In this document: positions 1 through 40,571 of the stretch, one piece after another
How the letters are laid out: each line of letters starts with the position of its first letter
Position numbering within the stretch: position 1 is the first letter of the stretch
Origin: a virus
Strand: one strand, 5' to 3'
Length of the DNA: 40,571 nucleotides
IMG/VR virus record: IMGVR_UViG_3300030329_005059
Span: 1 to 40,571 of that record
Made by a program: the position numbers and the translations under genes
Notes under the pieces: generated by a model
The model's database searches: none
Told to the model about the DNA's origin: nothing
The model's input: the letters and a program-made list of their open reading frames with translations, nothing else

Positions 1-103
1 ATCTCTCCCGTAACGATGCCTACGTTGTGGTGCGGGTTCGTCTGCCACCAGTCGTTGATTTCTCCCGGTGACCATTGGCGTTCTTGAAGCTCCTTCCACT
101 TGA
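1..103. repeat. Terminal redundancy, left copy
   Basis: This stretch is the same as the last 103 bases of the window except at position 99 (C here, T at 40567). An open reading frame passes through the join without a break, so the sequence is best read as a circular map or a circularly permuted genome cut at an arbitrary point. The mismatch falls in a third codon position of the primase-helicase gene (AAG versus AAA, both Lys). Confidence 0.95.
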
Positions 104-197
104 TGGCCGGCCTTTTCGATCCATCTATGTATTTCCATGGAAGTACCGACTTTCCCCAGTTCGCGTACTTCAGGGCTTCTTCCAGTGCTCGCGTCAT
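1..197 (-). CDS. Primase-helicase, N-terminal part (continues at the right end)
   Basis: This is the 5' end of the gene that continues at 40468 and ends at 38464. It starts at ATG 197-195, overlapping the stop of the VRR-NUC gene as ATGA. The joined protein is about 733 residues. The part encoded here is the first 65 or so residues and leads directly into the primase-polymerase active site (LDADDD, residues 72-77) encoded at the right end. The overlap with the upstream gene suggests translational coupling. The start is inferred from the overlap and from the fit with primpol N-termini, since no strong Shine-Dalgarno sequence is visible. Confidence 0.9.
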   Translation of the reverse strand, partial: MTRALEEALKYANWGKSVLPWKYIDGSKRPAIKWKELQERQWSPGEINDWWQTNPHHNVGIVTGE

Positions 198-544
198 TCT
201 ATGTCCAGTCCCTCGATCGCTTGGGCGACCGACCTTGCTACTATGTAAATTATGCCCAGTCGTTTTGCGACGTTATCTCGATAAAGCTTTTGCTTCAGTC
301 GCATTCTCCCGTTGGTCCCCTTCACCTCAATTCCGAATGGCTTCGGATGGATTGGGTGTTCACAATTTGGACACCGCTGGTTGCCTATCACACCTTGAAG
401 GTCAGGCTCCCCTGGGTGGCCTATGGTTATCGGAGTCCCCGCCCGCGTGTAGAATGTTCCTACGTTTCTTCTCTGTATTAAGATGTGGGGCAGCTTCCCC
501 AGAGCCATTCGTATTTGTTGCTGTACTTTCCGTTCCGTCGCCAT
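194..544 (-). CDS. VRR-NUC domain nuclease
   Basis: A 116-residue protein made almost entirely of a VRR-NUC domain, a PD-(D/E)XK-type nuclease fold. Visible motifs are GEPDL (PD at residues 47-48), IEVK (E73 and K75) and a following Gln at 85 in a GRMRLKQ context, which is the usual signature. A short CPNC-H-H knuckle (C58, C61, H63, H66) is inserted between the PD and ExK motifs and may bind zinc. Stand-alone phage VRR-NUC proteins are common beside helicases and are thought to process branched or replicating DNA. The gene follows the SF2 helicase closely and overlaps the primase start by 4 nt, so it belongs to the replication/recombination block. Confidence 0.88.
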   Translation of the reverse strand: MATERKVQQQIRMALGKLPHILIQRRNVGTFYTRAGTPITIGHPGEPDLQGVIGNQRCPNCEHPIHPKPFGIEVKGTNGRMRLKQKLYRDNVAKRLGIIYIVARSVAQAIEGLDIE

Positions 545-550
545 TTGAGC

Positions 551-1909
551 CTAAAAATGTGTTAGCCAGAGCGCCATCTCCTTCTCCAAGTCCTTCCTTG
601 TCCTTCTCTTCTTTTTGAGTGGCTTCGCTCCAGACGTTAGTTTTACAAGTTTTCCGCTTCTCGTCTTCACTTCCCGTTCTTCGGGCGTAAATTCGTTTCC
701 ACAGATTGTGCAGTGTCTTACGTTCATGGGCATCACGCCAGCACATTGTTTACATAGGCGTGCTTTGGGCACGTCGTCTATCGCTCGTTTTCCTGGCTTT
801 TTGGCCTTCAGTGTCCATTCAAAGTCATAGTCTAAGTTTCCGTGTCTGAGTGCGTTCCCACCGTGATCTAGGATGATCGCATCTTTCTTTCCAGGCATCG
901 TTCTTAATGCCCGTCCTGCCATTTGCCGCCAGCGGGTGATAGAGCAGGTTGCTCGTGCGATGGATACTGCGCTTATTCGTGGCACGTTTAGTCCCTCGAT
1001 GCAGACGTCTACGTTAACTAGTTGCCTGATTTCTCCGGTGTGCAGACCCCTGATTAGCCTGTTTCTTTCTTGTGTAGGCGTGTCTCCGTCTAGATATTCT
1101 GCGCGGACGCCTTTCTCCATAAACTCTCTTTGCAGCTTTCTTGCGTGTGCCCTGGTTGTGGCAAATGTCAGTCCAGTTCTCCCATCGGCATATCTGAGGT
1201 AGGAGTCGACAACATTTCCAACGAGGGGCTGCGTCTCGAATTGCTCTGCCTGACTTGAGACCGTGTAGTCTCCGAATCGTTTTCTCAGTCCAGAGTAGTT
1301 GAGGCGGTCAATCGTGTATGTCTCGAATGGCACTAGCGCACCCAGCTGCTGGAGCTCCTCGTATCTCGGTCCAAGCTCAAGGCTGGTTGCCCACGGGAAC
1401 CCCTTGCCATCTAGACGGTGTGGGGTCGCCGTTAGTCCCATTCGTTTTGCTGTGTGGTATCTGCGATATATTGCTAGGTAGCTTTCCGATGTCGCCAAAT
1501 GGCACTCGTCTATGATCAGCCAGAATACGGGCCTGTTGTTGAAGCAGTCCTTTTTCTGCTTATGGATTCTGTGCGCCTCGTTTCGCTTTCTTATTCGCCT
1601 TGCTAGCGTCTGTACCATGCAGATTTGAACAGTAGCCGTTGGGTTCGGGTTATTGCCGTATTTGGCAGCAATAATACCAACCTCGATACCGAGATTCTTG
1701 GCCTCTTGAACCCACTGTGATACTAATTCATGCCTGTGTACTACTACTAGTATATGTCCATGTCCCGTGGGCACGCTGGCAGCCATCTTCAGGGCAGTAA
1801 ATGTCTTCCCCGCGCCTGTCATCAATTGCAAGATGACGCCAGCGTGCCCAACGGTATAGGAAGCGCGTACCTTATCTATGATATCGCGCTGATAGGGCCG
1901 TAGTCTCAT
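551..1909 (-). CDS. SF2 DNA helicase (DEAD/DEAH, type III restriction-like)
   Basis: A 452-residue superfamily 2 helicase. Motif I is TGAGKT (31-36), motif II is DECH (134-137), motif III is TATPHR (160-165) and motif VI is QMAGRALR (329-336). Two RecA-like lobes are therefore complete. A four-cysteine zinc-binding motif follows (CKQC at 386-389, CTIC at 400-403) with a Lys/Arg-rich tail, probably for DNA binding. The start overlaps the upstream stop as TAATG and has no clear Shine-Dalgarno sequence, so translation is probably coupled. Together with the VRR-NUC and DEDDh nucleases it suggests remodelling of replication or recombination intermediates; substrate specificity cannot be read from sequence. 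Confidence 0.92.
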   Translation of the reverse strand: MRLRPYQRDIIDKVRASYTVGHAGVILQLMTGAGKTFTALKMAASVPTGHGHILVVVHRHELVSQWVQEAKNLGIEVGIIAAKYGNNPNPTATVQICMVQTLARRIRKRNEAHRIHKQKKDCFNNRPVFWLIIDECHLATSESYLAIYRRYHTAKRMGLTATPHRLDGKGFPWATSLELGPRYEELQQLGALVPFETYTIDRLNYSGLRKRFGDYTVSSQAEQFETQPLVGNVVDSYLRYADGRTGLTFATTRAHARKLQREFMEKGVRAEYLDGDTPTQERNRLIRGLHTGEIRQLVNVDVCIEGLNVPRISAVSIARATCSITRWRQMAGRALRTMPGKKDAIILDHGGNALRHGNLDYDFEWTLKAKKPGKRAIDDVPKARLCKQCAGVMPMNVRHCTICGNEFTPEEREVKTRSGKLVKLTSGAKPLKKKRRTRKDLEKEMALWLTHF

Positions 1910-2271
1910 TATGCGAGATTCGCAAAACCAGGCGGCAATACCGATTCGATCTTCTCTTCGGCATTATCCTCTGGAGCCTTCATCTTCTCGATAACCTTCT
2001 CGTTCTTCGTTTTAACGAGAGGCTTCTCTTGAGACTCCTTCTTAGGCTTCTCGACTTCGTCAGCAACGAAGGCGCAAACCTTTTTGACTTGGCCAGCTTC
2101 GACGATCTGAATCAATGCGAGTCGATCGCCGTCCTTTGCCTGTGAGGCCGCATTTTCACGGTCCTTTCGTGCCTGAACCTTTCCTTCGGCAGGTTCGGTC
2201 AATGACACAAAGGTCAAAGTCCCCTCCACCTTTTTGACGGCGGTCCAGACGTACTTACTAGTATTAGACAT
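1909..2271 (-). CDS. Small charged protein of unknown function
   Basis: A 120-residue protein I do not recognise. The start at 2271 was chosen over a longer reading because GGAGGAA lies about 7 nt upstream. The N-terminal half (YVWTAVKKVEG...LTFVSL) looks like a small beta-rich domain; the C-terminal half is a Lys/Glu-rich, probably disordered tail ending PPGFANLA. It is coupled on both sides: the exonuclease stop lies 2 nt upstream and its own stop overlaps the helicase start. An accessory role in the replication block is inferred from position only. Confidence 0.8.
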   Translation of the reverse strand: MSNTSKYVWTAVKKVEGTLTFVSLTEPAEGKVQARKDRENAASQAKDGDRLALIQIVEAGQVKKVCAFVADEVEKPKKESQEKPLVKTKNEKVIEKMKAPEDNAEEKIESVLPPGFANLA

Positions 2272-2272
2272 A

Positions 2273-3550
2273 TCACTTCCTCCCCGCGCGAGTGCGCAGT
2301 TTGTATATTGGTTTAATAACAACGCCAGGTATGTCCATTTTACCGTGCGTTGAGTTGACTAACTCTGTTATTTTTTTCTGGTCTGGCGACCACAGATGCT
2401 TTGGCACCTGGTTAGGGTTGATGATTTCACAAGACCAGCTAGTCACTACTGTCGCCCGACCTCGATCGACATCGGTCGCGTTATCTTGTGAGTCCTGAAT
2501 GTCATGAGTGAGAATGTCGTAAACGCTGTCTGCGTGGTCGTTCGCATTCTCTTTAGTCTCACCTCTTTCTAACTTTGCCTGTCTGGCCTTTTCGGCAGAC
2601 TCTGCCGCCAGCCGTCTTTGCAATTCCTTCTGCTCCTCCAGCTGCTTGGCTTTCTCAGCTATGTATGGCTGCTGTGTCTTTTCAACCTGCTCGATTGCCT
2701 CGGTGATAGGAGCTATTGCGTGAACCCTGAAATGTGACTCAACTTTCTTTGTAATCTCCTTCAGAGGCTTCAAAGAACTACGTCTAAGGTCCGTGAGGCG
2801 TGTTCTAAGCTTCTTAAGCTCGATTACAGCATTGACGGTACGCCTGAAGTCGTGTTCGTTGTTACACGGCAATTCTCGGGCGTTTTTTACCCAGACGTCT
2901 ATTTGTCCTTTATATATTTGCAGGGACGTCAGCGCCTGGTGCTCCATCGATGTGCTTTTTGTGTTGAGTAGATCTCTAGTGAGTTGCTTGTCGGAAGAAA
3001 AGTCTCGCATCTTCTCCCATATCTCAGCCAACGTATAACAGTCCTCTAGTGCGCTATGCTCGGCCTGAACTTTCTTTCCGGTCAGTTGCTCATAAACATT
3101 CGACATCTTAAAGCTAGCCAGCCCAGGCAACTTTCTCTTCGCCTTCAAGAACGCATCGATGTGGTTCTCCGTGTAATCCTTTGTGAGCGGATAAACCTCG
3201 GCCAGATGTCTCAGGACTATTGGCATATCGAATTTGGTGCCGTTGTAGGTCACTAGAGGGCAATCTGGCCCAGCCTTATCGAGCCACTTGATAACCTCTT
3301 CAGCAACGCCGCCAAATACCTTTGCCTTTTTTAGGTTGTGGATGCCTATGCCGGTCAGAGTGAGGATGTGCTTGGGTGGCTTTTCCTCTGGACAGACAAA
3401 GGTCTGCCACTTCTCTTTGACCTCAGCCATCCTGCTCTTCTCATTATATGAAAAATGAACAAAGGCTAGCTCTATAATCTCCGCCGTCTCGACATTGAGA
3501 CCTGTTGTCTCAATGTCGAAGACGACGAAGTCTGTGGGTTTTTTTACCAC
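2273..3550 (-). CDS. DEDDh 3'-5' exonuclease fused to a coiled-coil domain
   Basis: A 425-residue protein. Residues 1-180 are a DnaQ-type exonuclease: Exo I FDIETTG (D12, E14), Exo II TYNGTKFD (D108) and Exo III HSALED (H165, D170) are all intact. Residues about 230-345 are long charged helices likely to form a coiled coil, and the last 60 end in a small basic segment (MDIPGVVIKPIYKLRTRAGR), reminiscent of C-termini of stand-alone coil-containing proteins in phage recombination operons. The start is GTG at 3550; its ribosome site GGAG is inside the end of the upstream gene, which it overlaps by 7 nt. It could be a proofreading-type or recombination exonuclease; no DNA polymerase is encoded nearby. 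Confidence 0.9.
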   Translation of the reverse strand: MVKKPTDFVVFDIETTGLNVETAEIIELAFVHFSYNEKSRMAEVKEKWQTFVCPEEKPPKHILTLTGIGIHNLKKAKVFGGVAEEVIKWLDKAGPDCPLVTYNGTKFDMPIVLRHLAEVYPLTKDYTENHIDAFLKAKRKLPGLASFKMSNVYEQLTGKKVQAEHSALEDCYTLAEIWEKMRDFSSDKQLTRDLLNTKSTSMEHQALTSLQIYKGQIDVWVKNARELPCNNEHDFRRTVNAVIELKKLRTRLTDLRRSSLKPLKEITKKVESHFRVHAIAPITEAIEQVEKTQQPYIAEKAKQLEEQKELQRRLAAESAEKARQAKLERGETKENANDHADSVYDILTHDIQDSQDNATDVDRGRATVVTSWSCEIINPNQVPKHLWSPDQKKITELVNSTHGKMDIPGVVIKPIYKLRTRAGRK

Positions 3551-4194
3551 GGCAAGTCTCCAGTAAGGTCGCTTTTCTTGGCCTCATAACGTGCCTTGGC
3601 GTTTACTTTCTGCTCTGGGGTTAGCTTGTCCCAGCACAACTTGATGATAGCGTCCAGCTCATCAACGCTCGTTGCTGCGGCAATTGCCTCGAACGCTTGA
3701 TCTTCCTCTGTATGAAAAGGAACGTCCTCTTCTTTAGAGTCGATCCTCCCCAAAATCTGAACATCAATGTTTCCCATTCGAGTGTTCGGGTCGTCATTGC
3801 GTGTCCAGCGCATTTTATAGAATGGAACGTGCTCAGCGTAATTGCCTAGATTGCCGGGATTCCCATCCCAACCCTCTCGTTCCGCAATCTCGTTGATGGC
3901 CTTCTTAATTCCAATGCACCATGCTGATTTTGGGTTACACATGTGCTCTTCTGGAGCGATCTCCATACCGTTTCGCTCGTGAACCTCTACCCTCATCTCT
4001 AGAACTTGATACGGCTCTCCACCCTTGTACGACTTCTGCCGAGTTCCTTTGATTTCGAGAAGCCGCAGCATTGCTGTGTCTCCTCGGCCCTGTTTAAAGT
4101 CCAGCCATGGGAGCCCTCCGCCCTTACGGACATCATTAATTGCGTCCCATCCTGAAGTTTTATACTCAATTGCTTCGTTATGACTCTCAATCAT
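3544..4194 (-). CDS. Possible single-stranded DNA-binding protein
   Basis: A 216-residue protein with a strong AGGAGG site before ATG 4194. I do not recognise the family with certainty. Residues 15-150 have alternating beta-strand-like segments (TAMLRLLEIKG, PYQVLEMRVEVHE, VPFYKMRWTR, GNIDVQILGRID) compatible with an OB fold, followed by a helical acidic part and a C-terminus of SDLTGDLPW, which resembles the acidic, aromatic-ended tips of SSB proteins. Its place directly upstream of an exonuclease and helicase fits an SSB. The SSB call is inference; the coding call is firm. Confidence 0.85.
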   Translation of the reverse strand: MIESHNEAIEYKTSGWDAINDVRKGGGLPWLDFKQGRGDTAMLRLLEIKGTRQKSYKGGEPYQVLEMRVEVHERNGMEIAPEEHMCNPKSAWCIGIKKAINEIAEREGWDGNPGNLGNYAEHVPFYKMRWTRNDDPNTRMGNIDVQILGRIDSKEEDVPFHTEEDQAFEAIAAATSVDELDAIIKLCWDKLTPEQKVNAKARYEAKKSDLTGDLPW

Positions 4195-4202
4195 AAAGCC
4201 TC

Positions 4203-4934
4203 CTAATGCGCCTTGTGCTCTAGCGCGAGTTGTACCTTCTTCTTCTGTGCCCCGTGCGCAGAAAAAACGATGGTAATTCGTTTCTCTAATAGTCTCTTAT
4301 CGTTCATGCATACTCCGCATTTTATGCATGGGATGTCCAACGTCTCATGCAAACATGCGAGCAATCTTGACCCGTCTGGTAGTTTGGTTGCCTTTGCTTC
4401 TGTCGGTGGGTTCGGTGCCACTATTGCTGTGGCGTATCCCCTTTCCTGTGCCTCTTGAATGTCAACTGGTGTCTCGCAAGAAGCGAGAACTGAGATGTCT
4501 CCCCATTCTTCTCTTGGAATCTCTCTCCAGTTGTGTGTGTAAGTCCATACGGGCATCGAGTGTCGCTCACTGTATGCCTTAGACGCAGCTGCCAGAGAGC
4601 GTGCGCATACTGAATCATAGGCGTCCCCGACAACGTGTAGTCGCAGTGGCCTGGTTCCAGATAAGTTGTTGATATGTCTGCATTCATCAGATGTTGCGGT
4701 GTATGGGTTCTCTACCCTTTCTTTATCCGGCCTCTGCCAGCTTACTGGCCCACTTTCAGCATAGCATCCATTGTTCAAGAAGCTGCACGTTTTTGGACAT
4801 GTAACTTGACTTAAATACGTTGCAGAGCAGTTCGTGATTTTAGCCGCCTTCGTTATCTCAATAGCCTTTGCCCCTGCGCTGTGGGTCTGTGGCTTTGGTG
4901 AGAGCGTTAAGACTTTACTTTTAGAGTAGGTCAT
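4203..4934 (-). CDS. Cys-cluster phage protein, Gp88/DUF7227-like
   Basis: A 243-residue protein starting at 4934 (AGGA about 8 nt upstream). The N-terminal third has CPKTC...GCYAES (C46, C50, C57), and the C-terminal part has CIKCGVCMND (C203, C206, C209). This pairing of a C-x3-C-x6-C with a C-x2-C-x2-C is typical of phage proteins of the Gp88 type, which are suspected iron-sulfur proteins. The middle contains LHVVGDAYDS and WTYTHNW, suggesting a barrel-like strand pattern. No function is established that I can name. It lies 8 nt downstream of a small Cys-rich gene and 9 nt upstream of the possible SSB gene. Confidence 0.88.
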   Translation of the reverse strand: MTYSKSKVLTLSPKPQTHSAGAKAIEITKAAKITNCSATYLSQVTCPKTCSFLNNGCYAESGPVSWQRPDKERVENPYTATSDECRHINNLSGTRPLRLHVVGDAYDSVCARSLAAASKAYSERHSMPVWTYTHNWREIPREEWGDISVLASCETPVDIQEAQERGYATAIVAPNPPTEAKATKLPDGSRLLACLHETLDIPCIKCGVCMNDKRLLEKRITIVFSAHGAQKKKVQLALEHKAH

Positions 4935-4942
4935 TTTGTGTC

Positions 4943-5146
4943 CTATATGTCCCTTTCGATTCTCTCGTACTCCCATTGCAACTCTTCCTGAGTTGTTCTG
5001 GCGTCCTGTTCGCATTTGCTGCACGGGATTTCCGTCTGTATGTGCCTGCTGGTTGCGTTGTCCCAGCTGTCGCGCGTTTCCGGTCCCTCCCCATGGCATT
5101 GCTCGCATGGGCACTCTCGGTTCCCGCAGTGACATATGCGTGTCAT
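4943..5146 (-). CDS. Small Cys-rich (zinc-knuckle) protein
   Basis: A 67-residue protein starting at 5146, where ATG overlaps the preceding stop as ATGA and GGAG lies in the previous gene's end. It has two clusters, CHCGNRECPCEQCHGEG near the N-terminus and IPCSKCEQD in the middle, then a charged helix. CEQCHGEG resembles a half of a DnaJ-type CxxCxGxG zinc motif. Likely a small zinc-binding adaptor; function unknown. Confidence 0.8.
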   Translation of the reverse strand: MTRICHCGNRECPCEQCHGEGPETRDSWDNATSRHIQTEIPCSKCEQDARTTQEELQWEYERIERDI

Positions 5147-5427
5147 TTGGTTATCTCCGCAATGGTGCTGTCCTTTGGCATTGTGCTGCTGAGCCATAGC
5201 ATGATTTCTTTTAGGGATATTGCCTGCTCGGCCCGCATTCGCTTGTTTGTTTGTGGGTTATTAAGGTCTTGCAGCGCCTGCTGGTACCACCATTTGGTTA
5301 GGTTGGCGTCCCGCCAGTTCTTCGCGCTTGGGAATCGTTTAAAATTGTCATGCGCGTATTCGTAGATGTGTAGTGTGAATCTCAGAAGCTCTGACTCTTT
5401 TAGGAGTTCGTGTTCATTCTTTGGCAT
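5143..5427 (-). CDS. Hypothetical small helical protein
   Basis: A 94-residue protein with a good GGAGG site before ATG 5427. It is charged and predicted mostly helical (HELLKESELLRFTLHIYEYA), with a Trp/Tyr-rich middle (NLTKWWYQQALQDL). No recognised domain. It overlaps both neighbours (14 nt upstream, 4 nt downstream), so it is coupled within the leftward unit. Confidence 0.82.
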   Translation of the reverse strand: MPKNEHELLKESELLRFTLHIYEYAHDNFKRFPSAKNWRDANLTKWWYQQALQDLNNPQTNKRMRAEQAISLKEIMLWLSSTMPKDSTIAEITK

Positions 5428-5677
5428 TGTTTGCCTCCGTTTGGCTGATCATGTTTGAGTAGCAGTGTTGTGCTTTCTCGAGGTTTCTTTCTTTGACTTG
5501 GATGTTTCTTATCAAAAGCTGTGTCCCAAGTTTCATTGCGTCTTTTTTGTCATCTCGCTCTTCGTCTGGATAAGACTGCAGGTCGAGCGTTCCGCATAGT
5601 GCCTTTGTGATGAGCGCAAACTCTCGTGGACTTACGGATATGATGAAGTTTGGGCTTTTGGTGTTTACGTCTCCCAT
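5414..5677 (-). CDS. Hypothetical small protein
   Basis: An 87-residue protein with GGAGAAGG upstream of ATG 5677. The N-terminus has a short beta-like stretch (NFIISVSPREFALITKAL) followed by charged helices. No recognised family. It overlaps the upstream gene by 13 nt and the downstream gene by 14 nt. Confidence 0.8.
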   Translation of the reverse strand: MGDVNTKSPNFIISVSPREFALITKALCGTLDLQSYPDEERDDKKDAMKLGTQLLIRNIQVKERNLEKAQHCYSNMISQTEANNAKE

Positions 5678-5856
5678 TCGGCCTTCTCCATGTGTTCGTG
5701 TACTTGCTTCCAGAATGTCATGGCCGGATCTCCCTCTCCGCTGAGCTTTTCCTTAATGCCTTTGACATATGCAGCTGCCCGCTCTTTTCCATAGAGGTCC
5801 ATTAGTGCGGTTGCCCACTGTCTCGGGGTTGCTCTATCTATTGTCCGCGCTTCCAT
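5665..5856 (-). CDS. Hypothetical 63-residue protein
   Basis: A short protein with AGGAGA before ATG 5856. Sequence such as TPRQWATALMDLYGKERAAAYVKGIKEKL is compatible with a helical bundle. No family recognised. It overlaps the upstream gene by 23 nt and the downstream gene by 13 nt, which is strong support for real, coupled coding. Confidence 0.78.
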   Translation of the reverse strand: MEARTIDRATPRQWATALMDLYGKERAAAYVKGIKEKLSGEGDPAMTFWKQVHEHMEKAEWET

Positions 5857-6169
5857 TTTGTCTCCTGTGTTTCTCGGTCCGAAATAGCCAGTCCATGTAT
5901 TGAGGCATCAATTCTTTGTTTGGGTCGATGTTTGTCGGACAAACCTTTTTTCGACTGCCTCGGCGAGGGTTTATTGTTGTGATCTCTTCGATGATCTTGC
6001 ACGCCTGTTTGTTGTTGTAGCCGCCCCATTTGGCGAAGCCGAGCCCATCTGGTGGCCTTCCGGTAAACTCAAGCGTTTGGAATGCTCCCAGCAACATGAG
6101 CTTCCCCTTGAATGTCAATGCGAGCTCGCCGTTATCATCGATCATCATGTGTTCGGTTTTCAAAATCAT
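5834..6169 (-). CDS. Hypothetical protein, paralogue of the 8750-9160 gene
   Basis: A 111-residue protein starting at ATG 6169 after GAGGAG; a longer GTG reading would overrun the upstream gene and is less likely. It shares with the protein at 8750-9160 a helix and loop IIEEITTINPRRGSRKK (there MIEEITKINPRKGKRK) preceded by N-x-x-A/x-Q-like residues, and a following YMDWLF (there YLRWLF). The N-terminal halves differ more. The basic NPRxGxRK loop could contact nucleic acid. Function unknown. Confidence 0.82.
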   Translation of the reverse strand: MILKTEHMMIDDNGELALTFKGKLMLLGAFQTLEFTGRPPDGLGFAKWGGYNNKQACKIIEEITTINPRRGSRKKVCPTNIDPNKELMPQYMDWLFRTEKHRRQNGSADNR

Positions 6170-6171
6170 GG

Positions 6172-6360
6172 CTACTCCTCTAAAGTTGTGCCTGCTTCTC
6201 TTGGTTCCAAGTAGTACCTGCCTGTTTGTACCGACACTTCTCCCTGTACACACTCTGGCACCAGCCCGAACTTCACTAGGGCGTTCCAGCCGGCTTCACA
6301 AACGCCCTCGTCGTCATCGAGTAACGCGTCACATAGTTCTAGCTTTTGTTCCTTAGTCAT
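6172..6360 (-). CDS. Hypothetical acidic 62-residue protein
   Basis: A short acidic protein with a strong AGGAGGTG site before ATG 6360. It starts MTKEQKLELCDALLDDDEG and reads as a small helical domain. Its stop (TAG) is followed after 2 nt by the next start, and the GGAG serving that start lies in its last codons. No recognised family. Confidence 0.78.
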   Translation of the reverse strand: MTKEQKLELCDALLDDDEGVCEAGWNALVKFGLVPECVQGEVSVQTGRYYLEPREAGTTLEE

Positions 6361-6382
6361 TAGGCACCTCCTTGTTGTGGGC

Positions 6383-6703
6383 TTATGCCCGTTCTAGTGC
6401 TTCTATTCGCTTTTTAAGTGCTCTCATATCTTCGTCGAGGGCTTTCATCCTTATTTTCTGCATCAACTCATCGAAGGCGTTGAGTCCCGCCTGGCGGAGC
6501 CTGTAGAGGTGAAGTCGTTTGCTCTCTCTCATCCGCATGTCGTTCGTGTCGACTCTCTCGTTTATGGAGTCAATGACGTTGACCGCATATGCGTCGGCTG
6601 CATCGTCAATTCCGCGATAGTCACGCTCTAGTCGCGCGTCGTAGGTAGCGTCTGCGTTGCTTCTGCCGATTTCGCGTGCTTCTTCCAACGTCATTTCTTT
6701 CAT
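6383..6703 (-). CDS. Hypothetical helical protein
   Basis: A 106-residue protein. I place the start at 6703 (AAAGGG upstream), because a longer reading would run back through the preceding gene. It is highly charged and helical throughout, with a C-terminal heptad-like segment (DEDMRALKKRIEALERA) that probably forms a coiled coil. No domain recognised. Confidence 0.8.
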   Translation of the reverse strand: MKEMTLEEAREIGRSNADATYDARLERDYRGIDDAADAYAVNVIDSINERVDTNDMRMRESKRLHLYRLRQAGLNAFDELMQKIRMKALDEDMRALKKRIEALERA

Positions 6704-6716
6704 GCCCTTTCTCTTT

Positions 6717-6959
6717 TCAGTCGCTGTCGGCCCACTGGTCTGGACCCACGTTGATTGTGAGCTGATACCATCCAGGGTGGCTTTCTTGGTTTGGATGGGG
6801 AACAAAGCCAGTGGATGATTTTCTTAGGTGTTCCCTAATGGCTTCGTTAAGTGTTGGGTTGTGCTTTATGGCCGTCTTCAGATCTGGGTGCTCTTCCCCC
6901 AGGTCTACGAACGTGTGCTCGTGATAGAACCCGTCGTAACTTTCGATTATGACGTTCAT
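6717..6959 (-). CDS. Hypothetical 80-residue protein
   Basis: A small protein with GGGGAG about 9 nt before ATG 6959. It begins MNVIIESYDGFYHEHTF, suggesting a beta-rich fold, and ends with the acidic QWADSD. No family recognised. Spaced 13 nt before the next start. Confidence 0.78.
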   Translation of the reverse strand: MNVIIESYDGFYHEHTFVDLGEEHPDLKTAIKHNPTLNEAIREHLRKSSTGFVPHPNQESHPGWYQLTINVGPDQWADSD

Positions 6960-6962
6960 AAA

Positions 6963-7298
6963 TTATCTCCCCTTGTCGTGCCACTCGACTCTGTCCCATG
7001 ACAAGCCGCGTGCTTCGCATGGCTGGACTTCGTCGTTTTCGATGTAATTCGTTTTGACAATTTCTCGAGCGAGTTCTGAACAGTCTCCGTTGCAGGTTAC
7101 TGCGACCACTCCCCATGGATCTTCGCCAGACCTAAACTCGGTGACGATGGCTGTCGTCTGGTCCAGTACCTTTTGGCAGCATTTACAGAACATTTCTGAT
7201 GTCACCTGCAGCTTGATGCCAAGTCTCCTGATTGCGTCGTCCTTGTCCTCTTGGTCCCCTAACATCGCCTTCCCGATAAGTGCCTCGTAAGATTGCAT
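6963..7298 (-). CDS. Hypothetical Cys-rich (zinc-ribbon-like) protein
   Basis: A 111-residue protein starting at 7298 (AGAGAGGA upstream), 2 nt after the previous stop. It contains FCKCCQKVLD and, about 30 residues later, VTCNGDC, which together could form a four-cysteine zinc ribbon. The rest is acidic. No family recognised. Confidence 0.8.
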   Translation of the reverse strand: MQSYEALIGKAMLGDQEDKDDAIRRLGIKLQVTSEMFCKCCQKVLDQTTAIVTEFRSGEDPWGVVAVTCNGDCSELAREIVKTNYIENDEVQPCEARGLSWDRVEWHDKGR

Positions 7299-7300
7299 TT

Positions 7301-7639
7301 TCAGTCCTCTCTCTTGTTGTTGCCTGGGTAAAGCTTTGGCCATCCCCAGCTCCCATATCGCTTCAAGATGGACTTGATGAGCCTTTCTCTTCCCCATCCG
7401 TCAAGCTCAAACCATAGGTATAAGATTCCGTGTTTTGAGATCTTATCCATTTTCTCTTTCGCGTATTCCCCAGATGGTTCTCGCTCGTAAACGTCTCGGA
7501 AAATATCGGACACCCATATGTTGCTCTGATACCAGGCGAGGATTTGGATCAACCTGTCGGTTACGATTTCAACGTCAACCTCAGTCAACTTGTCGGTTAC
7601 GATTTCAACGTCAACCTCAGTCATCTCTCTTATATTCAT
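7301..7639 (-). CDS. Hypothetical protein with a 12-residue tandem duplication
   Basis: A 112-residue protein. ATG 7639 overlaps the previous stop as ATGA, with GGAGAT upstream. Its N-terminus carries TEVDVEIVTDKL followed directly by TEVDVEIVTDRL, encoded by a 36-bp tandem repeat (7549-7623) with a single base difference, so the duplication is recent. The C-terminal part is aromatic-rich (ILYLWFELDGWGRERL). No domain recognised. Confidence 0.82.
   Translation of the reverse strand: MNIREMTEVDVEIVTDKLTEVDVEIVTDRLIQILAWYQSNIWVSDIFRDVYEREPSGEYAKEKMDKISKHGILYLWFELDGWGRERLIKSILKRYGSWGWPKLYPGNNKRED
7549..7623. repeat. 36-bp tandem duplication within a gene
   Basis: Two copies in direct tandem at 36-bp spacing; positions 7549-7587 match 7585-7623 with one C/T difference (7554 versus 7590). 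The reading frame is kept, adding 12 residues to the host protein. Confidence 0.93.
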
Positions 7640-7914
7640 TTTGTGATCTCCGATTTGTGCAGTGCGTCGTCGAGGTTGATGCGGAGGGTTTTGGACTCAT
7701 ATTCTCCGTATCGGCCAACTAGCGATATGTTGATGTCGGTCTGGGCGTCGAGCGCGGTGTGCGGGTGTATTGAAATGAAGCAGCGGGTGACCAGGTCTCC
7801 GTCGTATATGTCGAGTCGGGCGGGTGTGTGGGCCCTGAAAGATCCTCTGTTTTCGCGTATGTGGCTGAGGTCTATTCGCAGCTCAGTCATCTTGCTCTTA
7901 TTTCTTTCTGCCAT
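7636..7914 (-). CDS. Hypothetical 92-residue protein
   Basis: Starts at ATG 7914 after AGGAG; an internal ATG at residue 9 is possible but has a weaker site. The sequence alternates beta-like segments (RCFISIHPHTAL, DINISLVGRYGEYESKTLRINL), compatible with a small beta-sandwich. No family recognised. It overlaps the upstream gene by 17 nt and the downstream gene by 4 nt. Confidence 0.8.
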   Translation of the reverse strand: MAERNKSKMTELRIDLSHIRENRGSFRAHTPARLDIYDGDLVTRCFISIHPHTALDAQTDINISLVGRYGEYESKTLRINLDDALHKSEITK

Positions 7915-8164
7915 GCTTGCTCCTTAGTGCCATCAGGCTGTGTGCCCTGATCACGATCTCCTTTAGCGCGGCCATGCTCTCCAGGCTCATGTGACTGAGG
8001 AATTTTTGCGGAAACTTGTCCTTCCCTATGGTTCGCACCGTAACGTCCATCAGATTGCCGTTCTCGGTGTTTAACTCGAAGCTGACGATCTGCTCCTCCC
8101 CAATTTGAACCTGGTCCCACAGCACCCCGTGAGAGTAGCTAAATGTCTTTCTCTTCTTTGCCAT
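7898..8164 (-). CDS. Hypothetical basic 88-residue protein
   Basis: Starts MAKKRKTF at 8164, immediately after the upstream TAG stop, with GGAG inside the upstream gene. Both ends are basic (MAKKRK, SKHGRKK), with a beta-like core (QIVSFELNTENGNLMDVTVRTIG). Could bind nucleic acid; no domain recognised. Confidence 0.8.
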   Translation of the reverse strand: MAKKRKTFSYSHGVLWDQVQIGEEQIVSFELNTENGNLMDVTVRTIGKDKFPQKFLSHMSLESMAALKEIVIRAHSLMALRSKHGRKK

Positions 8165-8518
8165 CTAATGCTCCATTACCGGCCCTTTAAAGTGCCTGTT
8201 CAGCTCAACAAAAGCGGTGAGCCCTTTTGATTCCAGATTGTCATCCCACTCGACCAGGCGTGGGTTGTAGATTCTGATGTCGCTCGTGATTAGTCCCGCC
8301 ACTATAGCCATCTCAAGGTATCGCTGCAGGAGCATGTGCCCTGCTTCTATTTGATTTTCGCCCATGAATGAGATCTTCCCATTGGCCATCAGAAGCGCCA
8401 TCCAAATAACTTCCTCTGATGTGAATGGGCTCGTAAAGCCACTCGTGTTTGTTCTCTTTTTCATTTCGACTGCGAGCCTGGGCACAATGTCCAGCCACGC
8501 CTTTGTTGTTTCGTTCAT
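8165..8518 (-). CDS. Hypothetical 117-residue protein
   Basis: Starts at ATG 8518 after AAGGA. Mostly helical, with a hydrophobic middle (IWMALLMANGKISFMG, YLEMAIVAGLI) that is not long enough to be a clear membrane segment. No family recognised. It is the first gene after a 231-nt leader holding a 15-bp inverted repeat. Confidence 0.8.
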   Translation of the reverse strand: MNETTKAWLDIVPRLAVEMKKRTNTSGFTSPFTSEEVIWMALLMANGKISFMGENQIEAGHMLLQRYLEMAIVAGLITSDIRIYNPRLVEWDDNLESKGLTAFVELNRHFKGPVMEH

Positions 8519-8749
8519 TTTGTTCCTTGCTTATTTAAAGCGACTGCCGAGGAGGGGGAGGTTTGCACAGAGGTCGACCCTAGGAACGTTAAACATGCGG
8601 TTGTACCTCCCCCTCCTCGCTTTGGCTTGATGTTGATTCATAAACGCCTATTTAACCTCTCTCGACCGTATATCTGCAGCTTCAGGTGTTGATCGGTCAG
8701 TGGCTAGCTTTGCGCTTATGTCTCATCGACATCAAGCCTGTGGTTCTTG
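8519..8749. promoter_or_regulatory. Intergenic leader with a 15-bp inverted repeat
   Basis: This 231-nt gap in the leftward unit contains a perfect 15-bp inverted repeat (8548-8562 and 8605-8619), purine on one arm and pyrimidine on the other (GAGGAGGGGGAGG), with a 42-nt loop. It lies about 30 nt before the start of the 8165-8518 gene. Arms this G/C-rich would form a stable hairpin in the leftward transcript. There is no T-run after it, so it is not a plain intrinsic terminator. A TTGACA overlaps the end of the upstream gene (minus strand, near 8750), but I see no good -10 at proper spacing. Confidence 0.6.
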
Positions 8750-9160
8750 TCAATTGTCATCTTGAGGCGGTTCCTCATAAATCATGTCATAGCTCCACGC
8801 GTCCTCTGGGAGCACTTTTTCGTAATACTCGAAGATGTTGTCTTCTTCGACGATTGAGAAAAGCCATCTCAGGTAATTCTCTGAGCCCGGTTCCATGTCC
8901 TTTGGCGCTGCGACCTTTCGCTTTCCTTTTCGAGGGTTAATCTTCGTGATTTCCTCAATCATGTTTGCAGCATCTTGATTTGACATTCCTTGGCACAATC
9001 TAAAGTCGTGGTATTTCGTCATCTGTAGGATAAAGAAGCACTGAATTAGCATTATGCTTCCGTACCCCGTCATCTCTACTCCGTATTTTTCGCCCTCGAT
9101 GTTGATTCGCATGTGCGGGCTGATTGTTACGTGCGCGAGTCTTGCTTCCATTAGGTCCAT
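8750..9160 (-). CDS. Hypothetical protein, paralogue of the 5834-6169 gene
   Basis: A 136-residue protein with GGGAG before ATG 9160. Residues about 60-105 match the 5834-6169 protein: SNQDAANMIEEITKINPRKG and the later YLRWLF. The C-terminus is a long acidic extension (DMIYEEPPQDDN) that the shorter paralogue lacks. The shared part looks like helix, basic loop, helix. Function unknown; duplication within the early region is visible from sequence. Confidence 0.85.
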   Translation of the reverse strand: MDLMEARLAHVTISPHMRINIEGEKYGVEMTGYGSIMLIQCFFILQMTKYHDFRLCQGMSNQDAANMIEEITKINPRKGKRKVAAPKDMEPGSENYLRWLFSIVEEDNIFEYYEKVLPEDAWSYDMIYEEPPQDDN

Positions 9161-9193
9161 TTTTTCTCCCGTGTTGGTGGGTGTATCGGTTCA

Positions 9194-9221
9194 GGGGCTG
9201 TCTCCCCGCCCCGTTGGGGGC
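9194..9221 (-). promoter_or_regulatory. Leader hairpins before the 8750-9160 gene
   Basis: Two short G/C hairpins lie in the 5' leader: GGGG/CCCC at 9194-9197/9204-9207 and a 5-bp stem with a four-base loop at 9208-9221 (GCCCC-GTTG-GGGGC on the plus strand). They sit about 35 nt before the ribosome site and match the pattern of hairpin leaders seen before other genes in this block. Confidence 0.5.
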
Positions 9222-9233
9222 AATGGCCTGGTG

Positions 9234-9653
9234 TCAGTCGACCCCGGCCCACTGCACCCATGCGGCGGTTTCGTTCTCCGTCTTGGTTTCGTGGTGGTCT
9301 ACGCGTTCCGGCTCCCGTGCTGTTGCAACGTCCCGCGTGGTGCTCCTGTGCGCTCGGTAGTGCAGTCCCTCTTGATGCCGCAGCTGCTCGATCTTGTGCT
9401 CTACGCTCGCTCGTTTCATCCAGTCGAGTTTTTCGTCGTCCAGTTTTTCGATGCCGTTTTCGATTTGGTGGTGGTGGTGCAGTGTTGTGTGGTCGCGATA
9501 TTTCGCAATCGCGTGCTTGTAGCTGTCGTCTGCTGCCACCATGGGGGTTCCGCTTCGCGTGAGCGTGGTTGCTTCAATAGGCAACGCCTCTTCACGTAGC
9601 GGCGCGTCTTCGTCGTAGCTGTTTATTCGCGCTCTCTTGTCAACCCAAGACAT
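9234..9653 (-). CDS. Hypothetical His-rich, charged protein
   Basis: A 139-residue protein. The start at 9653 (MSWVDKRARIN) was chosen because AAAGGAG lies 5 nt upstream. It is very charged, with a run of four His (TTLHHHHQIENG) and further His residues, and is probably largely helical or disordered. No family recognised. A stable hairpin precedes its ribosome site. Confidence 0.78.
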   Translation of the reverse strand: MSWVDKRARINSYDEDAPLREEALPIEATTLTRSGTPMVAADDSYKHAIAKYRDHTTLHHHHQIENGIEKLDDEKLDWMKRASVEHKIEQLRHQEGLHYRAHRSTTRDVATAREPERVDHHETKTENETAAWVQWAGVD

Positions 9654-9669
9654 GTGCTCTCCTTTAAGG

Positions 9670-9707
9670 CTCAAGGGGCCGCCGACTTCTGCCGACGACC
9701 CCTTGAG
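9670..9707 (-). promoter_or_regulatory. Leader hairpin before the 9234-9653 gene
   Basis: A perfect 9-bp inverted repeat (CTCAAGGGG 9670-9678 with CCCCTTGAG 9699-9707) lies between two leftward genes. On the minus strand it ends just before the AAAGGAG ribosome site at about 9660. There is no following U-run in the leftward direction, so mRNA protection, processing or translational control fits better than termination. Confidence 0.6.
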
Positions 9708-9715
9708 GTTGGTGT

Positions 9716-10174
9716 TTACGCCAGGTTCGCCCAGCTTTCGTCGTTGTTCGTCACGTTCGTTGCTTCAAAGGCGGCTTTCGCGTCTTGTCGCAATTTCGTG
9801 AGCGCACGCGCTGCTGGTCGTCGATTTTGCCAAGGCTTGGTCAGATCTTCGTACCAAGTCAGCCACAGGTTGAGACGCATGCGCATCTTCGTCACCTCCT
9901 CAGCCCTCTCTGGGTCGTACTCGCGAATGATGTACGCGGCAAGAGTTCCTGCGTCGATCGCCCAAGAATTCGACTTGTTGTCGTGAACCATTGGAGAGAC
10001 TGTGGCAAGAGTCCCCGCGACCCTCAGCACGTCCCGCTCTTTAGGTCGCTGCTTCTTTGTCAGAGGATTTCCTGTGATCTCCTCTCTAGTCTTGTTTGCG
10101 TCAAACAGGTGCGTAAGTGTCGTGATCAAGTCCTTTCGGATTTTGTTTTCTTTTTCAAAATTGTAATTACTCAT
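9716..10174 (-). CDS. Hypothetical helical protein
   Basis: A 152-residue protein starting MSNYNFEKEN at 10174 with AGGAGAG upstream. It is helical and charged, with a segment NSWAIDAGTLAAYIIREYDPERAEEVTKM and a Trp-rich helix (LNLWLTWYEDLTKPWQNRR). No domain recognised. Preceded by the largest leader hairpin of the block. Confidence 0.82.
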   Translation of the reverse strand: MSNYNFEKENKIRKDLITTLTHLFDANKTREEITGNPLTKKQRPKERDVLRVAGTLATVSPMVHDNKSNSWAIDAGTLAAYIIREYDPERAEEVTKMRMRLNLWLTWYEDLTKPWQNRRPAARALTKLRQDAKAAFEATNVTNNDESWANLA

Positions 10175-10188
10175 GAAACTCTCCTGAT

Positions 10189-10254
10189 GTTTTTCCAATG
10201 TCCGAGGGCGACGCCCTCAAAGAGGGCGGGCGTCGACCGAGGCATTGGAAAAAC
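10189..10254 (-). promoter_or_regulatory. Long leader hairpin with alternative inner pairings
   Basis: A perfect 12-bp inverted repeat (GTTTTTCCAATG 10189-10200 with CATTGGAAAAAC 10243-10254) encloses three segments: GAGGGC 10204-10209, GCCCTC 10213-10218 and GAGGGC 10222-10227. The middle one can pair with either neighbour, so two exclusive folds exist inside the outer stem. On the minus strand it ends just before the AGGAGAG site of the 9716-10174 gene and overlaps the 3' end of the 10217-10381 gene. A run of five U follows the lower arm only on the plus strand; on the minus strand the outer stem ends in A's. Confidence 0.65.
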
Positions 10255-10381
10255 TCGGTGAGTTTCTGTAATTCCTAGGCACCCTTCTCAGTCTCCTGCT
10301 TTCTCGTATATAGGTTATCGAGAATACTAGCCCCGCTAGACATGCAAGTACGTTGAGTGTGTTCAAAATCGCTATACACAT
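10217..10381 (-). CDS. Small single-pass membrane protein
   Basis: A 54-residue protein starting MCIAILNTLNVL at 10381. A strong AAGGAGGAGA site lies in the last codons (Arg-Arg-Arg) of the upstream gene. Residues about 2-24 form one hydrophobic segment, followed by a basic tail (RESRRLRRVPRNYR), so the C-terminus should face the cytoplasm. Function unknown; small early membrane proteins in phages often target host envelope or exclusion functions. Confidence 0.75.
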   Translation of the reverse strand: MCIAILNTLNVLACLAGLVFSITYIRESRRLRRVPRNYRNSPSFSNASVDARPL

Positions 10382-10383
10382 TA

Positions 10384-10728
10384 CTATCTCCTCCTTGTTG
10401 TTATCCTGATGCCCTTTATTCGCATCGAGTTCTCTGGCTCCCACCAACGCACTCCGTATGAACGGTTCTCTGGGTGAGGTCCATGCACCGCCGCCCACCT
10501 GTCCCCTACTCGCGCAAAGTTTGAGTAGGTTCCTGATAAAGTCTCGGCTGGTGCTGTGATTACGCCTTCGTGATATGCACTGTGCGTATCCAAGGCTCTG
10601 GCTATGTCACTGCCCTCGGCGTGGTGCCTCGGTGTGCAGTAACAGGTTGCGCAAATGCGAGGCGCTGCGTATTTGTCCGCCGCGTGGTTGCATTTGTTTC
10701 CGCAATAACGGCATTTCCATTCGGTCAT
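10384..10728 (-). CDS. Small zinc-finger-like protein
   Basis: A 114-residue protein starting MTEWKCRYCGNKC at 10728 with AAGGAGGG upstream. Cysteines CRYCGNKC and CATCYC about 20 residues later form a plausible zinc site, with nearby His residues. The C-terminal half (VGDRWAAVHGPHPENRSYGVRWWEP) is aromatic. It ends with Arg codons that double as the next gene's ribosome site. Confidence 0.8.
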   Translation of the reverse strand: MTEWKCRYCGNKCNHAADKYAAPRICATCYCTPRHHAEGSDIARALDTHSAYHEGVITAPAETLSGTYSNFARVGDRWAAVHGPHPENRSYGVRWWEPENSMRIKGIRITTRRR

Positions 10729-10749
10729 GTTGCCCTCCTTGGGCGTTGT

Positions 10750-10780
10750 GGGGGACGCCAACACCGTGTTGACGCCCCCC
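10750..10780 (-). promoter_or_regulatory. Leader hairpin, copy A (before the 10384-10728 gene)
   Basis: A near-perfect hairpin: G-run 10750-10754 pairs with C-run 10776-10780, CG 10756-10757 pairs with CG 10773-10774, and CAACA 10759-10763 pairs with TGTTG 10767-10771. It is the same sequence as the hairpin at 11015-11043 apart from one base. It lies just upstream of the AAGGAGGG ribosome site. Confidence 0.65.
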
Positions 10781-10789
10781 GGTTGTTGT

Positions 10790-10993
10790 TTAGATGTAGT
10801 CCACGATGTCGTAGGTGCGGTGCAGCCAACGCTTGTATGCGTAGGCGTCCAACGCTCCCGCGCTATCGTCCAGCCTTTCGTCGTCGATGAACGCACCGTC
10901 GGGGTGGCCCTCCGGCGTGAATTCGGCGTCGATGTTGTCGCTGAAGATGTCCTCTAAGATCTGGTTGTAGTCCATGGCGTCGTATTTGCTCAT
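10790..10993 (-). CDS. Very acidic small protein
   Basis: A 67-residue protein starting MSKYDAMDYNQ at 10993 with AAGGAGG upstream. It has 17 Asp/Glu against about 5 Lys/Arg, spread along the chain (EDIFSDNIDAEF, FIDDERLDDSAG). Small acidic early phage proteins include DNA mimics that block restriction or nucleoid proteins; that role here is only inferred from charge and position. Confidence 0.78.
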   Translation of the reverse strand: MSKYDAMDYNQILEDIFSDNIDAEFTPEGHPDGAFIDDERLDDSAGALDAYAYKRWLHRTYDIVDYI

Positions 10994-11014
10994 GATGTCC
11001 TCCTTAACGTGCGA

Positions 11015-11043
11015 GGGGACGCCAACACCGCGTTGACGCCCCC
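11015..11043 (-). promoter_or_regulatory. Leader hairpin, copy B (before the 10790-10993 gene)
   Basis: The same 29-nt hairpin as at 10751-10779, 264 bp away, with one base changed (C at 11031 for T at 10767) that only enlarges the loop. The G/C stem GGGG/CCCC and the CAAC/GTTG stem are kept. It again lies just upstream of a strong ribosome site. Confidence 0.65.
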
Positions 11044-11061
11044 TTTGCACGGCTTGTTTTG

Positions 11062-11493
11062 CTATACGCGGGTGGTTTCTTTGGTCAGTGAATTGAAAAC
11101 GATGACCGGCTTGCCAAACTTCTTCATCTCCTTGATGAGATGAAAGGTCCCGCCTGACTTGCCGTCCCACAGGCAGACGCCAATGTCTGCGATAAGTGCG
11201 ATCTTGCGGTTCCTGGTGAAGAGTGCCTGCTTGCCGGCTCGATCCCAGTCCGCTCGCATCTCGACGACCGGAAGCCTGGATCGCGTCGCCACCTGTCGGC
11301 CAACAGCCTCACCGCCTCGCTGACCGCCGTCGATCAAGCACATAATCGGGCCGATCGCCTTCAGCTGCTTTAGAACCCAACCGCGCGTTGCATCAGTCTC
11401 TGGAACGCAACGACTGCCGAATACTACGACGCGTGATCGTTGCTTCACCTTGGTGTTCTGCGTTGTCTTTTTCACTGTGTTAACCTTCTTCAT
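11062..11493 (-). CDS. SLOG-superfamily (DUF2493/YspA-like) protein
   Basis: A 143-residue protein starting MKKVNTVKKTT at 11493 with GGAGG 6 nt upstream; an in-frame upstream ATG at 11559 lacks a site. After a basic N-terminus it shows the Rossmann-like pattern of DUF2493: VVVFGSR, then IDGGQRGGEAVGRQVA, then RNRKIALIADIGVCLWDGKSGGT and a final strand PVIVFNS. SLOG proteins bind nucleotides or nucleotide-derived signals; phage versions are widespread with undefined roles. It is the first gene of the leftward unit, behind a structured leader. Confidence 0.85.
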   Translation of the reverse strand: MKKVNTVKKTTQNTKVKQRSRVVVFGSRCVPETDATRGWVLKQLKAIGPIMCLIDGGQRGGEAVGRQVATRSRLPVVEMRADWDRAGKQALFTRNRKIALIADIGVCLWDGKSGGTFHLIKEMKKFGKPVIVFNSLTKETTRV

Positions 11494-11576
11494 TGTAACC
11501 TCCGAGAGGAGTTGTTTTCGACGCCGCGCACTGTGCTCGACGTTCTCTCTCCTCTTCATGGGTCGATTGCTCACGG

Positions 11577-11686
11577 CTGGCGGCTGGGTCCAGCCGTTTC
11601 TGACGCCTTGGCGGCCCTGGGCCACTGCGTTCTGAACGCGGTGGTGCAGGGGTTCACCAGAAACTGCTTGACGCAATAGCCGCCAG
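11577..11686 (-). ncRNA. Structured RNA element, copy 1 (candidate leader RNA)
   Basis: Helices visible in the sequence: outer stem CTGGCGGCT 11577-11585 with AGCCGCCAG 11678-11686; P2 GTTTCTG 11596-11602 with CAGAAAC 11658-11664; P3 hairpin CGC-CTTG-GCG 11604-11613; P4 CCCTG 11615-11619 with CAGGG 11647-11651; and a 10-bp hairpin 11622-11631/11635-11644. The segments 11588-11609 and 11647-11673 are identical to those of copy 2, while the rest differs but still pairs. I assign the minus strand because the element lies 83 nt upstream of the leftward SLOG start, and copy 2 has a similar place before its own gene. The fold would also form on the other strand. No known family matched by eye. Confidence 0.6.
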
Positions 11687-11748
11687 ACGGGTGCAGAGAG
11701 GCCCAATAGAAGAGAGAGAGAGATTCGTAGTCGTGGCCCGCGCCATGC

Positions 11749-11781
11749 CTGATCATAAGCGCGAAGCGCGCTGATCATAAG
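11749..11781. promoter_or_regulatory. Direct repeats, possible operator
   Basis: CTGATCATAAG occurs at 11749-11759 and 11771-11781, 22 bp apart (about two helical turns), each holding the palindrome TGATCA. Between them lies CGCGAAGCGCG. On the minus strand each repeat contains TATGAT, a near -10 hexamer, so they may be part of a leftward promoter or operators for the HTH protein encoded 170 bp away. Both are inference. Confidence 0.5.
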
Positions 11782-11904
11782 GCTGGCGCATAAAGGACTC
11801 GACGGGTACCTGCGCCGACGATCCGCAATCAGACTGGGGGGCACGGGGGGGTGGCAAGCCCCCTCCGCTTATTTAGCTAGCCGTTCCTCGCGCGCGCGGA
11901 TACC

Positions 11905-11934
11905 TTGACACTATGGCAGTACAGAACACAGACT
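11905..11934 (+). promoter_or_regulatory. Possible promoter for the HTH gene
   Basis: A consensus -35 TTGACA at 11905-11910 lies about 45 nt before the HTH gene start. At 17-18 bp spacing the -10 would be CAGACT or a shifted version, a poor match. Support is therefore mostly the -35 and the position. Confidence 0.35.
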
Positions 11935-11953
11935 AAACGAATGGAGGTGTTCG

Positions 11954-12463
11954 ATGGGAAGACCCGTTAAGCACATTGAAGTACCCTCGGGGGACATAGA
12001 CGAACTCACTGACATGCTCGACGACCCTCGTCTAACCGAGCGCATGAAAGTACGTTTCCGCATCGTGCTGCTAAAGGCTGACTACTTGAGCCACAGCAAG
12101 ATCGCCGCACAGCTAGGCACCAACAGGCAATCCGTTATTAAGTGGGTAAAGCGTTACGAGGAAGGTGGCATACCAGCACTTCAAGACGACCGCGCCGGTA
12201 AGGGAGGACCACTAGGTAGACGCCGCGTCAGACGCTCGCTCAAAGCTACGGCTGACAAGCTACTGTCCTCGAACCGATCACTAACCCATGAAGACATTGA
12301 ACGGCTCGTGCTTACTCAGCTTCGCGAGGAGCCGGACGACGAACCAGGGCAGCCATATGCCACACACAGCAAGGTCAAGGTGCAACTGCTCAACGTCCTA
12401 GCAGACGTCGTCAAGAGCAAGGCGGGTGGAGACAGCATAGAGGACCTACTCGCGTCACTGTAA
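11954..12463 (+). CDS. HTH DNA-binding protein (IS630-like N-terminal fold)
   Basis: A 169-residue protein with an excellent GGAGGTG site before ATG 11954. Residues about 25-85 form a homeodomain-like HTH (RMKVRFRIVLLKADYLSHSK, then IAAQLGTNRQSVIKWVKRYE, then EGGIPALQDDRAGKGGP), the arrangement found at the N-terminus of IS630/Tc1-type transposases and in related regulators. No DDE catalytic domain follows; the C-terminal half is a basic stretch and charged helices. It is the only rightward gene left of the late unit and sits between the two structured elements, so I infer a phage regulator or origin-binding protein rather than a transposase. Confidence 0.85.
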   Translation: MGRPVKHIEVPSGDIDELTDMLDDPRLTERMKVRFRIVLLKADYLSHSKIAAQLGTNRQSVIKWVKRYEEGGIPALQDDRAGKGGPLGRRRVRRSLKATADKLLSSNRSLTHEDIERLVLTQLREEPDDEPGQPYATHSKVKVQLLNVLADVVKSKAGGDSIEDLLASL

Positions 12464-12512
12464 CCGCTAGCAGATATCGATGAAGGACGCCAGCGAGTCC
12501 GACGAGCTGTCC

Positions 12513-12531
12513 ACTTTCGCGAGACGAAAGT
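12513..12531 (+). terminator. Hairpin after the HTH gene (possible terminator)
   Basis: A 7-bp hairpin (ACTTTCG 12513-12519, loop CGAGA, CGAAAGT 12525-12531) lies 50 nt past the HTH stop. A second small hairpin, CAGC-GTTT-GCTG, follows near 12540-12555. There is no T-run, so intrinsic termination is uncertain. Confidence 0.3.
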
Positions 12532-12569
12532 CGAGCCGCCAGCGTTTGCTGACGACTCGACGTTCGTTG

Positions 12570-12779
12570 TTAGTATGGCCAGTTGGGTGCGGCGAGTTGG
12601 CCGTTCTGGTGTCGTGGCCGGCTGTCGCGTGGCCGGTAGTAGGCTTGTCTGGCTCGCTCGCGCTGCCCTTCCCTGACTAGGGCGTTGAAGCAGCTTCGCT
12701 TGCTACAGACTATCTTACTCGGCATGGTGTGGTCGTCTCCGCATATTGTGCAGGTTTTTACGTTCTGAATGTTCGTCAT
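12570..12779 (-). CDS. Small zinc-finger-like protein in the control region
   Basis: A 69-residue protein starting MTNIQNVKTCTICG at 12779; GGAGAG lies 8 nt upstream, which favours it over an ATG 15 nt earlier. It has CTIC near the N-terminus and CSKRSC about 15 residues later, followed by a basic tail (REGQRERARQAYYRPRDSR). This looks like a small zinc-stabilised nucleic-acid-binding protein. It is a lone leftward gene behind the second structured element, which makes it a candidate target of that element. Confidence 0.7.
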   Translation of the reverse strand: MTNIQNVKTCTICGDDHTMPSKIVCSKRSCFNALVREGQRERARQAYYRPRDSRPRHQNGQLAAPNWPY

Positions 12780-12827
12780 TTGTTGACTCTCCATTGAAGG
12801 TTACGAATGAAACTGTCCCTGAGCCTT

Positions 12828-12959
12828 CACGTGTTCCTTGGCGAGGGCGCAGCCCGAAGTCCAGCCGTTTCTGACGCCTTTAGGCGGTCCTGTGCCGCCG
12901 TGCCCTGGCGCGGCGGTTCAGGGGTTCACCAGAAACTGCTTGACGTGGCAAGGTGCGTG
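12828..12959 (-). ncRNA. Structured RNA element, copy 2 (candidate leader RNA)
   Basis: Same design as copy 1. Outer stem CACG 12828-12831 plus CCTTG 12836-12840 pairs with CAAGG 12949-12953 plus CGTG 12956-12959, unrelated in sequence to the copy 1 outer stem. P2 GTTTCTG 12867-12873 pairs with CAGAAAC 12930-12936. P3 is CGCC-TTTA-GGCG 12875-12886. P4 is TCCTG 12888-12892 with CAGGG 12919-12923, one C-G of copy 1 becoming U-G. The inner hairpin is CCGCCGTGC 12895-12903 with GCGCGGCGG 12908-12916. Segments 12859-12880 and 12919-12945 are identical to copy 1. It ends 48 nt upstream of the leftward zinc-finger gene. Confidence 0.6.
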
Positions 12960-12993
12960 ATATGGTTAGGACAGTTTTAGAAGATAGGTGCAG

Positions 12994-13075
12994 AGCACAC
13001 AAAATGATGCCTAATAATGGAAGAGTGCGAAGCACACAAAATGATGCCTAATAATGGAAGAGTGCGAAGCACGCC
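12994..13075. repeat. 37-bp tandem repeats
   Basis: Two exact 37-bp copies (12994-13030 and 13031-13067) containing AATGATGCCTAATAATGG, followed by the first bases of a third copy (AGCAC). A weaker related stretch (AGATAGGTGCAGAGCAC) precedes them. No spacers, so this is not CRISPR. It could be an iteron or protein-binding array. Confidence 0.85.
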
Positions 13076-13232
13076 TTAGACACTAATGAAGGAAGTCAGT
13101 GAGCCTGCGAACTGTCCGCTCGTATTATCCCAGGTAACAAAAGCCGGAACGACCCCCCCCTACCAAATAACCTATACGAACCTAGATTCTGGGGTATCTC
13201 GTTTTCAACTAGCCTACTAATCGATACTACGT

Positions 13233-13490
13233 GGGCACCCATATCCAGACGGGCACATAGCGGGCACATAACGGGCACTTTTCGGGCACTTCGCAAAAAA
13301 TCAACTACCCATTATTACTGTCTTTTTTGCCCAAACGGGCACTTGGGCACTTAGATGTAGGGTTAACGTCTATCGTGCGCGCGCGCTATCTGCTCAAAGT
13401 AGGCTTTTATGTGCCCAAGTGCCCGTTTTTCGATTAGCGGCCTTTCAGTGTTGCGTTTAGGTTCGGGCACTTTGTGTTCTTTAAGTGCCC
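13233..13490. promoter_or_regulatory. GGGCAC/GTGCCC hexamer array (candidate origin or operator)
   Basis: Ten copies of one hexamer in 258 bp: GGGCAC at 13233, 13251, 13262, 13273, 13284, 13337, 13345 and 13465; GTGCCC at 13411, 13419 and 13485 in the opposite direction (eleven counting both orientations and paired sites). Those at 13251-13284 are spaced exactly 11 bp, so they lie on one face of the helix. An AT-rich stretch follows. Phased binding sites plus AT-rich DNA and inverted repeats are the usual make-up of an iteron-type origin or a major operator; which one cannot be told here. Confidence 0.6.
13333..13428. repeat. 18-bp perfect inverted repeat
   Basis: AAACGGGCACTTGGGCAC (13333-13350) and its exact reverse complement (13411-13428), each arm holding two hexamers 8 bp apart. 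The 60-nt interior contains an alternating GTGCGCGCGCGC tract near 13375-13386. Confidence 0.92.
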
Positions 13491-13493
13491 GAA
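13462..13493. repeat. 11-bp inverted repeat before the late genes
   Basis: TTCGGGCACTT (13462-13472) and AAGTGCCCGAA (13483-13493) with a 10-nt loop. It lies about 60 nt upstream of the first late gene, so it may be an operator or a leader hairpin of the rightward unit. Confidence 0.85.
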
Positions 13494-13551
13494 TCAGTCT
13501 GGGTGCTTCCTGGCCCTTGTCAACAACGGTACATCTGTCTATCTTCGACCC

Positions 13552-14133
13552 ATGGACAAACTTGAACTTAATTCGGAATCAGTCCCACCAGCTCCTCTTC
13601 TTGAGGCGGTGTTGATGGGCGCTTTGGATAGTGTTGTTGGCGTTGTTGAGGCTCTTCGCAATAAGCCCGATAGTTTGACGTTTTCGCAGAATGTCGCTGC
13701 TGGCTATTGGATTTGTCGCAATGAGTTCTCTTGGTCGGAGCATTTAAAGAAGCATAATCGTGCTGTATTTAATTCTCGGCATCGTTCGGTTGTTGATGCG
13801 ATCTATTTTTTCATGGATTCGCTTCGTGAGGATGATTTGACTCATCCCAAGGGCACCGAGCTTCATGGTGGGTTCATTTCGGCTGGCCCTGTTGAGGGTG
13901 AGGATGATCCACGCGCCAGCCGGTTCGTTGGCTTGTTGCTCGATTTCGTTGCGGCGTACCATTTTCTGTTTCACTATGACTGTAAACCTGCGGAGCGCGG
14001 GAAGGTGCTTCGGCTGTTTATGTCTGGCGACTTATCCGAACATCAGGATTGGTTGACTGAGCTTGCGGGGCGAATTGAAAGAAGGAAACCAAAAAGACGC
14101 TCTGATAAGAGAGCTGCGGCGGTGCAAGTCTGA
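13552..14133 (+). CDS. Probable small terminase subunit (by position)
   Basis: A 193-residue reading from ATG 13552 (MDKLELNSES); there is no clear ribosome site there, and ATG 13615 with GAGG 8 nt upstream is a real alternative. The protein is helical, with NVAAGYWICRNEFSWSEHLKKH and a basic C-terminus (GRIERRKPKRRSDKRAA). I recognise no family directly. It directly precedes and overlaps TerL by 71 nt, the usual place of TerS, and the basic tail would suit DNA binding. Function is inference from context. Confidence 0.8.
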   Translation: MDKLELNSESVPPAPLLEAVLMGALDSVVGVVEALRNKPDSLTFSQNVAAGYWICRNEFSWSEHLKKHNRAVFNSRHRSVVDAIYFFMDSLREDDLTHPKGTELHGGFISAGPVEGEDDPRASRFVGLLLDFVAAYHFLFHYDCKPAERGKVLRLFMSGDLSEHQDWLTELAGRIERRKPKRRSDKRAAAVQV

Positions 14134-15733
14134 TTTTTGGCATTTTTGCGAGAATTACTTGCAAATTGTTGCCAAGACTCAGGACGAGTCGGGCAGTTAT
14201 CTGGTCAAGTTGCGCGCCAATCGTGCTCAGAAGCATATAATTGGCGCTCTCGTTCGCGGCAATCGCGCTTATGTGCTTAAGGCTCGTAAGTTGGGTGCTT
14301 CAACCATTGTTGCGGCGTATTTTTTCTGGCGGGTGCTGTTCACTCCCCACTTTAAGGTCTTGGTTGTCGCCCATAAGCGTGTTGCGGCCAAGGAGATTTT
14401 CCAGATTTACTCGAGATTTTACTCTAATCTGCCGAGCTGGCTGAAGTTCAGTACGGAAGCTGCGAGTACGGAGATGTTGCGCTTCCGTCATGGTGGGGTG
14501 ATTCAGTGTACGACGAGTAGTTCGGATGATGCGCGTGGCGGAACGCCTCACGCGCTTCATTTGTCGGAATTTGCTCACTATGGAGATCTAAATAACACGT
14601 TCGCGAGTATTATGAACTCGGTGCCAGATTCCGCGACGGTTGTCCGCGAGACGACTGCCAATGGCCTGAATCTCGCGCATAAGTTGTGGCTTGAGAACGA
14701 TGGTTTTGAGAAGGTTTTTATCCCTTGGACCTGGGATGTGAACTATGTGACGAAGGAAAAACCTCGCAGTAAGCCGCCGGCTTGGTTTAGGAAGTATTCT
14801 TCTGACCATAATTTGACCCGCGACCAGAAATGGTGGGCATATAAGAACTGGAAGGAGAAGCAGGGCGGTAATTGGGATTTGTTCAATCAGGAGAACCCAA
14901 TTACTCCCGAGGTGGCGTTTATCACGTCTGGTGGGCGGTTTTTCCAGGTTCATTTCGCTGGTTTTCGCATTACTCGAGATAATGTTCATAATTATCTTGG
15001 CTATAAGGAGTTTGAGGCTCCTAAAAAGCATCGTATTTATGTTACTGGTGTTGATAGTGCGAATGGCGATCCGAATGGCGATTTGAGTGCTTTTTGCACG
15101 ATGGATGTTACAGATCCAAAGAAGCCCTCAATTGTCTCTAGCTACTATAATTGGATGCCATTGAGGCCTTTTTCAGAGATTGTCGATGAGCAGGTAGAGC
15201 GGTATGGGTCGCTGGCGGTTGTTGAGACGCCCGCTGGCACTGTGATTACCGAGCTGCTGGCGGAGCGTGGTCGACATCTTTATCGTCGTGTTCAGCATGA
15301 TAAGTTCAAGGGTCGATGGACTGAGAAGCTTGGTTTTAATACGAATAAGTCCACTAGAGATTTACTTTTGAGCCGTCTGCATACTGTTGTCGAGAGTCGG
15401 GCTCTTGAGGTTCCGTGCGCCAGGTTGAAGGCCGAGATCAATACGTTTGTGTTCAAGAAGGGTAAGCCGCAGGCTGAGACGGGCGATCATGATGATATGA
15501 TTTTTGCCGCAGCTCTCGCTCTTGCGGGCCGCACCCAGGTGGCTGAGGTTGAGCGCGAAGTTTCTCGTCGCAGACCAACCTCTGTGCGCGATGTTTTGAT
15601 TTTTGAACAGCAGAGTGGAAAGCTTTTTGAGGATGCTGTTTCCGAGGGTTATTTTGGCGACGACTCTGAAGATAATGAGCTTTCTTCTACTATTGGTGAA
15701 TTTGATGTCTTGCAAGCTTGGTCCGAATTGTGA
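14063..15733 (+). CDS. Terminase large subunit (packaging ATPase-nuclease)
   Basis: About 556 residues. The ATPase part has a variant Walker A KARKLGAST (73-81) and HLSEF (Glu169) as the Walker B/catalytic region. The nuclease part has TGVDSANGD (D331) and GDHDDMIFAAALAL (474-487), the acidic cluster of the RNase H-like terminase nuclease. The start is uncertain: TTG 14063 gives the longest frame, and no ATG or good ribosome site lies before the conserved part, so translation may be coupled to the overlapping upstream gene. It drives DNA translocation into the prohead and cuts the concatemer. Confidence 0.93.
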   Translation: MRGELKEGNQKDALIRELRRCKSDFWHFCENYLQIVAKTQDESGSYLVKLRANRAQKHIIGALVRGNRAYVLKARKLGASTIVAAYFFWRVLFTPHFKVLVVAHKRVAAKEIFQIYSRFYSNLPSWLKFSTEAASTEMLRFRHGGVIQCTTSSSDDARGGTPHALHLSEFAHYGDLNNTFASIMNSVPDSATVVRETTANGLNLAHKLWLENDGFEKVFIPWTWDVNYVTKEKPRSKPPAWFRKYSSDHNLTRDQKWWAYKNWKEKQGGNWDLFNQENPITPEVAFITSGGRFFQVHFAGFRITRDNVHNYLGYKEFEAPKKHRIYVTGVDSANGDPNGDLSAFCTMDVTDPKKPSIVSSYYNWMPLRPFSEIVDEQVERYGSLAVVETPAGTVITELLAERGRHLYRRVQHDKFKGRWTEKLGFNTNKSTRDLLLSRLHTVVESRALEVPCARLKAEINTFVFKKGKPQAETGDHDDMIFAAALALAGRTQVAEVEREVSRRRPTSVRDVLIFEQQSGKLFEDAVSEGYFGDDSEDNELSSTIGEFDVLQAWSEL

Positions 15734-15759
15734 GAGATTCCTTGTTGTTGGAGGTTTGA

Positions 15760-16488
15760 ATGTCTTTGTTAAGTCCAGAAAAAATGGCTGAGGCCGTCGA
15801 GATGGCTGAGTCCATGGCTCCTGATGGTGAAGTTCAATCCGAAGATGCGGTCGAGGCTATGGATGGCGACTCGGCTGTTTCTGATGAAGAGGCTGTTTCT
15901 GATGAAGAGGCTGTTTCTGATGAAGAGGTTGAGGCCTCTTCTGAGGAGCATGTTTCTGATGAGGAGGCTTCTTCTGATGAAGATGTGGGGGCGGAATCTG
16001 CTCTGTCCGATGAAGACCAGGCTTGGCTTGATAGGTACATGGCCGAGCAGTCTGAATCGTCTGAAGAGTCTGGGTTTGAGGAAAGGTCTGAGTTTGAGGT
16101 GCTGCGAGATCGGATTGCTCATTTGGAGCGGGACCGCGCTGTTGCCCTTGCTGAGAAGAAGCTTGTTTCTGAGATTAAAGAGGCTTCCAAGCGTTTTCCT
16201 ACAGTTTCTACTGAAGATATGATTTCTGCTGTCCAATCTAATCCACAAATCAATGTCGATGCTTGGGCTGCTCGTGAGTCAAAGCGCATTGCTTCTGTTG
16301 AGTCTCGCATTGAGGCCCGACTTCGCAAGGAGTTGAAGCTTGAAAAGTCCAAGAGGGCTGGCGAGCTTTCTCCTCCTCGGGGAAATAAGGCCAAGACTGC
16401 GGGCAAGGCATCTAAGAGGAAGCTTGGCTCGGTTGCTGAGGCTACTCGTGCTTTGCGTGGCGATTTGCTGTCTGGGAAATTCGGCTAA
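15760..16488 (+). CDS. Scaffolding protein
   Basis: A 242-residue, very acidic N-terminal half followed by coiled-coil helices (FEVLRDRIAHLERDRAVALA) and a basic C-terminal third ending in a helix. GGAGG precedes ATG 15760. This composition, with a basic C-terminal coat-binding segment and a place just before the coat gene, is typical of phage scaffolds. The N-terminus carries AVSDEE three times in tandem plus degenerate copies (HVSDEE, ASSDED). Confidence 0.85.
   Translation: MSLLSPEKMAEAVEMAESMAPDGEVQSEDAVEAMDGDSAVSDEEAVSDEEAVSDEEVEASSEEHVSDEEASSDEDVGAESALSDEDQAWLDRYMAEQSESSEESGFEERSEFEVLRDRIAHLERDRAVALAEKKLVSEIKEASKRFPTVSTEDMISAVQSNPQINVDAWAARESKRIASVESRIEARLRKELKLEKSKRAGELSPPRGNKAKTAGKASKRKLGSVAEATRALRGDLLSGKFG
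15874..15927. repeat. 18-bp tandem repeats in the scaffold gene
   Basis: GCTGTTTCTGATGAAGAG three times in tandem (starts at 15874, 15892, 15910), coding AVSDEE. Degenerate copies follow to about 15985. Copy number is likely to vary between isolates by slippage. Confidence 0.93.
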
Positions 16489-16509
16489 TATATAATATAG
16501 GAGGCCTTT

Positions 16510-17970
16510 ATGGTCGCTTTACTTACTAGCAATAGCATCCAAGCGATGCTGCATGAATATTATCGGGGTCCGGTTGCAGAGCAACTGAACCAAGAGGTTT
16601 TGGCTGTTGAGCTTTTTGAGAAGGGTTCTTTCACTTGGGCTGGCAAAAACGTGATTATTCCGCTCCATACCGGACGCAATACTGGCGTTGGGTATCGTGC
16701 TGAGAATACCAATCTTCCCACTGCGACTGCGCAGGTCCATAGTCGGATCGTGTCGAACGCGACTTTCTTGTATGGTCGGTTCGAGGTTACTGGTCCTACG
16801 ATGGCTTCTGCTGAGAAGGGTGGGATGAATAGCTTCATCGGAGCTCTCGACAATGAGATGACTCGTCTGGTCGACGACTTGAAAGACCATGCGAATCTGA
16901 ACATGTTTGTCGGTGGTCCGGTTCGTGGCCTCATCAATCAGAAGCAGGCGCAGGTGGCGAAGGCAAATGGGGCGACTCAATATGGTGCTCCTGGTCAACA
17001 GGTCGCCAATAGTAATGGCTTGGCTTGGCAGTACGATGGTGACTTTAGCTTCATTGATGGGACTTGGCGTGATGCGACTGGCACTTTGCGTCCTGCGGTA
17101 GATCCCAACGATATCCAGACCTGGTGTCGTATTGACATCATTCAGTTGGATACCTATGAGGTTGTTCCTCTGCTTGCCGCTTTGGGTGCTGGCGCTGGCA
17201 TCTTCATTACTGACTTCAGCAAGTCGAACAGGACCATTACTATCCAGGGCGTTGGCTCTGGTGGTGCTGTTGTTCCGTTCACTACTGCTGGTGGTGCTGT
17301 CGATGCAGGTGTTGGTTGTGCGATCAAGATCAATGATCAGCAGCTTACCAATGGTGTTGGTAACTTTGGCATTCCTGGCCCGAACACCGATCATGAGCCT
17401 GCTGGCATTTTGACCAACTTGTTTGACGGCTCTTTGTTCAATTTGCCTCGGAATAATGGCGCGGCTGATGGCGGTGAGGAGCTGCAGTCGACCTGTGCGA
17501 CCGCGGTTGTCACCGGTGCCAATGATCGTGCTGCGCTTGTCAATGATCGTCTTCAGGCAATGCTGGATACGATCGACGAGGAGTGCGGGAAGGTTCCTGA
17601 TTTGTTCCTGATTCATAACACGACGCGTCAGACTTATATTTCTGGCACGTTGTCGAATCAGACTATTCAGCAGACCGCTCCTGCTACCAAGGCTACTGGC
17701 GTCGATTACGGCTATAACGATGATATGATCGGTTATGGCGGTATCAAGATGCGACGTAGTCGTCATTGTCCGAAGGGTATGTTTATTGCCCTGAAGCTTG
17801 ATAGTTGGAAGTTGGCCGAGCTGAAGGCTGGCGATTTTGCCGATCTCGATGGCGCGATTCTGTCGCGTGTTGATCAGCGAGATAGTTGGGAAGGCTTCTG
17901 GCGCTGGTATTACCAGCTCGTTTGCTGCTATCCCAACGCAAACGGCGTCCTGTTCGGCTTCAATCTTTAG
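16510..17970 (+). CDS. Major capsid protein (HK97-like)
   Basis: A 486-residue protein with a strong AGGAGG site before ATG 16510. It starts with a helical N-terminus (QAMLHEYYRGPVAEQLNQE), followed by GKNVIIPLHTGRNTGVGYRAE and TFLYGRFEVTGPTMASAEKG, the pattern of HK97-fold coat proteins of short-tailed phages that use a separate scaffold. Position after the scaffold and before an intrinsic terminator fits the most highly expressed gene. The fold is inferred from pattern, not from alignment. Confidence 0.9.
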   Translation: MVALLTSNSIQAMLHEYYRGPVAEQLNQEVLAVELFEKGSFTWAGKNVIIPLHTGRNTGVGYRAENTNLPTATAQVHSRIVSNATFLYGRFEVTGPTMASAEKGGMNSFIGALDNEMTRLVDDLKDHANLNMFVGGPVRGLINQKQAQVAKANGATQYGAPGQQVANSNGLAWQYDGDFSFIDGTWRDATGTLRPAVDPNDIQTWCRIDIIQLDTYEVVPLLAALGAGAGIFITDFSKSNRTITIQGVGSGGAVVPFTTAGGAVDAGVGCAIKINDQQLTNGVGNFGIPGPNTDHEPAGILTNLFDGSLFNLPRNNGAADGGEELQSTCATAVVTGANDRAALVNDRLQAMLDTIDEECGKVPDLFLIHNTTRQTYISGTLSNQTIQQTAPATKATGVDYGYNDDMIGYGGIKMRRSRHCPKGMFIALKLDSWKLAELKAGDFADLDGAILSRVDQRDSWEGFWRWYYQLVCCYPNANGVLFGFNL

Positions 17971-17992
17971 AAGCTTGTTTTAATGGGTGATG

Positions 17993-18031
17993 TGCCCCGG
18001 CTGATGTATTGTCAGCCGGGGCATATCTTTT
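17993..18031 (+). terminator. Intrinsic terminator after the coat gene
   Basis: A perfect 12-bp stem (TGCCCCGGCTGA 17993-18004 and TCAGCCGGGGCA 18012-18023) with a 7-nt loop, followed by TATCTTTT. As there is no promoter visible after it, it is probably leaky, lowering the level of transcripts for the downstream genes relative to the coat gene. Confidence 0.85.
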
Positions 18032-18043
18032 GCGGGGGTGTTT

Positions 18044-18247
18044 ATGGACTGGAGTTGGCAGGTTTTAATTGTTGTTTTGGCGCTCACTGTTGTGCATTTG
18101 AACTTTTGGGTTGGTCGTTGGGTTTGGTTTCGATTGAGTTTTATTGAAGATAGGTCCATTATGTTTCCAGTTGACGATGTGCCTTATGGTGATCCGACTT
18201 TTGGCGAGTTAGATCCTGAAATTTCGGAGTTGATTGGCGATGATTAG
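18044..18247 (+). CDS. Small membrane protein
   Basis: A 67-residue protein from ATG 18044 (GGGGG upstream; a GTG two codons earlier is an alternative). Residues 3-32 are strongly hydrophobic and Trp-rich (WQVLIVVLALTVVHLNFWVG), so it is a one-pass membrane protein with an acidic tail (PEISELIGDD). Its place between coat and portal is unusual for a membrane protein; function unknown. Confidence 0.75.
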   Translation: MDWSWQVLIVVLALTVVHLNFWVGRWVWFRLSFIEDRSIMFPVDDVPYGDPTFGELDPEISELIGDD

Positions 18248-18575
18248 TTCTCGTGCCCGTGCCGCCAACCGATTGAGCGGCCTTCTTGCTGCCAAGCGCC
18301 GTCTAGAGCCTTCTGATGATGGCTTTGATCTTGGTGATTTGGCTACCGGTGCCGCAGCTGTCACTGGCACTGTTGCCTCTGGAGGCAATCCTGTTGTCGG
18401 CCTCAAGGCCGCTGCTTTGACTAGAGTTGCCGGCGATCTTCTGGGTGGCGACTCCCCCTCTGGCCGCCTTGATTCAGTCATTCTTTCTAAGGCTGCTGAT
18501 GATCCTTATAAAAGGATGTATGAGGGTGCTGGGGCTTGGCTTTCCAAGCGGTTCCCTTCTTCAGGCGGTGTCTAA
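18240..18575 (+). CDS. Hypothetical Ala/Gly-rich protein before the portal
   Basis: A 111-residue protein from ATG 18240, overlapping the preceding gene by 8 nt. The N-terminus is basic (ISSRARAANRLSGLLAAKRR), the middle is rich in Gly and Ala (DLATGAAAVTGTVASGGNP), and the end is FPSSGGV. Its stop overlaps the portal start as TAATG. Could be a minor virion component; no family recognised. Confidence 0.75.
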   Translation: MISSRARAANRLSGLLAAKRRLEPSDDGFDLGDLATGAAAVTGTVASGGNPVVGLKAAALTRVAGDLLGGDSPSGRLDSVILSKAADDPYKRMYEGAGAWLSKRFPSSGGV

Positions 18576-20427
18576 TGTCTTTACCCTCTGAGATGCCCAA
18601 GTCCATTGAGAAGTCCAAGAATGAGAAGGTTTCTCATCGTCGTCGTTGGAAGATGGCGGCGCTTTATCTTTCTGATAGGCAGAATACTGAGTTTCAGAAT
18701 CGTTTAGGTAAGTTTGCTACCGACACTTCTAGGACCAAGCGCAGGATTACTGTAAATCGTATTGCTCCCATTTATCGCTCGGCCCTTGCTAAGCTTGCTA
18801 TCGAGTATCCCAGCTGTGCGGTTATGCCCAGTTCTGCTGGTTATCAGGATATTGTTAAGGCGATGGCTACCGAGCACTGGTTGCGTTGGTTCTGGAAGTC
18901 TGATCGCGTTCGGCATAAGGCCCGTCGATTTTTTGCCTATCAGCTTCTTTCTGGCACTTCCGCCATACATACTGTCCATTCTCGTGCTCCCGGCAAATCT
19001 TCTGGTGCCATTTCTTGGGAGGTCGTTCGTCCCCAGGACCTCTTCAAAGAGGAGGGTGCTCGCGATGAGTTTGAGGCTGCTTGGGTTGGCGTTCGCTCTT
19101 ACTATACTCGTGATGAGCTGAAGCGAATGTACCCTGATCGCAGTAAGGTCATTGATTCCATTATTCCTGCTGATCGTTATGGCGAGCCAGAGTTCAATCC
19201 TCTTCCTGCCGATCGAATTGAGACTTTCGATATTTATACCCAGGATGGTGATTGGGGTGTGTTTGCTGGCGATGATTGGCTTTGGAAGGGTTCGACGCCA
19301 GATAAGGTTGTTCCTGTTTCTGTGGGTCGTTTTCTTGAGGTTCCCGGTGATTTCTGGGGTATCGGCCTGGTTACGCCTCTGATTGGTATTCAGAATCAGT
19401 ATAATCGTTCTCGTGCTCAGTGGCTGTTGAATACTGAGCTGATGGCGAATCCGATTTGGAAGGTTCCGCGCACTGCTGGTGTTCGCAAGATTCCGTCGAA
19501 GGCTGGTGCCATGTTGATGTACAACATAGCTGGCGGCGAGCCTCGCCAGGAGTCTCCCGCCCCCCTTCCTGCCTACTTTAATGATTCTATTATGCAGTTG
19601 GTTTCTGAGATGCATGATTCTGCCGGCATCCATGGCCCTAGTCTTGGCAAGCGGGCTGTCGGCATTACTGCTGCTAAGGCCATGCAGGAGTTGAAGTCTG
19701 CTGACAGTACTTTGCTCGATCTGGTTCGTTTGCAGGCTGAGGAGACTTTTGAGCGCGCAGCTACTTCGGCCTTGCTTTATGCTCGTCATTTTATGTCTGA
19801 AAAGAAGATGCTTGGTGCTTTGGGTTCTGAGGGCCATATTGTTCATCGTGCTGTTTCTGGCACTGATTTGGTCGATTCTCCCCAGGTCCACATCGAGGCT
19901 GGCTCTATGTTTCAGGATCAGGTTGGCGATCGTGAGGAGCGTCTGCTTCGTTTGTATGAGCTTAAGCTTATTGATGCTGAGACTGTGCAGAAGGAGATCA
20001 CCTATCGCACTGGGCATAAGTTTATGCTCGATAAGATGAAGTCTTATTCGCGCGCCCTTGACGCCTTGAAGGCTATCGTCGTTGGTGGCCAGAAGATTAA
20101 GATCTTCCCAGATGAGGACTTGACCTCTTACCGCGATGTGTTTGGCGAGTTTATCCACTCGGAGAAGTTCTACGAGCTTGATTCTCTTGTTCAGAATTAT
20201 CTTCGTGATACCTATGCTGCGATTGTCACTTATGGCCAAGATCCGCTTGCCTACATGAAGCTGGCTCAGGGCACCGTTGTTCCCCGTCAGGACGACCCTC
20301 ATCTTGTCGATAAGCCTGCCGCTTTTAGTCAATCCCCCGCAACTCAAGAGCAGATGCGTGATTCTCAGGCTGAGAGTGAGATGATGAAGAAGGCCGCTGA
20401 CAGTACGCAGGGCGTAAGGAGTCCGAT

Positions 20428-20431
<4 letters not shown>
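18575..20431 (+). CDS. Portal protein
   Basis: A 618-residue protein from ATG 18575. The pattern NRIAPIYRSALAKLAIEYPS, then a helical KAMATEHWLRWFWKSDRVRHKARRFFAYQLLSG segment, WEVVRPQDLF and FWGIGLVTPLIGIQNQYNRS matches portals of short-tailed phages. The C-terminus is Gln/Ser-rich and polar, as in portal crowns. It forms the dodecameric ring at the packaging vertex and binds TerL. An antisense open frame of about 700 codons over this gene is a codon-usage artefact. Confidence 0.9.
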
Positions 20432-20507
<76 letters not shown>

Positions 20508-20511
<4 letters not shown>

Positions 20512-21185
20512 ACTCTCTTGAGATAAAAGCTTTTTTTCGTAATTTGGCCTCTGAGCCAGATCTAACTTTTTTCGACGCGTCTATGGAGACTGCTGCATGC
20601 AAGCGTGCCCATAATCGCTTTCGTCGTGTTGTCGTAAAGCATCGCCCTGAGTTTCTTGAGGAATATATTGATATTACCGTGTCCTCATCATCCACGATCG
20701 ATCTTGAGCTTGGTGCGGTCAAGTTGTTTGGCTCTTCCCCAACCATTTCCAATGGCCCTGCTCTGAAAATCATCCAGATGTGTGAGGTTGATGCTGCTGG
20801 CGCTGCCGGGAATGTTTCCACCATTTACCGCTTTGTTCGCTCTCGCAGTGAGCTTCTTACCGCAAGTTATCTTGATGAGCCCTGTGTTCATCTTTCTGGA
20901 AAGAAGATCGTCTTCCCTTCTTCTATTTCTGGCATTTTTCGCGTTTATTATGTTGGCTCAGGCTCTGTCGACTGGGGCAATGCTGCAGCCCAGTTTGTTG
21001 ACAACTTTGCCGACTATCATGATTTGATTGCTTATTATGCTTATGAGGAGTATGCGGCCCTTGATCAGGCTTTCCCTGACGCTATAGCCAGGAAGCTTGC
21101 TCGTCTTGAGGCCGAGTTTGTTAATCATCTTTCCGAGGGCGTTGTTCTTGACTCTGACCAGGTTAGTTATGAGGCAAACTGGTAA
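20508..21185 (+). CDS. Probable head-tail connector (tail tubular A-like)
   Basis: A 225-residue protein from GTG 20508 with GAGGA upstream inside the previous gene. It has an N-terminal helical part (RNLASEPDLTFFDASMETAA) and a later helical pair (DYHDLIAYYAYEEYAALDQA, ARLEAEFVNHLSEG), with beta segments between. Helical adaptors directly after the portal usually form the ring between portal and nozzle. The call rests on position and general fold, not a recognised motif. Confidence 0.75.
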
Positions 21186-21472
21186 TGGGCTCTTGGCTTG
21201 CCAATCATGTTGATGTTCTTGTGATGGGCGTTGGTGGCGCAGCGTCTTTTGCCGCGCTTCTTTGGCGTGGTGCCTCTGACACCCAGAAGGTTATCGGTCG
21301 TCTTGATATGGTTGGCTATCGCCTTGGCGAGGTCGAGAAGTCTGTTCAAATTGCGAGTGACAGTCGCGCAAAGCTGCACGGTCGCATAGACTCCGTCTCC
21401 TCTCATTTGGACGAGAAGCTTGTCGAGGTCCGTGGTCGCGTTGTCGTTCTTGAAACGAAGGTTGGTGTTTAG
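21185..21472 (+). CDS. Membrane-anchored coiled-coil protein A
   Basis: A 95-residue protein starting at ATG 21185 (TAATG overlap). Residues about 8-28 form one membrane segment (VDVLVMGVGGAASFAALLW), followed by a heptad-type helix (DMVGYRLGEVEKSVQIASDS) to the C-terminus. The layout is like XhlA-type lysis proteins or inner-membrane spanins. The next gene has the same layout. It opens the lysis block. Confidence 0.8.
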   Translation: MGSWLANHVDVLVMGVGGAASFAALLWRGASDTQKVIGRLDMVGYRLGEVEKSVQIASDSRAKLHGRIDSVSSHLDEKLVEVRGRVVVLETKVGV

Positions 21473-21828
21473 TGGCCATGGATTCTGGCGATGTTGCTAT
21501 CATCGGCGGCGGGGGCACTGCTGCTCTTGGCTTTGTTTTGGGTGTCGTTACTCGCTATGTTCAGCCTCGTTTGCTGGCCATTTCCGATAGGCTTGATAAG
21601 CTGGAGGCTCGTAGTGAGAAAATCGATGACGCTGTCGATGAGTTGGCCCTCACCCTTAAGAGTGGTCTTCTTCAGCAGCGTGAGATTACTGGGACTAAAG
21701 TTACTGAAGTTCATGTTAAGCTTGATTCGACCGCTTCTCAGCTTAGGGCTGAGATTAGTAAGGTGCGGGAGTCTCTTGGCTATTTGAGAGGCAAGACTGG
21801 GTCTTTTGAGGCTGACTCCGATTTGTAG
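21472..21828 (+). CDS. Membrane-anchored coiled-coil protein B
   Basis: A 118-residue protein from GTG 21472 (overlapping the previous stop) or ATG 21478. A Gly-rich membrane segment (VAIIGGGGTAALGFVLGVV) is followed by a long coiled coil (SDRLDKLEARSEKIDDAVDE and onward). It resembles the preceding protein in layout and partly in sequence, suggesting an old tandem duplication. Possible roles are holin partner or inner-membrane spanin. Confidence 0.8.
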   Translation: MAMDSGDVAIIGGGGTAALGFVLGVVTRYVQPRLLAISDRLDKLEARSEKIDDAVDELALTLKSGLLQQREITGTKVTEVHVKLDSTASQLRAEISKVRESLGYLRGKTGSFEADSDL

Positions 21829-21838
21829 GGGGTGGTTT

Positions 21839-22519
21839 ATGTCTGGGTTTAAGTGGATCGAGGCGGCTCTTTCTGACGGGCGTTTGATGTTGGAAGATCT
21901 TGCGAATCTTGTCCCGTTTGCCCAGAGAGAGCTCGGTGTGTCAGACGATGGCAAGCCCGGTTCTGCCACTCTTTCCGCTTTGAGCGAGGCGCTTGATCCG
22001 CCTTCTGTCAAGCTGCCTCGCTCAAGGTCGGAAGTTGAACGATATTATGGAAATCCTTCTTGGACCAAGACCGGCAAGGGTCGATTTGTGGATTTAGATG
22101 ATGCCTGGGTGCATAAGAATATCCGCAGTTTTCGGCTGCATACCGGAAAGCGTGTTCGCATGCATCGTCTTGTTGGCGATATGATGGTCGAGCTGTTCGA
22201 GAAGGCTTGTGATCAGTCTGGCTATTGTCCAGCTAGCGTCCAGACTTATGTTCCTCGTGTTATCGGCGGTACGAGCCGTTTGAGCTATCACGCGATCGGG
22301 ATCGCATTCGATGTAAATCCTCGCGCCAACCCGTGGTCTGGCCGCCTTCCGAATGGCGAGCTGTCTGAGTTGCGAAAGAATATGGAAGAGTGCGAAAAGG
22401 CTGGGAAAATCTCCTTCGTAAAGACGATGGAGGACGCCGGGGTCACTTGGGGAGGCCGCTGGTCTTATAAAGGCAAAAAGGGCTGGGGCGATGATATGCA
22501 CTTCCAGTTTGCCGGATAG
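21839..22519 (+). CDS. Endolysin, M15-type D,D-peptidase
   Basis: A 226-residue protein from ATG 21839 with AGGGGGTGG upstream. The C-terminal domain has the M15 zinc site: SYHAIGIAFD (H151, D158) and DDMHFQF (D219, H221), with a conserved VTWGGRW nearby. M15 enzymes cut peptide bonds in the peptidoglycan stem peptide. The first 55 residues (VPFAQRELGVSDDGKPGSAT) look like a small peptidoglycan-binding-type helical domain. No signal peptide is seen, so export depends on a holin. Confidence 0.9.
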   Translation: MSGFKWIEAALSDGRLMLEDLANLVPFAQRELGVSDDGKPGSATLSALSEALDPPSVKLPRSRSEVERYYGNPSWTKTGKGRFVDLDDAWVHKNIRSFRLHTGKRVRMHRLVGDMMVELFEKACDQSGYCPASVQTYVPRVIGGTSRLSYHAIGIAFDVNPRANPWSGRLPNGELSELRKNMEECEKAGKISFVKTMEDAGVTWGGRWSYKGKKGWGDDMHFQFAG

Positions 22520-22528
22520 GGAGAGGTT

Positions 22529-22801
22529 ATGACTGTTGCTATTTCTGATTCTGTTACTTTGAGCGAGTCTGTGACGGCCATTGTTGTTAAGGCTGGTGAG
22601 GCTGCTGGCGAGAGCGCCCTTGACAGTGTTTATCCTTGGCTGGAGCAACATTGGTGGCTCCCTACCCTTCTCGTGGTTTTGCGAATTGCGCAGCCCGTCC
22701 TGTGGAATTTGAGCCAAAAAACGAAGACGAATGTTGATGACAATATCGTTAAGGTTCTTTCCTGGCTTGTTGGTGCTGTTGAGAGAAGGAAGAAGAAGTG
22801 A
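22529..22801 (+). CDS. Holin-like small membrane protein
   Basis: A 90-residue protein with GGGAGAGG before ATG 22529. It has one clear membrane segment (WWLPTLLVVLRIAQPVLWNL, about 42-61), a weaker hydrophobic stretch near the C-terminus (VKVLSWLVGAV) and a basic end (ERRKKK). Size, topology and place after the endolysin fit a holin. Its terminal Lys codons double as the next gene's ribosome site (GTGA overlap). Confidence 0.7.
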   Translation: MTVAISDSVTLSESVTAIVVKAGEAAGESALDSVYPWLEQHWWLPTLLVVLRIAQPVLWNLSQKTKTNVDDNIVKVLSWLVGAVERRKKK

Positions 22802-23064
22802 GCGGGCTCATTCGTCTTGTTGGCGCTTTGGCCCTCGTTGTTGAGCAGTTTGTTGAGGTTGGTGGTGTTAAGCTTGTTGTCGATTACTTCCGTGCTCGCA
22901 AAAGGCAGTCGGAGCTTGAGGGCGAGCTTGCGCTTTCAAAGGCGCTGGTGCTGCGCGACCCTGATCGTGTTGCTTCTTCTTGGGACGATTGGGATCGCGA
23001 GTTGCAGCGGGCCGGAATTGTCGTTGCCCCCTCTGGGGAAGACGGAGGTCCAGTTGAATCCTGA
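22798..23064 (+). CDS. Possible inner-membrane spanin (i-spanin)
   Basis: An 88-residue protein from GTG 22798. The N-terminus is hydrophobic (LIRLVGALALVVEQFVEVGGV) but broken by Gln and Glu, then comes a charged helix (FRARKRQSELEGELALSKAL). That is the rough layout of an Rz-type i-spanin, though the membrane segment is weak. The main support is that a lipoprotein gene is nested in it in another frame, the classic Rz/Rz1 arrangement. Confidence 0.65.
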   Translation: MSGLIRLVGALALVVEQFVEVGGVKLVVDYFRARKRQSELEGELALSKALVLRDPDRVASSWDDWDRELQRAGIVVAPSGEDGGPVES

Positions 23065-23152
23065 TGGCACTTATCGCGTGAGTGCTGGCTGGATGGCTCG
23101 GAGAATGTCTTATGAGCGCGCTTTGCTGAAGCAGCTTAAGAGGTGTCGTTGA
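22925..23152 (+). CDS. Outer-membrane spanin (Rz1-like lipoprotein), nested gene
   Basis: A 75-residue reading from TTG 22925, with GAGG 6 nt upstream, inside the 22798 gene in another frame and running 88 nt past its end. It starts MRFQRRWCC, followed by a hydrophobic core (ATLIVLLLLGTIG) and a lipobox IASC with Cys26 as the lipid-bearing residue. The 50-residue mature part is polar (SGPELSLPPLGKTEVQ...). This is a textbook signal peptidase II substrate, and such a nested lipoprotein after an endolysin is an o-spanin. It fuses outer and inner membranes at lysis together with an i-spanin. Its stop overlaps the next start (TGATG). A longer reading from GTG 22889 is possible. Confidence 0.75.
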   Translation, partial: SLRFQRRWCCATLIVLLLLGTIGIASCSGPELSLPPLGKTEVQLNPDGTYRVSAGWMARRMSYERALLKQLKRCR

Positions 23153-25968
23153 TGGCTAGTTCAGGCCAAGAGGTGGAGCTGCTTCAGGGTGGCATGAAGC
23201 TTAATTCGCCCGATCGCGGTTCTTTCTACCAGAATCTTCGCTTTAAGCAGGGTGAGTGGTCGACTAGGCCTGGTTTTGGCCAGGTCGCTCAGTTTGATAC
23301 GACTTTGAGCAAGCAGACTACCGATAAGTCGACTGAGTATGGCTATGGCGATCCGCTCGGTTCGCACGTTATGCTTACTAATTTTGGGCATTTGCAAATT
23401 GTTACCGTCCTTCCTCTCTTCGCTTTTACTGGAAATGTCGAGGCTGGGGCCGGAGGTAAGGGTGGCTCTGTGGGTCAGTGGTCGAATCTGGTTGCTGTAA
23501 GTATTTATGACTACACAACCGATTGTCGTTGGGAAGAGGTTCTGTCTCGACATACGTCTGAGATGAATGAAGATTTGTTCCCGATGCGCGGCTGGAAGGG
23601 CGTATACCAGAGTAGCGTTTATCACAATCGCGAGGACTGGATTCCCCAGGGTGGCCGCCCTTGGTTTTTCCATGAGTTTGTGGATTCGCTCTTTTTTGGC
23701 TCTCCTGATGTAGGGATGTTTGTCTATACTCCCTGCGATTTCTATGCCTCTCGTCGGCAGCAGGTCGATGGCTCTGTTGATTACTCCGGCTTCTCTTCTA
23801 CTGGCTATTCAGAGTCTGCCTGTGTCCGCCTGGTCAGCCCGACCTCCGGCACCTTCGACAAGGCTTATGTCTATTTGGACCGTGCTGGTTTTCCGAAACC
23901 TTCTGATGTTACGGATTGGGGCGGAAGGATGGTCTTGGCGTCCGGTCGTGATTTGTATTTCAGCGATTCTTCTGCCCCTTCTTCTGTGATCGCCATCAAT
24001 GTCGTTACGATTCCTGGTGATAGTGAGATTGTTGCGATTGAGGGCACCCAGGAAGGCGTGGTTGTGTTTTTTGATCGTGAAACGTGGGTGTATTATCCCA
24101 GTCGTGGTGCGCTCAATAACACCGGTCGTCGGATTCAGATTAGTGATAGTGTCGGTGCCGACTCTCCGCGCGCTGTGATTTCGGCAGATGAGCTTGTTTT
24201 TTGGTGTGATCGCAATGGGGTGTATAGCACCTCTGGCGGCATGGACTACAAGGTGCTTAGTGATGATATTGAGCCCTTTTTCCATTCCTATGTCAGCAAT
24301 CCGTTTTCATCATATTGGATTGATAGTGGCAATTATGATGGGTCGAATCCGACTGCCAGGTCGTTTTATGCGTTTGCTGATGCTGGGTTGATTAATTTGA
24401 CCTACGATCCGATTGATAAGCATCTTTTTATCACTTGCCCAGCTCTCGGCATTAGTTTCGTCTGGCAGCAAGGCGTTTGGGTTTTGTGGAACTATCAGAG
24501 CCTGGCGAATACTGTCGCCTCTGAGTTCAACGCCACCGATAATCTTGCGCTTTCTCAGCTTGTCTGCGGCGGAGGCCATGTCTTTTCTGTGTGTGGCCGT
24601 GAGACGTACTCTCCGGCTGATCAAATACAACTCGGTGGCACTGGCGCTGCCGAGAGTCGCAACGCGAAGATGGGCAGCTACTTTATCACTGAACTTGGTC
24701 GCGGCGGTGGTTTGGATCGATCTGTCGAGTCCTTTGAGGATAATCGGAAGATGTCTGGGTCTTATAGGGAGTTTCTTTACACTGCCGGCGGCCTAACTGG
24801 CGTGGCTGGCCGGGATAGGCTTCTTTTAGGTGAGCCGGTTGATCCAGGCCCCTCTTATCGCTTTCCCAGCGGTCAGGCGGTGTCTGACTGCGTGCTGGTC
24901 CCTGTCCGCGTGTCGTTTAATAGTACGTCTACCTTTTATCGGGTCCAGTCTTTTGATCTTGTTTTTCAGTTTGACAATCAGTATTGGCGTCCTGTGACCT
25001 ATACCGATGCTGCTGATGGTGCTGGCCAGACTCGGGTTGATTTGGTATTTCCGCCGGAGCGGTCGATTTCTCGCGAAGCTTGGGGCCTAAAGGCCGGCAC
25101 GGCTGCTGTTCCTGCCCAGAACCAGGCCAGTGTTTATGATGTCGCTGGAGCTGCCTATAGTGCTACCGGGAACGAGCTTCGTTTGTATTGGGACGGGAGT
25201 ATACCTGCGTTTTTTCCTGTTGCCGCAAATTCGTCTGCCCCGTATATGAATTTTACCCAGGACCAAAATCATTTGTTGTTTTATTTGCCGTTTCAGCGCC
25301 TTCTTCCCACTGCTGATGCTATGAGTCTCGGCCTGGTCGTTACTGACGCTAGGTTTGAGCAGCTTCCGGCTGTCGGCCCCTTACAAACCTGGGGTTTTAC
25401 CGTCTACCACTGGATGCCCGGTTCCGCCGGCTCCAAACATGCCGCCGATGATGTCGCCTACCCTGTCGATTGGGTCGCTCTTCCCGGCCCTGTTTCTGTT
25501 CCTGATGGCTCTCAGTTATTGTTTCGATCTTTGTATATGCGATTGAAGTCGCAGGGAGCCGCTGCAACTGTCGTTCACGGCTCTTCTACCTTTGGTCTTT
25601 TCAATGTTGTCGTTGCCGGTGACGCTCGTAAGTGGGCTGCACAGATTATTGATTATACCGGTGGCGCTATTCAGGCAATAATCTCCGCCGCTTCAATAAG
25701 AACCAGGCTTCAAACCGCAGCTTTGGCGATGGTTGATGTCGTTTTTGGCTCCAATTCAAAGTGGGGTACTGAGTCTGACTCTTCAAAAGGCAATGTTCTT
25801 ATTGCGGACGATCCCGTCAACGATATAGCTGTTTCTGATGCTGTGCGTGGCGCTGAGGTCGATGTGATGATGTTCGGGCACATTCGCAATAGGGCTGAGA
25901 AGATCGGCCTGTCGGCTGCCAAGATGATGTATCGCATCGTCGGCGGGAGGCGTCGTCGTGGTCGATGA
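23152..25968 (+). CDS. Large tail protein, nozzle/tail tubular B-like
   Basis: A 938-residue protein from ATG 23152 with AGAGGTG upstream. Its N-terminus (LLQGGMKLNSPDRGSFYQNL, then GEWSTRPGFG) has the NxxxxxGxxxxRPG pattern seen at the start of nozzle proteins of short-tailed phages. The middle is beta-rich with repeated strands such as GVVVFFDRETWVYYPS and LVFWCDRNGVYST, compatible with a beta-propeller. The last 60 residues are basic (AAKMMYRIVGGRRRRGR). It would close the tail tube below the connector. Inference from pattern and place. Confidence 0.8.
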   Translation: MASSGQEVELLQGGMKLNSPDRGSFYQNLRFKQGEWSTRPGFGQVAQFDTTLSKQTTDKSTEYGYGDPLGSHVMLTNFGHLQIVTVLPLFAFTGNVEAGAGGKGGSVGQWSNLVAVSIYDYTTDCRWEEVLSRHTSEMNEDLFPMRGWKGVYQSSVYHNREDWIPQGGRPWFFHEFVDSLFFGSPDVGMFVYTPCDFYASRRQQVDGSVDYSGFSSTGYSESACVRLVSPTSGTFDKAYVYLDRAGFPKPSDVTDWGGRMVLASGRDLYFSDSSAPSSVIAINVVTIPGDSEIVAIEGTQEGVVVFFDRETWVYYPSRGALNNTGRRIQISDSVGADSPRAVISADELVFWCDRNGVYSTSGGMDYKVLSDDIEPFFHSYVSNPFSSYWIDSGNYDGSNPTARSFYAFADAGLINLTYDPIDKHLFITCPALGISFVWQQGVWVLWNYQSLANTVASEFNATDNLALSQLVCGGGHVFSVCGRETYSPADQIQLGGTGAAESRNAKMGSYFITELGRGGGLDRSVESFEDNRKMSGSYREFLYTAGGLTGVAGRDRLLLGEPVDPGPSYRFPSGQAVSDCVLVPVRVSFNSTSTFYRVQSFDLVFQFDNQYWRPVTYTDAADGAGQTRVDLVFPPERSISREAWGLKAGTAAVPAQNQASVYDVAGAAYSATGNELRLYWDGSIPAFFPVAANSSAPYMNFTQDQNHLLFYLPFQRLLPTADAMSLGLVVTDARFEQLPAVGPLQTWGFTVYHWMPGSAGSKHAADDVAYPVDWVALPGPVSVPDGSQLLFRSLYMRLKSQGAAATVVHGSSTFGLFNVVVAGDARKWAAQIIDYTGGAIQAIISAASIRTRLQTAALAMVDVVFGSNSKWGTESDSSKGNVLIADDPVNDIAVSDAVRGAEVDVMMFGHIRNRAEKIGLSAAKMMYRIVGGRRRRGR

Positions 25969-26533
25969 GCTGCGAGAGCGTGGTGAAGATCGCGCTGGCC
26001 TTGTTAATAGATTCTCTCGGGACTATGAATCTGGACTGCTTTTCAAGACTTTTGATTGGCCGGATGTGCCTTTGTCCGAGGTGAAGCTTACCGGCAATTC
26101 GTTTAATCTCGCCCCTGGAGATCATCCTGGCGGTTATTTTGAGAAGAATAACTTGTTTGTGGCTGGAGTTCCCGGCTCTCGTGTTGTTGGCAAGTGGAGT
26201 ATTGATTCTTCGTTTGCCAAGATTTCGGGTGTCCATTTCTTTGCCGATCGCGGTGTTGTTCCTTTGGTTGAGCTTGGCCCCACTGCTCGCGTGTTGTTTG
26301 TCGACTGCGTGTTTGAGATGTCGCCCGCTGCCGATTCTACGGCTGTTACCATCGCCTCCGGCGGCAAGGCCTTTTTCTCCGGCTGCTCTTTTATCCCTGA
26401 ACTTTCCGGCGGTACTGGCAATCCGATTGATAATTCCGGCCTCGCCGCCAATGCTGTGGTGATTTGGGGTGCAAATTTTACCGGACGTGCGCATAATTCT
26501 GTCACTGTTGTTACGACGGAGATGACCCCATGA
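25958..26533 (+). CDS. Small beta-helix-like virion protein
   Basis: A 191-residue protein from GTG 25958, overlapping the previous gene by 11 nt, with GGGAGG upstream. It shows a repeating strand pattern typical of right-handed beta-helices: ISGVHFFAD, VLFVDCVFEM, AFFSGCSFIPE and NAVVIWGANFTG, at roughly regular spacing. Such short helices occur in tail tips or fibre-like parts. No receptor-binding domain can be assigned. Confidence 0.78.
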   Translation: MVDELRERGEDRAGLVNRFSRDYESGLLFKTFDWPDVPLSEVKLTGNSFNLAPGDHPGGYFEKNNLFVAGVPGSRVVGKWSIDSSFAKISGVHFFADRGVVPLVELGPTARVLFVDCVFEMSPAADSTAVTIASGGKAFFSGCSFIPELSGGTGNPIDNSGLAANAVVIWGANFTGRAHNSVTVVTTEMTP

Positions 26534-27426
26534 GTTTTCGCCTATTTAGTCGTGAGCAGATTTCTGATGGGACTTCGATTAGTTCGCGTCTTGATCGTGT
26601 CTTGGCCGATTTTGTTCGCAGGTGGAATGGCGTTCCGAAAAGGGATGTGCGCCGTCGTTTTTTTCCAGACTATACTGTCGCCGGCTGGACTCCAGCCAAG
26701 ACGGCGTCGACGGCTGTGTTGCAGGTGCCTGCCAATGATGGCCTGCCTTTCTGTCGGAGCTACAATATTGATGCGGACGTTATTGCTGCTGGCGTGACCG
26801 ATCTTGACGAGCTGGTTCAGAATCGTGAGCGAAATAAGGGCTATGGTGTCGATGGTATCTATGCTGGTCCGGTTTCTGGCTTTAATGGTAATACCTATAC
26901 TTGGACTACTTCTTTTGCCTATGGCCGCCCTGTATTGTTAACGAGTTTTGCGGTGTGGCTGGCCACTGACAGTGTGTTCACCAATACCTTTGTTACTAAT
27001 GGCTCCTCGGCTCAGGACTTTACGGTGTCGATTGAGATCGACGATCCGTTTGTGCCTGAAGATCGAAGTCTGTCATCCCAGGTATATCTAAAGACTGGTT
27101 TTCCTCTCGCTGGTTTTGATTTTAGCAGCTTGGATTTGGAGCCTGCTTACAACGGCTTTATGAGTCTTGCCAGTTGGCCTTATAGTTTTTCCGAGTGGGA
27201 GGATGAGATGCCTTCAGGCATTATGATCGTCCAGCAAGATCTAAACATACCCGTGCCTAGAGATTCTAGGTTGCGTTTTTCATTGGTTATCCCTGATTAT
27301 GAGGACGCGCCAAACTTTCCGATTAGTAGTTGGCGCACTGGTCCTGCTGATGTTCCGGCAAATCAAATGCCTTGGGAGCGTCAGTCGATCGGTTGGAATC
27401 TTGGGATTTTAGAAGGAGTGGTTTGA
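26530..27426 (+). CDS. Hypothetical tail/virion protein
   Basis: A 298-residue protein from ATG 26530 (ATGA overlap, GGAG upstream). After a charged helix (SSRLDRVLADFVRRWNGVPK) it is beta-rich, with YTWTTSFAYGRPVLLTSFAV and DFTVSIEIDDPFVPED. Its layout (short helical start, then beta-sandwich-like body) parallels the 28018-29733 protein two genes on. No family recognised; virion role inferred from the operon. Confidence 0.78.
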   Translation: MSFRLFSREQISDGTSISSRLDRVLADFVRRWNGVPKRDVRRRFFPDYTVAGWTPAKTASTAVLQVPANDGLPFCRSYNIDADVIAAGVTDLDELVQNRERNKGYGVDGIYAGPVSGFNGNTYTWTTSFAYGRPVLLTSFAVWLATDSVFTNTFVTNGSSAQDFTVSIEIDDPFVPEDRSLSSQVYLKTGFPLAGFDFSSLDLEPAYNGFMSLASWPYSFSEWEDEMPSGIMIVQQDLNIPVPRDSRLRFSLVIPDYEDAPNFPISSWRTGPADVPANQMPWERQSIGWNLGILEGVV

Positions 27427-28034
27427 TGGGTGGTACAATTTATACGATGGTTTGCATTCATAACAGAAAGGTTGCTGCGTTTGGGTGTAAGGCTGGCCCC
27501 TATATGGAGCATTACGCTGGTGTTGAGCATCAGCTTATGTCTGGTGAGCATCCAAATAAGGGCTTGCAGTCTGATTTTGATTTGTACGGCTCTTCTGGAT
27601 TTAAGATTCGGTTTTATGAGAGCGTTCATCCCGATGATGTGGAGAAGCATCTCAATGCCCTTATTGTCTCTGGCCTTCTTGCGTATCCAGAGGTTGGCTA
27701 TCATCAGGCTGAGAAGGGTTTGATGCCTAAGCCTCGTGCTGCGGTGACTCGGAAGCGTCCATCTCAGATGAGTGAGGTCGATAAGTTGAAGGCCGATGTT
27801 GCTGCGATGAAAGAGGTTGTTGGGTCTTTGGGCAAGAAGAAGAAGAAAAAGACTCCTTTTTCTGGTCGTGAGGTTATTCGGATGGAGGGCGACTCTGAGG
27901 TCGCTCGGTATTCGTCGATTACTGCTGCGGCCAAAGCTGCCAAGTCGACTACTAAGGATATGCGCGCCGCAATTGAGTCTGGCAAGAAGTTGAAGAAGTC
28001 GACCTGGTTGTTTGCTGATGCCGAAACTAACTAG
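27426..28034 (+). CDS. GIY-YIG/NUMOD1-like protein in the tail operon
   Basis: A 202-residue protein from ATG 27426 (GAAGGAG upstream, TGATG overlap). Residues 1-85 resemble a GIY-YIG nuclease: GTIYTMVCIHNRKVAAFG, then HQLMSGEHPNKGLQSDFD and LYGSSGFKIRFYE with a following VEKHLNALI. The YIG part is degenerate and the usual catalytic Arg is not obvious, so nuclease activity is doubtful. A Lys-rich linker follows, then residues about 148-197 match a NUMOD1-type DNA-binding module (EVARYSSITAAAKAAK, then a helix and STWLFAD). Together these are the parts of a homing endonuclease, here coupled on both sides into the tail operon. Confidence 0.75.
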   Translation: MGGTIYTMVCIHNRKVAAFGCKAGPYMEHYAGVEHQLMSGEHPNKGLQSDFDLYGSSGFKIRFYESVHPDDVEKHLNALIVSGLLAYPEVGYHQAEKGLMPKPRAAVTRKRPSQMSEVDKLKADVAAMKEVVGSLGKKKKKKTPFSGREVIRMEGDSEVARYSSITAAAKAAKSTTKDMRAAIESGKKLKKSTWLFADAETN

Positions 28035-29733
28035 AAATCCACTATCTCGCGGCCTTAAGCTCCTTCGTGAGTTCTATACGTCTTTAGTTAGTGATGTTTC
28101 TTCGTGGTTGGCCGATCTAACAAAGATGGTCGGTCGCGATCAACGCGAGCAGCAGTGGGTTCGTTCGCGCATTTGCTGGGTGGTTCCGGTCGTCGACAAT
28201 TATATTTGCCTTGACTCGGCAACGCAGAAGGGCGGCGTGGCGTCGTTTCCTTTTATTCTGCCGCCGTTTCAGGAGTCGTTTTCTTCTGATTATGTGGTTG
28301 CCAGCACTACGCCGGAGGTTTATCTCGACGAGCTGCAGTTCAGCTTCGACCAGCGCGGTGAGGGTGCGCTTATTACCTCTAATTACAATACGGCTGGTGG
28401 TGGCAAGATTGATTACGACTCTTTGGACGATTTTAAGATCGTTCTGTCGATCGATGAGAAGGTTCCAAATGTTGTTCAGAGTTCCAGTGCTACCGATCAC
28501 ACGTATTTGGCGACCCGTGAGATAGCGTCAATTGAGCTTGATGGCACGTCTATCATGGACCGGAAGTTTCGGCTGAATCCGATTCGCGTGCCCGTTAGTC
28601 GTGCGTTGAATCCTTATCGGACCTATGTCGCCAGGTTGCGTGTTGTGAATCTTGTAGGCGATGTTGGCGGTACTCGCTATCGTTGGGATCTACCTGGCTT
28701 CCAGATTACGGTTGTGATCAAGACGCCTTTGGTTACTAAAGATCTCGGCACGGTGATTCAGAATCTTCCGACTGTTCACGCCACGGGCGGTCGTTCTGCC
28801 GAGACTGTAGCGTTGACGCTGCCTGCTGCTGACGATCCAATTATCGCTGGTGACATTCCGTCTGCGCAGACCACTGGCGCAGGTGTGGCTGCCAACCTGC
28901 TTCGCTTTGAGAACCTGTTTCGAGACAAGCTTGCCGGTGGCGTCCATAAGGATGGGGCCTGGCCGCTAAAGGAGCATCTTCTTGAGGACTCTGGCTATGA
29001 GGTGATTGTCGTTCCGATGTGGTCGAATATTGGGAGCGATCGAGAGATACGCTCGGCCACTGCCGACTTGTTTCCCTATTCGTCGACTACTGCTGGTGCT
29101 GACTATATCCAGCCTAATGGTGTGCGGCAGTTCCTTGTCCTCGATTATCCGCTTGTCATCCATCACTGTTATGCGGTGGTGAACTACACATCGATGCGTG
29201 CCGCTGGGCTGCATCCGACCTCTGCGACGTTTTTTAATATCGTGAGTGTTGAGCTTGGCTCTGGCTTGCGCTCAGACTTCGCGGGCTATGAGACGGTTGC
29301 TGGATTGCAATGGACGCCGGCTACGAAGGCTAATCATACGGTTGATCGGATTTTGGAGTTCGAAAATACTTCGCGTGTTGCTTCAAATATGGATTGGAGC
29401 CACGAGCTTATAAACATTCCGATTGTTGGTCATGGAATTGGTCCTACCACTAATGGCGATGGTTTTTTCGATCAGGGTAAGCCTTGTTATGTTGGAAAGG
29501 CGACTGATCGATATGTGGCTCGTCAGGATGTTGCTGGGATCGCCCCCAGGACGGAGGGGCGTGAGCAGTTTCTCGAGTTTCGTTGGATTATCCATGATGC
29601 GCATGGTTTGTCGTTTGGTGCTAATGGGGCTTGTGGTGATGCCGATGAGGTGTTGGTCGGCCATGGCGGCCACTATATAGTTCTGATTTGCAAAAAGATG
29701 TCCGTTGGCGGTCTTCGTGATGTGCTTGTTTAG
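28018..29733 (+). CDS. Large hypothetical tail/virion protein
   Basis: A 571-residue protein from ATG 28018, overlapping the previous gene by 17 nt; no strong ribosome site, so coupled translation is likely. A helical start (LKLLREFYTSLVSDVSSWLA) is followed by a beta-rich body with segments such as YRWDLPGFQITVVIKTPLV and QFLVLDYPLVIHHCYAVVNY. It may be a peripheral tail or capsid-associated protein. No family recognised. Confidence 0.8.
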   Translation: MPKLTRNPLSRGLKLLREFYTSLVSDVSSWLADLTKMVGRDQREQQWVRSRICWVVPVVDNYICLDSATQKGGVASFPFILPPFQESFSSDYVVASTTPEVYLDELQFSFDQRGEGALITSNYNTAGGGKIDYDSLDDFKIVLSIDEKVPNVVQSSSATDHTYLATREIASIELDGTSIMDRKFRLNPIRVPVSRALNPYRTYVARLRVVNLVGDVGGTRYRWDLPGFQITVVIKTPLVTKDLGTVIQNLPTVHATGGRSAETVALTLPAADDPIIAGDIPSAQTTGAGVAANLLRFENLFRDKLAGGVHKDGAWPLKEHLLEDSGYEVIVVPMWSNIGSDREIRSATADLFPYSSTTAGADYIQPNGVRQFLVLDYPLVIHHCYAVVNYTSMRAAGLHPTSATFFNIVSVELGSGLRSDFAGYETVAGLQWTPATKANHTVDRILEFENTSRVASNMDWSHELINIPIVGHGIGPTTNGDGFFDQGKPCYVGKATDRYVARQDVAGIAPRTEGREQFLEFRWIIHDAHGLSFGANGACGDADEVLVGHGGHYIVLICKKMSVGGLRDVLV

Positions 29734-29742
29734 GAGTTGGCG

Positions 29743-30462
29743 ATGTTGGGTGAAATTAAGGTAGATCCAGATTATCATAAGGCTAAGTCTGGTATAGCCG
29801 CGAAAAAGAAGTCTGCTGCGTCAAAGCGGAAGTCTCTTCGTGATGAGGCCGCGGCAGCTTTGCGCGGTAAGGTGGGTGCGACTACTTCGCTTATGGATCG
29901 CTTGCGTTCTGATCAGGTGGGGTTTCGCAAAGCTCACGGCGAGGCGACCTCTGCTGGCGTTCGCGATATTGGCAGTGCTGCTGCTGAGAATCTTGCCGCT
30001 GCTCTTGGCCAGGTCGATACCGGAGCTGGCGCGAAGTATTCTGCGGGCCGTCAGGCGGCTATGGATGCGGGCCTGAAATCTTCTAGCTTTAGGGCTGATC
30101 AGGCTAAGGAGCTGGCTGGCGCTGAGACTGCGTTTACGGAGCGTCTTGGCGATTTGGAACAGAAGAGATTTGACCAGATTCGTGAGGCGACTGACTTTGA
30201 GGCGCAGTCGCTCGATGATGTTTCTGCTCGCAAATATAAGCTTCAGTCCGAAATTCAGGCGATTATGTCTAAGCATAGTGGCTATTTCAATGATGATGAG
30301 AGGGCTGCTGCGGCCGAGATTTTCGCTCTTGCTGATGCTGAGGAAGATCCTGATGTTGAGGCTTGGCTTCGTAAGGTTGCTAATGCGATTTTGACCGATG
30401 AGATTGATATGGGTGATAAGTGGGCTTTTACCGGCCATCGAGATCCCAAGTCTATTCTTTAG
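29743..30462 (+). CDS. Helical internal virion protein (small)
   Basis: A 239-residue protein from ATG 29743 (TAGGAG upstream). Almost entirely helical and Ala/Lys/Asp-rich, with a basic N-terminus (AAKKKSAASKRKSLRDEAAA) and a later DVSARKYKLQSEIQAIMSKH. It opens a run of three genes whose products look like ejection proteins of short-tailed phages, which are injected ahead of the DNA. Inference from composition and order. Confidence 0.75.
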   Translation: MLGEIKVDPDYHKAKSGIAAKKKSAASKRKSLRDEAAAALRGKVGATTSLMDRLRSDQVGFRKAHGEATSAGVRDIGSAAAENLAAALGQVDTGAGAKYSAGRQAAMDAGLKSSSFRADQAKELAGAETAFTERLGDLEQKRFDQIREATDFEAQSLDDVSARKYKLQSEIQAIMSKHSGYFNDDERAAAAEIFALADAEEDPDVEAWLRKVANAILTDEIDMGDKWAFTGHRDPKSIL

Positions 30463-30479
30463 TTCTTTGGGGGTGAGTT

Positions 30480-32528
30480 GTGGCGGTTATTGATGGCAGT
30501 TTGTATCGTCAGCGTGTTATGCGGCTTATTTCTCCGCAGGATGCTGCTCGCTCTGTTCGTTCTCGTGTCGGATCTTCCGGTGGGCTTGATTCGTTTTTGA
30601 AGACTATGCAGGCCGCCAAGCTTGCCGGTGATTTTGTCAGTCCCTTTGTCGAGCGCGCCGCGAAGGCCTATGAAGAGTCGGGTGATTCTGCGCTGCAGGA
30701 GGCCGCTCAGGCGCGTGTTGACGCAGCTAGGGGCGAAGCTTGGGACAAGATGGTCCAGGCTGAGGCCGATGTGCGTCGTCGTCGTGGTGCTGAATATGAT
30801 AAGATGGGGCCGGAGGAGCGCGGCCTGGCCGCCTGGGATGTTGAGTCTGAAAGGGTTGCTGATCAGCGTCTAGCGATGGGCGCAGACCTTCCTGACCGAG
30901 CTGCCTCCATGGCCTCTCCTGGCTATCCTCAAATGCCGCCTGGTCGCGTCGACCCTCGTCTGGCTCATTGGGAGGCTGAATCTGAAAGGGCTGCCGATCA
31001 GCGTCTAGCGATGGGCGCAGACCTTCCTGACCGAGCTGCCTCCATGGCCGCTCGCGGCTATCCTGACATGCCGGATATTCAGAGCTTGCTGGATGAGAGG
31101 GCTGAGTGGGCGGCTTCCGATCCCGATTCTCGGGGGCCAATTCCTCCTCTTCCTCGCGATTTGCCCCCCGAGATTCAGCGTATGGTTGATCGTGATGAGG
31201 CCTCTTGGATGTCTCGCCTTGATGACTCTATTGAGCTTAAGTCTGACGAGCGTTTTATGATGGGTAAAGACCCTCGTGTTCATGGTGCCGGCAGAAGTAT
31301 GCGTCTTGGCGGGCCGGTTGACGCTGTCTATTCTCCTGAAACCAGAAAAGCCTTGGCACAGTATGACTTTGAGCGGTCTGCAAAATGGAATGCCGATCGC
31401 GAGGAGTCCTGGCTCTCTGGTGCTGCCGAGGATGCCGCGAATCGTCGCGCCTATATGCATGGCGATCCGCGCGCTGAAGCTGCAGCCAGGTCGCCTTATG
31501 CCGCCGCATTTGATGCCATGCCCTCTGAGGCCGCCAAAGTTGAGGTCGCTGATTATGGTGGCACCCGCGCCAAAATGCTGGGTGCCTTGAAGTCTGGCGA
31601 CTTAAAATCTGCGCAAGACGCAATGCGCGCCTGGGAACGCGGCGGTCATAGGGGCGTGCAGGCGAAGAATGTTTGGGAGCGGATTGCTGGCGGTCATATC
31701 GCTCGGCACCGGCATGACCTGCAAAATATTCTGTTGAAGTTTCCTGATGCCGGCACTTCGGAGTTTAAAAAGCTGAAGCGCAAGTATGAGACGAAAAAGA
31801 TGCGGGATTACATGTCGCCGGAGGCAGAGGCGGCTCGTGTTGCTGACAGGAAGTCGAAAGGCGTTCTTTCCGCAAGTAAGGTTATGGATGCCAAGGCCAA
31901 GGGCACCCTGAAGGAGCGCGCTGAGGCTGTGAAGCAGAAGCGTCTCGGCGTAAAGGCTCGCACCAAGCTGCACGAGGCTACGGCTGAAGATATCGGGTAT
32001 AAGCAGACTACGAAGAAGGAGAAGGATGTTTTGGACAAACGCCGCATGGATCTCAATAACAAGATGGCGGCGCTTCGCCTTAAGCATGCTCCTGCCATTG
32101 AGAAAAGTAGGAAACGGGCTGCCGCTTTGTCTGCGAGGATTAAGAGGATCAGGATTGCGGAAGGTATGCGGAAGGCCGGCGCTGTCGAGGAGTCGCAAGA
32201 GGAGAAGGACCTTAGAAAGAGGATTGCTGCCCGCCAGGTGAAGATTGAGTCTGCGCGTGGTGCCACAGAGATTGCCAATGAGAAGTTCGTTTCGTTTGAG
32301 GCGGACGATACAAAGGTGAAGGGGTCGTTTAGTCAGCAGTCCTCGGCCCTCAACGCTCGCGAGGCGAATGCGCTTGCGGCTGGTGCAGATTATCGCGGCA
32401 GGGTTCGTGCGGAGAAGGCGCTGATTTTGCAGCAGGCGAAGGATGTGGCTGCGTATAATGCGTTGCGGAAGAAAAATAAAAAGAAAAAGAAGAAGCCTGC
32501 CCACCCTGATTCTAGTGAGTTTCGCTGA
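30480..32528 (+). CDS. Internal virion (ejection) protein with repeats
   Basis: A 682-residue protein from GTG 30480. The N-terminal half carries repeats: SERVADQRLAMGADLPDRAA and SERAADQRLAMGADLPDRAA 45 residues apart, and two degenerate copies (SDERFMMGKDPRVHGAG, NRRAYMHGDPRAEAAA). The C-terminal half is long, basic coiled-coil helices ending in a Lys-rich tail (KKNKKKKKKPAHP). Position and composition fit a core or ejection protein. No enzymatic motif seen. Confidence 0.78.
   Translation: MAVIDGSLYRQRVMRLISPQDAARSVRSRVGSSGGLDSFLKTMQAAKLAGDFVSPFVERAAKAYEESGDSALQEAAQARVDAARGEAWDKMVQAEADVRRRRGAEYDKMGPEERGLAAWDVESERVADQRLAMGADLPDRAASMASPGYPQMPPGRVDPRLAHWEAESERAADQRLAMGADLPDRAASMAARGYPDMPDIQSLLDERAEWAASDPDSRGPIPPLPRDLPPEIQRMVDRDEASWMSRLDDSIELKSDERFMMGKDPRVHGAGRSMRLGGPVDAVYSPETRKALAQYDFERSAKWNADREESWLSGAAEDAANRRAYMHGDPRAEAAARSPYAAAFDAMPSEAAKVEVADYGGTRAKMLGALKSGDLKSAQDAMRAWERGGHRGVQAKNVWERIAGGHIARHRHDLQNILLKFPDAGTSEFKKLKRKYETKKMRDYMSPEAEAARVADRKSKGVLSASKVMDAKAKGTLKERAEAVKQKRLGVKARTKLHEATAEDIGYKQTTKKEKDVLDKRRMDLNNKMAALRLKHAPAIEKSRKRAAALSARIKRIRIAEGMRKAGAVEESQEEKDLRKRIAARQVKIESARGATEIANEKFVSFEADDTKVKGSFSQQSSALNAREANALAAGADYRGRVRAEKALILQQAKDVAAYNALRKKNKKKKKKPAHPDSSEFR
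30842..31070. repeat. 135-bp-period duplication in the internal protein gene
   Basis: The stretch starting GATCAGCGTCTAGCGATGGG recurs at 30861 and 30996, 135 bp apart, with about 80 nt nearly identical. It encodes the 45-residue repeat of the internal protein. The high DNA identity points to a recent duplication. Confidence 0.88.
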
Positions 32529-35500
32529 TGCCCAAGTCCCGTAAACTTTTCGAGTTGGCTGATCATTTGCATAGGAAGCATGCAAAAAGGCTTGGTCTTA
32601 AGGCCGAGCCAGATGCTCCTGGCATTTGGCACAAAGATGTTAGCGATGCGGTCAACGAGTCGTTTAGGGCTAATTTAGGTGTCGAGTGGGAGCAAGCTCG
32701 AGTATGGATGGGCCAGGGCTATTTGCCCATTGACGCGACCGTCGAGGATGTTCGGAAGTATATGACTCCCGAACGTCTGGCCGCTGAGGCGAATAAGTTC
32801 TCGGCAAAGCCTGGTGAGATTGAGGGTGAGCAAGGGTATTGGAAGTCTATGACTCCCGGACGTCTTGCCGCTGAGGCTAATAAGTTCTCGGCAAAGCCTG
32901 GTGAGACTGAGGGTGGGCCGCCCCCTGCAAGCCCTCCTGGCGACTGGATGAAGTTCATTCGCGATCCGATTGAGCAGGCTAAGGCGTTGTCAAAAGAACG
33001 CCATGCCGACCAGCCTGCGCCAAAACCATCGCCCTCTGCGAATGTGAGGGCTTTTCGCCGTCTTCCGAAGTTGGATCAAGAGCGAATGCTTTCTTTGGTT
33101 TCTGGCTCTAGGCTTGGCAAGAAGTTTCCTGCCAAGGCTTATGTCGACTATCGGCAGAACATGATGGCGAGGAAGAAAGAGCTAAAGCTTGGCCCCGAAG
33201 CGTTTGAGTCGATTTACGATCTAAGCAAGAATGTTGGTCGTTCTTCTGGTGGAGTTGGGCCGCTGTTGCTGCCTGGAATGAAGGAAGAGGCTTATAGTCC
33301 GTTCGCGACGGCTGGTCAGGGTGCTCTCGGCTGGTTTGCGAATATTGGCGGTGTTGTTGGCGGCCAGTTGAAGGCTCGCGAACGGATGGCGGCTCAGGCT
33401 AATCTTGCTCGCCTTGAGGCGATGCAGAAGGCTGGCATTCCGTATGATCCTGTTTCTGCGTATAGTGGCATTACAGCCTCTGCTGCCGATTTGGCTCGCG
33501 GCAAACTCCCCAGTCTCAGTGGCTTTAGGCCTGTCGATGAGCTCGTTGAGGATGCTCGCGCTGCGGTCAAGAAGATGGGTCCTGATCAGTTTCTCGCCGG
33601 CTTGCATAGTGCTGAGGAGGATTTGCAGAAACGTCTTGGTAAATCGTTTGGCGAGAATCTTTGGTCCGATGCTGATGATTTGCAGCTTGGCGTGAAGGAG
33701 CTTATCCAGATCATTAGTAATTATAAGGAGACGGGCGAGGAGTATGAGGGCGTGGCTCGGGCTGTCCGTGCTGACTATAAGAAGGGTGAGGAAACCGGCG
33801 ATGTAATGTTTACCGGCATGTTGTCTGGGACGTTGCATATGCTGACGACGAATCCGATTGAACAGTTTCGCTCTAGGCCGCTGTCCACGCTGCTTGCATT
33901 ACTCCCGGTTGGTCGCGGCATTGCCAAACTCGGCCAGCTCCTTCCGATGTCGCCTCGTGCATTGCGCGCGCTTGCTTATGCTGAAAAGATGCAGCTAAAG
34001 CTGGATGAGCGTGCCGGTAAGGCGGTGCTGCATGCGGGAACCTATGGGACGTTTGTCGGCCCTGCTGCCGCAGCTGTTGTCGGTGCCATTGGCGGCCCTT
34101 TGCTGCGGCGCTTGCCCTTTGGCATTCGTCATTTAGTTCCCCAGGAGATTTCCAAGATTGCCGCAAAGCACATGTGGGTGCCTGCCGGTGTTTCAAGGCG
34201 CTGGAGGGCGCTGGAGAAGCGCTTGTATGAGGAGGAGAAGGCTGGTGGTGTTCCTGCGGAGCAGCGTTTGTATGAGTTGACGCAAGATCCAAATAATCTT
34301 GAGCGTGCGCTGATGGAGCAGTCTGAGCGCGGGGCTGCTGAAGTTGCCGCCGGAAGGGGCGTGCTGAAGCATCCAGAGCCTGGGGCGGCACCGAAGGTTG
34401 ATGTAGAGGTGCCGACCGATAAGGCTGCGGAGGCGCTTGCCAAAGAGACGCCTAAGAAGGCTCCGGCGAAGCAGCCCGCCGTCGACAAACGTGTTACCGC
34501 TGCTGAAAAGAAACTTGAGTCTGCGAAGGCTAAGAAAGCGGCTTATATCGAGGAACGGCGCTCGACTGACGCCAAGAAGTTGAAGGAACTGGAGGACGTT
34601 TTTTCGGAGCGTAAGCGTGAGTTTGCGAAGGTTAGGTCGGAGGCTGGTGAACTGCCGTCTAAGCCCGTCTATCGCGACATGAAGTTGAAGGAGCTTAAGA
34701 AGATCGCGAAGTCTAAGGGCATCAAGGGCTATTCAAAGATGCGTAAGAAAGCCCTGGTGGATGCTCTTGACGAGATGTCGCCGTTTGAGCCAGGCGATCC
34801 GCGCAATACTTACCGACCCGATTTGCGCGTTCGCGAGGCCGCGAAGGCTCTAAGTGCCGCCAAAAATCAAGTCGCGGTCTTGAAGGGGAAGATGCGCAAC
34901 GAGTCTTGGGTTGGCGATGGCTCCAAGAAGTTCGATCTCGCGATAAAGAAAGCTGAGGCCGAACTGAAGGCTGCTAAGGCGGCTCCGAAAAAGGTTGTTG
35001 CTCCCGAATTGAGGGTGGTTGAAGAGGTTCCGAAAAAGGTTGTTTCGGCTCAGATTAAAGAACGTATCGCCGCGCCGAAGTTGGACTTTGGCGATAAGGT
35101 TCCTGTCGAGTCTGGAGCGCAGCCGTTCGTTCGGTACAACAGAAAGAAGAATCTGGTGACTATCGACGAGGTCGCTCTCGATAAGGCTTATAATGAACGT
35201 CGTTGGCGCAAGCCGCCTGCGGAAGGTGTCGATCCGATTCCAGACGGCGTTATCCGCAGCAAGGCGGATTACAAGGAACTTGGCCGCCAGCATGCGTTTG
35301 CTAGAGCCAAGAATCCTTATGATCCGAAATGGGAGAGCAAGTCTCAATATCTGAATCGGATGAATCGTGAGGCCGTGTCCAAGGTTCTTCGTAAGCGCGG
35401 CGAGAGGCTGGTTCCTGTTGTTGATGCGTTTGATTCTAAGGCCCCACTCCGCTGGGAGCCCTCCTCCACCAGCGTGCGCGTGTCTGGGATGCGACGTATT

Positions 35501-38470
35501 GAGGGCGGTAAGCGTCGGGTTTGGCGTATCAATAAAGATGGTTCGCTGGAGTCGATGCCAGTGGATGCTGCTACGAAGCGTGCGCGAGCTCGGGCTATGT
35601 ACGACATTCAATCTGGGAAGGCCTCGCCGGAGCGTGTTGCGGCAGCTCGCAGGTTGCTGGATGAAACTTCCTCGGAGTATGAGAGCACGATGCCGATGCA
35701 GCCTCGACGTGAGTCTTCCGTTCTCGGCTCGCCTGAGCTTAGCGAGATGGTCGACAATATGGCCCGCGTTCTCGATCGCGCCCATCGTGGTATTCGCAAG
35801 ACTAATAAAAAGCAACTTGCCGCTGTGTTTGGCGAGGTGCTTATGGATGACTCTATTGGCATGCTTCGCGGCACGTCATTCCGTGGTCATGTCGTAAAGA
35901 CTCTTTCTAAAAAGCTTGGCCTCAATAAGAAGCAGCATCACGCTCTGTTTGATGCCCTGGATGAGCAGCTTCTCGATATTTCGAAGGGCAGGTTTCATCC
36001 TGGTCGCGTGCAGTCTGCTGAGTTTCGTCTCCCTGGCGGCAAGTCTGTTCGCCTTGAAGATCTGGTTATGGAGACGGTTCTTGACCTACGCAAGTCTGGC
36101 AACTCAAAGATTATTGATAAAGCCCGCGCTCGCGCTATAAATTCTGCCGCGAAGGGTTTGGCAATTAAGACTTCTCGCGCCCAGTATCTGGCTGGCCCTG
36201 AACGTGAGCTTCGTGGATGGGGTCGCGGCAGCAGTGGCGGCCTTATGGAGAAGGCGAAGCTTGCGGGCATTGTCATCAAGAAGTTGGATAAGGGCGAGGC
36301 GCTTCCTGAGTATATACACGCCGATCCGCGTAAGGTTGCAGACCAGCTGCGCTCTAAGGGTTATGGCAAATATGCCGATCAGGTTCTGGAAAGATATCGC
36401 CGTATTGATTATGACTTTGGCGATCTGGTTGCTGATGCGAAGGATGTGTTTGGCGATCGTATAGCGGATTGGACCAGGCGCGGCGTTGAGGGGAAGACGA
36501 TCTTTGGCAAGCAGAGGGCTTCCTACGATATCTGGTCGACGGCTGAGGCCAATAAGACTATGGGTGCGCAAATGCGGTTTGTGCGCGTGACACAAGAGGC
36601 TGCCGGCTTTATGAGTGGGTTTGAGCGTATGCTGAAGCGCAATGTTGTTACTCGTAATTTGCGCTCGTGGGTAAACAACTTCACAACCAATTGGATGATT
36701 CAGGCCCTGTCTCGGGCAGATCCAATGACTCCGCTGAAGGCGTTTAATGCGTTGCAGGACTTTAGGAACTTTCACGCCGGTAAGATGAAGAAGGGCACCT
36801 CGAAGTATCGCGCAATGCAGGCGTTTTCCGAGCTTGGCGTTATCGGTGCAGATCCGATCACAGGAGAGCTGGGCGGCGTGATGTCTGGTCGAGGGACGCT
36901 TGATAAGGCGTCGAGGGCTGTGCGAGGGCTGCCAGGTGGGCAGTCCCTAGCTGGCGGCGTGCTTTCGTTCAGAAAGTTTCTCGATCGCGTAAATGCTGGC
37001 TACAAAGCTGGCGACACGATGTATCGTATTGAGGAGGCGATGCACCACTGGGATCGTACCGGAAGAATCCTTGGCAAGATGGATATCGGTGATGAGTCCA
37101 CGTTCACGTTGAAACATGGCACCAAACGGCTTAAGCGAACAAAGGGTGGTTGGGAGATTGATGGAAAGAAGGCTACGGAGCTTGAGGTTGATCGGCTGCG
37201 GGCGGAGTATTCTATGGAGCCAACGGCGGCCAAGTTCTTTGACTATGACGATCTTCCGCCTGCTTTGAAGAGGTGGAAGTCGTCGCATGTCGGCAAAGTG
37301 TTCGGTTCTTCGTTTATGATTTGGCTTTATAAGTCGCTTGACGTCCCCGGCTATAAGAAGGGCTTGGGCTCGGCGATCTTGGCCGGTCCCCCGAAGATCA
37401 CCAGCACCAGCAAGGGAGTAAATGCTCTGTTGGCTAAGGAAAAGCTTGCTACAGCGGCCCGTCGGACACTCCTTATCAATGCAGGTCGTTCTTTGCTTGA
37501 TGAAGATCGAGAGCTGGCGTCGGCGCTTGCGCAGCATACTGTTGGTGACAAGAAGCTTATGTTGACGAATCTGGCGGCTAATCCGGCATTGTCGACAATA
37601 CGGTTTTTCCATTCAGGGGATATCGGTGAGATGACGAAGGCTGGTTGGAATATATCGCAGTCGATGCTTATGTTTGCGTTTGGAAGGCCGGTGTCTGAGC
37701 GTGAAGATCCTGGATATGTCAAAGGCAAGCTGAAAAAGCTGAGACGTGCTCAGGGGTCAGATCCTGACGATGTTCAGTTGAGGCAGATGTATGGAAAGTA
37801 TAAGGCCGGCGAATTTGCCTCTTTAGATGACATTCAGAAGTTTACGTTGTCGGAGGGTGCGCTATGGCTCCAGGCGGCGGCGCGTCAGTTCAGGCCGAGT
37901 GGTGGCGATTGGCGTGACTTTTCTATCGACGAAACGATTCGTAACATTTCAAACTGGAAGAAGACCAAGCACCTGCGGGACTTGGGCATGACGTCGTTCG
38001 GCAGCAGTGTGGCCGATACGATGAAGAAGATGTCTGACGGCCAGATACGAAGCTGGACGCGTCATGCGGCTGACACGCTGTTCGGTGCGGGATTCAAGCA
38101 GTCGGTGCGGAAAGAGGTCGTCGATAAACACAGGGCGGCTATTGCGAGGAACCTAAAGGAATCGATTGGTGGGCTTAAGGAGAAGCAGCTTAAGGATATT
38201 GACGAGGGTGTTCGTAACGGCAAGCTCACTCCTGAAATGGCCAAAAAGGAACGTAAGTGGGTTATAGACCAGGCGAAATTGAGCTGGGCGGTGGCTAAAG
38301 AAAGGCAAGAGTATTGGAAGTCTAAGTATGAGCCTTGGAGGTCTGGCGGAGAGGAAGAGTTCGCCAGGAAAGAGCGTGAGAAGGCCAAAGAGCGACGTTT
38401 GAGGCCTATCAAGTCGAAGCTAAGGGCGACGGCGTTGAGGGGTGCGTCGAAGGTGTTTGAGAGTCAATAA
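32528..38470 (+). CDS. Giant internal virion (ejection) protein, 1,980 aa
   Basis: A single 1,980-residue frame from ATG 32528 (TGATG overlap). Near the N-terminus a 29-residue unit (MTPERLAAEANKFSAKPGE) is repeated in tandem. Hydrophobic or Gly/Ala-rich segments near 267, 450 and 507 (GTFVGPAAAAVVGAIGGPLL) could insert into membranes. Residues about 715-750 (MKLKELKKIAKSKGIKGYSK) look like a Rho-N/SAP-type nucleic-acid-binding module. Around 1568-1605, FFDYDDLPPALKRWKSSHVG and the following FGSSFMIWLYKSL resemble a motif of large polyvalent phage proteins. I see no peptidoglycan hydrolase or RNA polymerase motif. It probably forms the trans-envelope DNA conduit with the two proteins before it. 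Confidence 0.85.
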   Translation: MPKSRKLFELADHLHRKHAKRLGLKAEPDAPGIWHKDVSDAVNESFRANLGVEWEQARVWMGQGYLPIDATVEDVRKYMTPERLAAEANKFSAKPGEIEGEQGYWKSMTPGRLAAEANKFSAKPGETEGGPPPASPPGDWMKFIRDPIEQAKALSKERHADQPAPKPSPSANVRAFRRLPKLDQERMLSLVSGSRLGKKFPAKAYVDYRQNMMARKKELKLGPEAFESIYDLSKNVGRSSGGVGPLLLPGMKEEAYSPFATAGQGALGWFANIGGVVGGQLKARERMAAQANLARLEAMQKAGIPYDPVSAYSGITASAADLARGKLPSLSGFRPVDELVEDARAAVKKMGPDQFLAGLHSAEEDLQKRLGKSFGENLWSDADDLQLGVKELIQIISNYKETGEEYEGVARAVRADYKKGEETGDVMFTGMLSGTLHMLTTNPIEQFRSRPLSTLLALLPVGRGIAKLGQLLPMSPRALRALAYAEKMQLKLDERAGKAVLHAGTYGTFVGPAAAAVVGAIGGPLLRRLPFGIRHLVPQEISKIAAKHMWVPAGVSRRWRALEKRLYEEEKAGGVPAEQRLYELTQDPNNLERALMEQSERGAAEVAAGRGVLKHPEPGAAPKVDVEVPTDKAAEALAKETPKKAPAKQPAVDKRVTAAEKKLESAKAKKAAYIEERRSTDAKKLKELEDVFSERKREFAKVRSEAGELPSKPVYRDMKLKELKKIAKSKGIKGYSKMRKKALVDALDEMSPFEPGDPRNTYRPDLRVREAAKALSAAKNQVAVLKGKMRNESWVGDGSKKFDLAIKKAEAELKAAKAAPKKVVAPELRVVEEVPKKVVSAQIKERIAAPKLDFGDKVPVESGAQPFVRYNRKKNLVTIDEVALDKAYNERRWRKPPAEGVDPIPDGVIRSKADYKELGRQHAFARAKNPYDPKWESKSQYLNRMNREAVSKVLRKRGERLVPVVDAFDSKAPLRWEPSSTSVRVSGMRRIEGGKRRVWRINKDGSLESMPVDAATKRARARAMYDIQSGKASPERVAAARRLLDETSSEYESTMPMQPRRESSVLGSPELSEMVDNMARVLDRAHRGIRKTNKKQLAAVFGEVLMDDSIGMLRGTSFRGHVVKTLSKKLGLNKKQHHALFDALDEQLLDISKGRFHPGRVQSAEFRLPGGKSVRLEDLVMETVLDLRKSGNSKIIDKARARAINSAAKGLAIKTSRAQYLAGPERELRGWGRGSSGGLMEKAKLAGIVIKKLDKGEALPEYIHADPRKVADQLRSKGYGKYADQVLERYRRIDYDFGDLVADAKDVFGDRIADWTRRGVEGKTIFGKQRASYDIWSTAEANKTMGAQMRFVRVTQEAAGFMSGFERMLKRNVVTRNLRSWVNNFTTNWMIQALSRADPMTPLKAFNALQDFRNFHAGKMKKGTSKYRAMQAFSELGVIGADPITGELGGVMSGRGTLDKASRAVRGLPGGQSLAGGVLSFRKFLDRVNAGYKAGDTMYRIEEAMHHWDRTGRILGKMDIGDESTFTLKHGTKRLKRTKGGWEIDGKKATELEVDRLRAEYSMEPTAAKFFDYDDLPPALKRWKSSHVGKVFGSSFMIWLYKSLDVPGYKKGLGSAILAGPPKITSTSKGVNALLAKEKLATAARRTLLINAGRSLLDEDRELASALAQHTVGDKKLMLTNLAANPALSTIRFFHSGDIGEMTKAGWNISQSMLMFAFGRPVSEREDPGYVKGKLKKLRRAQGSDPDDVQLRQMYGKYKAGEFASLDDIQKFTLSEGALWLQAAARQFRPSGGDWRDFSIDETIRNISNWKKTKHLRDLGMTSFGSSVADTMKKMSDGQIRSWTRHAADTLFGAGFKQSVRKEVVDKHRAAIARNLKESIGGLKEKQLKDIDEGVRNGKLTPEMAKKERKWVIDQAKLSWAVAKERQEYWKSKYEPWRSGGEEEFARKEREKAKERRLRPIKSKLRATALRGASKVFESQ
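32762..32920. repeat. 87-bp tandem repeat in the giant gene
   Basis: Two copies starting at 32762 and 32849 (ATGACTCCCG), 87 bp apart, nearly identical over about 70 nt, coding a 29-residue repeat near the N-terminus of the giant protein. Confidence 0.88.
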
Positions 38471-40571
38471 CGCTTCAGGGAAATGCCGCGCCAATTGCGT
38501 GTTCCACCTTTACTTCTTTCAAATCCAGCCTCTCGCATTGCATTTGTGAATGCTCTGGTGCTATGGGGATGCTTGATTGAATTGTCGTCACACCAATTCA
38601 TGTAGTCTTGTCTCAACTCTTTATGTGGAGTCTTTGAATGCTCGTTTTTCTCGGTTTTTTCCGTTAACCATTGTGCGAACAGGTTTTCGTCCTGTTTGTA
38701 CTGCAATGTAGCTTTGGTGACGATTTCCGGCTCATCGAAGCCGTTAGCGCGCCAGTCCATCGCCCCTCTTACTGCCCACGCTAAGATTCCTGGGGATTCC
38801 TCTAGCAATCTTTCTGGCAATGTAACGTCTCTGCTTTTTCCCGTGAATGTTGCTGTGAATGGGATTAGCTTGATTCGCTCCCACATGCCAAGGTCTGTTG
38901 CGTATACCCTCAACTTTTGGTTGCCTGCTAGCCAGAGTGTGTGCGTTGGGGAAAACTCGCTAAAGTCCTTTCTCATTGTTCTTGCTGTTATCTTTTCGCC
39001 GCCTGTAAGGTGCTTTAGCTTTCCTTCGTCAAGCCTCTCTCCCGGCTTCACTTCTCCTCCGAGTGCTAGCCTTATCTTCTTTAGAAACGCTAGCTCTGTT
39101 GGGTGAGGGTCATTCCGTTTGGATATCAAAAGGTTTGGCGGTGCGCTTGCGGCGTAGTCTCCGAATATCTTTATCAGTGTATTAATAAATGTTGATTTGC
39201 CGTTTCTTCCTGCTCCGTAGCAGTAGATAAAGATGTGCTCGCTTATCATTCCTGTCAGCGAGTATCCCGCCAATTGCTGCATGTATCTGATCAGCTCCTT
39301 CTCTCCTTTGAAGATCTCATGGACAAATCTTTCCCATGTAGGGCACTTAGCGTTCTCGTCATATTCTGCGCTGGTCATTTGATTGAGCATTTTGTCTGGC
39401 TGGTGCTTTTCCAGCTTTCCTGTCGCTAGGTCGACTATCCCGCTCGGCGTGTTGATCACCATTGGCTCTCTGTCGAAGTCCTCTGACAGGGCAGGTATGT
39501 CTGGTTCTGATGCAGCTAGAGCGAGCATCGCAGAGAGCTTGTTGGCCGCTCCCGTTCTCGTGGCATGCCTGTGTCGGTACTTCTTTCCGTCTGGGTCCTC
39601 AATCTTCCTCGCCTCTTTATGAATGAAGTCGGGGATTGTTTTGGCCAACCGCATTGCTGCTCCACTGTCGTCGGCCCTCCATTGTTTTCCGTTCCATACG
39701 AACCATGCGCTTTCGTCGTAGCAATATCTAATGATGTGCTTGAACCTTAATGCGAATCGTTGCGCGTTTCCGTAGTCATTTTCTGGAAAGTCTGTGGATA
39801 TCTTTGTGTTGTAGTGTTGTGTCCATTCTGAGAGATCTGCCCGTGTTCGGGTTTTTTGCTGGCTCGGCTTGCTGCCTATTGGCGCTCGTCCAGATCTCAG
39901 TGCGGATTGTAGCTTTGCGTTCAGCTCCTCTGGCTTCCACGGGGGCTGGCATGTCTTGTTCCATTCCAGCAACAGCTCTAGCGCTGCGTTAATCGGAAGC
40001 CCAAAGTCTCTTACAAGGTTGCATGCTGTTATGTATGTATGGTGGTCGCCTCCAGACCCCTCTACAGCAGGGTCGCGCTTTGCCATCCATTTCTGCGCTC
40101 TCTTGTATGCAGAGTTCTTCTCTACTTGCCCCTTGGGCAGGAACGTCACTTGCTGTTTCTTTTCTTCAGGTAGCCAGCTCTCGTCGAATACTGGGATATT
40201 CTCGAGCGGGGCCTTTCCTGTCGGTGCCCATTTATACTTGCTTCCGTTCTTGTGAGTGCTTGGCGGCATCGCCACATATCCGCCATCTCCGCGTAGGTCC
40301 AGGTTCATCCCATCGATTTTCGCTCTGTTCCTGATAGTCCTGCCTGGATGTCGGAATCCGAATTGCATTCCGCGACCAGTCATTACGACCCATGATGTTT
40401 CAGGAATGTGCTCCTGAATCCAGTTGACTGCGTCGTCGTCGTCAGCGTCCAGAACAATCAGATCGCTAATCTCTCCCGTAACGATGCCTACGTTGTGGTG
40501 CGGGTTCGTCTGCCACCAGTCGTTGATTTCTCCCGGTGACCATTGGCGTTCTTGAAGCTCCTTCCATTTGA
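38464..40571 (-). CDS. Primase-polymerase/D5 helicase (main part)
   Basis: The bulk of the 733-residue protein whose first codons are at 1-197. The primpol domain has LDADDD (D73, D75), MTGRGMQFGFRHP (H106) and LDLRGDGGYVAMPPSTH (122-138), all matching archaeo-eukaryotic-type primpols. A D5/P4-type superfamily 3 helicase follows: Walker A GAGRNGKST (484-492), then LALGGEVKPGERLDE, the motif C-like THTLWLAGNQ and a C-terminal winged-helix-like part. This is the layout of P4-family primase-helicases, which open the origin and prime DNA synthesis. It converges with the giant virion gene, their stops overlapping by 7 nt. Confidence 0.95.
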   Translation of the reverse strand, partial: KWKELQERQWSPGEINDWWQTNPHHNVGIVTGEISDLIVLDADDDDAVNWIQEHIPETSWVVMTGRGMQFGFRHPGRTIRNRAKIDGMNLDLRGDGGYVAMPPSTHKNGSKYKWAPTGKAPLENIPVFDESWLPEEKKQQVTFLPKGQVEKNSAYKRAQKWMAKRDPAVEGSGGDHHTYITACNLVRDFGLPINAALELLLEWNKTCQPPWKPEELNAKLQSALRSGRAPIGSKPSQQKTRTRADLSEWTQHYNTKISTDFPENDYGNAQRFALRFKHIIRYCYDESAWFVWNGKQWRADDSGAAMRLAKTIPDFIHKEARKIEDPDGKKYRHRHATRTGAANKLSAMLALAASEPDIPALSEDFDREPMVINTPSGIVDLATGKLEKHQPDKMLNQMTSAEYDENAKCPTWERFVHEIFKGEKELIRYMQQLAGYSLTGMISEHIFIYCYGAGRNGKSTFINTLIKIFGDYAASAPPNLLISKRNDPHPTELAFLKKIRLALGGEVKPGERLDEGKLKHLTGGEKITARTMRKDFSEFSPTHTLWLAGNQKLRVYATDLGMWERIKLIPFTATFTGKSRDVTLPERLLEESPGILAWAVRGAMDWRANGFDEPEIVTKATLQYKQDENLFAQWLTEKTEKNEHSKTPHKELRQDYMNWCDDNSIKHPHSTRAFTNAMREAGFERSKGGTRNWRGISLKRY
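40469..40571. repeat. Terminal redundancy, right copy
   Basis: Repeats positions 1-103 with one difference (T at 40567 versus C at 99), silent in the primase-helicase gene. See the left copy. Confidence 0.95.

Follow-up and report, generated by a model that had tools for sequence, protein, structure and literature searches.

Two copies of a structured element flank the HTH gene of a phage, and long hairpins occupy the equivalent slot of three relatives

What does a phage gain from a branched hairpin that it carries twice, once on each side of the same gene? The question is raised by an HTH_23 gene (IS630-like HTH, 169 aa; 11954–12463, + strand) in the IMG/VR virus record IMGVR_UViG_3300030329_005059, of which the whole 40,571-nt stretch, here called the window, was analysed. 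The original prediction took the two flanking copies for a selected RNA fold, a view that is backed by thermodynamics, by intact helices and by long hairpins in the equivalent slot of three relatives. We propose that the two-copy element probably acts as RNA, in regulation or in processing.

Direct comparison bears out the two exact identities first noticed, 22 nt at 11588–11609 and 12859–12880, and a second stretch at 11647–11673 and 12919–12945, which sits within a 37-nt repeat of 95% identity. On the + strand, the core of copy 1 occupies 11588–11673 (86 nt) and that of copy 2 occupies 12859–12945 (87 nt). The sequence between the identical ends had been said to differ widely; this was overstated, as the cores, interiors included, can be aligned end to end; the 94 columns contain two short indels besides 16 substitutions. 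Because these mid-core indels shift the reading frame between the copies, a protein-coding origin of the similarity is ruled out.

Folding each core alone, as had been suggested with the original prediction, gives one shared structure. On the + strand, copy 1 reaches −48.6 kcal/mol (z −5.6) and copy 2 −50.3 kcal/mol (z −5.1), and in neither case was any of 200 shuffles as stable. The base of the fold, P1/P2, is a 13-bp stem with two C·U mismatches that is the same in both copies (GUC-C-AGC-C-GUUUCUG paired with CAGAAAC-U-GCU-U-GAC). It opens into a three-way junction in which one A, one G and the strand GUUCAC (11652–11657 in copy 1, 12924–12929 in copy 2) are unpaired and which bears a short P3 (11604–11613 and 12875–12886) and a long P4 (11615–11651 and 12888–12923). 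In P4, a G·G or U·U 1x1 mismatch precedes a G·U pair. The two copies are the two lowest-energy 140-nt segments of the whole + strand; in a sliding fold scan, comparably strong folds are uncommon, yet not unique.

All 32 core pairs are held in both copies: 27 are invariant, two are changed on both sides and three are changed via G-U. The pairs of P1, P2 and P3 do not vary, and the differences fall in P4, where five of 15 pairs differ, two of them on both sides (A-U/G-C and U-A/C-G) and three as C-G/U·G. Thus, the seven substitutions in paired columns of this larger hairpin break no pair. The inner hairpin had been described as having mostly different pairs, which goes too far, since among the ten alignable pairs of the upper helix six are the same, two doubly changed and two singly changed. 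Seven transitions distributed randomly over the P4 pairs leave all pairs intact in ~5% of trials, or in 0.02–0.03% if substitutions of any kind are allowed; a letter-shuffling control, with two sequences, attains the observed covariation in 115 of 500 cases. Because no core homologue turned up, covariation is limited to two sequences, and we take the pairing kept between the copies as evidence of moderate strength for the fold. The invariance of P1/P2 alone is no evidence for pairing; with P4 changing alongside, it suggests that the sequence is recognised or else that the module was copied recently.

The element is larger than first thought, with predicted pairing out to 11535–11731 (~197 nt) in copy 1 and ~12804–12983 (~180 nt) in copy 2, + strand in both. 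In copy 1 the core stands on a long imperfect outer stem with arms at 11535–11586 and 11674–11731, a duplex matched by none of 1000 shuffles and worth −61.8 kcal/mol, where the best of the unrelated places sampled reached −45. The outer stem of copy 2 is shorter and bulged, has a small hairpin branching off its side (12845–12855) and is equalled by 20 of 1000 shuffles on the + strand and by 113 of 1000 on the − strand. The earlier claim of an outer stem that pairs with no sequence common to the copies therefore stands for copy 1 and is weaker for copy 2. Between-copy identity starts and ends exactly at the P1 base, and the flanking stems are unrelated in sequence.

Both copies adjoin the starts of leftward genes. 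Copy 1 neighbours a SLOG (YAcAr) gene (11062–11493, − strand), which is without a match in the nearest relative, and copy 2 a small Cys-rich, zinc-finger-like ORF (12570–12794, − strand); neither gene has a tblastn match in any relative examined. Downstream of copy 1, at 11844–11867, the + strand has a weak hairpin resembling a terminator. Copy 2 has no rightward gene nearby. A 193-aa ORF (13552–14133, + strand), directly 5′ of the terminase large subunit gene, opens the long rightward late operon. Between the HTH gene and this operon, at 13249–13491, are six copies of CGGGCACTT in both orientations (0.36 expected), less than 0.3 kb from copy 2. A 35-nt block of the region is shared unchanged with the nearest relative, and the repeats are probable replication-origin iterons.

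Is the fold a property of this genome or of its lineage? A terminase search gave L003 as the nearest relative (TerL 82% and HTH protein 88% identical), and L067, L068 and L069, at 44–46% over TerL, came from a further search with the best-conserved segment of terminase. The slot was defined as the intergenic stretch that separates the leftward genes from the HTH_23 gene upstream of terminase. The sequence of L068 ends before it, and the comparison comprises the window, L003, L067 and L069. The HTH domain call in L067 falls just below the curated cut-off, and the L067 and L069 HTH proteins match each other by blastp, but the window HTH protein has no such match to that of L067; hence, equivalence of the slots rests on gene order and domain. 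Strong structure is predicted for the slot 5′ of the HTH gene in all four phages (0/100 shuffles each, + strand). As in the window, the HTH gene of L003 borders a long hairpin, and the slots of L003, L067 and L069 hold hairpins of 128–288 nt with z from −4.6 to −9.1. New here are these highly significant long hairpins in the equivalent slot of three relatives, without detectable sequence similarity; the core is absent from all three. In sliding scans of the window, L063 and L069, the slot hairpins rank among the top scores, as does a hairpin that follows the capsid gene; the slot of L067 ranked lower (−2.5). Two L069 stretches that otherwise score highly, 1905–2090 and 3222–3400, have z of only about −2.4.

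The apex of the L003 hairpin was considered as a homologue of the core, given a by-eye likeness between GUUUUCUG and CAGACAAAC and a weak 8.0-bit model match. Homology is not claimed, because alignment against shuffles never gave a value below p 0.06. No core homologue was found in other phages by pattern, blastn or covariance model, and no further copy of the core occurs in the genome or in any collection searched. Exact and gapped patterns, either the 22-nt pattern or a P2-free pattern, had no match in IMG/VR, and 36 matches there to a P2 pattern have folds unlike the element. Genome contigs of GTDB gave 17 pattern matches, against roughly 14 expected by chance, none with the fold. In phage and plasmid records, blastn found no match covering the core; a single plasmid match that looks intergenic, from Polaromonas (75% over 72 nt), has neither P2 strand, and a transposase gene lies ~2 kb from it. 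The original statement that no named RNA family fits agrees with Rfam 15, in which nothing in the window exceeds the gathering threshold and 11400–13100 gives only chance-level matches. ARAGORN detects neither tRNA nor tmRNA.

From these results we tentatively propose that each copy is a cis-acting structured RNA, in which a sequence-specific head is borne on a stem kept for pairing and not for sequence. The head would consist of the 13-bp stem and the three-way junction with its GUUCAC strand, and the stem maintained for pairing would be the outer one. Acting as RNA and read rightward, copy 1 would lead toward the HTH gene and copy 2 toward the late operon. The head may be bound by a factor, most likely host RNA polymerase, in a put-like antitermination, or a double-strand RNase, e.g., RNase III. 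In the RNase III option, cleavage would part the HTH message from its neighbours.

The choice of strand bears on a second, rather doubtful, explanation, namely that the hairpins belong to the 5′ UTRs of leftward early transcripts and govern how the first gene is translated or how its message is processed or kept stable. A riboswitch-like leader on the minus strand had in fact been the original suggestion. Its positional part holds: the distances of 83 and 48 nt from the copies to the leftward start codons are correct, all five hairpins lie within ~200 nt (about 7–190) upstream of a leftward start codon, copy 2 is close to a leftward gene with no rightward gene near, and the base of the L003 hairpin takes in a GGAG upstream of a leftward start. 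Fold energies and the direction of G-U changes, however, do not favour it. Full-length z is −8.0 on the + strand and −6.2 on the − strand for copy 1, and −6.1 and −3.8, respectively, for copy 2. The three one-sided P4 changes, G·U on the + strand, would be A·C mismatches on the − strand, where two and three core pairs turn A-C in the two copies and both folds are weaker. In L067, moreover, a possible leftward promoter, seen by eye, lies between the hairpin and the gene. It is therefore suggested by the fold energies and by the direction of the one-sided P4 changes that the + strand is favoured over the −; position suits a leftward leader just as well. Raw G-U counts are weakened as proof of strand because the composition of the + strand alone yields more G·U, as its shuffles show. 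Because both strands of the slot hairpins in L003, L067 and L069 fold about equally well, RNA action and strand are unproven. No clear + strand promoter was found in the window upstream of either copy, and no sigma-70 promoter supports either direction; the sigma-70 consensus may not be the host's.

It is unlikely, in our estimate, that the element works as DNA, its inverted repeats serving as cruciforms, folded single strands or paired protein sites in replication, packaging or divergent promoter control. A candidate for binding it would be the HTH protein. Inverted repeats give a strong fold on both strands in all the relatives, the probable origin lies within 0.3 kb of copy 2, and short repeated motifs can be seen by eye in the L067 and L069 hairpins. 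However, a DNA operator would not need paired changes within the 15-bp P4 helix, and L003 has the origin block in common with the window but no hairpin sequence. A common site for the near-identical HTH proteins is not seen, because L003, with its 88% identical protein, has no hairpin sequence in common; the two upstream slots share no word of at least 11 nt except CTCGCGCGCGCGGA, which adjoins the HTH gene.

Even less probable is a trans-acting small RNA made from each copy, e.g., one serving as a decoy for a host RNA-binding protein or defence system, or regulating it. The compact, very stable fold, the invariant head in two copies and the weak terminator-like hairpin after copy 1 would suit such an RNA, but a promoter was not found, and the long variable stems and the fixed genomic slot suggest action in cis. 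Equally improbable is a mobile or gene-converted 86-nt hairpin module placed at the tips of two pre-existing stems, its identity reflecting recent copying and not function: the limits of identity at the P1 base and the flanking stems without common sequence would fit, but no target-site duplication was seen, there is no further copy in the genome or the collections searched and no transposase partner, and P4 pairing is kept.

How does the proposed cis-acting RNA compare with known systems? The closest in idea is put of phage HK022, which suppresses termination in cis by binding the zinc-binding domain of RNA polymerase. The put RNAs, putL and putR, are two related copies near transcript starts, each with adjacent stem-loops, that act in cis on RNA polymerase (PMC9378689). 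They are ~70 nt long, with two stem-loops and no enclosing helix (PMC9378689). The present element is likewise a phage structured RNA, as predicted, in two related copies with two neighbouring stem-loops, but P3 and P4 are enclosed by the 13-bp P1/P2 stem and a long outer stem. Against HK022 (NC_002166, 27000–40000), a record in which the place of put was not established, the best match of the core model scored 9.5 bits (E 2.3), which is not significant.

Processing hairpins of the T7 type, cut by RNase III, are stable irregular intergenic duplexes beside phage genes. In their predicted folds, both copies and the hairpins of the relatives are similarly long irregular duplexes between cistrons, a likeness that is not specific to this class. 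Unlike T7 sites, the element has a two-hairpin head of invariant sequence; the stretches of T7 that were folded for comparison fell short of it in length and in stability, and the core model had no match in T7 1–20000. Riboswitch-type leaders resemble it in their three-way junction, in an unpaired strand that is conserved and in distal helices that vary. They differ in that the element has no Rfam match, a leftward leader would require the weaker strand, and the flanking genes are not the same for the two copies. We therefore file the element under none of put, RNase III sites, riboswitch leaders or an Rfam family.

To our knowledge, few structured RNA controls of phage transcription are known outside model phages. 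It would be bold, and we consider it unlikely, to see here a new class of phage cis-regulatory RNA, with a recognised three-way-junction head on a freely evolving paired stem, kept in one slot beside the HTH gene across the lineage and duplicated in this genome with an accessory gene. Since homology searches miss a fold that stays in place while its sequence is not conserved, position together with folding could uncover more such elements. The proposal also supplies a specific, testable point of control in a lineage of phages to which no close relative was present among the annotated phage records searched.

Several minor features were observed. At L003:1216–1405, 5′ of the HTH gene, a different two-hairpin motif occurs twice around a CGGGGUG linker, with seemingly compensatory changes. 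On the 3′ side of the HTH gene there are tandem repeats, in the window at 12994–13072 (37-nt unit, 2.1 copies) and in L003 at 1994–2170 (about eight units of ~20 nt, AGCTGCCTGAAC...); both are candidate binding or packaging sites. A 29-nt hairpin repeat (97%) lies just 5′ of two leftward genes, at 10751–10779 and 11015–11043; the one position at which its copies differ still pairs, as G-U, on the minus strand, in contrast to the two-copy element. A strong hairpin at 17985–18031 follows the capsid gene, and L063, L067 and L069 likewise have a strong fold near the end of that gene. It is probably a conserved terminator. Finally, an acidic ORF precedes the capsid gene at 15853–15983, where 18-nt tandem repeats encode EEAVSD-type units.
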